Of a stretch of 64,000 bases of DNA, positions 1-64,000 are shown piece by piece. The translations under genes and the position numbers were made by a program. The DNA is from Gautieria morchelliformis (taxonomy: Eukaryota; Basidiomycota; Agaricomycetes; Gomphales; Gomphaceae): NCBI GenBank assembly GCA_015179125.1, contig WHVA01000124.1:62001-126000 (forward strand), given 5' to 3'. The notes under the pieces are model-generated. The model worked only from the letters and a program-made list of their open reading frames with translations. It did no database searches and was not told where the DNA came from. How positions within the stretch are numbered: the stretch's first letter is position 1; each line of letters opens with the position of its first letter.

Positions 1-3000
1 AGAGGGGGATGAATACAAGGAGAACATTGAGCCCTGGGCAAATTTTCAACAATCAGGGTGAGTACACCAGTTGTAGAACACTAACAAGAAGCCATGATAG
101 CTGCCTTTAAGCTCTGGATATTACTGGGTCTTTTGCCCAATGGTTTTGGTGGGATCATTAGATTCGTGAAGGCACGACCGAGTGTCAGGCTGCCTGCGGA
201 TGATGCCGCTCTGCGAATGGGGCGAGTGGGCATTGTATCACGACGGAGAGGTTCGGCCACCATGACCCGTCGGCCTCTTGGCAGTGGCTCAGACGAGTTT
301 CTTGGCGGAAGTCCTCCGTGCTCTGAAACAATTCGCGTCGACAAACTGGAAACTGTAGCCATTTCTAAGGAGACGTTAGGGCTTACCTATGAGAGGCCGT
401 TGCGGCGTTCCTTCGGAGGACATGATGATTTGAAAAAAAGCCAATGAGTCAAAGGTTTGTGGTTTGATTTGGTACTGGCTTCTAGATGTTGGATGGGTAG
501 GGGCGCGACATACAGAAATTGGTTAGACGTCGCAGCTAAGCTGGGACCGGGGTCGAAATTATACAGTGGATAGATACCGTGGCGGTTTTTGGCACTGCCA
601 CCGTGCCAGGTTTTGGCGCCTGGCACGATGGTGGAATCAGTAAGGTGGCGTTGCAGCGCCCTCTCGTGTCCAGGGTCCCTAGCTGATTAGCTCCTCGTAG
701 GTGTGCGTCGAAAGCATGGGTCGTTGGAGATATCTACCCATTATATAGTCCGTTACTGTCCTATACCAAGAGCAGCTTGAGGTGCAACTGACCAACGGAC
801 AGCGAACAAGAGACATGAGCGAGTTGTGCCGGACTGGGTTGCGAGAGGAACATTTACGCGTCAAAAGGAAAATTACGTTGCCATATCCAGTGCACCCCTT
901 CCCTGCGCATACGCTTTCCCCATCTCACGCCCCACGCGTCGCAACTGCCTGATCATATCACACGAGTATCATCAGCGCCTTTGCGAAAACCTCGTACGCG
1001 ATGTCTCGTTAGGTGGAACCTCCCACCGCGGATCCGTGCAGTAGGCTGTCACCGGAGTGGTGACATATGGATTGCGACATGTAGCGAAGCTGAGCAAGTC
1101 TATCTTGCTTCAATGGCACACCGCTGGCTCTCCAAGCTCTCGGACCAGCTTTCTATCGCCAAAAAAACCTTTCCAGTTGTTGTTCATGGAATCCCTTCCA
1201 CCTTCAACCCTTCACGTGATAGCTGCGACGTCACAGCGTCACGCGTCGTGGTGAGGTCGGGCGGGTGCACGTGAAATAAGGAAGCGCCGGGGCCGATGCA
1301 CCGCACCGGGAGACCCCTAGCTGCATGGAATTTAAGGCCCACCCAAGCGATTTCCTTTTCGAGAGACACCCAAAAATAGCAATTAGCGCCAGGATACTTC
1401 GGCGATTCCCCTTTAGGGCCTCGACGAGATATTTTCTCTGAGTCCTTCGGCATTGTCCACGACGATACAGACAACTGTGTCTTACTAAATCGCTTAGGTG
1501 GGCTGTACATCCAGCCGCATGCGCCCTAGTTGGGTGCCTAGTGAAACTCTGTGGGTCCTTCTCCATGAACCGTCGTGTCGCGTCGAAGACACGCGTAGGC
1601 ATGGGTCGCGCGCTTAAAAACAGTCATCACCCGAACGTGCGACACCGCAACCACCACAGAGACAACTAAGCACCAACGCGACGTCGCAAGCAAAGCAACA
1701 GCTCTGACGTGACGGCAACCAGCAACCCTCCCTCGGCAATCTCGCACGACGCGGACGCGCACAACGTTTCACCAGTGTAATGAGAAGATATGAACTCTCG
1801 ATATCTACGCGGAATACGGTATCGGTGGGAGATCAGGCGTGCCAGATGAGGTTTGGTGCGTGAATACGCCGTGACGTGGGTTGGTTGTCTGCGTATCAAC
1901 CGTCTCAGGCCGATTGCTCTGGGCCATCCCGCCCATCCCACATGCGACATGCATAGTATCAATAGATCGACAACACAAAAATCACTCTTCACACCCCGCC
2001 ATCACGCGTCCATCTGCTCTGTGATAGTCCAATGAAGCTAAGGGTCTGCCAGTCACGACTCCATGTGAAGCTGTGACGAGCTCTTACTAGAGTCATTCGT
2101 GTCCTCTACCCACGCGCTGTCGACAGATCGTCGACAGTGTATCAACAGTCGCCTGCCTCCCCATTGCGATCATGGCCGGCTACTACTGAGTTCTCAGCTT
2201 TGACGGTACGTCACCACTACGCCATATATCTCCCTCAGGTTAGGCATAATTATGGCCTCAGCCTAAGTTCACCTCGCAGTTCTAGACCTCTGTGCACATG
2301 GAACGGGCATCGGCGTGTGTTTGCCACCGACATTGGTGAGTCACTTACATGAAGCTTCTATTGCAAGAGGAATTGAGACCGCCTGTCTCCACAGTTTCGC
2401 GTCACCTCTCACCAATTTGATTTCATTTTCGAATCCAACAAAGTCCGTGAATGTCGCCTGCCAGAAGATGAGAAGAGTGCTAGACTAATATGTCCGGCAT
2501 TTCCTTATTGCTGCGTCAGATGAACTACCTGGAGACTTGCATTCACACGCCTGTTAGAAATGTCATGTCTTATACCAGGATAACAACCACGCAGTGGTTA
2601 AATCCGAGGTCATGTTCATCGCGTTGACGCAAGCCAGCTATGGCACTGGCATGGTGAAGTTCATCTCCATGGTCAATTGTACTGTGTATCAAAGCCGATG
2701 TTATCAGCAAAATGGAAGCTCATGTACTCTTGTTAGAGGAGATCTAATCCATCGATATCAGCTCACTTCGTGGGTACGTCCGCGATTGCCTTGCAGAAAG
2801 CTTCCTTATTCCACCATATATAATGTCACATCCAAGGTGCGTTCTTCATCCAGACTTTCCACACTTCTTGCTGTCCATTAAGCAGGTTTCCGCAGCATTG
2901 CCAAGCTTGGTTGAATGGCGTGGAATAGAAATTCATAACATCTGGCTCGTGGCTTCTACTTCCATATCTTAGAAGGCAACTTCCTATAGGTAGCCTCTTT

Positions 3001-3085
3001 CCGAATATTGTTCGCGCGATTGTAAGCGCGGCAGTACGTCTACAGTACTAGTATAGGTCGATGATTCTAGCAATTTCTATCTTCG
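1..3085. other. Region without a confident gene
   Basis: No reading frame here could be tied to a known family. The most protein-like stretch is a minus-strand frame at 81-362, an arginine/proline-rich 93-residue tail that could be the last exon of a gene running in from the right. It overlaps an equally long plus-strand frame, so it is weak. From about 800 to 2000 the sequence is CpG-rich with many overlapping short frames on both strands, as expected of GC-rich intergenic DNA. I saw no repeat family shared with the rest of the window. Confidence 0.4.
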
Positions 3086-3161
3086 ATTGTTCGTGCATGA
3101 GGCACTGATTGGCAGGGTAACATCCGGCGTCCTGGGAAGAGAGACGATAACGGCCTTGGTC

Positions 3162-3169
3162 TATATAAA
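3162..3169 (+). promoter_or_regulatory. TATA box of the CipC-like gene
   Basis: The octamer tatataaa lies about 90 bp upstream of the ATG at 3260 and is followed by a pyrimidine-rich leader. Spacing and context fit a core promoter of a strongly expressed, inducible fungal gene. No other element could be assigned. Confidence 0.6.
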
Positions 3170-3259
3170 CGCCAACCTCTTGTCGACTTCTTCAGGTCGC
3201 CTGGTACACTTCTACATTTCAGCTACATCGATACACATATCACCGCTCTTCACTACATC

Positions 3260-3897
3260 ATGGGTTGGTTCCAAAATGACTCTTATCAAGCAGAAGCCTA
3301 CAGCGAGGTACGTAGTGACCTGCCGTATTGTCATCTAGGATACACTATGTTCTTCTTCCGAACTGAATTATTTTTTTTTTATGTTTTTTTCCAGGTTAAC
3401 AACGCACCCCACAAGGCGGCACTCTCGCACGAGTTGATCGCTGGTGCTGCTGCATACGAAGCGGCCAAAGCATATGAAGATCACGTTGCGCGAAACGGAC
3501 AGCCTGACAACCATGCGTATGTCTTTTCATACCAATGCACTAACTTTCATTCAACTTCGCGTGATTTTCTTCTCCCACAGTAAAGCCAAGGAGATTGTCG
3601 CAGGCTTTGCTGGCGCGTTTGTTGACCGCATTGTTGAGACAAAAGGGTGAGTATTTTTCGTACAGTCATAGTTGTTATATTATCCTCTTCTCACCTATGC
3701 CTGTTCTCTGCTGCCGACCATGATTCAGCTTGGACTATCTTGACCATCAGAAAGCCAAACACCATGCGAGGCAGCACACCCAGGAACATCTCGAGGTTGA
3801 GTACAGCACCGAGTACCGAAAGGACGAGTACAGCACCGAGTACCGAACGGACGAGTACAGCACCGAGTACCGAACGAACGAGTACAACAGATATTAA
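3260..3897 (+). CDS. CipC-like protein (DUF3759 family), four exons
   Basis: Exons are 3260-3307, 3395-3516, 3581-3646 and 3729-3897, with GT-AG junctions and preserved phase. The product starts MGWFQNDSYQAEAYSE and continues with the family core VNNAPHKAALSHELIAGAA, then AYEAAKAYEDHVARNGQPDN, AKEIVAGFAGAFVDRIVETK and GLDYLDHQKAKHHA. This is the small, probably cytosolic CipC (concanamycin-induced protein C) / DUF3759 family of fungi, often stress- or antibiotic-responsive; its biochemical role is unknown. The core is complete. Unusual is the C-terminal tail, three copies of a 9-residue unit EYSTEYR(K/T)(D/N) ending in NEYNRY. The start is fixed by the conserved MGWF opening and by the TATA box upstream. 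The gene appears intact. Confidence 0.9.
3799..3879 (+). repeat. 27-bp in-frame tandem repeat in CipC-like tail
   Basis: Three consecutive 27-bp units (3799-3825, 3826-3852, 3853-3879) encode EYSTEYRKD, EYSTEYRTD and EYSTEYRTN. The units differ by only a few bases, so the expansion is recent or kept homogeneous. Confidence 0.9.
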
Positions 3898-3984
3898 GGT
3901 TCCCACGGAAATGCTTTACGCGACAGTTTCTTGCGTTGCTCTTTTCGATGTTCCTGTTACATTGTCTCTGCGCATCCAAACATG

Positions 3985-5550
3985 ATTAGTTTGCTCACTC
4001 TCGATCTTAGGCGTGTAAAATACTAAGAGATATCAATAGTACAATAGAGTGTGAATATAATTCAGACTTCGAATTGAAGTCGAATTGAGTGAGAGGTCGA
4101 AAATAGAGAAATCGAGTGTACACAAGGTGTATACGCTCCTTAGTGATATCTACGCAGATATATGCGCCACAAGGTACCAAGTAACTTTAAGAGAGGTGAG
4201 TTCTAATTGACTGGTTATTCTCTGTGTACATCTGAACTATTTAACTACGAGATATGAGTCTATGGAGGTACGTGTTCTGGATCGTGTATGAGTGAACATA
4301 TGGTTTGTGGTCCGGAAGGCAATACACCGAGATCTAGTTACTGATGTATCAGTAAAATGAGCACATGGAAGGGAACTAATATCAGAAAAGAAATATGGTG
4401 ATATGTAATGTGAAGTTTAGAAGAAAGAAATGTCCAAGTGCATTGGGCTAGCCAATGCACTATTCCTCGGATCAGAACCGCTCGGGCTCAAGTACTCTCT
4501 CCTGGCCACATATGCGTCCGTGTCTTGTCCAGCGCATGGATAATCCCCAGATGTATATATAGATTCATGTGAGGATTATCGAGGATCTGTGGGTTCGAGT
4601 GGGTGGTCGTGTGGGATCATGGGGATGTAGGCGGCATAGGACAATGAAAAAGTTTTTTGTGTTTTTGTCAGAAATATATGGAATGAAATGGAGCATAGGA
4701 ATGGATATGATTTTGTTTTTATAATAAGGTGAACCTGTGACCCCATGTATATCACTCCAATATGTCACTAAACATGTCAATGCAAAGGAGAGTCTAAGCT
4801 GAAGATAATATGGGTTGGAATAACAGCCTCATGCTTTTTGAGTCACCAGGTGAGTTCACTGATGCAAAGTCTAGGCATCTCCGAGTCTTCATGGATAGGA
4901 TATTTCAGACAGAACCCGTCCAGACTACTAATGTAAAAATAATTTCCAGAGGTGACTATCATTAGCCTGTGATGCATGGCTTAGGTGCACCTCACTCAGG
5001 GCACAAGTTGGCTGATGTTCAGTGGAGACGTCGCTCAATGACTAGGGACTGATTAGGAGTGCTAGTGATCAGGTTGTCACTAAGTGAGAATGGAATGGCC
5101 TGCAGTAACAAAAATATCCAATCCAGTCCGTTATATGACTGACCTCAAGTGACTCAAGGACTTCATAACTGTATTGAGGCATTGGTCTAAAGAGATAACA
5201 GGACTGTGTAGGAGCCTAAACTGGGCAACCCTATTTATATTTCACTGAACATCTTCAGTATGGTAGGCTGTGTAAGGGCAACCCTCCAAGGTTGTGGAAA
5301 CTCATGCAGCCTAGCAGAGAGGAATACAAAGAGAAAAGTCTGACATTCCTTCTGCCAGTGAGCCTAATATATACTTAACAACTACTGAGTCACTACTCAC
5401 CCACAGTCAGGGTCTTGGGTAGCATGCCCAACATCAGCCCTGAAGCCTGAGGTGTGTACCAACCCTGACACCATTCCGGAAGACATCCCAAGACTGGAAA
5501 CTCCGCAACCAAGGCCTGGGCTTGGATCGAAAGCAGAAGGGGGTTATAAG
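3985..5550. other. AT-rich interval, no gene seen
   Basis: The interval following the CipC-like gene has only short unrelated frames. It begins with the probable 3' untranslated and terminator region of that gene and then becomes AT-rich sequence without a family I recognise. Confidence 0.4.
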
Positions 5551-5551
5551 C

Positions 5552-6179
5552 CAGGGGTAGTGATGTGCAAGGCTCCGCTTTGAGCCCTAGGCCAAGCTGA
5601 GCCAAACCTATATAGGCTGAGCCATGCCAGGCCCTGGTGATGGCTTGGTGATGGCTTGGAGACTCTGAAAGCCCAAGCTGGGCCATCAAGCTGTGGCTTT
5701 GGAGGCCACATCAGCACCTGGAATCAGCACTATTCAATGGTGGGGGGTATGTGTCATATCTCAATTCTCGAAGTATGCACTGATTGATAAAGCTATCTAG
5801 ATCAATGGACAAAGATACAGGGGAGTATGGACCTTGCTTGCTCAGGACAACTTGTCCATTGTGGCTGCATCTGTATCAAGTGAGTGAGCTTTCTCGCATA
5901 ACTATCAGCAAATGCTGTAATTGCCTCAAAGGGGACATTGTCAAGGTCCTACAATGTGCAAAGTGCCCCTTGTGTAGTGAGCTGATTTTTCATGAGGCAG
6001 GTCTGTCATCTCTTACAGAAGTTGAAGCCAATGAGTCTGAGATGGAAGTGGAGACTGGGCCTATAAAAGTGGAAAAGGAGGTAGAAGAAGAGGGATGGGA
6101 TGGTCTCTTCCTGGAGGAAGATGACGATGATTTAGAGTCAGATGTGTTCATTGGTGACTTTTCAAGCTTATTTAGCTAG
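5552..6179 (+). pseudogene. Remnant of a hAT-type DNA transposon (C-terminal dimerisation region)
   Basis: The 131-codon frame at 5784-6179 contains ITISKCCNCLKGDIVKVLQC followed by LIFHEAG, matching the C-terminal hAT family dimerisation segment of fungal hAT transposases (usual form ISKRRNRLKGDIVEALQ), then a glutamate/aspartate-rich tail ending SLFS. Some 200 bp to the left, at about 5552-5600, the sequence tagtgatgtgcaaggc followed by aggccaagctgagcc resembles hAT terminal sequences. The N-terminal and catalytic parts are absent, so this is an internally deleted, inactive copy. The right terminus was not identified. Confidence 0.65.
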
Positions 6180-7074
6180 CAAACCATCAGTCTTGGTATG
6201 CATCAATGTGAGCTGTTCAGGCATGTTTACTAATAAGGTAGAAAACACCAGGAAACAGCACCCCTGATGTAAGCGAGCGCTTAGATCATGTGACATGCCA
6301 AATCAAAGGACTTGGGTGTTGATTTTCGAATAGTGTGCCAGACAATCAGTTTTGATATATAGAAGTTGGGTAAATTTGCTTATAGTTACTCTACTTTTGA
6401 TTTGACTTGCTAATATGTTATTGGGCAAGGCACTCTGCCCATGTTTGACCAATGCTCCATGTCATGTGCCACAGTGTAAGACAGTGTAGCTGTCTAGTTG
6501 CGGATGATGCATACACAAGCACCACACACAGCCACAGATTGTGGACAAGTATATCTTGTCCACACTTTGTCCACATTTTCTTAAGACCACTACCTGGCTA
6601 TCTTTAGTTTATCATTGTTCTCTCAGAATATAAGTAGTACAGGGTTTCCACCAAATAGAGACAGATTCTGACCTCCCTTCCACTTGCCTGGCTCCCTTCT
6701 GAACTCTACCACTCTGGTGCAACCAGGCCTAACAGAAGCCTTACAACAGGAGCCCCCAGAATGGTCATGCATCACTGAAAATATTGGAGCCAATGTCCAA
6801 GTGCTGAGAAAGCTGACACATCATGTCACATAATATGCCAAATGTCATGGTCACAAAATACTAAAAGTGTCCCAAATGGTTCCATAGGACAAAATAAAGC
6901 ATTTAGGAAAAATTCTTCACCTGTACTTCAAGGGAGTATAACTCAGCTACCATGCATTATTTGGCTAAATCCTTCCTACAAGTTCAAGCTAGATATATTT
7001 AGAAAACCTCTTAGGACTTAGGTATGCCAAAAGATAATGTGGGTGGGTGTTACAACCATGCCGCTTAACCATCT
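6180..7074. other. Interval with a possible LTR-like segment, no gene
   Basis: There is no coding sequence. The stretch from about 6420 to 6750 contains a hairpin-forming tcttgtcca/tggacaaga-type motif and ends in ttacaaca followed by ggagccc, reminiscent of the end of a Ty1/copia LTR, but no partner LTR or primer-binding site could be confirmed. Confidence 0.3.
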
Positions 7075-9445
7075 CCGCCACCTCCATAACACTTCCGTAT
7101 CACCAAGATCGCTTTAGAGGATGGTGCTTGATGAGGGGAAAACAGCATTCCGGACACGGTATGGCTCTTTCGGATGGCTAGTCATGCCTTTCGGCTTAAC
7201 CAATGGTCCCACGGTTTTTCAACGTTTTATGAATCACGTCTTTGGAGATATGCTTGATGTATGCGTCCTCATGTACCTTGACGACATACTCATCTACTCC
7301 GATGACCCGGTCAAACACAGGGAACATGTCTGTGAAGTACGCATCTTCGGAAACACGGTCTCTATGCTAAACCTGACAAATGCGAATGGCACTGAGATTC
7401 CATGGAATTCTCAGGGTATATGCTGTCTACCAATGGCTTTACCATGTCCAAAGACAAAGTCCAGACAATCCGTGATTGGCCCGAACCCCGGAAGGTAAAA
7501 GACATACAGTCCTTCCTCGGCTTCGCCAATTTTTACCGCCGCTTTATCTATAACTATTCCGACATCACGGTCCCCCTAACCTGGCTTACTCATAAAGGCA
7601 CCCCTTGGGCATTTACCGAAGAATGCTGAAAGTCTTTCAATTACCTCAAGGAAGCTTTCACTTTGGCCCCGATTCTGTTGCATTGGGTTCCCGACTGACC
7701 CAGGGTCGTGGAAACCGACGCCTCAGATTATGCCCTCGGCACAATCCTATCATTGTTCAATGAAGAAGGTGTCCTGCACCCGGTCGCTTTCCATTCCTGA
7801 ACATTTCCCGGTGCCAAATTAAATTACAATGTCCATGATAAAGAGCTACTGGCAATCTTTGAAGTGTTTCAACATTGGAGACACTATCTGGAGGGCTCCG
7901 GCTCCCCTATCGACGTTGTCACTGACCACAAAAACTTGGAGTATTTTGTCACCACAAAGTTGCTAACCTGACGACAAGCCCACTGGTCTGAATTCCTCTT
8001 GCAATTTAACCTCATTATTCAGTTCCGTCCTGGAAAGCTTGGTACAAAACCCGACGCTCTAACTAGATGATGGGATGTCTACCTTAAAGAGGGAGGTAAT
8101 GACTACGGCTCAGTCAACCTGCAAAACTTCCAACTGATTTTCATTAATCAACAATTGTTGGAATCCCTCCAGGCAACTTGTCTGCTTGAACCCGTTCTCC
8201 GGGCAGTCATTGTGATGGACTCCGAGAAGCTTCATGCTGACATATTAGCTAATCTGGCATCCGATCCCATAGCTGCTAAGCATCTCAGAGATAGTTCCTA
8301 CCCAAGATGGACACAAACCGAGGACAGCTTCCTCCGCCTTGATGGTCGTATATATGTTCCTGATGCCGACGATCTCCGGCTCCGAGTACTCCAGTACAAA
8401 CATGACCATGTACTCTTGGGACATTTCAGTCAAAACAAGACCTTAGAACTCATCAGATGGGAATACACATGGCCCGCACTTCGGTCTTTCATATTGACTT
8501 TTGCAAGTCCTGCACTACTTGCTTGCATTCAAAGTCACGGCATCATCGGCCTTACGCCTCCCTGCAGCAGCTTCCGATACCTGAGCAACCTTGGAATTCC
8601 ATCTCCATGGATTTCATTGAGCAGTTGCCTGTGTCTTCAAGTTTCACTGCAATCCTTGTACTAGTTTGCCGCTTAACCAAACAGAGCATATTCATCCTGA
8701 CCTACAACATGGTCACATCTGCAGACCTCGCCCACCTGTTCATCTTGCATGCTTTCTTGAAGCACGGTGTCTCTAGCCATGTGACATCCAACCAAGGTTC
8801 AGAATTCATATCGCACTTTTTCTGTTCCCTGGGTAAGGCTCTTGACATGAAACTGCATTTCACCTCAGGATACCATCCCGAAGGCAATGGTCAAACCGAA
8901 CATGTCAAGCAAACTCTGGAACAGTACCTCCGTGTGTATTGCAATTATCAGCAGCACAATTGGTCCAAGTTGCTACCACTTGCCGAGTTTGCATACAACA
9001 ATGCTCCCAGTGCAACTACCGGCATATCACCCTTCTTTGCCAACAAGGGATACAACATGAACCTCATGGTTCACCCCGAATGGGACCGTGCATCCTCCTG
9101 AGCCTGAGACTTTGCAGTTGACCTTGACCAGCTTCATGCTGCCCTGAAAGAGCAAATTAAATCTGCTCAATCCCAGTATCAGGTCTTGGCCGACACACAT
9201 CATGCTCCCACTCCCAAGTTTGTAAAAGCGCAGTTCTTCCGGACAACCCAGCCCTCGAAGAGCTGGCTGAAAAGTACCTCGGCCCCTTTGAGATTATTGG
9301 CCAGGCCCGATCCTGAGCTTACATTCTATGTGTGCCGGATAGCCTTCGGGCAGTCCACCCAGTCTTTCATGTCTCCATGCTCGAACCCACAATCCCGAAT
9401 ACCATTCTGAGCCGGGTTCAGTCTCCGCCACCTCCAGTTGAGATC
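7075..9445 (+). pseudogene. Ty3/gypsy pol (reverse transcriptase, RNase H, integrase), decayed
   Basis: Domains in order: reverse transcriptase at 7120-7560 ([20 protein letters not shown] and the active-site motif YLDDILIYS), RNase H at about 7630-8080 ([27 protein letters not shown]), the integrase zinc-finger region at about 8150-8480, and the integrase core at 8550-9090 (SMDFIEQLP, GYHPEGNGQTEH). It ends at VHPVFHVSMLEP around 9380-9400. At least three frameshifts (near 7350, 8470 and 9100) and five in-frame TGA codons (7627, 7696, 7798, 7969, 8068) inactivate it. Gag and protease are missing, and no chromodomain follows. Immediately downstream lies an antisense gene. The polypurine tract and 3' LTR that fit this element lie at 21.93-22.84 kb, displaced by the 11-kb insertion. 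Confidence 0.92.
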
Positions 9446-9459
9446 GATTCCGCTTATCT

Positions 9460-10086
9460 TCCTTGTCCCCGTCTTCCAAATCCAAACCCGATCCCACTTC
9501 CGCTTTTTCTTCTGTCTCCTTCTCTTTCTCTTTTCCTTTATCCTTTTTCTCCACTCCCTTTTCCCTCTTCACTCCCCAAACCCAAACCTGTACCCAAACC
9601 CCCAGCCAAATCGAACCCACCCCAATCCAAACTCATCCCCGTCCATAAGGATGTGTTCTCGGCCACTGTGGCCCACAGGTGGAGCCGCTTGTTCAGCCTG
9701 GAATTGTGCCGCTCAATCTGCTGCACAAATTCCAAGACTCCCTGGAGCAAGTGGTTGCTCCACTCCAGCTGCTCGTTTTGACGAGACAGCAAGTCCTTCA
9801 CCATCCGGGAGACTTCGGCTCACCCGTCGGGTTTCAAACCCTTTATCCCAGCTCCCAACGGCCCCGCACAGATGTCCACCGTCGGTATGGCTCCCGACGG
9901 CTTGACCGGAGACATTTTGGCCTTCTTTGGCCCTGGCCCCTCGGTCACATCCTCATCTTTCCATTTCCATTTCCTGTCCAGGAAACTACAGCAGACTTTC
10001 TGGTCCACGCACTGCTGGCAGGCGGTTTTCTTCCTGCGCAGACATCAGGTCTGGCGACGCCTGCACGCATCACAAGGCTTGGACTG
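9460..10086 (-). pseudogene. Antisense accessory gene of the gypsy element, 3' part (Cys-cluster and coiled coil)
   Basis: On the minus strand an acceptor (ttttcag) just above 10086 opens an exon beginning SKPCDACRRRQT, then CLRRKKTACQQC and VDQKVCC. The cysteine spacing resembles a Zn(II)2Cys6 cluster. A KKAK basic stretch follows, then a leucine/glutamine-rich helix (MVKDLLSRQNEQLEW, VLEFVQQIERHNSRL) and a lysine/glutamate-rich tail. Two in-frame TGA codons (10045-10047 and 9820-9822) replace probable arginines. The first half of the same gene is at 21,190-21,997, on the far side of the 11-kb insertion, so the insertion is intronic. Position between integrase and 3' LTR and opposite polarity make it an antisense ORF carried by the retrotransposon. 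Function unknown; DNA binding is a guess from the cysteine cluster. Confidence 0.6.
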
Positions 10087-10110
10087 AAAACAAAAAAAAA
10101 ACATAAGTTA

Positions 10111-11372
10111 CAGCGCTTTGCAGTACGTAAGGCGGGTGTGAGGGCAACACTAATGACGAAGCCACAACCAAGATACTCAAGGAGATAAGAGCCGATACTA
10201 GGACAATGACCAACTGTGTAGTGGGTATCCTCAGAGATCAAGCTGAGGAAACGCCACCACACGGGCTACAGTCTTATAGCGCTGGCAAGGCTTACATAAT
10301 AGGGGAGACGGAAACTTGTAGAAGGTTACGGAATGTGACAGAATGTGACATGTGACGGAAAGTTATGGAAACTGATGGAAGGTGACGGGAACTGACGGAA
10401 ACTCATGGAAGGAAATAGAAACTTGTGGAAGGAAACGCGTGAACCCTGACAGTGGGCGCTTGTTTTGCTTCCATTATTCGGCGGCCAAAATTAAAACAGC
10501 TGTAGAATAGCTAGTTCTCCATGGATTCAATCCAAATTTGAAATACAAGGTTATACGAGCTTATATGAGGGCACAGTACCCTAACATTGAGGTAAATCAA
10601 CTGGTAAAAAATTCGCATTTTTGGCCAGCTGCGCCTGGACTAGAATGTCTATTGCAAGCTGAATACATGCCAGAACCAATAACTTGTTGACAGATCATGT
10701 ACTCAGGACATATGTTGAGGGATTAAACTGCATTTAAGCTTTATATATGTCACAGACTAATTATATTCACAAAATAAATGAGTCGGAGCGGCAGGCGCAA
10801 CAGCAGTGAGAGGGAGACTTGATGAGCGATGCACGCATCGCGCTCCCACTCGTCCTGCGCACGCAAGAGAAGGTGCTGCAGTCCCCCTGAGCGCAGAGTG
10901 TCATGGACCCACTAGCAGTGTGGGGCGACATGGACCAGGAGCGTGAGGCGAGCTTGAAAAGGAGCGTGGGGTGACGTGGACCTCCAGGGGCACGGGGCGA
11001 TGTCGAGAAAGGGCGCGGGTGATGTCGAGAAGGAGCGGGGTGATGTGGACCACCAGGCACACGGGGTGATGTGGACCCGCCAGGAGCGCAGAGTGACATG
11101 GACCCACCAGGAGCGTCGACGTGGACCAGGAGCATGGGGACGAGTCAGAACGGCAGGAGCAGTAGCAGCGATGGGGAGACTCAAAGCGAGACACGCGGGA
11201 AGGTTCTGGATGGAGACGCGTTCATCAGGTGAGACGTATATCTAATGAATCAAACTTAACAACATACACGCACAGGCGCAGCATGCGCAGCCGTCGCCAC
11301 ATGCGATGAGGGCAGAGTACGCGCTTCCCACCCCAATCTTCCGCACCTCCTCAGCGACCCAGCCCTCCCCAG
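10111..11372 (+). repeat. Left long inverted repeat of the composite insertion
   Basis: This arm matches the complement of 20263-21177 with scattered substitutions. The match covers the terminal cagcgctttgcag, the block starting gggcgcttgttttgcttcc near 10454, and the GC-rich minisatellite, and ends at ctccccag (11365-11372). The left arm alone has about 315 extra bases at 10138-10452. Confidence 0.85.
10138..10452. repeat. 315-bp insertion unique to the left arm, with a GGAA-rich minisatellite
   Basis: Comparison with the right arm, where aaggtgggcgc is continuous, shows that these bases were added to the left arm or lost from the right. The second half (about 10316-10440) is an imperfect tandem array of units like ggaaactgatggaaggtgac. 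Its ends (tgtgagggcaac and the complement ctgtcagggttc) are only loosely similar, so its class is unknown. Confidence 0.6.
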
Positions 11373-11895
11373 GCACTTCGCCATCCTGCCCTCCGCCACC
11401 CAGCAGCGCACAGCGCAGCCACGGATGCTGCCTATCCAGCCTCGTCTTCCCGACCCAGGCGCTGGCCTCAGGCCTAGCACGGAAGCGCAGAAGCACCAGG
11501 CAAGCCCACGGGAATGGGCGCAGCACACGCGGCTGTCGCCACATGCGATGAGGGCAGAGTACGCCCTTCCCAGCCCAATCATCCAGACCTCCTCGCTGAC
11601 CCAGCCCTCCCAAGGCATGTCGCCATCCTGCCCTCAACCACCCAGCAGCGCACAGCGGAGCGGCAGACGCCGCCTATCAAGCCTCATTGCCAGTCATCCC
11701 AACACAGGCGCAGGCCTCAGGCCTAGCATGGAAGCGCAGAAGTATCAGGTAGGCCCACTCGCGCAGCCACGGCACGCGCGGCCATCGCCACACCCGATGA
11801 GGGCAGAGTATGTGCTTCCCGCCCCAATCCTCCGCACGTCCTCCCCGACCCGGCACTCGCCACGCACATCGCCGTATTACCCTCCGCCATCCAAC
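11278..11895 (+). repeat. About 240-bp tandem repeat, roughly 2.5 copies
   Basis: The block cgccacatgcgatgagggca recurs near 11297, 11540 and (diverged) 11785, each time followed by similar cttccca.cccaatc and gacccagccctcc segments. One unit overlaps the inner end of the inverted repeat; the right arm holds only a single unit. Long frames through it are by-products of the repeat. Confidence 0.8.
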
Positions 11896-12540
11896 TGCGC
11901 TTTGTGCCGGAAGTCGAAGAGGAGGGTGAACAGGGGGTCAAAGAGGGGGTCGAAGAGGAAGTTGACAAACTTGTTGTGGATGGTGTGGAGCTAATAGATG
12001 TGACGGAGGTCATTGGCTGGGTCGTAGAACTAGATGCCGACGTCGAGCTGGAGCAGCAATATGGGATTCAGATAGAGGTCAACATGGTCTATAAAGTGAT
12101 GGTGGTCATCACCTTGACAGAATGGTGACGGGAGCGGGGTGGGATGCTTGGAGAAGGTGAGGGTAGCAGTGGGTTCTGAGCAGAGTTTAGAGACTGGCCT
12201 CGAGTTTGAAACAAGGACCGGGAAACAACTTCCGGCAGCAGGGTCCTTCTGCAAATGTATCACTTTGAGGAAAGAGTATTGACTCAGAAGAACGGTTGAC
12301 ACTGGGTACTCTACTCCATGCAGCCTGGTGTGTGGGGTAGGAACAGCACATGACGCAGGAGGTCCCAACCAGCGAGATGGAACTGCGGAGGGTGCTGATG
12401 CTTGATGAGAATAGCATCGTCATACAAAACATTCCAAGGCATGGGAGCGATGAGATACACACCGAGTTCGCTCTAACTCCGCAGAATAGACATAAACAAG
12501 GGGAACGCCGTAATTGTGACATTGCTTCCATTCTCATAGG
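11896..12540. other. Interval upstream of the SAM-like gene
   Basis: No coding region is recognised. The DNA is purine-rich (gaggaggg, gtcgaagagg) near 11,920-11,980 and then ordinary. It presumably contains the promoter of the plus-strand gene at 12,541. Confidence 0.4.
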
Positions 12541-14498
12541 ATGACCATGGGTAGCAAGAAAAATCAGAAGAAGAAAGTTAAAGTAGACAGTAAACCTACC
12601 AGGGTCAAACGCTCATCAGCAGATTTGGCTGACTCGGAGGGTCAAGACAACGGAGTGCAATATATCGCTCCTATTGAACAAGGTAAGCTTTCTCTTATAA
12701 CCATCTCACTTCACATTAAATCATGGGATCTAGACATACCTGAAGGCAAGCATGGTATTGGAACCTCTATCCGTCGATCAACTCACATGCGACCGATTTC
12801 CACAAAATTGAAAATGGCCGCAATCATCGAAGAAGAAGCTGCATTCCCTGCAGATGACTCGGACCAAATCCCACATGTTCTAGTTGATTTGTCACCAATC
12901 AAAAGCAAGCCAGGCCCAGCTGTTGTGGAAGACAATTCTGCTGACTTCATGCCCGACCAGGTTCAGTCTGGAAGCGAATCCGATAGTATACCATCCGAGT
13001 CCAGTATAGCTACAAATCCGACGAGTAAACCTGTGATAGCGGGAAAAAAGGACGCCGCAAAGAGTGAGTTTCAAACACATATGTAATTGCGTGTTCTGAC
13101 ACAACAAAGGTATCACATTTCTCGTACCAGATGGCACTGACGCTGACGAGACTCGCACCCGGATTAATATAATGTCCCATACTTCGTTCTATATGCTCAT
13201 TAACACCCTTCATGATGCAATCGGCTGTTCCGGTGTCAAATCGAAGCCGAAGTTGAAGTACAAGCTTACACGTGTTACCAAGGCAATGCTCATGCAGCTC
13301 CAGTCTGTGGAAGACTGGGAGGGCTTGAAGGAGGAGATAGAAACTGTGCAAGGAAAGAAAAAAAATCAAGCCTCTGTTGCTGTCGAGATTATTGTTCCTG
13401 ACGATGTAAGTTCTTCTAGATTTTCATCGTCAGTTCTCTAACTATTGGTAGAGTACATGGAGTCACTCCGTCACACATTGGGTAAAGGGAAGAACGCCAA
13501 CAAGAAGGGCACCGGCAAGGGACATGGCGGCCACACACAGAAAGAAATAAAAATTACCAACTTGAATGCATCAGATGATGAAAGATCGGTCGTTTCTGAT
13601 GATGACCACAGTCGAATGTCAGCCAAAGAACGAGGTACCCTACAGGCATTGAAGGAAACTCTCACACCATGTGACCTGAACACCTGCCGCAATGAGCGCT
13701 GTAAGGTTGATAAGCAAGGTATGCACTGAGACATTAGTTGGAACCAGCTGAGAGCGTGGGCTGAGGCATTGGTAAGTTACCGTATATTCTATAGAGCGAC
13801 AACATCTGATTCATTTTTAGGCTGCTGGTACATATGGGGTTACATACAAAGTACCACCCAACAGCAAGCATTTTGAGAAGTTTCACAGCAACACGGCCAA
13901 TGCTGTGGCTAATGCAGGTACCGCCGAACCTACGAGAATAAGGGCAGGTCACGCTGTTCTTGGTAGTGACGGACCCTATCCAGTCATGGGGCAGATGGCA
14001 GGTCACACGGCGATTGGTAACAATGGGTCCTATCCACTTATGGGCCAGCCGCAGACACCACACCCTGCATTTTACCACCCATATGCACCACAATACGGCT
14101 ACCACAACCCAATGCAGATGATGGAATTAGCTATGGCGGTTTTGAAAAAAGGCCAGGGCCGCACAAGGTCACCTAGTCCAGCTACTGGCCCTTCAAGCAA
14201 TGGCCCAGAAATCACGGCAGCTCACGCTTTCCCGACTATTTCCGACTTCATCGATATGCTTACCATCCAGCCAGATGCGCAAGATCGTGATCTTGAGTTA
14301 TTCAAGACGCAGTTCCAAAGCGAGCATGTACACTACATCGATGAGCTGCGGGGTCTCACAGCTGAGGAGCTCAAAGACCAATTTGGCTTTGCATGGGGAG
14401 ATGCATGGTTCATTCACAAAGCGGTGGAGAAAGCCATTCACAGGGTAGACAAGGCGAGGAAAAACATGTGGCAGGCTAAGCGTGCTAGACATGAGTAG
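12541..14498 (+). pseudogene. Agaricomycete-type hypothetical protein with SAM-like C-terminus, one in-frame TGA
   Basis: Five exons keep one frame: 12541-12682, 12734-13063, 13110-13405, 13454-13771 and 13821-14498 (588 codons). The N-terminus is lysine-rich (KKNQKKKVK, a possible nuclear signal), followed by an acidic/serine linker, a middle domain (TFLVPDGTDADETR, YKLTRVTKAML), a cysteine segment (CDLNTCRNERC) leading into ISWNQLRAWAEALAAGTYGV, and a C-terminal helical domain (ISDFIDMLTI, LTAEELKDQFGFAWGDAWF) that reads like a SAM fold. I recall many-copy families of this general layout in Agaricomycetes; their function is unknown. The TGA at 13727-13729, between MH and DISW, is the only break I see. 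An alternative ATG at 12547 has a better context (accATGG). It lies inside the 11-kb composite insertion. Confidence 0.7.
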
Positions 14499-14814
14499 CT
14501 TCACTGGGCTTCGCTCCAGATTACAGTCAACTGATATCTCAATGATATTCCAAAAATAATGGGTAGGTCATCCAACTGTTATCCAAATAACTCCATTGCA
14601 AGATTTGACTGCAAATATAATCAACATGTCATCTAAATGCCATCCCAGATGTTACCCAAATATCGCTAGCTGCTAAGAAACCTTTACTGCGTGGGCGTCC
14701 CCGGCTGCCACCTTGCAAATATAGTAGCATAAAACATACAGAATAAAATCACCTAATAATGCCTTGAGAACAATAAGTGCTACACTAACCTCGGCTTACA
14801 CTCCCCATGCCCTT

Positions 14815-15440
14815 TCTTTCCGCATCCACTGTGAGTAATCGCACAAATGGCGCACCTCATCCTCACGGCCCTGGCTGACGAGCCAGCGGGGGGACTCGGG
14901 CACGAACCAGATGAGGCAGACCTGGAAGATGGAGGGGAGGGTCTGGAGGGCGGAGAGGATGCGCCAGGACCACAAGTTCTTGATGAAGAAGGTGCCGAAG
15001 GTCTATGCCGGCGTTGGTGAGTGTGGCAGAAGGAGCGGGGCAGACGACTCATGGTCCACGGGGCACTGAATGATGGAGAAGTCAGAGGGGTGGGAAGAAT
15101 GGAGGAGATGCAATGCACACGATAGAGCCGGAGTACCTTGAATAGCCCCGTGTCAGGCAGACGAATCACATCACAGAGGTTACACACCAAAGGGAGTTAT
15201 AAGATGACATCAGCTGGGCACGGTGTGTTGGGTATGCAATCTCGGTGACAACTGATTATAGATGGCTTATCAGAAGAGCTTATCAGCTGGAGGTGGCGCA
15301 GAAGGGACGCACGCAATGGGGCCACGTTGGGAGGAGTGGGGTGTGGAAGAGGGACGGACCGTGCACTGATAAACATGCGGAGGTTTTGGGAGGCGGTCTG
15401 GATGATGGCGCCCATGACCACTGGGGAGATGTGAGAGGGG
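14815..15440 (-). pseudogene. Fragment of an MFS sugar transporter gene
   Basis: On the minus strand an exon at about 15,440-15,370 follows a ccccag acceptor and reads VMGAIIQTASQNLRMFISAR. A second at about 14,995-14,850 reads GTFFIKNLWSWRILSALQ, then FQVCLIWFVPESPRWLVSQG. This is the loop between transmembrane helices 6 and 7 (PESPRWL signature) of fungal hexose/lactose-type permeases. The sequence between is intron-like or degenerate, and the frame is lost just downstream. N- and C-terminal parts are absent. The surviving splice-site-like context suggests capture from genomic DNA rather than retroposition. It lies inside the 11-kb composite insertion. Confidence 0.8.
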
Positions 15441-15499
15441 AAACGAAATAGAGGAGGACGAACTGATGACAGCACCGACAAATATGGCTTTATACCCAT

Positions 15500-18030
15500 A
15501 CACCCACGCATCCTGAGCCTTCCTCTAATTAAAGCCTAATGCCACTGCACAGGCACCAAACTCGGCACCCCCACACCAACCCTCAGACCCATGGCAGGAC
15601 CGACCCCGGGACTCCCAGGACCGTGAAAGCTCGCGACGGGGGCGAGCGTGTTCACACTGTGGTTTGGGTTGGTGTGTACATGGGAGTGGGGAGGCGGGAC
15701 CCCGCAGCCGGGTAGGCGTGCGCGTGCGCCTGCTGCGTGGGCATGGGCATGGGAAGAGGGGGCTGGCACATGCGAGTGTGATAGGGGATACACGTCGGGC
15801 ACAGGTCAGGTCCCGGGGGGCGTGCAGGTTCACAAAGATGCCTGTATTTGCCCTCGCAGGGGCGGCGGGGTTTGGGGGGGTCTGGGAGGGGGGCGGGCGG
15901 GTAAGGGCAAGGGCAAGGCTGCGGTGGTGGTGGTGTGCGTGGGTAAATATAAGGGAAGGCTTGCTGGTGTAGGAGGTGGGGGGCGTGTGTGGCGCTGCGG
16001 GTGCAACTGCTGCGGCTGTTGCTGTTGGGGCGAAGGCGTGTGTGTGCGGGGATGTGCGGTGTGGCAGTGAGGGTGACACGCGCACATGCTCTCCACCGCG
16101 CACGCGGCACGCGCCCCCAGGCGAGAGGCGCGGCGTCGCCAGCGGCGCATCGACGTCAGCCGCGCTCTCCAGCCCCAGCCCCAGCCCCCTGTGCCACTTC
16201 GTGGGGTCTCGTCCCTGGGCCTCGTGGCGCCAATCGCGCACACGTGCTCCCCACTGACATGAAAGTCACGCTCGGCTGCGCCGCTGAACTCCCATGCCAG
16301 CGCCGTCTTGAAGAACCTGCCATCTAGGGGCGTCGGTGTCGTTGCGAGCGTGCCCGCCTTTGAGCCTGCACCGGCCCTGTCTCCACCCCCAAAAACGCAT
16401 GTGCCTGCACTCCTCACCACACGAACGTCCTGCGTTCGCGCTCCAGTTGCCTATTCTCTTTTGGATTAAGGTATCAATTAGTGCCTTTAACAAGTAGAAT
16501 CTATTGCTCAGTGATTGAGGCCACTGCGTTCGCCCCTCTTCTATGTGCTGACTAAGCCTTTCGAGGCGCGTCCAACACTGATGAATGAGAGTCACGTGAC
16601 CGTGTCGACAGAAGAACGGCGTCGATCCAAGGGATAGTCAAATCAAAAGTGTTTGCTTTTAAGGTAGTATAGAGTAAACAGTGATAATAGACTCTTGACG
16701 AAGATTTGGAATAAACTATCAAGATCTGAGCTCTGTAGCTATCAAACAAGACTACAGTAATTTCAGGAGGCAGAATAATCGATTCTGGATGATTTCGTTC
16801 ATACATTTGTACTAGCTATTTATACTATATTGATAGTAACTACTAGTGTTCAAGATATTGGATGGATGGGTCGAAAAACTACTTTGTAACTAAGGGGTGA
16901 CTAATTTATAGTCATAAAGTCATGGGGTGATGGGGATGGTGTTAGGATTGTCTGGGCCTTGGAATAGAGATCTGTACCTAGTATACAAAGCCCCTGTCCA
17001 CATGATGTTAAGATAGTAATCAGTCAGACGTGTCATGGTATTAGAATAGAAAATGGATCTGAGTCTACCCTGCCCAGCATATATGCTGGGCTTGGAGATG
17101 GGGCCGCTGTCTCTGTGCCCTTTCTGTTGGGCAGCTGATTGAATATGTATACTGCAGGTGACTTTCTCAGGTTGCTCCACAGCATTCCATACTCCTGTGC
17201 AGTCTATTGTTTTCTGCGGCGTTTGGTGCCCGCACCCCTCGGTGCCTATGGCCTGGCGCCTGTCGACGTCATGGCCGATGCCATCACTCGATAGGCGCGC
17301 CGTCCCTGATCGACCGCACGTGGTCGACGCTCGAACTCCTGTATATTACCCGATCTATGAGTAATATAGCATGTCATAAATTCGTGTGATCGTTGTCTGC
17401 GCCGACGTCTGTCATAAATATAATTTCTGTTTCTTTTTGTTTTTTGTTTTGTTTTTCTTTCTTTCTTTATTAGTTTCTTTTTATATATAAACAATTTGAA
17501 ATGAAAATAATTGCGTTTATCACAACATTCTCCCCAAGCTCCCTCTGGGGACATGTCTCGCATGGACAGTGTGCGTCCTCCGCAGGGAAGCCCCCCGCGT
17601 CGGGGGGCATGTGGGTCGTGGGGGGAAGGAGCTGCCGTCCAGGGGACAGGTTAGGAAGGGCTTCATGAGCTGGTGGCCCGAGGGTGGGGTGGGAACGGCC
17701 GGCCGCGGGGTGGGAGGGCGGTCTGGGGCATTAGGGGCGGGAGGGTGGAGTCTAGGGAGCAAGCAGTGAATGGTGTTCGGTACGAGACAAGGGACTGGGC
17801 AATGGGACGTACCATCAGCTGGGTGGGGTTGTGTCTCCAGGGTCTGTACCTGTGTCTGGGTCTGGGTCATGCTGGCGGATGGATGGATGGCCAGACGTGG
17901 TGGAGAGGGCAGCGAAAGCGCCATGCAGGATAGATGGGCTGTTTAGATATATGGAAAGGGAAGTGGGAGCGATGAGGCCATTGAAGAGAAGATGCGGCTT
18001 CACGTGACTGTGGCTTGCGACTTCTGGATG
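15500..18030. other. GC-rich then AT-rich spacer inside the composite insertion
   Basis: From about 15,540 to 16,430 the DNA is very GC-rich with GT/CA runs, giving long but low-complexity frames on both strands (proline/histidine/arginine-rich). From 16,600 to 17,500 it is AT-rich with a T-rich run near 17,430-17,480. From 17,520 to 17,930 it is again GC-rich. I recognise no protein family and call no gene. Confidence 0.4.
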
Positions 18031-18040
18031 AAAGTTGGAT

Positions 18041-18112
18041 ATTATTTGAAAACTGATACAAAAGTCGCCAGGCGATTTTTTGGTCTAAAACGCGGTGCTT
18101 GTCTAGTCAATG
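18041..18112 (+). repeat. Palindrome-containing repeat shared with 52.73 kb
   Basis: The segment contains aaaagtcgccaggcgatttt, an inverted repeat around the cca centre, flanked by a diverged 80-bp block. The same block, in opposite orientation and with several substitutions, is at 52,730-52,815. Here it lies 85 bp beyond the stop codon of the DD34E transposase, so it could be the transposon's terminal region. Confidence 0.6.
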
Positions 18113-18196
18113 TCAAAAGTAGTAATGTGGTGTTCATGTCAAAGGTAGCTAATAATGATCAGCACCCAATATTTCAAGCGATACAATGGCACGAGT

Positions 18197-19406
18197 CTAC
18201 AAATAACCTGAATGCTTCATCCACCCAAGGGCATGTTCTGGCATAATTTCATCTAATGCGTCATACAAAAACATGAGCAGTAACTCTTTCTGCTTACTTG
18301 CAACAGCCTGGTGAAACTGGTCACCATGCCGGTGGAGGTATGACTTGATGAAAGAAAATGCTTCTTCGATGGGGTTGAGATCGGGTGAATAAGGAGGCAA
18401 ATACATGATTTTTACACCTCTGAAAAATAATATCAGTTGTGGATATAGGAATGAATGCAGAGGTAACTTACCGAGCGGCACACAACTCCCTTACCCCTGG
18501 CACATGATGGATTCTGCAGTTATCGAGTACCAGAACGCTTCGAGGTGCCGGATATGGATTCATGTGTTCTAGGAGCCCATCAAGGTAATCTATAAATGAA
18601 TTACCGTCATAAGAACCAATCTTGATATCGCTGGAGATAATGCCATCCTGCGACAAGGCCGGCAGTAGTGAATATCTACACGGTTCATAAGAAGAGTATT
18701 ACATGTATAAGATAGATCATGTACTTACCGTTCACCCCTTCCAAACTTTGCCTTAACGCGGGCTCTACGCTCCTTGTAGCTCCACCCCATGAGTCGATAT
18801 GTTGTTTGAAGGTCGATAGCGCTTTCATCAGTGTACACAAGTCGTTCGGGTGACTCGGCACCTATAGCCCATTGAAAAGCTGTCCTAGAGGTTTCACAAT
18901 GCTCTGCAGCAGCCTTGGAAAGCTTTCAGAGAGAGACATACTAGCTACTGGCTGAGTTATGTAAAAGTAAAAACATACCTTTTTGCGTCGCAGCCCAAGT
19001 CGTTGCAACAATCTCCAGACAGTTGATATACTAACAGTGATGCCATGCTGTACTTCCAGTTCCTCCGCAAGCTCGTCAAGATATAAGTATGGAGCATGCT
19101 CAAGCAGCACAATTAGAAACTGCTGGCATTTGTATCAGACAGAATGAGACACACCAATAGATAACTTACCTCCTCTTGAGCTGCAGTCATCAGTGGTGCA
19201 CATGAGAGCTTCTGCGGAGCGTTGATTACATCGCCGACATCGCGCCAGAGTGCGATGATTCGTTGGACTACACGCAACGACATATCTAAGTCAATAGCAA
19301 TGTCAGTAGTATTCTTGCCTAGTTTGAATTTCTGGTAGATAACCCGTTCCCTCAGCTGTTTACAGTAGTGCTGACGAACAGGACGTAGGTTGGGTGGTCG
19401 TGGCAT
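18197..19406 (-). CDS. IS630/Tc1-type DD34E transposase, five exons, apparently intact
   Basis: Exons (minus strand) are 19406-19170, 19122-18979, 18922-18729, 18675-18472 and 18419-18197; all junctions are GT-AG and phases agree, giving 333 residues. The N-terminus has a helix-turn-helix (YQKFKLGKNTTDIAIDLDMS, VVQRIIALW) and a second one (SISTVWRLLQRLGLRRKK). The catalytic core has the first D in VYTDESAIDLQ, the second in VLVLDNCRIHH, and the glutamate in PPYSPDLNPIEEAF. Thirty-four residues separate the last two, which defines DD34E. No stop or frameshift was found, in contrast with most elements here. Such enzymes cut and paste into TA, and the 11-kb block around it is flanked by TA, so it may have moved that block. 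Its own short terminal repeats were not both found. Confidence 0.9.
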
Positions 19407-19502
19407 GAGGTGCCAAACATGTGTTGAAACTCCGAGAACTCATGTTTGTCGCACTCACCGTCCGTGGTCTGTATACGAGTGGAAAGTCTCACACCAAAAT
19501 AT

Positions 19503-19900
19503 CTTTGGACGAGTCGAGGGAAGTCGAACAGCAAATTCTTGACCAATCCCATCTTAGAGGCATTCGGTAACGCTAAAACCCCTCGCAACGATAACTCCCC
19601 CAGATTCGGAACGTATATTCAGTCAGGTATGCTCTATCAGGGTGGACTACGCATCTACTTATCAAGCTATAGATTCTCTTTGATGGGAAACAAGAGATTG
19701 TTGGCGGGTGCATACGCACTTATCTGCTAGAGTGCTCTCGGCTCATCTTCCAGCCCGAGATTGAGCGTAACTACCACATATTTTATCAACTCTGCGCAGG
19801 TGCTCCCCTCAAGGAATGGAAAGACTTGGGTCTAGAAACCGACATTGTGAATTTTTTCTACCTGAAGCAAGCCGGTCCTAGTTCGACGCCAATTCCCAAC
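19503..19900 (+). pseudogene. Fragment of a class V myosin motor domain
   Basis: Translation in two frames gives EVEQQI, then [20 protein letters not shown] and FGTYIQ. After an intron-like or degenerate stretch comes [36 protein letters not shown] and DLGLETDI...FYLKQAG.SSTPI. This is the part of the myosin head around switch I and the following helices; the [13 protein letters not shown] wording fits fungal class V myosins better than myosin II. A frameshift lies near 19,540 and the gene ends are missing. It abuts GC-rich minisatellite DNA at 19,905. It is host-gene DNA inside the composite insertion, not a functional gene. Confidence 0.85.
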
Positions 19901-20262
19901 TTCAATGCTGCTGCTCCTGCCACTCCGACTCGTCCCGCACTCTTGGTCCACGTTGCCTTGCGCTCCTCCTGGTCCACATCGCCTCACGCTCCTGGTGGGT
20001 CCACATCACCTGTGGCTCCCCCGCACCGAGCTCGAGCTCCCGCAGCTTCACCACGCATCCCCGCGACACATCCGCCCCAGGGCCAACGTACCAGCCAGCT
20101 CACGATGCTCCCACGCCGTGAGCCCATGGGTGGTGACTTGGGCCTGCATCATGGGGTGGGCACATGAGGATATGATGTCAATGGTGATCTGTGTTGGGAG
20201 GAGCAACACTCTGCAACGAGGTCACATAACATCCATCGAAACCGTCTTGCAGATCACACAGC

Positions 20263-21177
20263 CTGGGGAGGGCTGGGTCACTGAGGAGGTGCGGAAGATT
20301 GGGGTGGGAAGCGCATACTCTGCCCTCATTGCATGTGGCGATGGCTGCGCGTGCTGCGCCTGTGCGTGTATGTTGTTAAGTTTGATTCATTAGATATACG
20401 TCTCACCTGATGAACGCGTCTCCATCCAGAACCTTCCCGCGTGTCTCGCTTTGAGTCTCCCCATCGCTGCTACTGCTCCTGCCGTTCCGACTCATCCCCA
20501 CGCTCCTGGTCCACATCGCCCCACGCTCCTGGTGGGTCCATGTCACTCTGCGCTCCTGGCGGGTCCGCATCGCCCCGCACACCTGGTGGTCCACATCACC
20601 CCGCTCCTTCTCAACATCACCCGTGCCCTTTCTCGACATCACCCCGTGCCCCTGGTGGTCCACGTCACCCCGTGCTCCTTTTCAAGCTCGCCTTGCGCTC
20701 CTGGTCCACGTCGCCCCACGCTGCTAGTTGGTCCATGACACTCTGCGCTCAAGGGGACTGCAGCACCTTCTCTCGCGTGCGCAGGATGAGTGGGAGCGCA
20801 ATGCGTGCATCGCTCATCAAGTCTCCCTCTCGCTGCTGTTGCACCTGCCGCTCTGACTCATTTATTTGGTGAATATAATTAGTCTGTGACATATATAAAG
20901 CTTAAATGCAGTTTAATCCCTCAAGTTATTGGTTCTGGCATGTATTCAGCTTGCAATAGACATTCTAGTCCAGGCGCAGCTGGCCAAAAATGCAGATTTT
21001 TTACCAGTTGATTTACATCAATGTTAGGGTACTGTGCCCTCATATAAGCTCATATAACCTTGTATTTCAAATTTGGATTGAATCCATGGAGAACTAGCTA
21101 TTCTACAGCTGTTTTAATTTTGGCCGCCGAATAATGGAAGCAAAACAAGCGCCCACCTTACGTACTGCAAAGCGCTG
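20263..21177 (-). repeat. Right long inverted repeat of the composite insertion
   Basis: Inverted counterpart of 10111-11372. It includes a GC-rich minisatellite at 20,480-20,760 whose imperfect unit is about 27 bp (cctggtggtccacatcaccc), an internal stretch with tatataaagcttaaatgcag, and the terminal 25 bp ending cgctg at 21177. A short piece of the same minisatellite also occurs at 19,930-20,010, outside this arm. Confidence 0.85.
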
Positions 21178-21189
21178 TAAACCAAGCCT

Positions 21190-21997
21190 ACCCAACCCGA
21201 GGACTCACCTCTTCCTCCAACTCTTCATCTGACTCCTCGGTCATTTTTCTCTTTTTCGACCCCAAGGTTTTCGGCTTTGCCTTAGCCGCTTTCCATTCAG
21301 CCACATGTTTCACTGCCAGGAACTGAGCCTGTGGGGTTGCTGAATCCACAATGAATGGTTCGGGCGATGGGATGTGGAAATTTTGATCCACATCGGCTTG
21401 TCGGATTTTTTCAGCTTCTAATAAAGCGAGAAGTCACTTTGGCTCACGTTCGAATGCTGGCCCCTTTGCCTTCCGAGCCTCATCGGCTTTTGTCTTCAAA
21501 GCCCACTTTTCCGCCTCCCACGGCTCCTCGGCTTTCCTAGCCTCTTCGGCTTCCCTAGCCTCTTCGGCTTTCTTTGCCTCTTCAGCTATTCACACGGCTT
21601 CGGCCTGTGCTTCCCGTTCCTTCCATTCCACCTCGGCTTTTTCTTCATCCTCCCACCGTTTCTTCTCCGCAGCTTCCTTGCGCTCCTGCACAAGTCACCA
21701 CTTTTCTTGCAGCGCCTTCATCCACTCTGCAGCTTCGCACTCTGCCTGCCCAAGCTCCACGTCGAGCTCCTCAATCTCGTTGATGCTCATTTCAGGGACA
21801 TCTGGCATGATCCACTGGATTTTTTTGATGATGATGGGAGAAGACAAGAAACAGAACGTGAAACAAAGCTTACTTAACTTCCCCAACCCGGTGATCTCCA
21901 GGATCTCGCTTATGGCCTCATGGGTTCGGCCATAAGGGGGAGGTACTGTTACGATCCGTTCCCGAATCTGGACTGAAGCCTCGGCTTCAGCTCTCAT
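21190..21997 (-). pseudogene. Antisense accessory gene of the gypsy element, 5' part
   Basis: The minus strand encodes an N-terminal exon (MRAEAEASVQIRERIVTV, with its start inside the LTR), then MPDVPEMSINEIEELDVELG, a long charged coiled-coil rich in Glu/Ala/Lys, and a final segment KKRKMTEESDEELEE before a gtgagt donor near 21,207. Individual frames are interrupted by stops and by probable introns. The matching acceptor and Cys-cluster exon are at 10,086, so the two halves are one gene opened by the 11-kb insertion. The domain order (coiled coil, then Cys cluster, then helix) is visible; a function is not. Confidence 0.55.
21931..21946 (+). other. Polypurine tract before the 3' LTR
   Basis: The purine-rich cataagggggaggtac directly precedes the TGTTACG start of the LTR. 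This is where plus-strand primer is expected in a Ty3/gypsy element, and it indicates that the LTR at 21,947 is a 3' LTR of an element lying to its left. Confidence 0.6.
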
Positions 21998-22840
21998 TCG
22001 GGAACCTTGGGTTATTCTCAGCTTTCCTTCAGGTTTCCCTTCACACTTCCTATCACCCCTGATTCCCTTTTCTAGTTAGTTCCCGGGGGCGGGTTAGCAC
22101 AGGTGGAACTAACCCAAACCAAGCGCCTATTTGGCGCGAAGGAAGAGCCTCTGGTTCGAACCACCCCCCTCCCCATTTGTAGCAGTAATTACTACAATGT
22201 TTCGCCCCACCGATAGGTGTCGATAAGTGTTAGGATTACGAGGCTCCTGGACTTCCATCTGGCATATAAGACCTACTGAAACTGACCGGTACTGATATGT
22301 ATCTGAGGTGATTAGGCATTGTAAACAAAACAGGAAGTATCCTATGTTGGTGCCAGCATATCTCTGGCTTACTTTGGTAACTACGATACCCTAGCATGTA
22401 AAACACTTTGATTACTCTATTCCGTGTTCCGGATAGAGACTGCCTATATAGGGCCCGGCCCCAAGGTGGCAGTATAATAAACGGAATTTAAAATAAAATA
22501 AAATAAAATAAAAAAGTTAGTTCCCCATTTGCTTGACCCTTGTTCCCCTGACCATTGATCTGATCATGTTCTCTTCGCGACCCTGCATGCTACTTTACTA
22601 TATAGACCTCCAGTCCATGTACAGTAGCTCCTCAGTTCAGATATCGAATTAGCTTATCATACTTGAGACCCTCTGCTTGACATCAAAATCCATATCTCAG
22701 CTTATAGCCGAGACCACTCCGGAAATTAGGGTGGAACATCAAGTGGGTGCAACCCAAGAGATTGAAGCCAAGCGCTCTGACCTGAGACCCGAGTTCAGCT
22801 TTGGTAAAGCCGAACTACAGTACAAAACACAACCTTAACA
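21947..22840 (+). repeat. 3' LTR of the gypsy element, interrupted by a SINE
   Basis: The LTR starts tgttacgatccgttcccg and ends ccttaaca. Without the inserted SINE and one target copy it is about 453 bp, close to the related LTR at 24,774-25,231 (458 bp) and homologous to the truncated inverted copy at 62,866-63,245. A TATA-like tactatatagacc lies near 22,600. Confidence 0.85.
22085..22514 (+). mobile_element. tRNA-derived SINE, 430 bp, with 11-bp target duplication
   Basis: The insert is bounded by direct repeats agttagttccc at 22074-22084 and 22515-22525. It begins with a tRNA-like head: gggggcggg, A box tagcacaggtgg (22095-22106) and B box ggttcgaacc (22153-22162), then ccaccccc that can pair with the 5' end. 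An unrelated body of about 300 bp follows, and it ends in a simple tail of (aaaat) repeats from about 22,489. Internal RNA polymerase III boxes, A-rich tail and target duplication together define a SINE. No coding capacity. Confidence 0.88.
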
Positions 22841-23329
22841 CTCTTTCAGAAAGGATGACATCATCCTTGGCTTGCCATGACTCTGAGATCACAACCTGGA
22901 GATCAATTGGCAATCCTGCAAGCTATCTATGAGTTGCTGTATGGATCAGTGCCACACCTGCTGTACCAAGGAACAGGAAGAGCAGAAGGAATGAAGGAAA
23001 ACCAAGCAGAAGGTCCAGGCATGTTGCTCAGGCACACACCCAGTGATCGTCGATGAGGGGAAGGCACAGATGGTGAGTCTGAGACCAACCTCTCAGGAAC
23101 TCCAGAACCCAAACAAGCACACCTCATGACCCTACTGCAGGAGGGAGACCACTTGCTATATGTGGACCTACCCTCAAGCATGAGCTTGAAGCTATTTGAG
23201 TGACAACCACAACATCCCAGTGCCTCGCAGAGGCCTCCCAGAAGTACTCCAAGGCCAAGACCAAGATCCTGGAGTACCTGCAGGGATTTGAAAATGTCTT
23301 CAACAAAGAGTCCTTCCACACCCTGTCGG
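22841..23329 (+). pseudogene. Gypsy remnant (protease to reverse transcriptase junction)
   Basis: At about 23,200-23,329 the frame reads TTTTSQCLAEASQKYSKAK, then ILEYLQGFENVFNKESFHTL, the conserved spacer just upstream of reverse transcriptase in gypsy elements of this type (usual form ...EYLQDFAEVFDKESF). Upstream sequence from 22,841 is degenerate. The fragment is cut at 23,330 by an inserted LTR. Confidence 0.7.
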
Positions 23330-24044
23330 TGTTACACATCAGGATCCCAGAGTTCAGATCTAAAAGGACAGTGGCTTCAACTTGTGTGTTGCACCTCCAA
23401 TGAACCATTGTCCTAAGTATTTCAGAACAGAGGTCAGAAATTGGATGAGGTGGAGGTAGAGAAGGGTTCAAGAATTGAGCTAAGTCAAATGTCGGAGATT
23501 GGAGGTCAGAAGATGAAAGATGGAAAGGTCGGAAAGCAGAGAGACAGAGAGCTTTCAAGTACTCACTGTGCTAAGAACAGGAGACAGTATGAAGGGAATC
23601 ATGTATCCAAGTCGATTATCTGATTGTAGAAACAGAGAGCATACATGACTGAGTTTTATACGAAGAGCTGGAACAACAAGTAATGAGGCAAGAGTAAGCA
23701 ATTCTGGTATGAGCGGAAGTAACTATAACAAATGGAGTAAGTAACTAGTGCGAAACAAGAGAATTACAAGGGGGTGCAGGTAGAGTCAAGAACAATAGGC
23801 AAAAGAACAAGGGGGACATAAGTCTAATAGACATCAGAACAAATGGCACTCCTGATGTTCTAGACTTGATGTCTTGCTGTGCTAAGGCTTGATTATGGAG
23901 GGCTGATGAATAGAGTTGTAAAGGGATGTAGAAAGAACAAAGGGAGTTGAGCATTGAGTGTGGCGGATGTTGCAGAATAGAGTTAGAGGTGGTGTGGAAG
24001 TGATGTGGAGGTTGCGAAGTTGGTTGAGCGGCATGGTGGTAACA
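23330..24044 (-). repeat. Inverted LTR of the 59.5-kb solo-LTR family
   Basis: On the minus strand the sequence follows the solo LTR at 59,540-60,187: the shared block reads gaaatacttaggac.at.gtt and ctaca-like aagttgaagccactgtcctt, with many substitutions. Ends are TGTTAC at 23,330 and TAACA at 24,044. The flanks gtcgg (23325-23329) and gtccc (24045-24049) could be an eroded 5-bp target duplication. Confidence 0.7.
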
Positions 24045-24773
24045 GTCCCTGCCACTGAATAGACTCAGGAGACAGGGGCTGAGCAAATAGGCAGAGTCCC
24101 ATACACCTGGAAGAATCAGTGCTCAGGCAGATCACTGGGGGTGGACCCAGGCTGGATTGCAAGGCTCTTGATCTTGTTGAGGAGGCCATTCCACACTGTT
24201 GTTCTGGGAGGCCCAAAAAGGGCCAGTGAGGTGTGCAATCACCCTGTTTGGCACAACAACCCCTTGAAACTTCATGCCATAACATTTCTTATAGCCTGTG
24301 TAGACCCATTCTTGGTTAGTTCCAGGGCAGCAGGTTTGTCATATTGTGCAGCCAATGGACCCGAAAACAGAGCAGGTGGAAACACCAAATGCATGGAGGG
24401 CATTGGCATACATGTGTAAGTTGGCCGGACTGAGCAGGTCTTAGTGATCCCACTCCAACAGGTGGCCCCACTGTGAATTGATGAAACTGGCTGTCTCATT
24501 CACAATCTAAGAAATGGCCACTGCAGCCATGCATCCTTGGTTGCCAGCGAGCAGAGATCCTCAGGACCCCAGAGCCATGCACAGAGAAGTGCCAGGGACT
24601 CAAGAGCTGTTACACAATACCCAGATCTGGTGATCAATGGTCCTGGGAGGTCTAGCAAGTTGCTGAGATGAGAGAGCTCCTACAATGAAAACCTGATGTG
24701 CATGGGCTGGTAAGTCCACAAACATCAAGGGCCAATGAACTCACCTAAACCTCCAGACACACTCTGCCTCGAT
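24045..24773. other. Degenerate sequence between LTRs
   Basis: No confident coding region. It probably continues the gypsy remnant interrupted at 23,330, but no domain could be read. Confidence 0.4.
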
Positions 24774-25231
24774 TGTTATGATCTGTTCCCAAGTCCAGTT
24801 CCAAAGCCTCAGCTTTGGTACTCGCTCGGGAAACCTTGGGTTCACTTGGCTTTCCTCGGTTTCCTTTCATACTTGCCCATCACCCCTGATTCCCCTTCTT
24901 AGTTAGTTCCCCATATATTCATCCCTTCATTCCCCTTGTCTGCTAGTTCCGGTCATCAATGTTGCTGACCCTGCATCCTGCTTTACTATATAAACCCCCC
25001 AATCCTGTATGCTAGTTCCTTAGTTCAGATATCAACTTAGATCATTGTACACTAATTCTCCTGTCTGATATTGCATCCAAACCTCAGCTTATAGCCAAAT
25101 CCAGTTCTCCAAAGTTAGGGTATAACACTGAGTGGGTGCAGCCCATGAGGTTGAAGCCTAGCCCTCTGTTCCAACCCTCAACCCAGCTCTCATTTAGAGC
25201 CAAGCCTCCATACAACTTACCAGCCTTAACA
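24774..25231 (+). repeat. Second LTR of the 21.9-kb family
   Basis: It starts tgttatgatctgttcccaag and ends ccagccttaaca, with the same internal landmarks as 21,947-22,840 (cacccctgattcccct, agttagttcc, ctttactatata) but no SINE. The two LTRs have diverged noticeably, so they are not the young pair of one insertion. Confidence 0.8.
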
Positions 25232-26800
25232 TTGATATATATCTGGTGAAAGCCATGGAGCATGGGTTTCATACGCATGAGGGAGTCGGGAGGTTCATAG
25301 AGAGACATAGATCATGAGGTTCATAGATAGAGATGGTGAGAATATAGCTTCAAGCCGCTGAAGTGAGACCGGGAATAACTACGGTTATTTGCACTGCCAC
25401 CACACGCAGTGACAACAGTGGACACACTGACTCATAACACCTTGAGTCAAAGATATCACTGACCTCAGTGGGCCCAAACAATAGCGCAAGTTGGAGTTTT
25501 ACTACCTGAGGTTTCCTACATACATGACTAGCTACTTGACTAATAGAATTGTGCTGTGAGGATACGTAAAAGGGTCACGGGACAATCAAGTGCCACCAGC
25601 ACATGACAATGTGCCAGTACTCATATCTAGGTGAAGAGATCCAAAGTGCAGCTGGATCTCAGTCTAAAGCCATCCCAGAACCTGGCTCAGGGTAAGAGGA
25701 GCCAGGTATATGTACATACATACGAGCATCGATGTGCACATACTGGGTCAGGTACACAACAGCTGACTATTAACAATGTTATGAATACACAACCAAAGCT
25801 ATGCCACCTAACATTCATCACTATAACACGCTGATAAACTGTAACAACATCACCTCGACTCTATAGACAACTGTGGACAATTTCCTTATTTGGACGTTGC
25901 AAGTCACACACATGCTACGACTTACATGTCACATTGTCACACTGTGACACCCAGCGTATACACCGTGGCCGCCCCAGCGCTTAACTGTCATGAACCAGTC
26001 ACAACACATCTCATCATGCACACACGCACTACCAAGCCCACCAAGCACACATACAAATATCACCGAACCACTAATATCATCACAGCACTATGGAGCCAAG
26101 TTGAGCCAAGTATTTTCCCACATGGTACATGTCACGTGTGCACATGATCTGATCAAGGGATGTGACATGCCAAGGTGACCCTGCACTTGTCTCAACCATT
26201 TCTCCTATTCTCTTTCATTCCCCATTCCCCATTCACCATTATACTTTACACATCACACTCCACACACATGTCGCTCCTACTCCTGATACTCAAACCTATG
26301 CCAGTTGTCCCATATGACCTTTTTCTTGTTCTTATCTTGTAACACACCAAGAACACCAAGTTCTTCTCTTGATAGTTAAATACTCAACCTTGTACACTAC
26401 ATTCGATAGTGAAACAGTGAATCACTCACTTCTTTTACACTCTATAGCTATCAGCTTCAGTCAGTATTGTTATAAGACGCATATACCCTGTTATATGTGC
26501 AAACACCCTACTTTCTCAAGCACTTCTCGATTCGACTCCTATTTCGAGTTTGAATCATATTTCTACTAGCTATCTGCGACACCACAACTAACAAGAAACA
26601 ACAATATCACCCAACATCCCAACATATACTGTCTATTTTAAACAACAATACTGTAGATGAATTAGCTCTAAGACTTCAGAAAAGCTTTTTTTTTTTTTCT
26701 CATCTGATTTTTTGTTGGCATGGCTGTATATAAGATGATATATACAATGGTACAGTAATATTTGTGTTGTGTTCTGTATGTCCTGGTTTGTACATGTGCT
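25232..26800. other. AC-rich spacer, no gene
   Basis: CA- and AT-rich sequence with many short unrelated frames. The right end (about 26,640-26,800) probably serves as 3' flank and terminator of the minus-strand NLR-like gene, with a run of T at 26,688-26,699. Confidence 0.4.
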
Positions 26801-26813
26801 CCTTGGACAAAGT

Positions 26814-29800
26814 CTAGGGTGTGTCTATGCCTGTATGGATGGAGGCTTGTGTCAGTGTGTTTGGATGCTCCTGACCAAGTACCCTCTTCCTTTCCTCCAT
26901 GACTTGAACCTCCAGCTCTTGAGCATCCTTCCACCGGCCCAGACTCTGATAGGTTGCAGCAAGATTGGCCATGGTGGTCAGTGTGTCAGGATGCTCCTGT
27001 CCAAGGACCCTCTTCCTTGCCTCCATGACTGGAACCTCCAGCTCTTCAGCATCCTTCCACTGGCCCAGACTCCGATAGGTTTCAGCAAGGCTGCCCATGG
27101 CACTCAGTGTGTTGGGATGCTCCTCACCAAGGACCCTCGTGCTTGCCTCCATGACTTGAACCTCCAGCTCTTCAGCATCCTTCCACTGGCCCAGACTCTG
27201 ATAGGTTGCAGCAAGGCTGGCCATGGCAGCCAGTGTGTCGGGATGCTCCTCACCAAGGACCCTCTTGCTTGCCTCCATGACTTGGACCTCCAGCTCTTCA
27301 GCATCCTTCCACCGGGCCAGACTCTGATAGGTTTCAGCAAGGCTGCCCATGGCACTCAGTGTGTTGGGATGCTCCTCACCAAGGACCCTTGTGCTTGCCT
27401 CCATGACTTGAACCTCCAGCTCTTCAGCATCCTTCCACTGGCCCAGACTCCGATAGGTTGCAGCAAGGCTTCCAATGGCAGACAGTGTGTCGGGATGCTC
27501 CTCACCAAGGACCCTCTTGCTTGCCTCCATGACTTGGACCTCCAGTTCTTCAGCATCCTTCCACTGGCCCAGACTCTGATAGGTTGTAGCAAGGCTGCCC
27601 ATGGCAGCCAGTGTGATGGGATGCTCCTCACCAAGGACCCTCTTGCTTGGCTCTATGACTTGAACCTCCAGCTCTTCAGCATCCTTCCACTGGCCCAGTC
27701 TTCGATATGTTGCAGCAAGGTTGCCCATAGCAATCAGTGTGTTAGGATGCTCCTCACCAAGGACCCTCTTGCTTGCCTCCATGACTTGAACCTCCAGCTC
27801 TTCAGCATCCTTCCACCGGCCCAGACTACGATAGGTTTCAGCAAGGCTGCCAATGGCAGCCAGTGTGTTGGGATGCTCCTCACCAAGGACCCTCTCCCTT
27901 GCCTCCATGACTTGAACCTCCAGCTCTTCAGCATCCTTCCACTGGCCCAGCATTTGATAGGTTGCAGCAAGACTGCCCATGGCAAACAGTGTGTCAGGAT
28001 GCTCCTCACCATGGACCCTCTTCCTTGCCTCCAGGACTTGAACCCCCAGCTCTTCAGCATCCTTCCACTGGCCCAGCCTTCGATATGTTGCAGCAAGGTT
28101 GCCCATGGCGATCAGTGTGTCAGGATGCTCCTCACCAAGGACCCTCTTCCTTGCCTCCATGACTGGAACCTCCAGCTCTTCAGCATCCTTCCACTGGCCC
28201 AGACTACAATAGGTTGCAGCAAGGTTTCCCATGGCGATCAATGTGTCGGGATGCTCCTTACCAAAGACCCTCTTGCTTGCCTCCAGGACTTGAACCTCTA
28301 TCTCTTCAGCATCCTTCCACTGGCCCAGACTCTGATAGGCCTTAGCCAGGCTACTCATGGCAGCCAGTGTGTAAGGATGCTCCTCACCAAGGACCCTCTT
28401 CCTTGCCTCCAGGACTTGAACCCCCAGCTCTTCAGCATCCTTCCACTGGCCCAGCCTTCGATATGTTGCAGCAAGGTTGCCCATGGCGATCAGTGTGTCA
28501 GGATGCTCCTCACCAAGGACCCTCTTCCTTGCCTCCATGACTGGAACCTCCAGCTCTTCAGCATCCTTCCACTGGCCCAGACTGCAATAGGTTGCAGCAA
28601 GGTTTCCCATGGCGATCAATGTGTCAGGATGCTCCTTACCAAAGACCCTCTTGCTTGCCTCCAGGACTTGAACCTCTATCTCTTTAGCATCCTTCCACCA
28701 GCCCAAACTCCGATAGGTTTTAGCAAGGCTACTCATGGCAGCCAGTGTGGCAGGATGCTCCTCACCAAGAACCCTCTTGCTTGCCCCCATGACTTGAACC
28801 TGCAGCTCTTCAGCATCCTTCCACCGGCCCAGCTTTCGATAGGTTTCAGCAAGGTAGCCCATAGCATCCAGTGCGTCAGGATGCTCCTCACCAAGGCCAC
28901 TCTTCCTTGCCTTCATGACTTGAACCTCCAGCTCTTCAGAATCCTTCCATTGGCCTAGCCTCTGATAGGTTATAGCAAGGTTGGCTATGGCATTCAGTGT
29001 GCCGGGATGCTCCTCACCAAGGACCCTCTTGCTTGCCTCCATGACTTGAACCTCCAGCTCTTCAGCATCCTTCCACTTGCCCAGACTACGATATATTTCA
29101 GCAAGGCTGCCCATGGCAGTCAGTGTCTCAGGATGCTCCTTTCCAAGGTCCATTTTCCTCCCCTCTATGACCTTCATATACAGCTCTTCAGCATCCATCC
29201 ATCGTCCTGCTTCATCAAACACTTGTGCAAATTTATTTGCCATGTTTCCATCTGCACCTTTTATATGTAGCTCATTAATATGAGACACAAGCGTTCTCCT
29301 AAAGGCATAGTCCTCTGTACTTTTTTCAAGTGGGATAGAAAGTGCTAGTATCTGCATCATGCTCCCTTGGCTATACTCCTGCGCTGCCACCTCCAGTCTT
29401 TCTCTAGCCCAAGCATGCACTAGTGGATGAAGGAAAAATGTGTTGTCTCCCTCATCACTGTTAATCAATGAGTAAGAAGTTAATTCATTAATGACCTCCT
29501 GAAATTGGAAGTCACTCCAGCTACCATCTGCAGTTTGAAAGTTATGCAGAAACTGTTTTGCATCATCAAATTGCCTATCTGGATGTATGAGAGCTGCCCT
29601 CTGAAATATGCTCTTGGAAATACCCCTATAATGCAGAAATGCACACAGGTGTAGCAGGCTTGCTGCTTTGGGACCTAGCCTTTTAAAGCTGATTTCCCAC
29701 GTCGCATATACTGCCCACTGATAATTATCTATCATCTGCACAGAGTGCTTGCTCATCAGCTGAACCCGATCCTTCTGGAGAATATTCAGGTATTCATTCA

Positions 29801-32026
29801 AGCTGCACCCATTTGATATATAGGCACCTGCTTGTACGATGGCAAGGGCAAGGTACCCAAGTTCTTTGGCAATCAGAGCTGCCAAGCCATGGTCCTTTGT
29901 AGAGCCTTTGGCTGTAGAGAATATGAGGAGCAAATGAATAGCTTCATCAGGGTTCATGCCTGACACATGGCAGTTGGAGCCGGGTGCATGCACACGACAT
30001 GCCACATTGCGAGTTGTCACAATGATGTTTCTATGCTTGCCTGCTGGGAAGTACTTTCGAAGGTTTATATCTCGGTCATCTGCATTGTCCAGGAAGAGCA
30101 GCCACCCTTGGTGTTGTCCAGAAAGCCAGAGAAGAGCATCCTCAGCAGTCTCACCAATACTCCCTTCCCGAGCAATGTCCTCTAGACCAGACTCTATAGT
30201 GGACACACTACTTGCATCCACATAATAGACCCTCCAAAAGCTAAATATAAAACAGATTAGTCAAAACATAACAGACCCAGGTAAACTACACCACCGTTGA
30301 TAAAACCTATCAATGATTGTCAACGCAATCTGTGTTTTTCCCACCCCACCAAGCCCATGCAAGACAAAGATGCGCTGTTCCTCCTTAACTGTGGATGTCT
30401 GATCTGGGAAGAAATATGCCTGAAGTTGCAGAAGGATATCGACTCTCCCAGTCAATCTGGTTGTTGGTGGAGGACAAGCCTTATGGCGAGCTCTCTGTTT
30501 ACCTGATAGTCGACTGACAGTGCCTGCACCTATAGTATCTACCATAAAACATAAGTCATCAGCTATGAGCCATTGCAAATTGTACGCACTGAGGTGTGCC
30601 GCAGGTATCACTTCCTGGCGCTCCCTGAGAGCAATGACGGCAGCCGTCACCATCTCATCAACCTGTCCCCGGCGAAGATGCTGTAATGTGTGTGTTGTCA
30701 CCTCGGGTAACCTTTCCCACTGTGCCAGTGATACACTTTGCATTCCTTGCTCCACATTTAACCTGAAATAGACGTTCGGTGCAGATCTGAAGCGCTGCTC
30801 AGTTTCCTCCGCTGTTGCCTCACACTCCGTGGTGATCTTCTTCAATACCTCAGCTACACTTAATGGTATGACATTATTAAACAGACTAGGTGCCGGCAGG
30901 CTGGCAGTGGTGACATGTCCAGTGCCGATGCTGACGACGCAAGCAATATGTTGATGCGGAAAGATGTGTTCTGCTTCTTTGAGGATTTGCTTGATCGGAT
31001 TGTTGCAACCCAGGCCGGCATCGACAAAGGGTTCACGCATAGGTGGTATGCCGATGAAAATCCGTTTGAAAAAAGTAGGAGCGGCAGACGTAGCACGGGC
31101 GGCCTCCCATATAGCGCAGTCGAATGATTCGTATTTGCCTACGCTGTACGTACGAAAGAGGCGGGGTGTGCTCATGTTATTTGCGGGCATCGCGCAGACG
31201 AAACTGGGCTACGGTCAGCTATGTGCCAAGTCAAGAACGAGCGGCAACGTGAACATACGTTTTGCACACTTCTCTGCTGGGTCTTGGATCGAACATGCGT
31301 GCGTTAGGGTCACCAGTCGATTCCTGGATGATTGCCTTGATAGCGTTCTCCAGATTGCTAGCCTTGAACATTCCGTCCTTCCAAAATGGATTCTTCTCCG
31401 AGAAGACTTGTGAGGCGAATGTTCCATAGGCTTCGATCGCTTTATCTACGGGCAGGCGAAGGCGGCCCAGCATGAGTGCTATGAGCCTGCATGCAATGTA
31501 AAATGTATTAGCGAGCGATGGTGATGGAGAAGAAAGTAACTTACCCGCCTGTGCTCGTACCGCAGATTAAGTCGAAATATTCACAAGGAAGGGGGGTGGT
31601 GGGTCGCCCTTCTTCGCGCTGGGTTCTTTGCATGATTTCTTGTAGTATGATGAGTTCGGACAAGCCACGGATGCCCCCGCCATCTGCTGAAGATGTCAGA
31701 AGATGTCATATAACAAGCATGAAAACATTACCGAGTGAAAGCAACCTGAGCCCGGCACCTCGATGCCCATCGGTTTGCGTCGTGGGGATAGATTCGATTC
31801 CCGGACTCACTGCAATAACACCAGAAGTAGATAGCGATACGACCTATTCATGAAGATTCGTCAGATAGTCAGTCCCCTTGTTGTCTAGCGTCCTGGAATA
31901 AACTTTGCTTACTTCTGAGGATACCAAAGACGGTTTTACGATCGGCGGCGGCGTTTCGTCATGCCTGGATGAAGGGGAAGCTTTGGCGATCTGCTCGTTA
32001 TGGTCCATGGACGAGTTAGAGGTCAT
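26814..32026 (-). CDS. Patatin/NB-ARC/TPR NLR-like protein, six exons, 1643 codons plus stop
   Basis: Exons (minus strand): 32026-31913, 31843-31732, 31683-31545, 31486-31259, 31203-30292, 30240-26814, all phase-consistent. After a short disordered start comes a patatin-like phospholipase domain with the oxyanion motif LLSLDGGGIRG and nucleophile motif CGTSTGG, then the DAGLGCNNP motif. Next is an NB-ARC ATPase: P-loop GLGGVGKTQ, Walker B GWLLFLDNADD, then YFPAGKHRNIIVTTRN. The C-terminal half is nineteen 42-residue kinesin-light-chain-type TPRs of the form GQWKDAEELEVQVMEA...EEHPDTL. This is the NLR-like architecture used by fungi in non-self recognition and programmed cell death; the TPRs would sense a ligand and the NB domain would oligomerise to activate the lipase. 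No stop or frameshift was found. A Tnp2 transposon lies 3 nt plus its target duplication upstream of the ATG, so the native promoter now lies beyond 37,010. Confidence 0.92.
26835..29220 (-). repeat. Nineteen 126-bp coding TPR repeats with higher-order duplication
   Basis: Each unit encodes 42 residues beginning G(Q/R)WKDAEEL. Adjacent units are far more alike in DNA than is usual for TPRs. Units 5-6-7 (counted from the N-terminus) are nearly the same as units 8-9-10, for example VQVLEASKRVFGKEHPDTL occurs in units 5 and 8, showing a recent 378-bp duplication. The pair 14-15 resembles 16-17. The first unit (GRWMDAEELYMKVIEGRK) is the most diverged. Confidence 0.92.
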
Positions 32027-32419
32027 AGTAGTACACTGCGGGAAAAGACTCCACCAAACTCCGGTGGAAAATCCACCAGGTATTGTCGGCCGGTGGAGTT
32101 TCCACCGGAGTTGCATCCACCGATTCATCCACCGATCCCTTAGGTGGATCAATTTTTGCCAGGCTGAAGGAGAATCCCTTAAAACCGCAAAGGGGTTTTC
32201 CAACAGCAGCGCCGGTGGAGGATCCGTCATATTATAATGGTATCACCATGTATGTAGTCACTAGATAATCCATGAAAAATATAAATGGCCGGTCAATTAG
32301 TTATATGTGGATCTCCAATCATTTTCAATGGATAAACCATAGACACCATAGTGGAGTATCCTTCTAAATTAGGTGGATTATCCTTTAAAAAGCCATGAAT
32401 AGCACTAACTGAAAGGTAA

Positions 32420-35400
32420 TTACATGTCCATCTCTTCTATCAATCCTGGGTCTTCAATAAAAGAAGGCCGGGCTATACCATTGCTCCTGTCAATGATACC
32501 CCACATATTAGTCGTCCCAATAGGGACCCGGCCTATTACGCAACTGATGGCGGTAAGTTCGATGACCTGCATTGATGTGCGCATCTTCCTGTACGTCACA
32601 GGCGCGAGCGTCGCATCACTCCCGTCTGTATCGCAGCTCTGGACGACTGCTAGTAATCGACGTGACGGCTGTGCTCCAAACATCTTGTGATCAGGTAATA
32701 TGAAGGTGAGGATCATGTGGAGCTGGCCATAGAAACACCGAGTCTCGAAGACTGGTGGGCGGTTGCGATGGTGCGCGTGAATATCCACCTGTAGATCATA
32801 CTAGTGACTGACATCTCAGTACACGTACTATCTGCAGTACCACTGACTTACCTGGACGAATGATGTGTCACGACCTGACCGATTTGCCGCGGTTTTGGCT
32901 GTACGGATGCAGTCACCGCCGTTCGCAATTCGGACTTTGCCCCAGGATTCGAAAAACTCTGGGAGCCGGGGTTCAATGAAGGTCGGTGGTTTCAGAAATT
33001 GGGTGGCAAGATGAGCGGCGGTCTTACGCCGCAGAGCAGCATCAGGCTTGAACTCACGGATTCGGGGGAAACGAAGAATGCTCAAAGGATCTGTGCAATT
33101 GTGTAGCATGAACATGATGGATACATGAAGATGTCACACACATTCAGGGTAAATCTTCTCCTTAGTGCTGATATCAGATATGTTGTCAGAAAAGTCGAGC
33201 TCTCGTGATAAGTTGTACTTGTGCTCGATTTACGCGATCTGGCTCTTATGGATCATGCGTCGGCTGAGGGCAGTGTATGGCTTGGAACGTGATTTGACAG
33301 AAGAGTCCCGCAGTATCTCTCAAGCGGGTACACCCACGTTCATTCCGTCGGATATCGTCAGGTATATGCAAGAGCGCGTGGATACACGATGTGCATGTTG
33401 ACAATCGCTCCTTTTTATATTGATAGTAGTACCTCCATAGCAGTAGATGTTCAGGCATAGATAATCCAGAATAGAGTATACAACGTACTTTTCATATTTG
33501 CGAATCCAATGAATAATCTTGCCCTCAAGGTTGTCGATTTCCGCATCGGTGATAACAAACTGCAAGCAAATTTTGCAGATTTCCACCAGGAGCATCAAAT
33601 GCTTGTAGTACTTGGGAGCAAGTCGGCCTTCAAGGAGATATGGTGCCATATATATAAACCAAAACGACCAGGTCTCTGCAGTAAAGAGGTGACGTTCATT
33701 GGCAATGTTTGGGATGGTGCGAACAAACGCGGCGGGAATTGTGGCAGTAGCAGCAGTCGTTTCTTCTCCAACGAGAACCCAATGCGCTGGATCAATCTCA
33801 TAATTTTCATTACCTGTGTCCAGTCCCTTGAACCGACCTGTCCAAAGATCCACCAGATACTTTTTGACATTCTCTTCCATAAGATGCATGAAGTCATGGG
33901 GAACGCTCAAGGCACGGTCGAAGCCAGGTAGATTGACCAGAATTGATTCGCCGTTGAGTCCTTGCGTCATGGCACGACGTTCCCGCTCCTTCTTGTCTGT
34001 GCCTGATTCTATGTATTCGAGGGATTGCCTGTAACTTTCAGCAGTTCGCAGGGGAAGTGAGTATGGATCCCAATCGATGCCAGGAGATCCATCCATTCGG
34101 ATTGCGCCGGGAGGTGCTGTCAATGGGTAATAGTAATGAGACGGGTTATCATGGTCAGGGTCGCGACATCCCTGTATTCGACAGGCTCGGCATGGGGAGA
34201 ATGCGTTTGCTCCCCTGATGTATTGATTGACTTTGAGAGCTTGCATGTCAGCTATTTTGGTAATCAGGTACGCGCGAAGCATGACCTTAGCACGCTCTTG
34301 TGCATGATACGAAGGGACCCCGTAGGCTAGCAGGCGCATCTCCAGATAAAAGAGGTCAAGGAACGAGTTGTGGTCTTTGGGGGGGTGAGGACCATGTACG
34401 ATTCCGAGGGGCATGAGATACTTCAACATAATACGGATTTCAGGGTCCAAGTTATATACTTCGACCAGGAAAGGCCAAGCAGTTGCGCAGCCGCCGCGAA
34501 TGTTTTTGAAAACCTCAACGCCGTCTGATAACAATCCCAGTGCGATATCATGGGGACTTTCAAAATGTCAGTGAGGGAGATGCACACCATCGACTTCCAC
34601 ATAAGATTCCAAGAGGTCCCTGTAGTGAGACCCATCGAATATGTCGATGTATTCACCAGGAGTGTGCACGCAGTTCGCACGATATTGTAATTTCTCAATC
34701 ATGGCAGGGTTGTGGAGGAAAGCTTGCAGTCGAGGTATAACCGGGAGATACTCAAACTGTGCCTGGGGGGGTTAGACTCATCATGCCTGGACTCCTTGCA
34801 AAAGCTGCATATATCGTCGTTTATAAATTCGCGTCTGAAAGCGCAACATGAATTAGGGCAGCAGTCAAGGATCACTGGTTTGATACCCGCGAGGATCGCG
34901 ATTCTGCGATGCATCAGGTAGAATGTATCGAGGTCGATACGGTCGTGGTATGCACGACGGAACAACGAGGAACAGCGCCGCGATATGTTCGCCTCTAATC
35001 GTAACCCAAACATTTTGATGTTGTCCATGTCTGGCTGTGTAAGGTTGCAGAGCTCTATGTTACCAAATTCAATGAGACGAGAGGTATGTTGACAATAAAT
35101 AAACATACGTGATTCTTCCGCCTCTCGTTCCTGATCTTTGTGCATTTCGCGTTCCAACACGAGAATAACCTCCTCTGCTGATAATCCAGTGTCTAAATGG
35201 TCTGGTTCATCCCAGGGAAGTTCACTCTCATCAGGCGATTCCACCAGCGTATTGACACCATCGACATCATCACCAGCAGTCACTTGATAATCAGCCCAAT
35301 CCCACTGGGGTGCTGTGTGATTAGACACTCGCACACGCAGACCCTCAACCGGTTCGATATCGCAGCTCACGGCATTAATATCATCATTGTCTTGGATTTT

Positions 35401-35667
35401 GATAAGTTCGCTGCCTACCGTGGGCAGAGGCAGTGCGTCAGGGTAAAGAGAATGGTGGAGACTATTATGGAGAGTGGTTTTGTGGTTCTCATGTTGCACG
35501 TCAGAGTCAATAATGTGAGATGCAGATATCGGATCAAAAGACGAAGAATCACTGTTTATAGCCAACTGCACTTGTTCGGTGAAAGATGGGGAAGGCCTGT
35601 CCTTGAGATGTCACCGAATCTGTCGTTGGGATAACTGTTTCTCACACCCACACGTACACAGAGGCAT
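32420..35667 (-). pseudogene. Tnp2-family transposase, decayed
   Basis: The probable start is 35,667 with MPLCTCGCEKQLSQRQIR, the N-terminal cysteine segment of the family. The next codon is TGA (35611-35613), followed in frame by HLKDRPSPS. Later parts read AGIKPVILDCCPNSCCAF with FCKESRHD (zinc-binding cysteines), LLSDGVEVFKNIRGGCATAW, LDPEIRIMLKYLMPLGIVHG, CRACRIQGCRD, DFMHLMEENVKKYLVDLW and YYQYKKERLSTCTSCIHALL. The C-terminus (HHRNRPPVFETRCFYGQLHM) ends at 32,420. A frameshift lies near 33,280-33,350 and a TAA at 33230-33232 interrupts QIA.IEHKYNL. Several introns separate exons. Tnp2 enzymes move CACTA-like elements; this copy should be inactive unless translation begins after the first stop, and even then the 3' lesions remain. 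Confidence 0.85.
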
Positions 35668-35807
35668 CGTCCAGTGCGCAGCAGGATTGAAGCAAGATTG
35701 CAGACACAAGCACAGATCCAATCACGTGACCATGGCACGCGCGCCGGGTTTATTCCTCACAGACTACAACCTAGTACGACTGTGTCCTTGCTCTAGCTTG
35801 ACGACTA

Positions 35808-36070
35808 TGGCCCCGCATAAGAAGCAAGCCAAACGCCTCCCTGCTAAAGCTAGAACAGCCACAGTTAGTTCTAAATTCACAGAGAAAGCTAGAGACATCC
35901 CCCCCAAAACGCCGAACGATGATGCCACAAAAGAACTAATGCTACTGAAAGAAGAGATTCGACTTCTGCGATTACTTGTAATGTCCGTTGTAACCACTGC
36001 CGTGAGCATAAAGATACGTCCATACATACTAATCGGTGACACGCTCCGTATACAAGCTCACATGATTTAG
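35808..36070 (+). CDS. Small divergent ORF of the Tnp2 transposon
   Basis: The 87-codon plus-strand frame starts MAPHKKQAKRLPAKARTA and continues to a helix ATKELMLLKEEIRLLRLLVM. A basic head followed by a leucine/glutamate heptad-like helix is plausible for a small DNA-associated coiled-coil protein. A possible donor (ccgtgagc) near 36,000 may make this only the first exon. It is transcribed away from the transposase gene and lies inside the terminal repeats. I do not recognise the family; it could also be a chance frame. Confidence 0.35.
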
Positions 36071-36235
36071 CTACCTAGCTAATAATTACATTACTAACAA
36101 TTACACTACATCACCAGAACAGTCCGCTAATGGTAAGTCTCCACGGTGTGGTGCCCACCCTCGAACGAGCCAAGCAATATTACAGTAATCCGTGCTGTGC
36201 ACCTATTGCTAACCTATACCATGTCACACCATGTG

Positions 36236-36322
36236 TTCCTGTGGTGCAGTGGTTTATGCGCTCAGGTGGGTGACTAATCGTTGTTGCAACAACACCCGCC
36301 TTCGAATCATGCTCAAGCCATG
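36236..36322 (+). repeat. tRNA-like sequence, possible SINE head
   Basis: tggtgcagtgg (36242-36252) fits the RNA polymerase III A box and cttcgaatcat (36300-36310) fits a B box with one or two mismatches, at 58-bp centre spacing. An acceptor stem is not convincing and no target duplication or A-rich tail was fixed, so a decayed tRNA-derived repeat is more likely than a tRNA gene. Confidence 0.4.
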
Positions 36323-37010
36323 TACTGTACTATTTTCCTGTGTGCTCATATATCTATGTCCTCTAATCTAATTAAACTGACTGCAACAGGCATAAACCTC
36401 TAAGTTAGTCATCTCATACTTAATGTAAGAAACATAGCAAACAAATAAAACTGTAAGTTACTTCTCTCCATAACGTTTAGCGTGTATTAATTCATTACCT
36501 AGTTACTGTGATATGAGTTGGTCTGCAAGATTCACAGGATTATAAATTGTGCCTTTTTTCCTACCCATCCTTAGTCCCTTCATTTTGAATGGTTAATCCT
36601 TGTGCCAATTTAGTGGAATTCATATTGAACTTTGAGTGGAGTATGAACATATATTTTAGTGGATAACCCTTTATATATAACTAGGAACCTCTATGTCCCA
36701 GATATGGGAGAATCCACCGGCATGCCGGTGGAGAAACAATTGACAGCATGTTGGGATGCTCCTCTTGATATGCATATGGATATAAAATCCACGAAAAAAA
36801 CGGCTTTGCTGTGAGTGGATAGTCCATGTACTGTGAGTGGTTAGGGGACATGGACCCCTGAGCGCCCGGTGGACTTACCATGAGGGATTTTTGGTGGATG
36901 GTCCACCATCGGACCGGTGGAGTGTCCGTCAACCGATGGTGGACCATCCACCAAAAACCGGGTATGGACGTCCCACTGATTTATCAGGGGGTTTGTTCCC
37001 GCAGTGAGTA

Positions 37011-39588
37011 TGGGACGAAGAAGGAGGCAGTACAAGGTGCGGTGAGAACGTGGGAATAAGAAGACACGACCTGCGACTCAGCCTACCCAAACTTGTTGGC
37101 CTTTTAGTGTGTAAGTATATGGTTCATGTCTAGGAAGTGTAAGTAACTGAAGAGAAGGGATGGCAAGAAATTTGAGCTCTCCAAATATTCTGAGCTTCAT
37201 GCCTCTCCGAACGGTGGTGGCCGCAGTTGCTTACGGTCCCAGTATCCCCCCTATTGATGAAATGGTTGAGATGTGCCGGCCCTGGGAACTCGTTTATTTT
37301 ATGGATTTCGTTGTACGGTTACTCTAGAAGAGGAGAGGACGACGATGTATTGTCCAAGCCAGAACTAAACATAACAGAGAAATCTAGTGCATACTGTGCA
37401 TACTTTCAGGGTCTTTTAGCGGGAACGATCCCCACCCTCTTCATCCTGTGAAGAGGACGTCAGGTCTGCGTGGTCCTTTCAACGCGGGTGCCAACCTATC
37501 CCACCCTTTATCGTTCTCCTCGCCAACCAACCCTCATGAAAAAGCCAAACGCAACCCCCCGCGAAACAGCCCCACGAAACAAGCTCACAAAGAACCCACG
37601 ACCCATCCTGGTGCATGAAGCGTGGAGCGTGAAGACGATGAAAAAAAAAAAGAAAGGAAAAAAAAGAAAAAGCATGCAACGTCTAACGTCCAAGGGCGGG
37701 GCGAGGAGTGATATCGGCCTCGGCACCCTGATGCGCTGCCGTCCGATTCTGCACCCCATGCCCCTCCTTCTGCGCTCTTGCGTTATGCTCAGCCCCACGC
37801 CCGCACGGCCCTCGCCTCCCCATACTCACCCCGCGCCGCAAGCTCCGCATGCCCTATCTTGACCAACTTGGAAACGAACGCGCCGCGCCTGTAGTAGGCC
37901 ACGATGTGCTCCAGGCAGCCGGAGGTCGAGATGTGCGGGGTGCGGCGGGCTGGAATGAAAAGAATGAAAACCGAGTCGTGGCACCTTCTCTTCGGGCGTC
38001 AGCTTTGGCCGCGCGGCCCATTGATCTTCGCCATAAGCCTCTCCATTACGGAGAACGGCGACCAACAGCCTCAGAAGGGCCAAAGACCCATCCATGGGTC
38101 TGCGGAACAGGCAGCGTCTGCGTGGACCCACTGGTAAGACATGTCGGTTTTGAAGTTGTACGACTAATAGCTCCCCATCAGCCAGTTTTAAGCCATAAAC
38201 CTTTTGTAAAAAAAGACGCGTTACCTCGAGGAGCAACACTGAAAGGTACCGCGATGAGAATTACCACGTTGACAAAACCGCGTCCAAGACGTGTGCATTA
38301 AACGACTTCTCGTCCAAGCAAGCGGTAGACGGCGGATTTCAGGGGCTCGATATTAGGGTCTGGGCTGTAAATGGTGGGTGCCATTGCGGCGACATAGCAG
38401 GGCATCCAAGCAAGCTCGAAGCGGCAATAGCAAAATAGCCATAGCCTGTGCGGCAGGTAACCTTACTAGTACCCATGTTCAGACTAGCCCAAACGTGACG
38501 GGTAAGCCGCACGCAACACTCCCGCCCGCGCCCGCACACATGCACCTCGCCGAATGGCTCACATGCACATAGGGAAGGCGACGCAGGGCAGGGGGATACG
38601 CGGCAGCGTCCCATCTGGAGCAGCACACGCACACGCACATGGATCCACGTTCGTCAGGCTGCGGCGAGTCACACCTGCCTGTGGTCGAGACGGACCCGAG
38701 CCTCGAGGGGGGCCGTTATCTCGCCGGGATTAGCCAATCTGCCTGCGAGCAAAGCTGCAGGCCGCCGCGTCCAGCAGAGCGCCGCTGGGCAGACCACAAC
38801 CTTTGCACCCGCTGCAGGTAGCCATCTCCGAAGATTGGGCTTTGTTAGCTAGGGAAGAGGGTTGCTGAGGGAGACGGATGTGCAGCGGTTTCGAGCCGAC
38901 GAAAGCTCTCGTCAGGGGCCCTTCCAGTTCTGTTTGGAGTCGCTGCCTCTGAGCCTTATGGCACTAGCTGGAGTAAATGGCCCGCGGGCATGAACGGTGC
39001 CTTTAGCTACCTGAACAGAGGCTGCTAACGGTGCTCATGACCTGCTAGTGTGAGGTGTACGGGTTGGTGGGTGCGCTAATCAGAGGACGGAAGCTGAATC
39101 GCCATGATGTCTTCCATGCACGCTGACTACTGTCTGTGCCCGGCGACATTTGAAATTCCCTAAAATACACCAAACGTTCTTGTTTCATAAATTTCACCGC
39201 ATTCGAACTAGAGTACCTTACCGCCCTTATTTCGTGGTTGACGTTGGTTGATGATTTGGACAGAAGAGCACTCCCGATGAAATGTTATCCACGGCAATAG
39301 CGTTTGTTCAATCACAGATTTCGCCGAGTCTCTCGAAGACTGTGTCTCGCGCAGCGGACACTACGATGTAGTCTTTTGTTGGTTTCCTAAAGCATTTATA
39401 TTTCTAAGCGCTGCGCGCAGCCAAGTAGCACAAGTCTGAATAAGGCAACCAGCGAGGAAAAATGCCGAACACTTCCGATTTGACTGAGCCGCAACAGACC
39501 ATTGAAAGAATGGTTGAAGCGAAGCAGTAAAAAAGAAAAGCGAATAAGAATCCCCTGACGACACAAGCCGGTACTGCAATAGCAAGGT
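37011..39588. other. Native upstream region of the NLR-like gene, then GC-rich DNA with one exon-like segment
   Basis: Removing the transposon joins 37,011 to the NLR start codon; the adjoining minus-strand sequence is pyrimidine-rich (ctgcctccttcttcgtccca), as in fungal 5' leaders. Further right, minus strand about 37,960-37,830 has an acceptor (ttttcattccag), a frame reading RRTPHISTSGCLEHIVAYYR and RGAFVSKLVKIGHAELAAR, and a donor (ggtgagtatg). This looks like one real exon of an unrecognised gene. The rest, to 39,350, is GC-rich with no callable gene. Confidence 0.4.
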
Positions 39589-39590
39589 CA

Positions 39591-39738
39591 TCATGTCCCC
39601 CCACGTGCAAGCAGAGGTCGAGGGACGAGGGCGGCAAAAATTGGCTAACCAATGATGACCGCGGTGCGGTCATTTTAGTGGTTAAACTAAAAAGAACAGA
39701 TACTACACTTGATCTAAGCCTGTACGACGGTTAGTTCT
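39591..39738 (-). ncRNA. U2 spliceosomal snRNA
   Basis: The minus strand contains the invariant core ggcttagatcaagtg followed by tagtatctgttct, which includes the GUAGUA branch-site recognition element. A stem I can form between ctaacc and ggcttag. Stem IIb is tgaccgcaccgcggtca. An Sm site aatttttg follows within gccaatttttgccg, and a 3' hairpin gtccctcgacc...ggggggac encloses a ttgca loop as in stem IV. The 5' end at 39,738 is set by placing GUAGUA at about nucleotide 33; the 3' end is uncertain by several bases. A TATA-like gtatatagg lies about 75 bp upstream on the same strand. Compared with vertebrate U2 the 5' loop is altered, but the functional elements are present. Confidence 0.9.
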
Positions 39739-39739
39739 T

Positions 39740-42700
39740 ACTTCTTCGCTTGAGTTGTTACGGGTACTCACCAAAAGGCCAGAGTGGTAAGGAAAAGTGG
39801 ACGGCGTCGAGTGCCCTATATACTATCATTAGGCGCCAAGGGGGGTGCGCACGGGCCACAATTCCCTATATGGTAGCCTTTTTCCGCTATTCAAATGAGC
39901 AGGTTGCCGAACATGCCGTAACAAAACAGGGGTTCGGCTAGCGAAGCAGGATGTATGCACTTACCCAGGCAGAGTGAGCCACCGTGCAACACATTGACAA
40001 CGAACTCATGGCCCAACCAGATACAATGCCAGATATTTCACGATTGGTATCGCTATGGAGTATACGGTATGCCACATGTGAAGCGTTTTCAATAGGCCGC
40101 ATTGACTTACAGTAATGATACCACTAGATTTTGTTGTTGTCGACATGCCTGGAATATTTGCACACCCCAGGGAGCAGGCTAACCATATTTTTCTCCTCCG
40201 CGTATGAATATTTCGCAAAACACTCGAGCTTTCGGCCATGATAATGAGATAGTCGATGTTGCGGCGTGGTGATGTTTCATTTTCTTTCACTTATAAAACA
40301 GTCGAATAGTCGCCGAGTCGACCTCGAGCGATTAGATCTGACACGGGTGCAGGCGTGTTTATAAGGATATATCGCTCAGGAGATAAGAATGAGTCTATGA
40401 CATGCGGCAGGTAGAAGACGCTGCAGCGACAAACAAGGAGGCAAGGGGTATACATTACACACCCGTCTCGGAAATGGACCATAGGCGACACAAGTCAATA
40501 AAATGACTACTACAGCGCAGTGCCACTACGCAACACTGGCTGGTCAACACCACAGGTATTAGTATTCAGATACTTCCACCTCCATAGCATGAAAAACCGA
40601 CTCTGTACAGGTCTGTCGGGATAGCTGGAGTATGCATCGTTCTCAATCCACGCTTATTGCGTGAGTCTTCCCTCCACCTGCTTGGTTTTAATGCATACAA
40701 TATAGAGGTTGGTTGGTTTGTTGTTACACTATCTTCATGTGGACCGCCGATATTCATTGCCATGGTTGTTCAACGATGATTATGCATCTGCTCTGAGCTG
40801 GTTACTAGTGGGCACCATTACATCGCCCCCGGATGCTCCACTCCTCAATACGTTAAACCTGACACACCTTTCTCTCCTTCTGTAAAAGACCAAACGCTCC
40901 GGTTGCGCTCAGCTCACACTTCGTCTTGCAGTTTCCTGGTCAGGTTTTATTCCTGGGCCTTGTATTCGAAGGCACAGTGTTTTTCGTGTTTTGCTTCACC
41001 CCTTCCTCTTACCGCTTCAGAAATGCACCTGGAATGGAGACCTCCGGTACTCTCATGGCACACCTTGGTTGCTATGCCTCTCTGCTGGATCATAGTAATC
41101 CGCTTCGGGATACCTTCCCACATACTCTATTCTACTTCCTTTCAGCGGTGTACCGCATGCCGGACTTGACAGTATATTTATTGTTCGGTGTTGTTTAGGT
41201 ATAGACTTCTGGTCTCTATTCTGGTACCTGTTCTGCTAGAACATTGTATGAATCTATGCTAACAAGCACAGCGTAGCACTATATATATCCAGGCTACGCG
41301 AAAATGAACACAGCATGTATAATACCACGCAATGGGAAGTGCGGAGACAAGGAAAAGCAAGAGTGAAGATTAGGTGGAGCAGCTTAGAGTCGAAGTTTAG
41401 AACACGACGGTGTTGGAGGTGCCGTACTAACCGGCGAGACGGCTAGGCGATCTTGTGGATCCTTCCTCAGTTAAAATGTGGCTGGATCGATGCGTAGCTG
41501 CATTTCGGAGGACATCTGAACGACGCAAACCTTACAAGGACATTGAACGCGGTGAAATCGCCCATGGCTAGCCATGAAATGTAAAATTGATTCTAAGGTT
41601 GCGCGACACCTTGTCTTTCTAGCTACTGGCAGCTTTCTGTGCTCCCCGCAGGCGATCATACATAGTCTCTTCAAAAGCGTAAACCATTACATCAATGCTC
41701 CACACATTCAAACCTACTAAGACCATACACATGCAACAACGCCAGCAAGGTAACAAATGCCTCATAAGCCTCGTAGGCGATTCGGACAGACCGGCCTGAT
41801 TTCTGTCGCGCCCGGTCGAGCACAGGTACCGTGCTTTTGCGACAGAGATGACATACTTGCCTGAGGCAACCGGCTGCTGTGCTTGTTTTAGATACTACGT
41901 GAACCGCATAGAGGAGATAGCTTGTTAGACGAGGCACCCCTGATGTTCTAAAAATTCAAGTGTAGCTCTTATTAGCGGGAACAATAGAAGGGAAACCAGC
42001 ACGTTTGCCTATCAAACCTAGATAGTGGTAAAGCCTGCCCTTGTCATCAATTGATATCGTGTCACATACCATCAGTTCACAGCAGTGGACACACCATAAT
42101 ATATAATAGGTTATACTCGCCAATTCCTTGGAAAGAAGCATCGGGTAACCATATTGAACGTGCTCGAACAGCCTGAGTGTGGGAGCCATGTCCTGAGGCC
42201 TGAGTCACCTATTCGTGCTACTAGCCTACGTCGGCGCCTGAGAGCCAAACGACGACAGTGCACTGCATCAATGGTCCTGATAGACATACGTCTGTGGTGA
42301 TCATGATTCAATAAATTGTTAGGCAATTTGACCCTTTGGAAGTGGAAGGTAACGCTTCTCGCGAGTCGCCATGGAGGCGACTGGTCAGGAAATTAATCAT
42401 TATGGTGTACGCCACTTGACGTGGACTGATGATCAGACTGAGTCGGGACGTGGGGAGTTTAATTTGATCATCCTTCGTGGCACACATGATCGGCATGATT
42501 GCCACTACAACGAGAGTTCGTGCTCACAGGTCACCCTGGAGGGAGCCTGAGGGATTCAAAACAGTTGCAAATCATTAGTTAGGAGCCAAGGATGCCTAAT
42601 GTTGCTGGTGGGCCGTGGATAGGAAAAGTTGCCGCGAGTGTGGACTCCGACGGCTTCCGCGGCACGGCGCTATAATGTACACCGGCGACGTCCACATCAC

Positions 42701-43156
42701 ATCCCAAACTTCTCGTGTCAAACCTATATGTGGACATGATTAAGTTGATAGTGAGAGCCCAATCAGGCCATATGCTGATCCCGAGCGATCCACCTTCGCT
42801 CGACGTCGCTTGTAATACGTGCTCCACAGACATGATGATGTCCCTCATGCTTGCACGCTTCCGTGTCAACACCGCAGATGGCTATATTTTCGTGAGCATT
42901 TACTAGTGGGAAAACCTTTATAAACCCGCCTGTGAACAGCATGTTCCCTTCCTTAGTGTCCACGCCCTCGATCAGGTATCGACTAGCTCATCCTCTGCTA
43001 CGAGTACTTTTTCTATCCAAGCCCGTCCGTCCTTCGAGTTCCAGTAAGTGGCCCCGCCATTCAAATTTATTTCGCCATTGACACTCGATCATCGATATTA
43101 TTATATCCAGCTCATTCCCCCGGCTCTAGTTTAGCCATTTTTTTCTGGAAACCACC
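39740..43156. other. Intergenic region without a recognised gene
   Basis: Only short unrelated frames. Two overlapping plus-strand frames at 40,903-41,198 have hydrophobic stretches but no start/splice context or family resemblance. The last 150 bp before 43,157 are likely promoter and leader of the next gene (pyrimidine-rich, ending ccaccATG). Confidence 0.4.
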
Positions 43157-44671
43157 ATGCTTTCTCGTTACGCCTTAATCGCATGGGTCTCCTTGGCCGT
43201 CAGCGTCAATGCACTCCCTTTTGAGCCCAGAGCCGTAGCCACGGCTCCTGTCGTCACCCAAACCGTTTTCGCAAATGCTGTAAGTCCCCTCCCACAACCC
43301 CCGCGATCGACACGCCCTGATCTCCCACCCCTCTCTAATGCCATTCACTGATTCCCCTTAATCCCACTACCCTCCCAGACTGCGCCGCCCGCCGCAAAAA
43401 CCGTCTTTGTCACCGTCACCGCCAACGCCGCCCAAATAAGCGCGGCGTCCGCAGCTGCTGCCAGCTCCGCCGCCGCGCAGGCCGCCGCTGCAGCCTCCTC
43501 CGCCGCGGCCGCAGCCGCTGCGCAGAGCAAGAACGTGGCCCAGATCGCGTCGATTGCCGCACAGGCCGCCAAGGCCATCTTCGGTAGCAGTGCTGCTGCC
43601 GCGAAGGCGACGCCGCCCCCTGCCGCTAAGGCGGCGGCCCCCGCCGCTGCGAAGGGCGGGGCTGCAAAGAGCTCGTCAGCTGCGTCCGCGTCTGCATCTG
43701 CAACAGACTCGGCGTCAGCAGCGTCGGCGTCAGCAGCATCGGCGTCAGCAGCATCGGCGTCAGCAGCATCGGCGTCAGCAGCATCATCGGCGTCGGCCGC
43801 TTCGGTGGCATCAGCAGCTTCGGCGTCATCAGCAGCTTCGGCGGCCTCTGCCTCCGCAACGGATTCGGCGGCCTCTGCCTCTGCAACAGATTCGGCGGCC
43901 TCTGCCTCCGCAACAGATTCGGCGGCCTCTGCCTCCGCAACGGACTCGGCAGCAGGTGCGACTGCGACGGACTCAGCGTCTGCCGCGACGGACTCGGCAG
44001 CGGCTGCCACGGACTCAGCGGCTGCCGCAACGGACTCTGCAGCAGCTGCGACTGCGACGGACGCGGCGGCTGCCGCAACGGACTCGGCAGCAGCAGCGAC
44101 CGCGACGGACGCAGCGGCTGCCGCAACGGACTCGGCGGACGCGGCTGCCGCTGCGACAGACACAGCTGCTGCAGCCGACCCTAATGCCACGCCTGCAGCC
44201 GACCCCAACGCGGCCACTGCTGCAGCCGACCCCAACGCCACGCCTGCAGCCGCCGACCCCAACGCCACTCCTGCAGCCACCGACCCCAACGCTGCTCCTG
44301 CAACCGACCCCAACGCCGCTCCTGCAACCGACCCCAACGCCGCTCCTGCAACCGACCCCAACGCCGCTCCTGCAACCGACCCCAACGCCGCTCCTGCAAC
44401 CGACCCCAATGCCGCTCCTGCAACCGACCCCAACGCCGCTCCTGCCACCGACCCCAACGCAGACCCTGCTGCCGACCCCGCTGCTGCCGACCCCTCTGCC
44501 ACCGACCCCAACGCCGGCGACGACTCCGGTGCTGACGACTCCGGTGCTGATGACTCCGGTGCTGATGACTTCGGTGGCGACGACGGGGGAGACGACGGTG
44601 GTGACGACGGCGGCGACTTCCGCCGTCGTTGGATACGGGCGGGCAGGAGCATGCTCTCGCGTCTCGAATAA
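43157..44671 (+). CDS. Secreted alanine-rich low-complexity repeat protein
   Basis: Two exons, 43157-43279 and 43379-44671, encode 471 residues. The N-terminus MLSRYALIAWVSLAVSVNAL is a signal peptide, probably cut after NAL or slightly later. A TVFVTVTANA segment follows, then an Ala/Ser/Lys region, several (SAA) units, repeats of ATDSAASAS/ATDSAAA, and about a dozen variants of ADPNATPA/ATDPNAAP. The end is acidic (DDSGADDSG, GGDDGGDDG) with a short basic tail (FRRRWIRAGRSMLSRL). No catalytic domain and almost no cysteine. It is most likely a cell-wall or extracellular-matrix protein; there is no clear GPI signal. DNA repeats make length variation likely. The start has a good context (accaccATG). 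Confidence 0.8.
43690..44470 (+). repeat. Coding minisatellites (15-bp, 24-27-bp and 24-bp units)
   Basis: Three arrays in register with the reading frame: tcagcagcatcggcg-type 15-bp units at about 43,710-43,790, 27-bp units around gcggcctctgcctccgcaac at about 43,840-43,950, and 24-bp units gctcctgcaaccgaccccaa at about 44,290-44,460. The last array is nearly perfect. Confidence 0.85.
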
Positions 44672-45809
44672 GCTTCGGTCAAGACTGTTCCTCTCCCACG
44701 TTCCCTCCCTGCTCCCAGGCACTAGTGCAGTACTGACTCGGAGTGGTTTTAATTGTTGTTTTTTAGTATATACCTTCTCCCCTTGGACGTCAATCATACT
44801 CGTAGTTGAGCAGAGTCGTGTAATTCTTTGTGTGTGCACAAGCTTTGCTTCCATCGAGCGAGGCAACATGTATAGAAAATGATGGATGAGTGAGTCGTGT
44901 ACGCATAGTTTTATTGTGTGGATCAGAAGACTCGGACGGTGGCCATGCATGGGCCGTGCTGTCCGGTACCATCAGGAGTTTGACACACCCTTTCTAGTAG
45001 CAACACCACACCTGATGTCTATCTCACTAGCTAGAGTTGAAGGCTAGACCCTTAACAAGATTACAAACCCAAACTTCAGGAATTGTACTTATGTGGCAGA
45101 GCGGTAGGCCTGTCAACCACTAAAGGTATGTCTGACATATATATATCTTGACATATTTATTATAACGGTTGGCTAGGCATCAGCTCGATGGTGCGTTGAC
45201 AGAGCCCAGGACAAATACAGTAAAACGTGAAGCATTAGCTGTCTTGCCACCTCGTATGCTCCTTGCGCATTATAAACAAGATAAACCAGACGTAATCCTT
45301 GTATTTCTACAAAGGTAGTTTCAAACTCCTCATCTCGGATATGATGGTACAAGAATTTTCCTCAGTTCCTTCATACCACTTGATTGGAAATATCTAATAC
45401 CTGCACTGTCATAATTGCAGTAACCTAATCAATGCTTTTCTTACAATAAACACCGCGCGCCGATGGCAGCACCGGCGATCCCTTGCATATTGAAATCAAA
45501 CGTTCTGGGTTCACTGGAATTCGGATGGGCATTCGGATAGCAACTCCCCAGACCCAAGGACAGCTAAGTACAGGGATCTGGAATCCTGCCGGGGAGTAAT
45601 CCTTCCTGAGGTTATAATTAAGCAGCTTCCTACGACCGCAAAAGACCACTGTTTGGGAGCATACAACTACATGCAAAAGTGAACATGGAGCAGAAGCACA
45701 CAGTGGCATGCAGAAATGTAATTAGTCCGTACTCCGGCAACAGTATAATGAGCCTAAGTCAAATGCGAAATGAATTGTGACAAAAGACGTCTATGCCTCT
45801 GGGGGATGA
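44672..45809. other. Convergent 3' region between the two secreted-protein genes
   Basis: The genes at 43.2-44.7 (+) and 45.8-46.9 (-) face each other across this interval. It holds their 3' flanks, a tatatatat stretch near 45,140, and no further gene. A weak A-box-like tggcagagcgg at 45,094 has no convincing B box. Confidence 0.5.
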
Positions 45810-46947
45810 TCAGTCGAGACGGTTCATGTAACTTGGGGTCGTCACGGGGTGCCCCGCACTACCAGTGGAGGAACTGTGCTGTGGAGACTTGAGTCAAAAG
45901 AGCAAACACTGGGAGACACCACGACTCACCGACGGGGGAGTATGATACGAATCGTATGCTGACGTCGTCTCAGTGGGGTGATAACTCGAGTCGTGGGTGG
46001 ACGAAGTGTAATATGAATCGTACGCTGACGTCGTGTCGGTGGGGTGATAACTCGAGTCGTGGGTGGACGATGTGTGATATGAATCATACGCTGACGTCGT
46101 GTCGGTGGGGTGATAACTCGAGTCGTAGGTGGACGAAGTGTAATATGAATCGTACGTTGACGTCGTGTCGGTGGGGTGATAACTCGAGTCGTAGGTGGAC
46201 GAAGAGTAATATGAATCGTACGTTGACGTCGTGTCGGTGGGGTAATAGCTCGAGTCGTAGGTGGATTCTGTAGCCTTATCCTTGGGCGGGGAATAACCAC
46301 CAGCCTTGTCGGTAGCAGTGGGATGGTCGGTCGAGCCAGTGGTGGTAGGGTGGCCACTGCCACTTTCCTGGCAGACAGTGAGCCGTCAATACCAGGAAAA
46401 GTGACACGGGTAACGCAAACTGACCTTGCCCTCGGGCTTCCCAGGCGTGTGGGTGCATTCACCACCCGCAGGCATGGTCACCGTGACAGTATGCACCACA
46501 CCTGATGAAGTTCCAGAACCATACTGGAAGGATATTTAGGTGAGAACTCGGAAGGTAAGGCCGCAGACGGACTTCCTACCTCGGAATTGTATGCTCCACC
46601 ATAAGAGGGGGAAGCAGTAGGTGAAGCACCATATGAAGAGGTGGTATAGTAGTCCACGGCGGTAGTGGCACCGCCATAAGAAGAGGTGGTACTGCCATCG
46701 CTGTAGTCTGAACTATTGGTACCTCTGAGTGGGGGGTTACGCCGAGGTTTTTGTGAATGGTGCTAGAGCTAGTACTCGTGTCTGAAGGAGGCGCCTGTGA
46801 AGGACACATTGTCAGCTTCCCAAGTATGGTATTGAAATGCGTATTAAGCAAACCCACATATTCAGGGTACGTCGGATTCCTGACATTAAGAGGGACACCG
46901 TTGACAGCCAAAATGACGAAAGGCAACAGAGCGATAAGGGAAATCAT
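45810..46947 (-). CDS. Secreted Ser/Thr/Tyr-rich tandem-repeat protein, five exons
   Basis: Exons (minus strand) are 46947-46858, 46762-46580, 46523-46425, 46367-45930 and 45887-45810. Every intron is phase 0 with GT-AG ends, giving 295 residues. The first exon encodes a signal peptide (MISLIALLPFVILAVNGVPL). Then come Ser/Tyr/Gly-rich sequence (DGSTTSSYGG, SYGASPTASPSYGG), a TVTVTMPAGGECTHTPGKPE segment, and five copies of a 22-residue unit with STYDSSYHPTDTTSTYDSYY. The C-terminus is GHPVTTPSYMNRLD. No enzyme domain. High Ser/Thr predicts O-mannosylation; dense tyrosines suit cross-linking in a wall protein, which is inference. Minus-strand ttataag near 47,131 is a possible TATA box. Confidence 0.85.
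45935..46262 (-). repeat. 66-bp coding tandem repeat, five copies
   Basis: On the plus strand the landmark tcggtggggtgataactcga recurs every 66 bp (from 45,970 to about 46,250). Each unit encodes 22 residues and the copies differ at only a few positions. Confidence 0.9.
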
Positions 46948-46999
46948 GTTCAATTATATGCTATATGAGATACTGCGAAGCATGAGAGGTTAGCCATCA

Positions 47000-49900
47000 C
47001 GATCGACATTCAACATCCACTGAACATGTCAACTTACTGGGGACGTAAGAAGTCACAAAAGTTCGTAAAGAAAGCGAGGAGTTGTCGATGCCAGATCGAT
47101 AGAGAACAGAGAACGCACATGCCCCAGCTTATAAGGCGTTCTCTCGCCAGGATACCAACCCCGTTATCATCATAGCCCTTAATAATAATCCCAACATACC
47201 CGACGTGATCCCGCGTTCTTGAGTGCAGCAGGGTCCAAAATCGAGCCTAGTAAACTTTTGCACATAGTGCGGCAGTGCCTGTTTCCTACACGGGGTCAAA
47301 ATTTTCAGACGTGTACGTCGTAGAAATTACAATGTATCCGACGAGCTTTGACCTTCTAGCCCATCTTTACTTAGCTTAAAGCTGCGAGACTGGTGTTTCA
47401 GTCGTTTGCTCATCAAGTTAACTTGAAAGTGATGCGGGGTTATCGGGGTTGTGGTATTTCCGTCTGTGGCTAGCCCATTTTTACATTGATCTCCAAGGGA
47501 GCGAGTGATGATGAATTCTGAGTACTTAAGACGGCCAGTCTGCCCCGAGTCTAGCTCGCTACATGATGTAGGTAAATTTATCACCGCCCTCAACGTGGAG
47601 CCTGGGCCATCTTCAACTTCACGTCCCTAATATAGCGTGATGATTAAGTAACTACCCATCATGCATCAAGTACTGAATTCTTTGATCAGGCGTCTTTGGT
47701 CCATAAAATTGGACACCGGTTCTGCCTCGAGGTAAGAATTGAAACCAAACTATGTAGCCTGCATTTCCTATAGTAGGCTGGTATTGCGAGAAGAGCATAC
47801 CCGATAATGATTCAGACTCATTAAGATCACCGAGAGGATCAATGACGTGATCTCGGAGAAGCTAGATCAGCGCATTTTAGATCTTCAACACTGCTCGTAT
47901 ACTGATTACGGGGTATGCATGCCCGGGGGTATACATATCAAGTCTAGGAGAAATGTAATTGGACTAATTTTACACAAAATTTGGCCTCACCCGACTAAGG
48001 ATTTTCTGAGGTGCGCACCTTTCCGTAGAAATTGAAAAAAGGGCCTAAATTGCGAGCTCGCTCAATGCTGCCTCGATAAGTTGTCATACGCCGCTGGCAC
48101 TCCATTGAGGCAGCGGATAGTGCACGACGACTGCACAAATATTAGCTGGTAGCCCTGATACTGAAAATGTGTCTTTGCGCAGTGAGTCCTTGCTGCTAGC
48201 CACGAGCCCAATCGCATCGCCAGTGATCCCATACTTATTGTCTCACGGACATCGACGCGGTGTTTGAGCGTGGAGATATCGACGTCGCAGACGGCAACAC
48301 GGACGCAAAATTAGCTCTTGTGGTAAAGTGGAGTTGGACAGAGATGGCAGCCCGTGCGGCGTGCGGCGTCCCTATGGAGTGCGCGACGGAGGCTAGGACG
48401 AGATCATTTGGCGTACATGGTCGATAGCGGGCTCCTGGAGAAAAAGGGGAGGGTGTTAGCACGAATGCACAAACACGAGTTTACAGAACGAGGTGGCATG
48501 CACAACCCAAACTTGAGTGAAAACGCTCGAAAACCAATTGTATGCTTTAAGTTCATCGCCCTCGTTGTCTCTGCTTCATCATAGCTCAATTCAAACCAAG
48601 CTCTCTTTCGGGCTGAGCAACTGTCAACTCGTCTCGTCATCTTCTTGCTGTCTGCCATTCAAGCTGTGCCGAACGCAGGACAACGGCACGCTGGCAAGAT
48701 AGCTCAGAGCGACCTTATTTATACATTGGCGGTGTCCGTGGAGCATTTTGCACGTTGCAGACTGACTGGGGTACGGGAATAGATTCGGGTGGAGGCGTGG
48801 TGTTGGGGATCAAGAACACCAGGACTGTCCAGGGTCTGAAGTCTCAGCGTCATCACCTCCTAGGAAACGGAAAACACGGACCCATTGTCTAAGATGGATT
48901 ATCTATTTGTCCAAGATCTCTTTCTTCCTCTATGACCATAGCGTCATCCACCTGTCCCTCGACAAGCATCACCACTGGGTTTTCATTACTGCTCCCTGAC
49001 ACCTTCGCGGGACTTGGCAGTACTCCTCACTCAATATTGCTTGATGCTTCCACGTCAGTGCGAGGCACACTGGTGCTCGACCGAGGTGGGGAGTAGCTGT
49101 GCCGAGACCGGTGTAGCAAACAGGGTGGCGCGGATTTTGTTAGGAGGTTAACTCGGATTTGAACCGTTTCTTGTAGATTTTGATTTTAGAGCCGTTCGTT
49201 GGCAGTACAGTCGTAGAGCGGTGGGCGTATTGAATTGACACACAGATCAACAAGAAACCCGCACACTTCACGGCGTATTGGGACCAAAAGTAGCCTCCTT
49301 GTCATCAACGGGGGAACATGACACCAGTCCCCGTCCTTGGTGTTGGGGTCGGCAGTGCCTTGACAGCGAGCCAGGTGTCAGGAGCGTAGCCGTAGTCAGG
49401 TTGACAGTAAAGGATGGCCGTTGTCGGCGTACCCTCATACTTACGAGTGAGTCAAAGTTCCGCCGCTAAGTATGAAACCTGCAGGGCCGGTCTGCACGTC
49501 AGTACTCCATGAAGCCCGAGACGACCTGGCAGCTCTCCGCTCCGGCCCCTAACTCAGTGTTCTGCCCCTTTCCCGGGAACGCTGTGCGAGCCCGCTGACG
49601 TTCCTGCGCTCGCGTTGCACAATGTGTGTTTGCGCAACTGTTGCAGTAGGGTCCGGGGTTTGTCGCGTGGGTCTAACCTTGTCCTATTACGCGTCGCCCG
49701 CTTGATAGGTACTTTTTCCGTCGCTCGCTCGCCTCGCACCTAGTGTTAACTGTAGCACAGTCGCTGTTCTTTTTCCCTCGCGTCTCCCTTCGCATCCCCA
49801 CTCTCCACAAGAGTAAGGGAGAATTCGCGGGCGATCGCTGTTCGAGCGTCAAGGCTGTTTAGCTTACCGCTTGGAATGGTGCGAGTAAATAAGGTACTGT

Positions 49901-50160
49901 AATACTTAGTATTGTTTGAAATTAAGCCTACGATACAGTACTTATATATATTGGCTTCACAACGAACAGTAGCAATGTTGTTCCCTCCGGATTCCAGAAA
50001 GGAATAATGTGCCTCCTGCAGTTACATCTTCCAAAGTAAAGTACAGTCCTAATCTATATTATAATATATTTACTCCTACCATATGCCCATGCTGAAGCCG
50101 TATAACAACGATAACAAATAACGGGAGTAGAGACATAACAAATATGTACTTTCATCAAGA
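47000..50160. other. Intergenic region, no gene recognised
   Basis: Upstream side of the secreted-protein gene and downstream side of the Hpc2 gene. Short frames occur on both strands, the most protein-like at 48,235-48,462 (-), but none matches a family or shows splice context. Confidence 0.4.
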
Positions 50161-52419
50161 TCATGGGCCTGTCACGTCATCGAATCGATTATGTTCGTTC
50201 TCGTGTTTCTTCTTAATGACTGAAACTATACAGAGCGAGTGTAAGGAGACAGGCGTGTGGTTAATAAGACGCGAGAGGACATACTGTCGCGGGATATGTT
50301 ACCAGATGTCATCCAGCCCTCAGGGAACACCCCAATGATCTGCAGTGACATTGTGAACACATGGCCTAGAAATTGTATAACATCACCCGCCTTCTGATAT
50401 AGGCTCTTCCGCATACCCTGCTCGCTCACCGAATCAGGGATACCCTCCAGCTGACTACGAACGATTAGCCGCACTTGTCCACAACAGCCTGGGGCTAATG
50501 ATCACTCACTTCTTTTCGTTGGTCAACCGAGAGCACTCATTACTCAAGCAATACAGCTGCCAGAAGATATTCTTCATAGGCTCTGTAAGCCTGTATTTTT
50601 TCGGCGGCTCCTTCTCCTGGAGGTCCTTCAGCACCTTGACATCTTTAGTCATGGAACTGCCTGATCCTTCTCCATTGGGAGCAGGACTGTCCTATGTGGG
50701 TGAACATGTCATTGTTGAGCATGTAGGATGGAAGAATGATGGGACCGCGCACCCCAGTCTCGTCCCCATGAGCACTGGGCTCCACTGATGCCGACGAACC
50801 CTTCCAGTTTCCCGCTGCCAAGAGATCAGCTTCACATCGATCACAACGCTCCCCTGTGTACGCCATCAGGCGGGCCAGAAAAACATGACAGGACACGCAC
50901 GCCAATTTGCAACATTGCGTTCCCACTCGGCACGCGCTTGCTCAAATCCGATGTCTGCGAGTTCCTTGAGCTCTTCAAGGAGCTCGTCTTGTCTGGCAAC
51001 AAGGAGCTGGTGATGGTCGTTATACACAAGACGTTTTATGAGTTTCTGTTCACGCTCACTTAACCATTTGCGGTACAAAGCCAAACCAAACAGATTACTC
51101 ACTGTCATGGTGAACTTGTTATATGGGAACAACTGGGGCATGCGTGCAAAGAAGTTCTCATTATACTCGTCGAGAACGATCGCCTGCAACGCCAGCTGTT
51201 GCAGCTTTGGCTTTAGCGATGGCGGAAACTTGCCCTTGACCTCAAATGACTCCGCCGCTATCGCAACCTTGAGTGTCTCGATACTCTCCTCAAGGTCCGG
51301 ATGGAATGGCTGCAGCTGCTGCACTCTACGTTTCTTCTTGGGCATGTCGCTGCTCTCATTTGCAGCACTGTGCCCGGAACTGAGTTTGCGTTTGGGCGGC
51401 GGCTTGTGGTCCTCATCGTCGAGCAGGGCAATGGGCGACTCGCGTGTACCCTCCTGTGGCAGTGGGGTGGAGCTGTGTGACGGCGTATGACGATGTGCCT
51501 TGGGTGCAAGTGGTGGTGGAGCAGGGTGGGAAAGAGGCTGAACATTGGCCGCCGCCGCGCTAGCATGAATAAGTGGGCGTTTTGACCGTGGCTTTTTGGG
51601 GCTAGTTCTGTAGATCACAGTGAGATATGAGCTCGGCCATAACTGGCACACCACGTACTTGTCTTTCAGGAGAGCTACTTCACCGCTGGAGACGTAGAAA
51701 CCCTGCTGCTTAGTTTGGGCAAAGTGCGTGCGATCGTCGATGGCGAGTTCCGAGTCGTCGATGAAGGGGTCGTTGAGGTCATAGTCTGCCGCACGAGACT
51801 GCAGTATTCGTTCAGAATTATGCGAGAAGAAGTGCAAAACGCTTACCCGTTTATTCAATTTACCTTTGGCCTTTTTAGGCCCTTCGTCGCTGTCCTCGCC
51901 CTCGCTCTCGCTAGTGTCTCGCTTGATAGGGGGAGGGGTCGGATTTCGTTGCCCAGTTTGGAGTGCAAGGCTAGAAACATCGACTTCATAATGTTCAGGG
52001 CCTCCGAGGGTAATGTCAAGCCGAACGGTTAGCAATGGCGGCGGCGGCAGAACGGGCGGCGGCGATGGGGAGCGAGACTTGCGCGGCTTGGTCGATTTAG
52101 GTTTGGGGTGCGACGGGGGAGGAATTGCAGATGTGGAAGCTTCGGGTTGTGCTGCGGGAATAGAGATTACATTGTCATTTGGAAGCGCTTGTAAAGATGC
52201 GGAGCGGGATCTAGTCGTTCGCCTGGTGATGAGCTCCGCAGCCACGTCGTCACCTTCATGTTTGTCTACTTCCAAAGGAACGGGTGGAGATGGTGAACGT
52301 TTGATGCTAGCAGAAGAGGCGGTAGGCGAACCGGGAGGGTGCTGGTGTGGAGTTGTAGGAGGTAGGTCGTCGTTAGACGCGACGTTGCCCTCACGCAGCG
52401 CCACACCTTTGTCAGACAT
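50161..52419 (-). CDS. Hpc2/ubinuclein subunit of the HIR histone chaperone complex
   Basis: The start is MSDKGVALREG at 52,419. A disordered Pro/Ser/Lys-rich N-terminus leads to the Hpc2-related domain: YDLNDPFIDDSELAIDDRTH, then FAQTKQQGFYVSSGEVALLK. After a basic linker (KKKRRV) comes the ubinuclein middle domain: LFPYNKFTMT, LIKRLVYNDHHQLLVARQDE, KYRLTEPMKNIFWQLYCLSN, ECSRLTNEKN, QLEGIPDSVSEQGMRKSLYQ and IIGVFPEGWMTSGNIS. The C-terminus reads KKKHENEHNRFDDVTGP. At least seven introns are inferred, among them 51846-51799, 51658-51608, 51102-51046 and 50901-50815. One near 50,375 appears to start with GC rather than GT. The protein acts in the nucleus with Hira and Cabin1-type subunits to deposit H3-H4 independently of replication. 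It is a conserved host gene and looks intact. Confidence 0.92.
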
Positions 52420-52729
52420 GAGATGGATGGTCTACAGCCAGATAACAGGCTGAGTTGTGAGCGATTTAGGTTTTTTTTTTTTTTCAGAAAGAGCGAGTGA
52501 AATTGGCCGGATGTTCTGGTGGCCCCGCTGGAAGTTCTGGGGAGGTGATGGCTGTTCAAAGTTCTCGCGCTTGACCCCCAAGGAATTGGCTCTCCGCAAC
52601 CGATGATTATCACCCGTCAAACCCGTCTTCCTTCCGGCCGCAGCCATCTATGCGCCCAGCGCTTCCTAACCCGAACCTTCCAAAACCCCCGGACAAGGGA
52701 CTTGACTGCTCGAAGTGAACGCAACACCG

Positions 52730-52815
52730 CGCTTTAGGCCAAAAAGTCGCCTGACGATTTTTGGACCAATTTTTAAATAATAATCGAATATCATCTGAAA
52801 GTAGCAACGGGGTAT
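52730..52815 (-). repeat. Palindrome-containing repeat, second copy
   Basis: aaaaagtcgcctgacgattt with flanking accgcgctttaggcc and aaataat matches the complement of 18,041-18,112. It lies in the gap between the Hpc2 promoter and the second Tnp2 gene and could be a terminal fragment of either a DD34E element or a small non-autonomous relative. Confidence 0.6.
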
Positions 52816-53044
52816 CGCTGGGTTTATTCCTGGCTCATGTTTTATATAACGTCAGTGCGTCGAATTGCTAGTACTCTCGCGTAGATCGGGCACATGTATT
52901 GCATTGGCGCATCGACTTAGGCTCGTTCGTGGCAGAATCACGTGACGACACGCGTACGTGCGCGTCCAACACTTGGTCACTTTGCTATGAGCTAGAGCTT
53001 AGGCTGGTCACCCTCTGGTACCTGGAAACGCGCTTCCAGCACCG

Positions 53045-56000
53045 ATGCCTGGGCTTCGTCGCTGTCCATGCTCACTGTGTAAAGGCAGTGACCTACCTTG
53101 GCAGCATAGCCGGACCATCAAACGCCACTTGGAACGGGACGCTGAAGCTCTAGAGCTGGCCAAATCTGGACATGTCGGAAAGAACGCTCTAAATTTCGAT
53201 CCAGATTGTCAGGATAATGCACATGATCACGTCTCTTCCCCAGATCATCAGGAGCTGGAGTTATCTATGGGCATTGACATGATCAAGGAGGCACAGGAGC
53301 TGGAGAATGAGGATCTCAATGCCTACTCTGACCAGGATGGCATGGAATATGAGTTTGACGCTGATGTTTCAGAGTCACACTCGGAACGTGAGCATGAACC
53401 GGCGGGTCGTCCCTTTGCACTAGATGACTTTGAGCCTATATCTGCTCTGTTTTCACGACCTACGTCTCCACACCACCTCGAAATGACTCATGAAGACGAT
53501 GACTTGGCTTTAGCTTCCTCTGAGAGCGAACCAGAGTGTTCCAATTCTGATTCTGAGGCAGCTGACATTACTGCAGATCCTTCTTTTATCCCTCGTGCTC
53601 AGCTTTTCCCTTTTTATGAACCCGGAGGTACCTATGATGACCCTAATCCAGCCCCCTTCAAAATTCCTCCATTTTTATCTGAACACCCGATTGTTCGCCA
53701 AGCATATGTTCGTGCCTTCATTGCTAGAGCGTTTCGTGGCGCTACACATTCCCTTGTCCAAGACATGCTTGAGGGCTCGAAAAGTACTATCGCCTCGTTC
53801 CTCAAGAAAGACAGCTCACTAGCTCAGATTGATTTGGAGAACTTTGCCACTACGTTCCCTACAGTCGAAAGGCGTCTCGGGGTCAACACCAGCTCTTATA
53901 TCAAATATTTCTTTGTCTGTGACATCTGCTGGATACGACATGAGCCTGACACCCTCTACACACTGAAGTCACCTCACTGTACGGACTCAAAGTGTCGAGG
54001 AAAGTTATACACATCGAAGCGGATATTAAATGCCACGAAATCAATTGAAAAGCGAACTCCCTGCAAGATCCTCCCATATGCGCTCCTTGTCCGTGCTATC
54101 CAACGTGTTCTCCTGCGTCCAGGGAAGTGGCAAGATTTTCAACACTGGCGCACCCCTGATGATCAGCCTGGACCAGCTCTCCCCTTGAGCGAGGCTGAAC
54201 AATTTAGGCTGTGGGGTGTACATATTCCCATGAACGATGTATATGACGGCTGGGCTTGGAGAGCAATACAGGCGTTTGCCCTGGCTTGTGGGGCATCTTC
54301 GTCTGGTACCTCACCCTCAATGTTCCATGCGTGAAAAAGTGCAATCGGGAGTATGGTGAGCATATTCCGAAGTTGATCAGCTTTTAGAGATCCGGCACCT
54401 CCAAGAACCTGTGCAAAAGACAGTCAAAAGTAGTAGTAACAATAGGAGCAACCTGCCTTTTTGGGTGGCCGGCTGACTGAGCCTGGCCACCAAGCTGCGT
54501 TGAGTATTTCCTCAAAACGTTGCAGAGGTGGGTCTACATCATTGTAATTACTATTGAACATCCCACCGTTCAGTAGGATTCCTTTTAGCAGATGTTTGAC
54601 AAGGCCTACAAATATGAGATAAAAGCATAGCGCCATTAGGTATAGCACACATACATAAATAAACCATGTGCATCCATTCGAGAAGACAACGACGGTATCC
54701 AACCCGGAAGGGCATCAAATGCTGACCAGCTTTTTCCATGTTGCACAGCAATCTCGTCTCTCATGGCCTGTGAAGTAAAGCGTGCAAGGAAAGAGTATTT
54801 AATAAATCGCCAGGGCTCTCGGGCTTCAAACTCTGCCAAGTAACTTAGATTTGTAAGGCACACACAAGAGATAGAGTACATACTATAATGATCAAAACAC
54901 TCTGACGATATGAGCGAAGAGAATCGATGTGTACAAAATGGACAAAACCATTCTTCTGAGGTATGACCAGCAAGTCCAGCTGTTTTCCGACTGGCAGGTA
55001 GGTCGGAATTATTCATAAGGATTGTTGCGTGTACGGGCTGCTTAGTTTCAAATGAGGCGACATCCATCTCAACACCTACAGAATAGAATGTAAATATGAA
55101 CATGGAGCAATTGACAACTTAGCGCAGTAAAGTGTGTTAACCTCACGAATAAATGGCTCAAATACATGGTTTATTTGCTCCAGCGAGGGCTCATGAGGTC
55201 CTGGGATAACACATATCAAGAATGTCTCTTCACCAAGGAAACGGACTGCACGTGGGTTGTTGATAACCGTTGAATACATGGCACCTGTTGAATGTATACT
55301 ACCTTTTATCGTTTGAAACCTTGCAAGTATGTCAATAGTTGATGTTCAGTATCTTCTCCGAGTCGTACTTACCAGTCAATGTTGATTGCCAGGACGAGTC
55401 CACAAGGTAATGACACAAAGTGTTGTGCAATCTGACGTACATTCACATCTTCCATCCCCCATCTGCCACCTTTGCATCGTTCAAGACCTACCAAGATTGC
55501 TCGAGCAGAGGCCCAAACCGATGCCTTGTTGGCTAAACGCCGCAAAGCACATCTCGATGCTTCACACCCCACTCCTACAGCAGCCGACTACATAGCCACA
55601 CAGAACATGGAACGAAGTCATAATTATAAAGACCACTATGAGAGCATCCTATCATTTTGTGCAGCCCTGCAGATATTGGGCAATCGATCTATCACAAGTT
55701 ATGAAGCTGCTCGTGGACTGGACATACTATCGAAGGTGTTTCGCAAGTGGGCTTTGATGAATTTACACATGACACCCTACTTCCATTTAGTAATTCACGC
55801 CATTGATCCCATCACTCGCTTTGGTCCTGTTTATGGATGGCACGTGTATCCATATGAGTGACACAATGGCAAGCTTGGCTGCTTCAATCATAACGGGCAT
55901 GCAGGAGGCGAACTGGAAGCGACACTGATGCGTAGTTAGTGGAGGGAGCAGCTGGTAACGACTCTTGTAGCTTGATTCATCTACTTCATCATGGTGTTTA

Positions 56001-56964
56001 CCTCTCACTGACAAGACTATTGCAGATTCAACAGCTGAAGGATATCCCTGATAAGTCCATCGAGGACTTGGAATCTATCGCACTCCTTGAAGTAGAATTG
56101 AAAGGCCAGGACAAATTGGGAAGGTCACGTGGCTCACTCGATGTCCATGTTAGCAGCTGTACAAGCAGAGCATTCAGGAGGTATGTTCTTCAAATTTAAT
56201 ATAGTGCTTCATTGATTTCCTTCATCAGAACGTCTCAAGCTCTCCAAACAACGCAAGAATGTGGATCTGCACAAACTAGGTACCTACTATGACGTCCTAG
56301 GATACTTGCGCCATGCTTGGAGTGATACCATCCAGTTATGCTCCAATCGTGAGCTTGTGGTGCCCCTAGGAGCCGACATCTTCTTCAGTAATACCTCAAC
56401 ATCGCTTCAATACATTGAGCTAGACGCACTTCGTTATGGGGCCAACACATCAATTCGGGGTCAAAAGTATTGCTACGCATATGTTGACAGTCGACGGCCT
56501 GTTATAATTGAGTACATCTTCCAAATTACTCACCCATGCAAACATCCTGCCGGTCATGTCTTGCAGACAACATGTGCAATAATACAACCACTACTTCAAG
56601 CATTCACGATGCCAGAGTTGCCATGGGACCCATGGTATGTAACCGGCTTCTCTCTCGCACTTTGTCACTGATATTACACCGATCATTTGTCAGGATGGCA
56701 GATCTGGGAACAGGCACCTGGATAGCAAATGAGTTTGGAGATCGCGAAGTCATTGACGTCTATAGGTTCTCTGGACACCTTGTATTATGTCCCCTACCCT
56801 TGCACGACCAGCTGTGGTGAATTACTGTGCCTCACGACCATGTAAGCAGCAGTCTAACCATGTTTGCATTATGTCTCACCCTAACCAAACGGTCATGGTA
56901 GTTCGGGCCCGAGCCCGACATTTATGATGAATTTCCCGAAGATAGCAATCCAGGTGGAGAGTAA
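53045..56964 (+). pseudogene. Second Tnp2-family transposase gene, with an internal inversion
   Basis: The 5' part (53,045-54,267) reads CSLCKGSDLPWQHSRTIKRH, a long acidic region, then IPPFLSEHPIVRQAYVRAFI, CDICWIRHEPDTLYTLKSPH and YDGWAWRAI. The next family segments (LERCKGGRWGMEDVNV, FVSLPCGLVLAINIDW, SDLPASRKTAGLAGH, WSAFDALPGWIP, GSLKADQLRNMLTI) are on the minus strand between 55,502 and 54,261, in reverse map order. The 3' part resumes on the plus strand at 55,496 (ADYIATQNMERSHNYKDHY, FGPVYGWHVYPYE) and ends with FGPEPDIYDEFPEDSNPGGE at 56,964. Re-inverting 54,261-55,502 restores family order. Further lesions are TGA at 55859-55861 and 56818-56820 and TAG near 55,936. Terminal repeats were not found. 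Confidence 0.85.
54261..55502 (-). other. 1242-bp inverted segment inside the Tnp2 gene
   Basis: The segment starts with gagcaat (54261-54267) and ends with attgctc (55496-55502), exact reverse complements. Transposase coding sequence and its introns inside it run on the minus strand, while both flanks run on the plus strand. The breakpoints fall inside codons that join correctly after re-inversion: WRAI to the LVGLERCK segment, and ARANACIA to RAEAQTDA. Confidence 0.85.
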
Positions 56965-57439
56965 TAACGATAAAGACATTAGTCTGTCATTTATAGTAAG
57001 TACTGTAATTATCATTACTCATTCCTGACATGCATCTGACCACCCACAGATATGTACACTTGTGTATTGCTTCATGGTGACCACAACCAATGTAGTGTCT
57101 CGAAAGTCCTGCAACAATTCAACAACATACTTTGTCTGTACTGCACCAAGTGTGAAGCCTTGTCTCATTTCGTTCTTTTCCTACATGACTACGCTCTTTC
57201 TCTAGCTCCACTGTCGGACAAGCTGAAGGTGCACCAAGTGCAACGCCTGACATAGGTACGATCTAACCTCAGACATGACCTAGGAGCGAGTGTCGCCGGC
57301 ATTGCGGCACACTGCCCCAATGACGACGGCACTGACTGGGATGTCATGTGTGCACTACCCAAGGATGGCCGCGGCTATGTCAACAATCTTCTCTTCCCGA
57401 ACCACCACCACCCCCTCGAGCCCACTGCTATCAGCCACA

Positions 57440-58111
57440 ACTATGTCTGAGGATATTTTACGCACGATGAAAATCTACTGTTCAAGCCTCGCACACACCG
57501 TGTACTGGTGGCTCATACCTATTGCACAAGTTATTATAGCCTTGTGAGTCGCGTTCTTTGTGCTTAGTTATCGTCTCCTCTGACTGTTACTCACAGATTT
57601 ATCCTCGATGTCAGTACTTCCTCCATTGCACGTTCCACGAAGTGCCGTTCTTCTACAAGCACTTCCACTCCATGCACCATCATATCTACGTTCCCTACGC
57701 ATTCGGATCGCTCTACGGGCACCCATTCGAAGGCGCTATTCTTGACGGACTCAGTGGGATAATCTCGTTCTCCCTTACCGGGATGACGGCTCGACAAGGC
57801 ATCCTTCTATTTACCTTTGCCACATATAAGACTGTCGAAGATCACTGTGGATACTGCTTCCCATGGCACCCTATGCACATGCTGTTCGGGAACAACCCGG
57901 AGTATCACAATGTTCACCACCAGGTGGGCAGCGTACTGCTGGTGTATGATCCGTCTCTAACGTGTGGAATCTGTGTATAGCAAGCTGGCATAAAATACAA
58001 CTACTCACAGCCCCTGTTTATCCACTGGGATGTCATTCTCGGCATGCGTATGACTATGGAAGAGCTGCGTGCGAAGCAGGGGACCTCAAAGCAGAAGCAG
58101 ACCAAGTCTCG
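57440..58111 (+). pseudogene. Sphinganine C4-hydroxylase (Sur2-like) fragment
   Basis: Exons near 57,440-57,543, 57,597-57,923 and 57,981-58,111 encode AHTVYWWLIPIAQVIIALFI, QYFLHCTFHEVPFFYKHFHS, MHHHIYVPYAFGSLYGHPFE, DHCGYCFPWHPMHMLFGNN, PEYHNVHHQ and GIKYNYSQPLFIHWDVILG. These are the C-terminal two thirds of the endoplasmic-reticulum fatty-acid-hydroxylase superfamily enzyme that makes phytosphingosine, with the di-iron histidine motifs HSMHH and HNVHH. The usual HR..H motif reads HCTFH, an Arg-to-Cys change that fits CGC to TGC. A small frameshift separates FILDV from QYFLH, and the N-terminal membrane part is missing. It runs without a gap into a DRG fragment. Confidence 0.82.
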
Positions 58112-58139
58112 GTGAGCCCCACACAATATACGATCTATA

Positions 58140-58740
58140 CTGCCGTAGCTGGCCACTGTGGCACCATTATTGTAGTCCCAAAAAGTATGATGATATTGGT
58201 GTATTATTGGCATAATTACCTCTCACTCGTTATTCTGCAGGTACTAGATGTTCTAAAACCATTGAACAATAAACGACTAATCGAGGGCGAACTGGAAGGA
58301 TTCGGAATTCGTCTCAACAAGAAACCCCCATCAATTATTGTCCGCAGGAAAGACAAAGGAGGTGTGTCTATGACATCGGCATGGTATGCATTTTCTTTTG
58401 ACTCTGAGGCCCTAGGCATTGCGATATCAAACGCCGTACCACTTACTAACATAGATCAAGATGAGATCAAAGCGGTACTCAGCGAATTTAGGATCAGTAA
58501 TGCCGATGTTGCGATTTTCTTTTGACTCTGAGGCCCTAGGCATTGCGATATCAAACGCCGTACCACTTACTAACATAGATCAAGATGAGATCAAAGCGGT
58601 ACTCAGCGAATTTAGGATCAGTAATGCCGATGTTGCGATTCGAGAGCCCAACTGCACTGCCGACGGTCCGGTGGATGTTATAGAAGGAAATCAGCTGCGT
58701 GCTCTTCTAATACTTACTTTTATGTTTTCTCATTTAGGCT
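58140..58740 (+). pseudogene. DRG-family GTPase fragment fused to the Sur2-like fragment
   Basis: From 58,141 the sequence reads AVAGHCGTIIVV, then after an intron LDVLKPLNNKRLIEGELEGF, GIRLNKKPPSI and KDKGGVSMTSA, followed by DEIKAVLSEFRISNADVAI and EPNCTADGPVDVIEGNQLR. This is the middle of developmentally regulated GTP-binding protein 1 (Rbg1/DRG1), a cytosolic translation-associated GTPase, after the G3 motif. The P-loop part and the C-terminal TGS domain are absent. A 124-bp tandem duplication repeats the DEIKAVLSEFRI exon. The arrangement cannot encode a working GTPase. Confidence 0.85.
58391..58639 (+). repeat. 124-bp tandem duplication
   Basis: The sequence starting ttttcttttgactctgaggc at 58,391 is repeated from 58,515 with no difference that I can see up to about 58,638. 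The identity of the copies shows that the duplication is recent compared with decay of the surrounding gene. Confidence 0.95.
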
Positions 58741-58991
58741 CAGCGTCTATATACCGGCAGTGTACGTGTTGATGTATGTGTTGAACAAGGTTCGAACATC
58801 CTAAGACACGCACCTGCCTCTGGATGCAGAGCTCGTCTTGCACAAATGGCAGATGCTGGTGCACGATCCCACGCTCTAGTCTGCGCACTGCCTCGGGCTC
58901 ACCCGCTCTGCGTGAATGTGTACAGCATATTTAATCACACTGCGTACCAGCGTTCTTTTAATGTCACAAAGCATTGACTACCGGGCATCTC

Positions 58992-61569
58992 TCATCCCTC
59001 GTCTCCATGGCTGCTACCCGCCAGCTCAAGAGCCTCCGACGTCCCCTCGTCCTCAGCTTCATATGATCCTTCATCCAATCCCAGCTCACTGTCCCTTCGT
59101 CCACTGACATGAACACTGTATTCACTCGTGCCTCCATTCTCCGGCGGTGGCGATTCATGTATCACAGGAGACATATTCTGCAGGGCTGGATCGATGTTCG
59201 AGTCAAGTGACACTCCATCCAATGATGTTACTCCAAGCAGCTCGGGATCTACCACAGCTTCATCTGCGCCATCAACACTGTCTTCAACCGGATCATATAC
59301 CCTGAGCTTCAGTTCATCTTCAAGCTGAGTTTTTATCCATTGTCGATCTAGAAATTCTCGGCGAATGCGTTTGACATTCTTGTCTACCACAGGTAGTTTT
59401 CGATTGGCAGGTTTGCCCACAACCCACATTGCATATTTCGCACCCTTTTTCTGCGTCGCCAGTTGTTTATTCTGGTCCTCGATGCGATGGGTATTGAGAA
59501 GGGCAAACAGCTCCTGGACCTGATAATAAACCAACATTCTGTTACGATCGTTCATTTCCGACTACCGACCCTCAGTTCCGCAATACCTTCCGCCCCTACG
59601 ATATTTCCGCAACACATTCCGCCCCTCCAATATTTCCGACATTCCGCCCCTTGTACATTTCCCTTGTTCTTTCGACTCTATTACTCGGACCCACCGGACC
59701 CACCTTACCGTTCATCAAGACCATATGTCCGACCCTCCTTGTGTTTCGTTGTCAGATATGTTTTCCCGACCCCTTGTTCTTTGCCATTGTTATACCTTAC
59801 CCTGAACCCCCCTTGTAGTCCCATTGTTCCCAATAGTTAGTTCCCACGCATTGTTTACTCTACTTCCGCTTCCCCCGGAATTTTGCTTAGTACCATATCA
59901 TTACCTGTTGCCCCAGCTCTTTGTATAAAAGCCTGTCATGTATGTCTCTTATTCTGCAATCAGATAATCGCCTTCGATACTTGATTTCCTTCGCTCCATC
60001 TCCTGTTCTTAGCACAGCGAGTCTAGCAAGATCTCAGTCTCTCTCCGCCTTCCGTCTTCTGCCTTCTGCCTCAGTTCTGACTCAAGTTCCGAAATACTTA
60101 GGACGATAGTTCATTGGGGGCGCAACCTACAAGTTGAAGCCACTGTCCTTTCCAGTTCCGACTTAGCGGAAATCTCGATACGTAACACATTCTTAGTATG
60201 TGTCTACCCTGAAAACCATCTCTAACACAAATTGCACATACGTGGGCAGCACGATATCTTGGCGGATGTGACTGCCATGGATTTTGGGACTTAATGTGTG
60301 TGGTTCGTCCTGGTCGTTCATCCCCTGATCCCTCGCTAATTACCTCTTCCCACTCTGACTCATCGGTGGACTGATAGTCCACCCCAAACATCCAGTCGTA
60401 CTCACGGCTTTGCAGTTTTGCGACAAGATTCCGCACCTTCATCCTCCCCTTTGCTTTATGATAAACCGGTGTAAGAGCAGCTCACCCTCAACTTGCGCCC
60501 AGTACGTCGTTTTGTCATCTCACATTCGTCTTGCTCAACCTGCTCTTTCCCTTGCATCTTGTACTTCACGCGGGCATTTTTGAAAACAATGCCCAATTGG
60601 TCGATGATCGTGTCGATGGTAAGTGTGTTAACCTCAGCGTTGTTTAGATAAGCACAAGAAAAGCTCAGTCCCTTGTCCTTTATTTGTTTAGCAACATCTT
60701 TATGCCCCCTCTTTTGCTTCCTGAAGGTGAGATTGAAATTAGGTCGAAACAATTGATCGTTGGTTGGGGTTTTATAAGACGTATCTGGAACCCAGTAGCC
60801 ACCCAATATCGGATCCTTAAGCTTTTCCAATCGCTCCTCAACACCCATGAGACCATAGAAAGCTGTGTGTACGAAATTCTATTACTCATAGTAAGTGAAT
60901 TCCTTCTATAATATAACAATAACACTCACATTTAATATTACACTGCTTGGGGTTATTGTGACCCTTAGCGTCATTGTCTGCCTCTTCCTCAGCCATTGTA
61001 CCCCCGTCAGATTCTTGACGCCCTTTTGACCTGTGTGAGAGTCGCTCTTCAATGGCATTAAATCACGCCTCGAGCTTGGTAAGATCCTCGTCTTGTGCAT
61101 TTAGCGTTCCTAATATACGCTCGTTTTCATCCTCCAGTGCTCTCATGTCTTGAGTCAGCTTAGTCACTAGTTCTTCAACCTCTTCGATTTGCTGTGTCAA
61201 GCCAGGGATTATTGAATCTTCGAGTTTCCCAACAGTTTTTCCAATGGTCATAGCTGTTGTTTTGAGGTCCGTAACACTGTCTGTCAGGGCCTTAATGCCC
61301 GTTGAAGGAAGTCGGAGCGCTGACAAAGCAGTGCTAGGAATGGCCGGTCTCACTCCTCCTGACAGAGCTAACTTCGTACGTGCCGACAAATTGGAAGGAA
61401 CTGTTGAATCAGGTCACTGCAAGCCTGCAGATGGATGTAGGCTAGGCTTAGCTTTCTTTGGAGGTGGAGTCCTTTGTCTATCATCTGTATCCTGATATGA
61501 CACAGCTTCTTGCCTGTCCAACACAGTCCGCTTCTTGTCTGTGCTCTTCATGGCACTCTTGCTTGCCAT
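58992..61569 (-). pseudogene. Orphan-family multi-exon gene, two in-frame TGA, intron split by solo LTR
   Basis: Exons (minus strand) are 61569-60930, 60862-60486, 60448-60227 and 59519-58992; phases agree and total 589 codons. The N-terminus (MASKSAMKSTDKKRTVLD, PPPKKAKP) is basic. A long coiled coil follows (VGKLEDSIIPGLTQQIEE, TQDMRALEDENERIL). The second and third exons hold a conserved region: YWVPDTSYKTPTNDQLFRPN, DVAKQIKDKGLSFSCAYLN, REYDWMFGVDYQSTDESEWE. The last exon begins VQELFALLNTHRIEDQNKQL and ends acidic. I recall similar multi-copy hypothetical proteins in Agaricomycetes; function unknown. TGA codons at 61414-61416 and 61063-61065 interrupt exon 1. The solo LTR lies in the third intron, between the probable branch site and the acceptor. 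Without the LTR the intron would be 54 nt. Confidence 0.7.
59540..60187 (+). repeat. Solo LTR, 648 bp, with intact 5-bp target duplication
   Basis: It starts tgttacgatcg and ends cgatacgtaaca (inverted termini) and is flanked by cattc at 59535-59539 and 60188-60192. Internal features include tccgccc(c) repeats near the start and a TATA-like tgtataaaagcc near 59,920. No internal retrotransposon sequence is present, so recombination between LTRs has removed it. A diverged inverted relative is at 23,330-24,044. Confidence 0.92.
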
Positions 61570-62865
61570 GAAGATGAGGGCGTGGTGAAAGCAATACGTA
61601 ATGTGAGTGCTACCGAACAGGTATTCCCTTACTAATTTGGACATGACAACTCTAGCAGTCGGTGTTTGATCGCTGCATGAAAGGTGGCGCTTGAGGGGCC
61701 GCAAGTTGAGAAATGATGCCAGTGTAGCCTCAGCTATCATAGGCAAAGGATTACTGGGCTATTTCTTGTTTATATAAATTTTTCTTGCAATTATTGAGGC
61801 TGCAGCTGGCTGCCTAGCCGGGCAATAGCACCAGTGATAGATTCTTGTGTGGAGAGATCTAGCTGAAATCTTGGATGAAATATGGGTTACATGCTGTTTT
61901 TATTTGGACAGAAGGTCAAATCTTGTGACCGCATAATTTGGGTACTATTCGGATTACTTTCCGATAATATTTGGAATTACATCCCGATATCGGGTACCCA
62001 AAATTTAGAGTGAAGCGCAGTGCAAATGGGAATCATGAACTTTAAAACATTCAAGTGATGAGTCTGGCGACCAGCTTGGAAGATTCACTGGAGTCTGCAA
62101 GTGTATAAATTCAGTATGGGAAGTGATCAAGGGCCAATCACAAAATGTGGAGGTCTCCTAAAAATGCACAAGGAAAGCATCAGAGCCCTTTAGCAAGTGA
62201 GGTAATCTCATATCTGTTCTTGCCAGTATAGTATAGGATGCATGGTAAGCTACCTAACTCAATGATTGAACAACTGCAACTATAGCGACAAAGTCCTACT
62301 GTCATAACCAGGTATCTGCTGCACTCGTGACTACACATGCCCTTTGAAATGTGTAAGTGGTAATGATTGTGTGAGGAAGCTGTTGCCACTAGTAGTTGTT
62401 GCCTCAGATATCAAATAAATATTCTGACAGAGCACTGGGAAAGCTCAGAAGAGGCATCAGACAGGTAGCTATCTACTATTTGGCCAGGGTGACCTATACC
62501 ACCAGTCAAGGTTTTCCTTTGCAACAGGTTTATGAGATGCTGTGGCCAAAACAGTGTGACACATTATTTGTGTGAAACTTCTGAAAGCTTTCACACACAT
62601 TTCTCTAATGCTCTCTCCTAAACATCAACTTTCAGGTTGTTGCAAAGTTGAAGGTCACACAGTCTGGCAGAGATGGATCCAATAGACAGCATGCAAATGT
62701 TCTTGCATTTGCTCAAATCACAAGACAGTACACAACTCAACCAATATGGGATTTCTGCATGGTGCATAGTGATAGTACAAGCATAAGATAAGTGCAACTC
62801 CCATGCACTAACTATATAGTAGGTCCACATGTACTGGCCCCTTAAGAATCCACAATACTTACATA
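61570..62865. other. Interval without a recognised gene
   Basis: Probable upstream region of the minus-strand orphan gene followed by AT-rich sequence. No coding or repeat family was recognised. Confidence 0.4.
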
Positions 62866-63245
62866 TGTTAAGGCTGGAAGTTGTACTGAGACTCAGCTCA
62901 AAATGAGAGCCAACCCAAGGTTCGAAACTGAGGGCTTGACTTTAATGTCATAGGATGCGCCCACTCAGTGTTCTGCCCTAATTTCGGGAACAGGGTTTGG
63001 CTTTAAGCTGAGATTTAGGAATTGATATCTGACAGAAGAGCTTAGGGTACAAGGATCTATATCTGAACTGAGGGACTAGCATACATGACTGAGGGTTTTT
63101 ATAGGAAGAGCAGGAATCAGGGACAGGGGTACTAAGATTGGATCAAAAGAACAAGGGAATGAAGGGTTGAACATACAGTGATTGTGTGGGAACTAGCTGA
63201 AGGGAAATCAGGGGTGATAAGGAATGAAAGGGGAAAGCCAAGGAG
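62866..63245 (-). repeat. Truncated inverted LTR of the 21.9/24.8-kb family
   Basis: On the plus strand it starts tgttaaggctgg (complement of the LTR end) and follows the LTR in reverse through cccactcagtgttctgccct and atcaggggtgataaggaat. Similarity stops near 63,245, about 80 bp short of the expected outer end. Confidence 0.75.
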
Positions 63246-64000
63246 GATGTTCAGATTGACAATAAAGTACATTCTTATATTAGATATCTTTAAAGTATCA
63301 ACCATAACTGAATTCATAGTCCATCATTTTGAGCAATTTGTATATTGTGGATATTCTGAAATTTTTTGAATGCTCTGAGATTTTAAAAATATGTTTGTAT
63401 GTGCTGAAACATGGTGTGTATTGAGATAACAGAGCAATTTCAGATAGGATTTGGATAACTATATGTTAAAAGTATATATGAAGTTTGTTAGATGTACAAT
63501 GATAGTTGTAAATGCAAGTATGGACCATATGACTATATGTTAGAAGTGTATATGAAGCTTGTTAGATATACAATGATAGAATGTAGAAGCAAGTATGGAC
63601 AATAACTCTACTATATTATTATATATGGTTGATAGATCTGATTAGAAGGTATGTTTAAAATAATATGCATGTATAAGTAGTAGGAAGATATATAACTATT
63701 GATGTTTAGACAATAGGGTATGCACCATTTCTGCCAGGGGAACCTCTCCCGAGCATATTTCCAGTCTTGTCTTCAGTTCTGACCTGAGTGTCAAGATTGG
63801 ATTTTAGGCCTTAATATCATGTATTAGTGAACACAGCGAATGCCTGAATAGCTTGTGCAAAGAAGTATGCTGTTCAGTGAATAGGATGAACCAATAAATG
63901 TTCAGAAGGTAAGAAGGCTGCCTGAATGGAGCTCGCCCTATCTACAGTCATAGTGAAGTAGCCCGTGACACTTGATGATGTAACGTGCAAGGTGTCATGG
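63246..64000. other. AT-rich end of window
   Basis: AT-rich sequence with a short local duplication: two similar blocks around agtatatatgaagtttgtta (near 63,471) and agtgtatatgaagcttgtta (near 63,546), each followed by ag/tacaatgatag. No gene or known element was seen. Confidence 0.4.

Follow-up and report, generated by a model that had tools for sequence, protein, structure and literature searches.

The ~11-kb block at 10111-21177 of the window (the whole 64,000-nucleotide stretch analysed) is very probably a single cut-and-paste transposon of IS630/Tc1 type, belonging to a gene-capturing family and carrying a nested element of the CACTA/EnSpm type. The block is a single mobile unit, hereafter also referred to as C143, inserted at the TA of a TTAA site in a retroelement gene, where it interrupts a short intron. 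The earlier note had read it as one TA-flanked unit with terminal inverted repeats (TIRs) and long inverted arms, and this was confirmed by the following outer features.

10109..10110, no strand: left TA target duplication (target TTAA), from end reads and empty-site comparison
10111..10136, plus strand: left TIR of 26 bp, CAGCGCTTTGCAGTACGTAAGGCGGG
10137..10451, no strand: dispersed repeat of 315 bp in the left arm, TGTGAGGG...CCCTGACA, found in at least 34 other scored places
10452..11374, plus strand: left long inverted arm (arms ~0.9 kb)
20261..21156, minus strand: right long inverted arm
21152..21177, minus strand: right TIR, the complement of the left with one mismatch
21178..21179, no strand: right TA target duplication, from end reads and empty-site comparison

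A genome search with the 24-base terminus, a check that had been proposed earlier, returned 134 matches at ≤3 mismatches compared to 0 for a reversed-pattern control; two matches (C506 and C1004) did not start with TA. Among loci fetched without a TA-led pattern, 21/21 distinct ends adjoined TA and 20/21 adjoined TTA, and TTA was also observed at 29/29 ends in 29 further loci, which were fetched by a pattern itself starting with TA. Empty-site alignment, likewise proposed, showed the joined flanks to be contiguous across the junction in 38/38 other scored copies of the interrupted retroelement. The two paralogous copies read across the insertion site (C813 and C125) indicate an empty site of TTAA converted to T-TA-[element]-TA-A. 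Both copies retain the short intron form, with the 3' splice-site AG at the insertion position present in C813 and absent in C125. The host intron without the unit would measure 56 nt (10084-10110 plus 21180-21208), in agreement with the earlier placement of the block in an intron of an interrupted gene. A PIF/Harbinger reading with a 3-bp TTA/TAA duplication was ruled out because left TTA and right TAA do not form a duplication, the empty site being TTAA.

Five complete units were read at both ends (C143, C382, C208, C90 and C649), spanning 3.0-14.4 kb. C649 lies within perfectly inverted flanks and may be an artefact. An assembly error joining repeats into the window unit is hardly credible: the draft is repeat-rich, with 1113 contigs, and includes the inverted flanks of C649, but C382 and C208 display the same part order, TIR and TA ends at other loci, and the joined flanks match sequence in 38 other places.

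Sequence matching the arms occurs at 19 loci of the genome. Alignment of the two arms showed 828/865 identical bases in the first 900 columns and 164/338 thereafter; the 315-bp dispersed repeat that interrupts the left arm was overlooked in the earlier reading. Short elements with the same TIRs (14 distinct ones compared, 369-378 bp) exist in the genome and could suggest composite transposition, with each arm a short non-autonomous element and the block carried between them. This is extremely improbable, however, since 12 of the 14 align to the arm only in their 26-bp ends (the other two extend to 75 and 152 columns) and the inner arm ends lack a TIR at ≤6 mismatches. No further TIR-like site was detected within 9001-23000 at that threshold, and the arms are therefore not two short elements; had they been so, the earlier note would have rejected the single unit.

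Without its inserts, the unit is a two-gene IS630/Tc1-type element with convergent genes.

18197..19406, minus strand: DD34E transposase gene, 5 exons, 332 codons, open (our own splice model)
12541..14498, plus strand: ORF2, the second gene, 5 exons, 587 codons, with an in-frame stop at 13727-13729 in the window copy (our own splice model)

The full-length DD34E transposase claimed from the first reading was upheld by its open frame and by a profile match to DDE_3 (6.8e-28), the triad and its 34-residue spacing being read by eye from the translation. At the N-terminus, HTH_33 passes its cut-off (1.3e-7) and HTH_Tnp_Tc3_2 fails its own (0.00015). Among four transposase copies that were compared, three carry damage; the window copy is open. 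IS630-Tc1-mariner elements are usually compact, single-gene and 1-2 kb in length, a trait that is not defining. The outer unit shares with them the TA duplication, TIRs, a DDE_3/DD34E transposase and an N-terminal helix-turn-helix, and departs from the compact form in the size range of its family and its second gene; at ~11 kb the window copy is indeed unusually large, as had been remarked.

No Pfam family was identified for spliced ORF2, and its exon-3 stretch gave two matches (E 0.02 and 0.09), both under cut-off. Structure predictions for two ORF2 pieces were poor (mean pLDDT 48 and 68), and a fold search with the better model (pLDDT 68) returned nothing at or below E 0.001. An ORF2 intron split at 13719 was considered and rejected, as alignment shows a single continuous exon with a copy-specific stop.

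Raw dN/dS values (ORF2 0.29-0.43; transposase 0.33-0.71) were set aside in view of the high frequency of CpG transitions. Nonsynonymous changes were instead compared to those expected at matched contexts using 5000 simulations, in eight tests without correction. With the single divergent copy C498 set against three other copies (316 codons at most), ORF2 displayed 43 nonsynonymous changes versus 54.4 expected (6/5000 simulations as low, uncorrected); the corresponding transposase result was weaker (26 versus 31.8; 174/5000, uncorrected). Terminal branches were near neutral for C143 (ORF2 26 versus 26.1 expected; transposase 14 versus 15.1), low for C208 (15 versus 19.6; 3 versus 6.3) and mixed for C382, with ORF2 low (14 versus 17.7) and the transposase high (12 versus 9.5). 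C143 and C208 introns differ at 4/194 sites, less than nonsynonymous sites (dN 0.031). Purifying selection, seen against one divergent copy, appears to have acted on ORF2 in active lineages; any present activity of the family is presumptive. It is conceivable, though we would put it forward only tentatively, that the family represents a two-gene IS630/Tc1 clade, probably in a basidiomycete judging by the types of element and gene, in which an accessory protein (ORF2; DUF6698-like in a sister family) aids the transposase and the long arms serve as a copying device, so that host DNA acquired on one side is transferred to the opposite arm before it spreads.

The earlier note had reported pieces of a sugar transporter and a class V myosin in the block and suggested that a single unit captured them. 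Both pieces are real, the transporter piece being short, but they have different owners because the transporter piece lies in a nested second transposon.

19473..19911, plus strand: captured class V myosin gene piece, 439 bp, intron included
14499..14501, no strand: CTT, 3-bp target duplication left of the nested element
14502..18097, no strand: nested non-autonomous CACTA/EnSpm-type element, 3596 bp, CACTGGG...CGCGGTG
14847..14990, minus strand: short sugar transporter fragment in the nested element (Sugar_tr 3.3e-10)
18098..18100, no strand: CTT, 3-bp target duplication right of the nested element

The myosin piece, separated from the transposase start codon by 66 bp, matched myosin Va in the PDB at 4e-16. 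Host locus C294 is 92.1% identical to it over 441 columns, intron included, and encodes class V myosin upstream of the piece (4.9e-29; best stretch stopping before the piece) as well as through and past it (1.6e-48). Judged from sequence, the piece is cargo captured by the outer IS630/Tc1-type element, presumably in the direction from host to transposon, and C294 is likely its donor. No transposon boundary or duplication proper to the piece was observed by eye at its two junctions.

A second set of host pieces was observed within the same ends. The C208 arms (3172 bp each, 99.9% alike) both hold two pieces of a single host locus, C486 (96% and 84%), which the donor has 4.9 kb apart but which are joined in C208; this cargo is also present in C90 and C560. 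For arms this alike, an assembly error is possible in principle. C90 is a single-sided relative. These matches point to a capture of host DNA that recurs in the family.

Plain nested accumulation, in which an ordinary transposon was struck by unrelated insertions and the outer element captured nothing, had been raised as the alternative. It accounts for part of the block, as two insertions are clearly nested: the 315-bp repeat, and also the CACTA-type insert with its transporter piece, which has a duplication of its own. As an account of the whole it is improbable: in host gene C294 the myosin sequence runs on without a break into what flanks it on either side, the piece lies beside the transposase in divergent family members, and C208, C90 and C560 carry the second set of pieces. 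Separate target duplications for each cargo piece, the other proposed ground for rejecting a single capturing unit, were thus found around the transporter-bearing insert and not at the myosin junctions.

CAC...GTG ends with a matching 3-bp duplication were observed in 5/5 copies of the nested element read (C143, C208, C382, C206 and C338). The insert occupies the identical site, flanked by CTT/CTT, in the complete outer units C143, C208 and C382 at different loci, and the composite therefore moved as a unit: the CACTA-type insert is mobilised as part of the outer element. Capture of both gene pieces by a single Tc1/IS630 element would fit their position inside one TIR pair but is very unlikely, since the transporter piece is confined to an insert that also occurs independently at other loci and is missing in C498. 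Six-frame translation of the nested element and of the 2.6-kb copy C206 gave no EnSpm transposase; larger copies of the nested family, C209 (6.3 kb) and C263 (7.5 kb), also occur. The donor of the transporter piece was not found; the best other genome match was 46% at the protein level, and the transporter stretch at query positions 175-720 had no DNA match in scored places outside C143. Helitrons, which are rolling-circle elements, are not known to have TIRs or a target duplication, and membership is contradicted by the TIRs and duplications of the outer and nested units; a Helitron reading of the 14.5-18.1-kb insert, based on a hairpin near its right end, was ruled out by the CAC...GTG ends and 3-bp duplications of the five copies.

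For the gene-capturing transposon that we favour, the host DNA would have entered in its genomic form, complete with introns. We infer that uptake proceeded by copying at breaks in post-excision repair, the template switching to host loci. The long arms may then overwrite each other, which would place cargo on both. The CACTA/EnSpm-type element, here with a sugar-transporter piece, landed between the two gene ends before the composite moved. The capture junctions show little microhomology, so no particular repair route is singled out. To our knowledge, arm-to-arm copying as a mode of capture has not been described in the IS630/Tc1 superfamily. The proposed route is directly testable using the near-identical arms with two-sided cargo, the single-sided C90 and the identified donor loci.

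Tc1/mariner-type elements are textbook small, simple transposons that serve as gene-delivery tools. A natural family whose units reach 11-14 kb, with an apparently selected second gene and repeated intron-bearing uptake would demonstrate cargo carriage and gene shuffling in this superfamily. Transduplication itself is already known from hAT elements and Helitrons in fungi and from Pack-Mariners in rice. The open-licence literature matches listed included no large gene-capturing Tc1/IS630 family in fungi, a search for mariner/Tc1 gene capture by direct name yielded the rice paper alone, and none was found for DUF6698; each of these is weak evidence of absence.

In the portions of the cited papers available, the fungal systems each share part of this picture. 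TIR_1, a Tc1-mariner element of the basidiomycete Pleurotus ostreatus, also has a DDE_3 transposase, but is 1.6 kb, and those portions mention no second gene or cargo (PMC4905642). Helitrons of P. ostreatus are likewise DNA transposons that capture genes in a basidiomycete (PMC4289320). Fungal transduplication is also described in the Dothideomycetes, where hAT elements bearing histone H3, ~9.5 kb long in P. fijiensis, have an 8-bp duplication and the H3 sequence is presented as a captured transcript (PMC6710886); the myosin piece in the window, by contrast, has kept an intron. Fungal EnSpm/CACTA elements end in CAC..GTG and make a 3-bp duplication (PMC12730594), as the nested element does, although no transposase was detected in the latter or in C206. 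Turmoil-1 of C. elegans also bears a transposase and encloses fragments of host coding sequence, one of them intron-containing, in long inverted repeats; its transposase is of Harbinger type and the element is 5 kb with 760-bp repeats (PMC2572040). The window family, by contrast, is of IS630/Tc1 type, inserts at TA in TTAA and has several copies with different cargo. The rice Pack-Mariners (Pack-TYPE) are non-autonomous, one family having a 280-bp captured portion, and in the text available resemble the window family in their TA-flanked Mariner TIRs around copied host coding DNA, sometimes from several loci (PMC8903248). Host coding DNA between TIRs is thus common to both, but the window copy is not transposase-free: units here reach 11-14 kb, with an open transposase and ORF2, and C208 carries its cargo in long arms.

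The 11-kb insertion is bounded by terminal inverted repeats (TIRs) and carries two convergent genes, a DD34E transposase gene and a second gene referred to as ORF2. Its features, with the interrupted host retroelement gene, are as follows (window coordinates).

10111-21177: the unit, bounded by 26-bp TIRs with one mismatch, TA on either side
10137-10451: repeat of 315 bp within the left arm, flanked by GCGGG and GTGGG; its ends are TGTGAGGG...CCCTGACA
10452-11374 and 20261-21156: inverted arms
12541-14498, plus strand: ORF2, five exons in our own splice model
18197-19406, minus strand: transposase gene, 332 open codons when spliced by our own model
8406-10110 and 21180-22075: halves of the spliced antisense gene of the retroelement, outside the unit

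The joined flanks of the unit were compared with the genome (122 Mb, 1113 contigs; window at G000:C143:62001-126000), and the best 40 of 126 candidates were scored. Two matches were the locus itself, and all 38 others (at least 38 other places, 74-83% identity) ran contiguously across the junction, which bears out the earlier note's proposal of one TA-flanked unit. The empty site, read at two of the 38 places, is TTAA, and the unit is placed as T-TA-[unit]-TA-A. The two unit ends were the sole TIR-like sites in window 9001-23000 at up to 6 mismatches; the inner ends of the arms thus carry no TIR, which speaks against two independent short elements. Further copies of the terminus, which that note had suggested seeking, were found at 134 genome matches (up to 3 mismatches) versus 0 for the reversed control. 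TA adjoins 21/21 distinct ends and TTA 20/21 at loci not fetched by a TA-led pattern; TTA also adjoins 29/29 further ends at loci fetched with a pattern itself starting with TA. Two matches in the genome list at up to 3 mismatches, on contigs C506 and C1004, have no TA at the start.

The insertion site is an intron of the retroelement's antisense gene. Without the unit this intron would measure 56 nt, with GT at 21207-21208 and AG at 10084-10085 on the minus strand; of two paralogs read, one (C813) keeps the AG and the other (C125) lacks it. Because the joined flanks are contiguous at the 38 other scored places, the antisense gene seems to be a stable part of the retroelement family. The intron was read across in two of those places. 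The 315-bp repeat has at least 34 other matching places (best 40 of 867 candidates scored).

Arm matches (at least 84%) were found at 19 loci in the genome. Both ends were read in five units, named here by contig: C143 (the window copy, 11.07 kb), C382 (10.99 kb), C208 (14.40 kb), C90 (8.48 kb) and C649 (3.02 kb); for C560 and C498, both ends are known from coordinates alone. ORF2 and transposase of the window copy are shared with C382 and C208 at 94-96%. Its arms are shared by C382 at 91-96% and by C208 over just the outer 296 bp (98-99%), and C90 has only the ends in common. In addition, 14 distinct short elements of 369-378 bp carry the unit's TIRs. The outer flanks of the 3.0-kb member (C649:3600-6900) are perfect inverted copies over the 25 bases shown, reflecting either insertion into a palindrome or an assembly fold-back.

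The transposase gave a DDE_3 match (6.8e-28) with DD34E spacing. Its catalytic glutamate is altered in C208, the C382 gene holds stops, and that of C498 holds stops and an insertion. Spliced ORF2 had no Pfam match at E 0.1; the window copy and C208 have one in-frame stop each. Amino-acid changes were compared with 5000 simulations preserving trinucleotide context. Between C498 and the other three copies, 43 changes were observed in ORF2 against 54.4 expected (6/5000 as low) and 26 in the transposase against 31.8 expected (174/5000 as low). From this deficit in one divergent copy, ORF2 appears to be functional in active lineages. The C143 terminal branch is near neutral (ORF2 26 versus 26.1 expected, transposase 14 versus 15.1), so the window copy has decayed about freely. 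The C208 branch is low in both genes (ORF2 215/5000, transposase 42/5000), and the C382 branch is low for ORF2 (216/5000) and high for the transposase (12 versus 9.5 expected). CpG transitions are frequent on the terminal branches of both genes (e.g. 22/40 changes in C143 ORF2), as expected if the copies were methylated.

Match coordinates put ORF2 next to the transposase in seven instances spread over six contigs (C498, C1015, C793, C168 twice, C992 and C862), C498 alone having been read. In the window copy the two genes are separated by a nested CACTA/EnSpm-type insert, 14502-18097, which starts CACTGGG, ends CGCGGTG and has CTT on both flanks. C208 and C382 hold this same insert at the same point (CACCGCG...CGCGGTG, CTT/CTT), and its ends are confirmed by independent copies on C206 (ATA/ATA) and C338 (AAC/AAC). 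Because three complete outer units hold the insert at the identical point, these copies show that outer unit and insert were mobilised as one composite. The sugar-transporter piece (Sugar_tr 3.3e-10) lies inside the insert and has no match in the C382 or C208 inserts by genome DNA comparison. Of the two cargo pieces that the earlier note had placed in one unit, myosin therefore lies directly in the outer unit, and the transporter belongs to the CTT-flanked nested insert. Elsewhere in the window, an open stretch at 33320-34567 (minus strand) matches Transposase_21 (tnp2, CACTA-type; 1e-9). Other window genes include a patatin-like piece (2.5e-5, below cut-off) followed by a TPR array of 18 TPR_10 stretches (26814-31208, minus strand), which we take to resemble fungal NLR-like immune receptors, and an ordinary host HPC2/ubinuclein gene with HUN and UBN_AB domains (50866-52431, minus strand).

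The myosin piece, separated by 66 bp from the start codon of the transposase, matches the host class V myosin locus on C294 at 92.1% over 441 columns (window 19473-19911), with an intron within the match. On C294, the sequence preceding the piece encodes class V myosin (myosin Vc, 4.9e-29), as does the stretch that runs through and past it (myosin Va, 1.6e-48); the protein of the piece itself matches myosin Va at 4e-16. The same piece occurs in divergent family members (C382, C545, C498, C704 and others). The C208 arms (3172 bp, 99.9% alike) carry different cargo, from the donor locus C486: each joins one C486 piece (96%) to a second (84%) lying 4.9 kb away in the donor, and a third piece adjoins the myosin piece in a fusion. 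By Pfam, the first belongs to a WD40 gene, its best PDB matches being the WD40 proteins Tako8 and RBBP4 (~1e-16); it is presumably GRWD1/Rrb1. The same C486 cargo occurs at one place each in C90, whose arms, in a copy read whole, are just 312 bp, and in C560. Cargo and donor differ by 4% and the C208 arms by 0.1%, which suggests that copying between arms came after capture.

Such units most likely grow when excision by the transposase opens a gap and repair restores the element by copying, at times switching to host DNA; the long arms would allow one side to be overwritten by the other. Since the ends would remain recognised, the enlarged unit could move. The junctions have little microhomology.

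A sister family was found as 11 matches of ~1.2 kb, 65-66% identical to the transposase region, plus partial matches; the TIR that terminates its copy on C271, CACCTGTTTGCAGTACG, is related to that of the unit. The sister transposase has a convergent neighbour, a DUF6698-like gene (two exon frames matching at 9.7e-5 and 5.1e-4, each just below cut-off). In 5/11 copies (C271, C425, C164, C667 and C400; 99-100% identity), a 640-bp query from this gene (positions 1-640 of the C271 stretch; best 40 of 44 candidates scored) ends 21-44 bp away from the match to the transposase. Just its final ~90 bp is retained in three (C722, C437 and C960), and C456, C182 and C833 have no match to it among the matches listed. 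DUF6698 was not mentioned in the open-licence papers searched. Given this convergent gene, a two-gene layout is common to both families, with differing partners.

On the basis of its TA, TIRs, DDE_3 match and DD34E spacing, the unit is assigned to the IS630-Tc1-mariner superfamily, although its size, second gene and arms all differ from the usual form. Among the literature matches listed from a limited, open-licence collection, none showed a large fungal Tc1/IS630 family that captures genes. The unit works in the manner of Pack-Mariner elements (PMC8903248), Turmoil-1 (PMC2572040) and fungal hAT-H3 elements (PMC6710886), yet it is distinct from all three.
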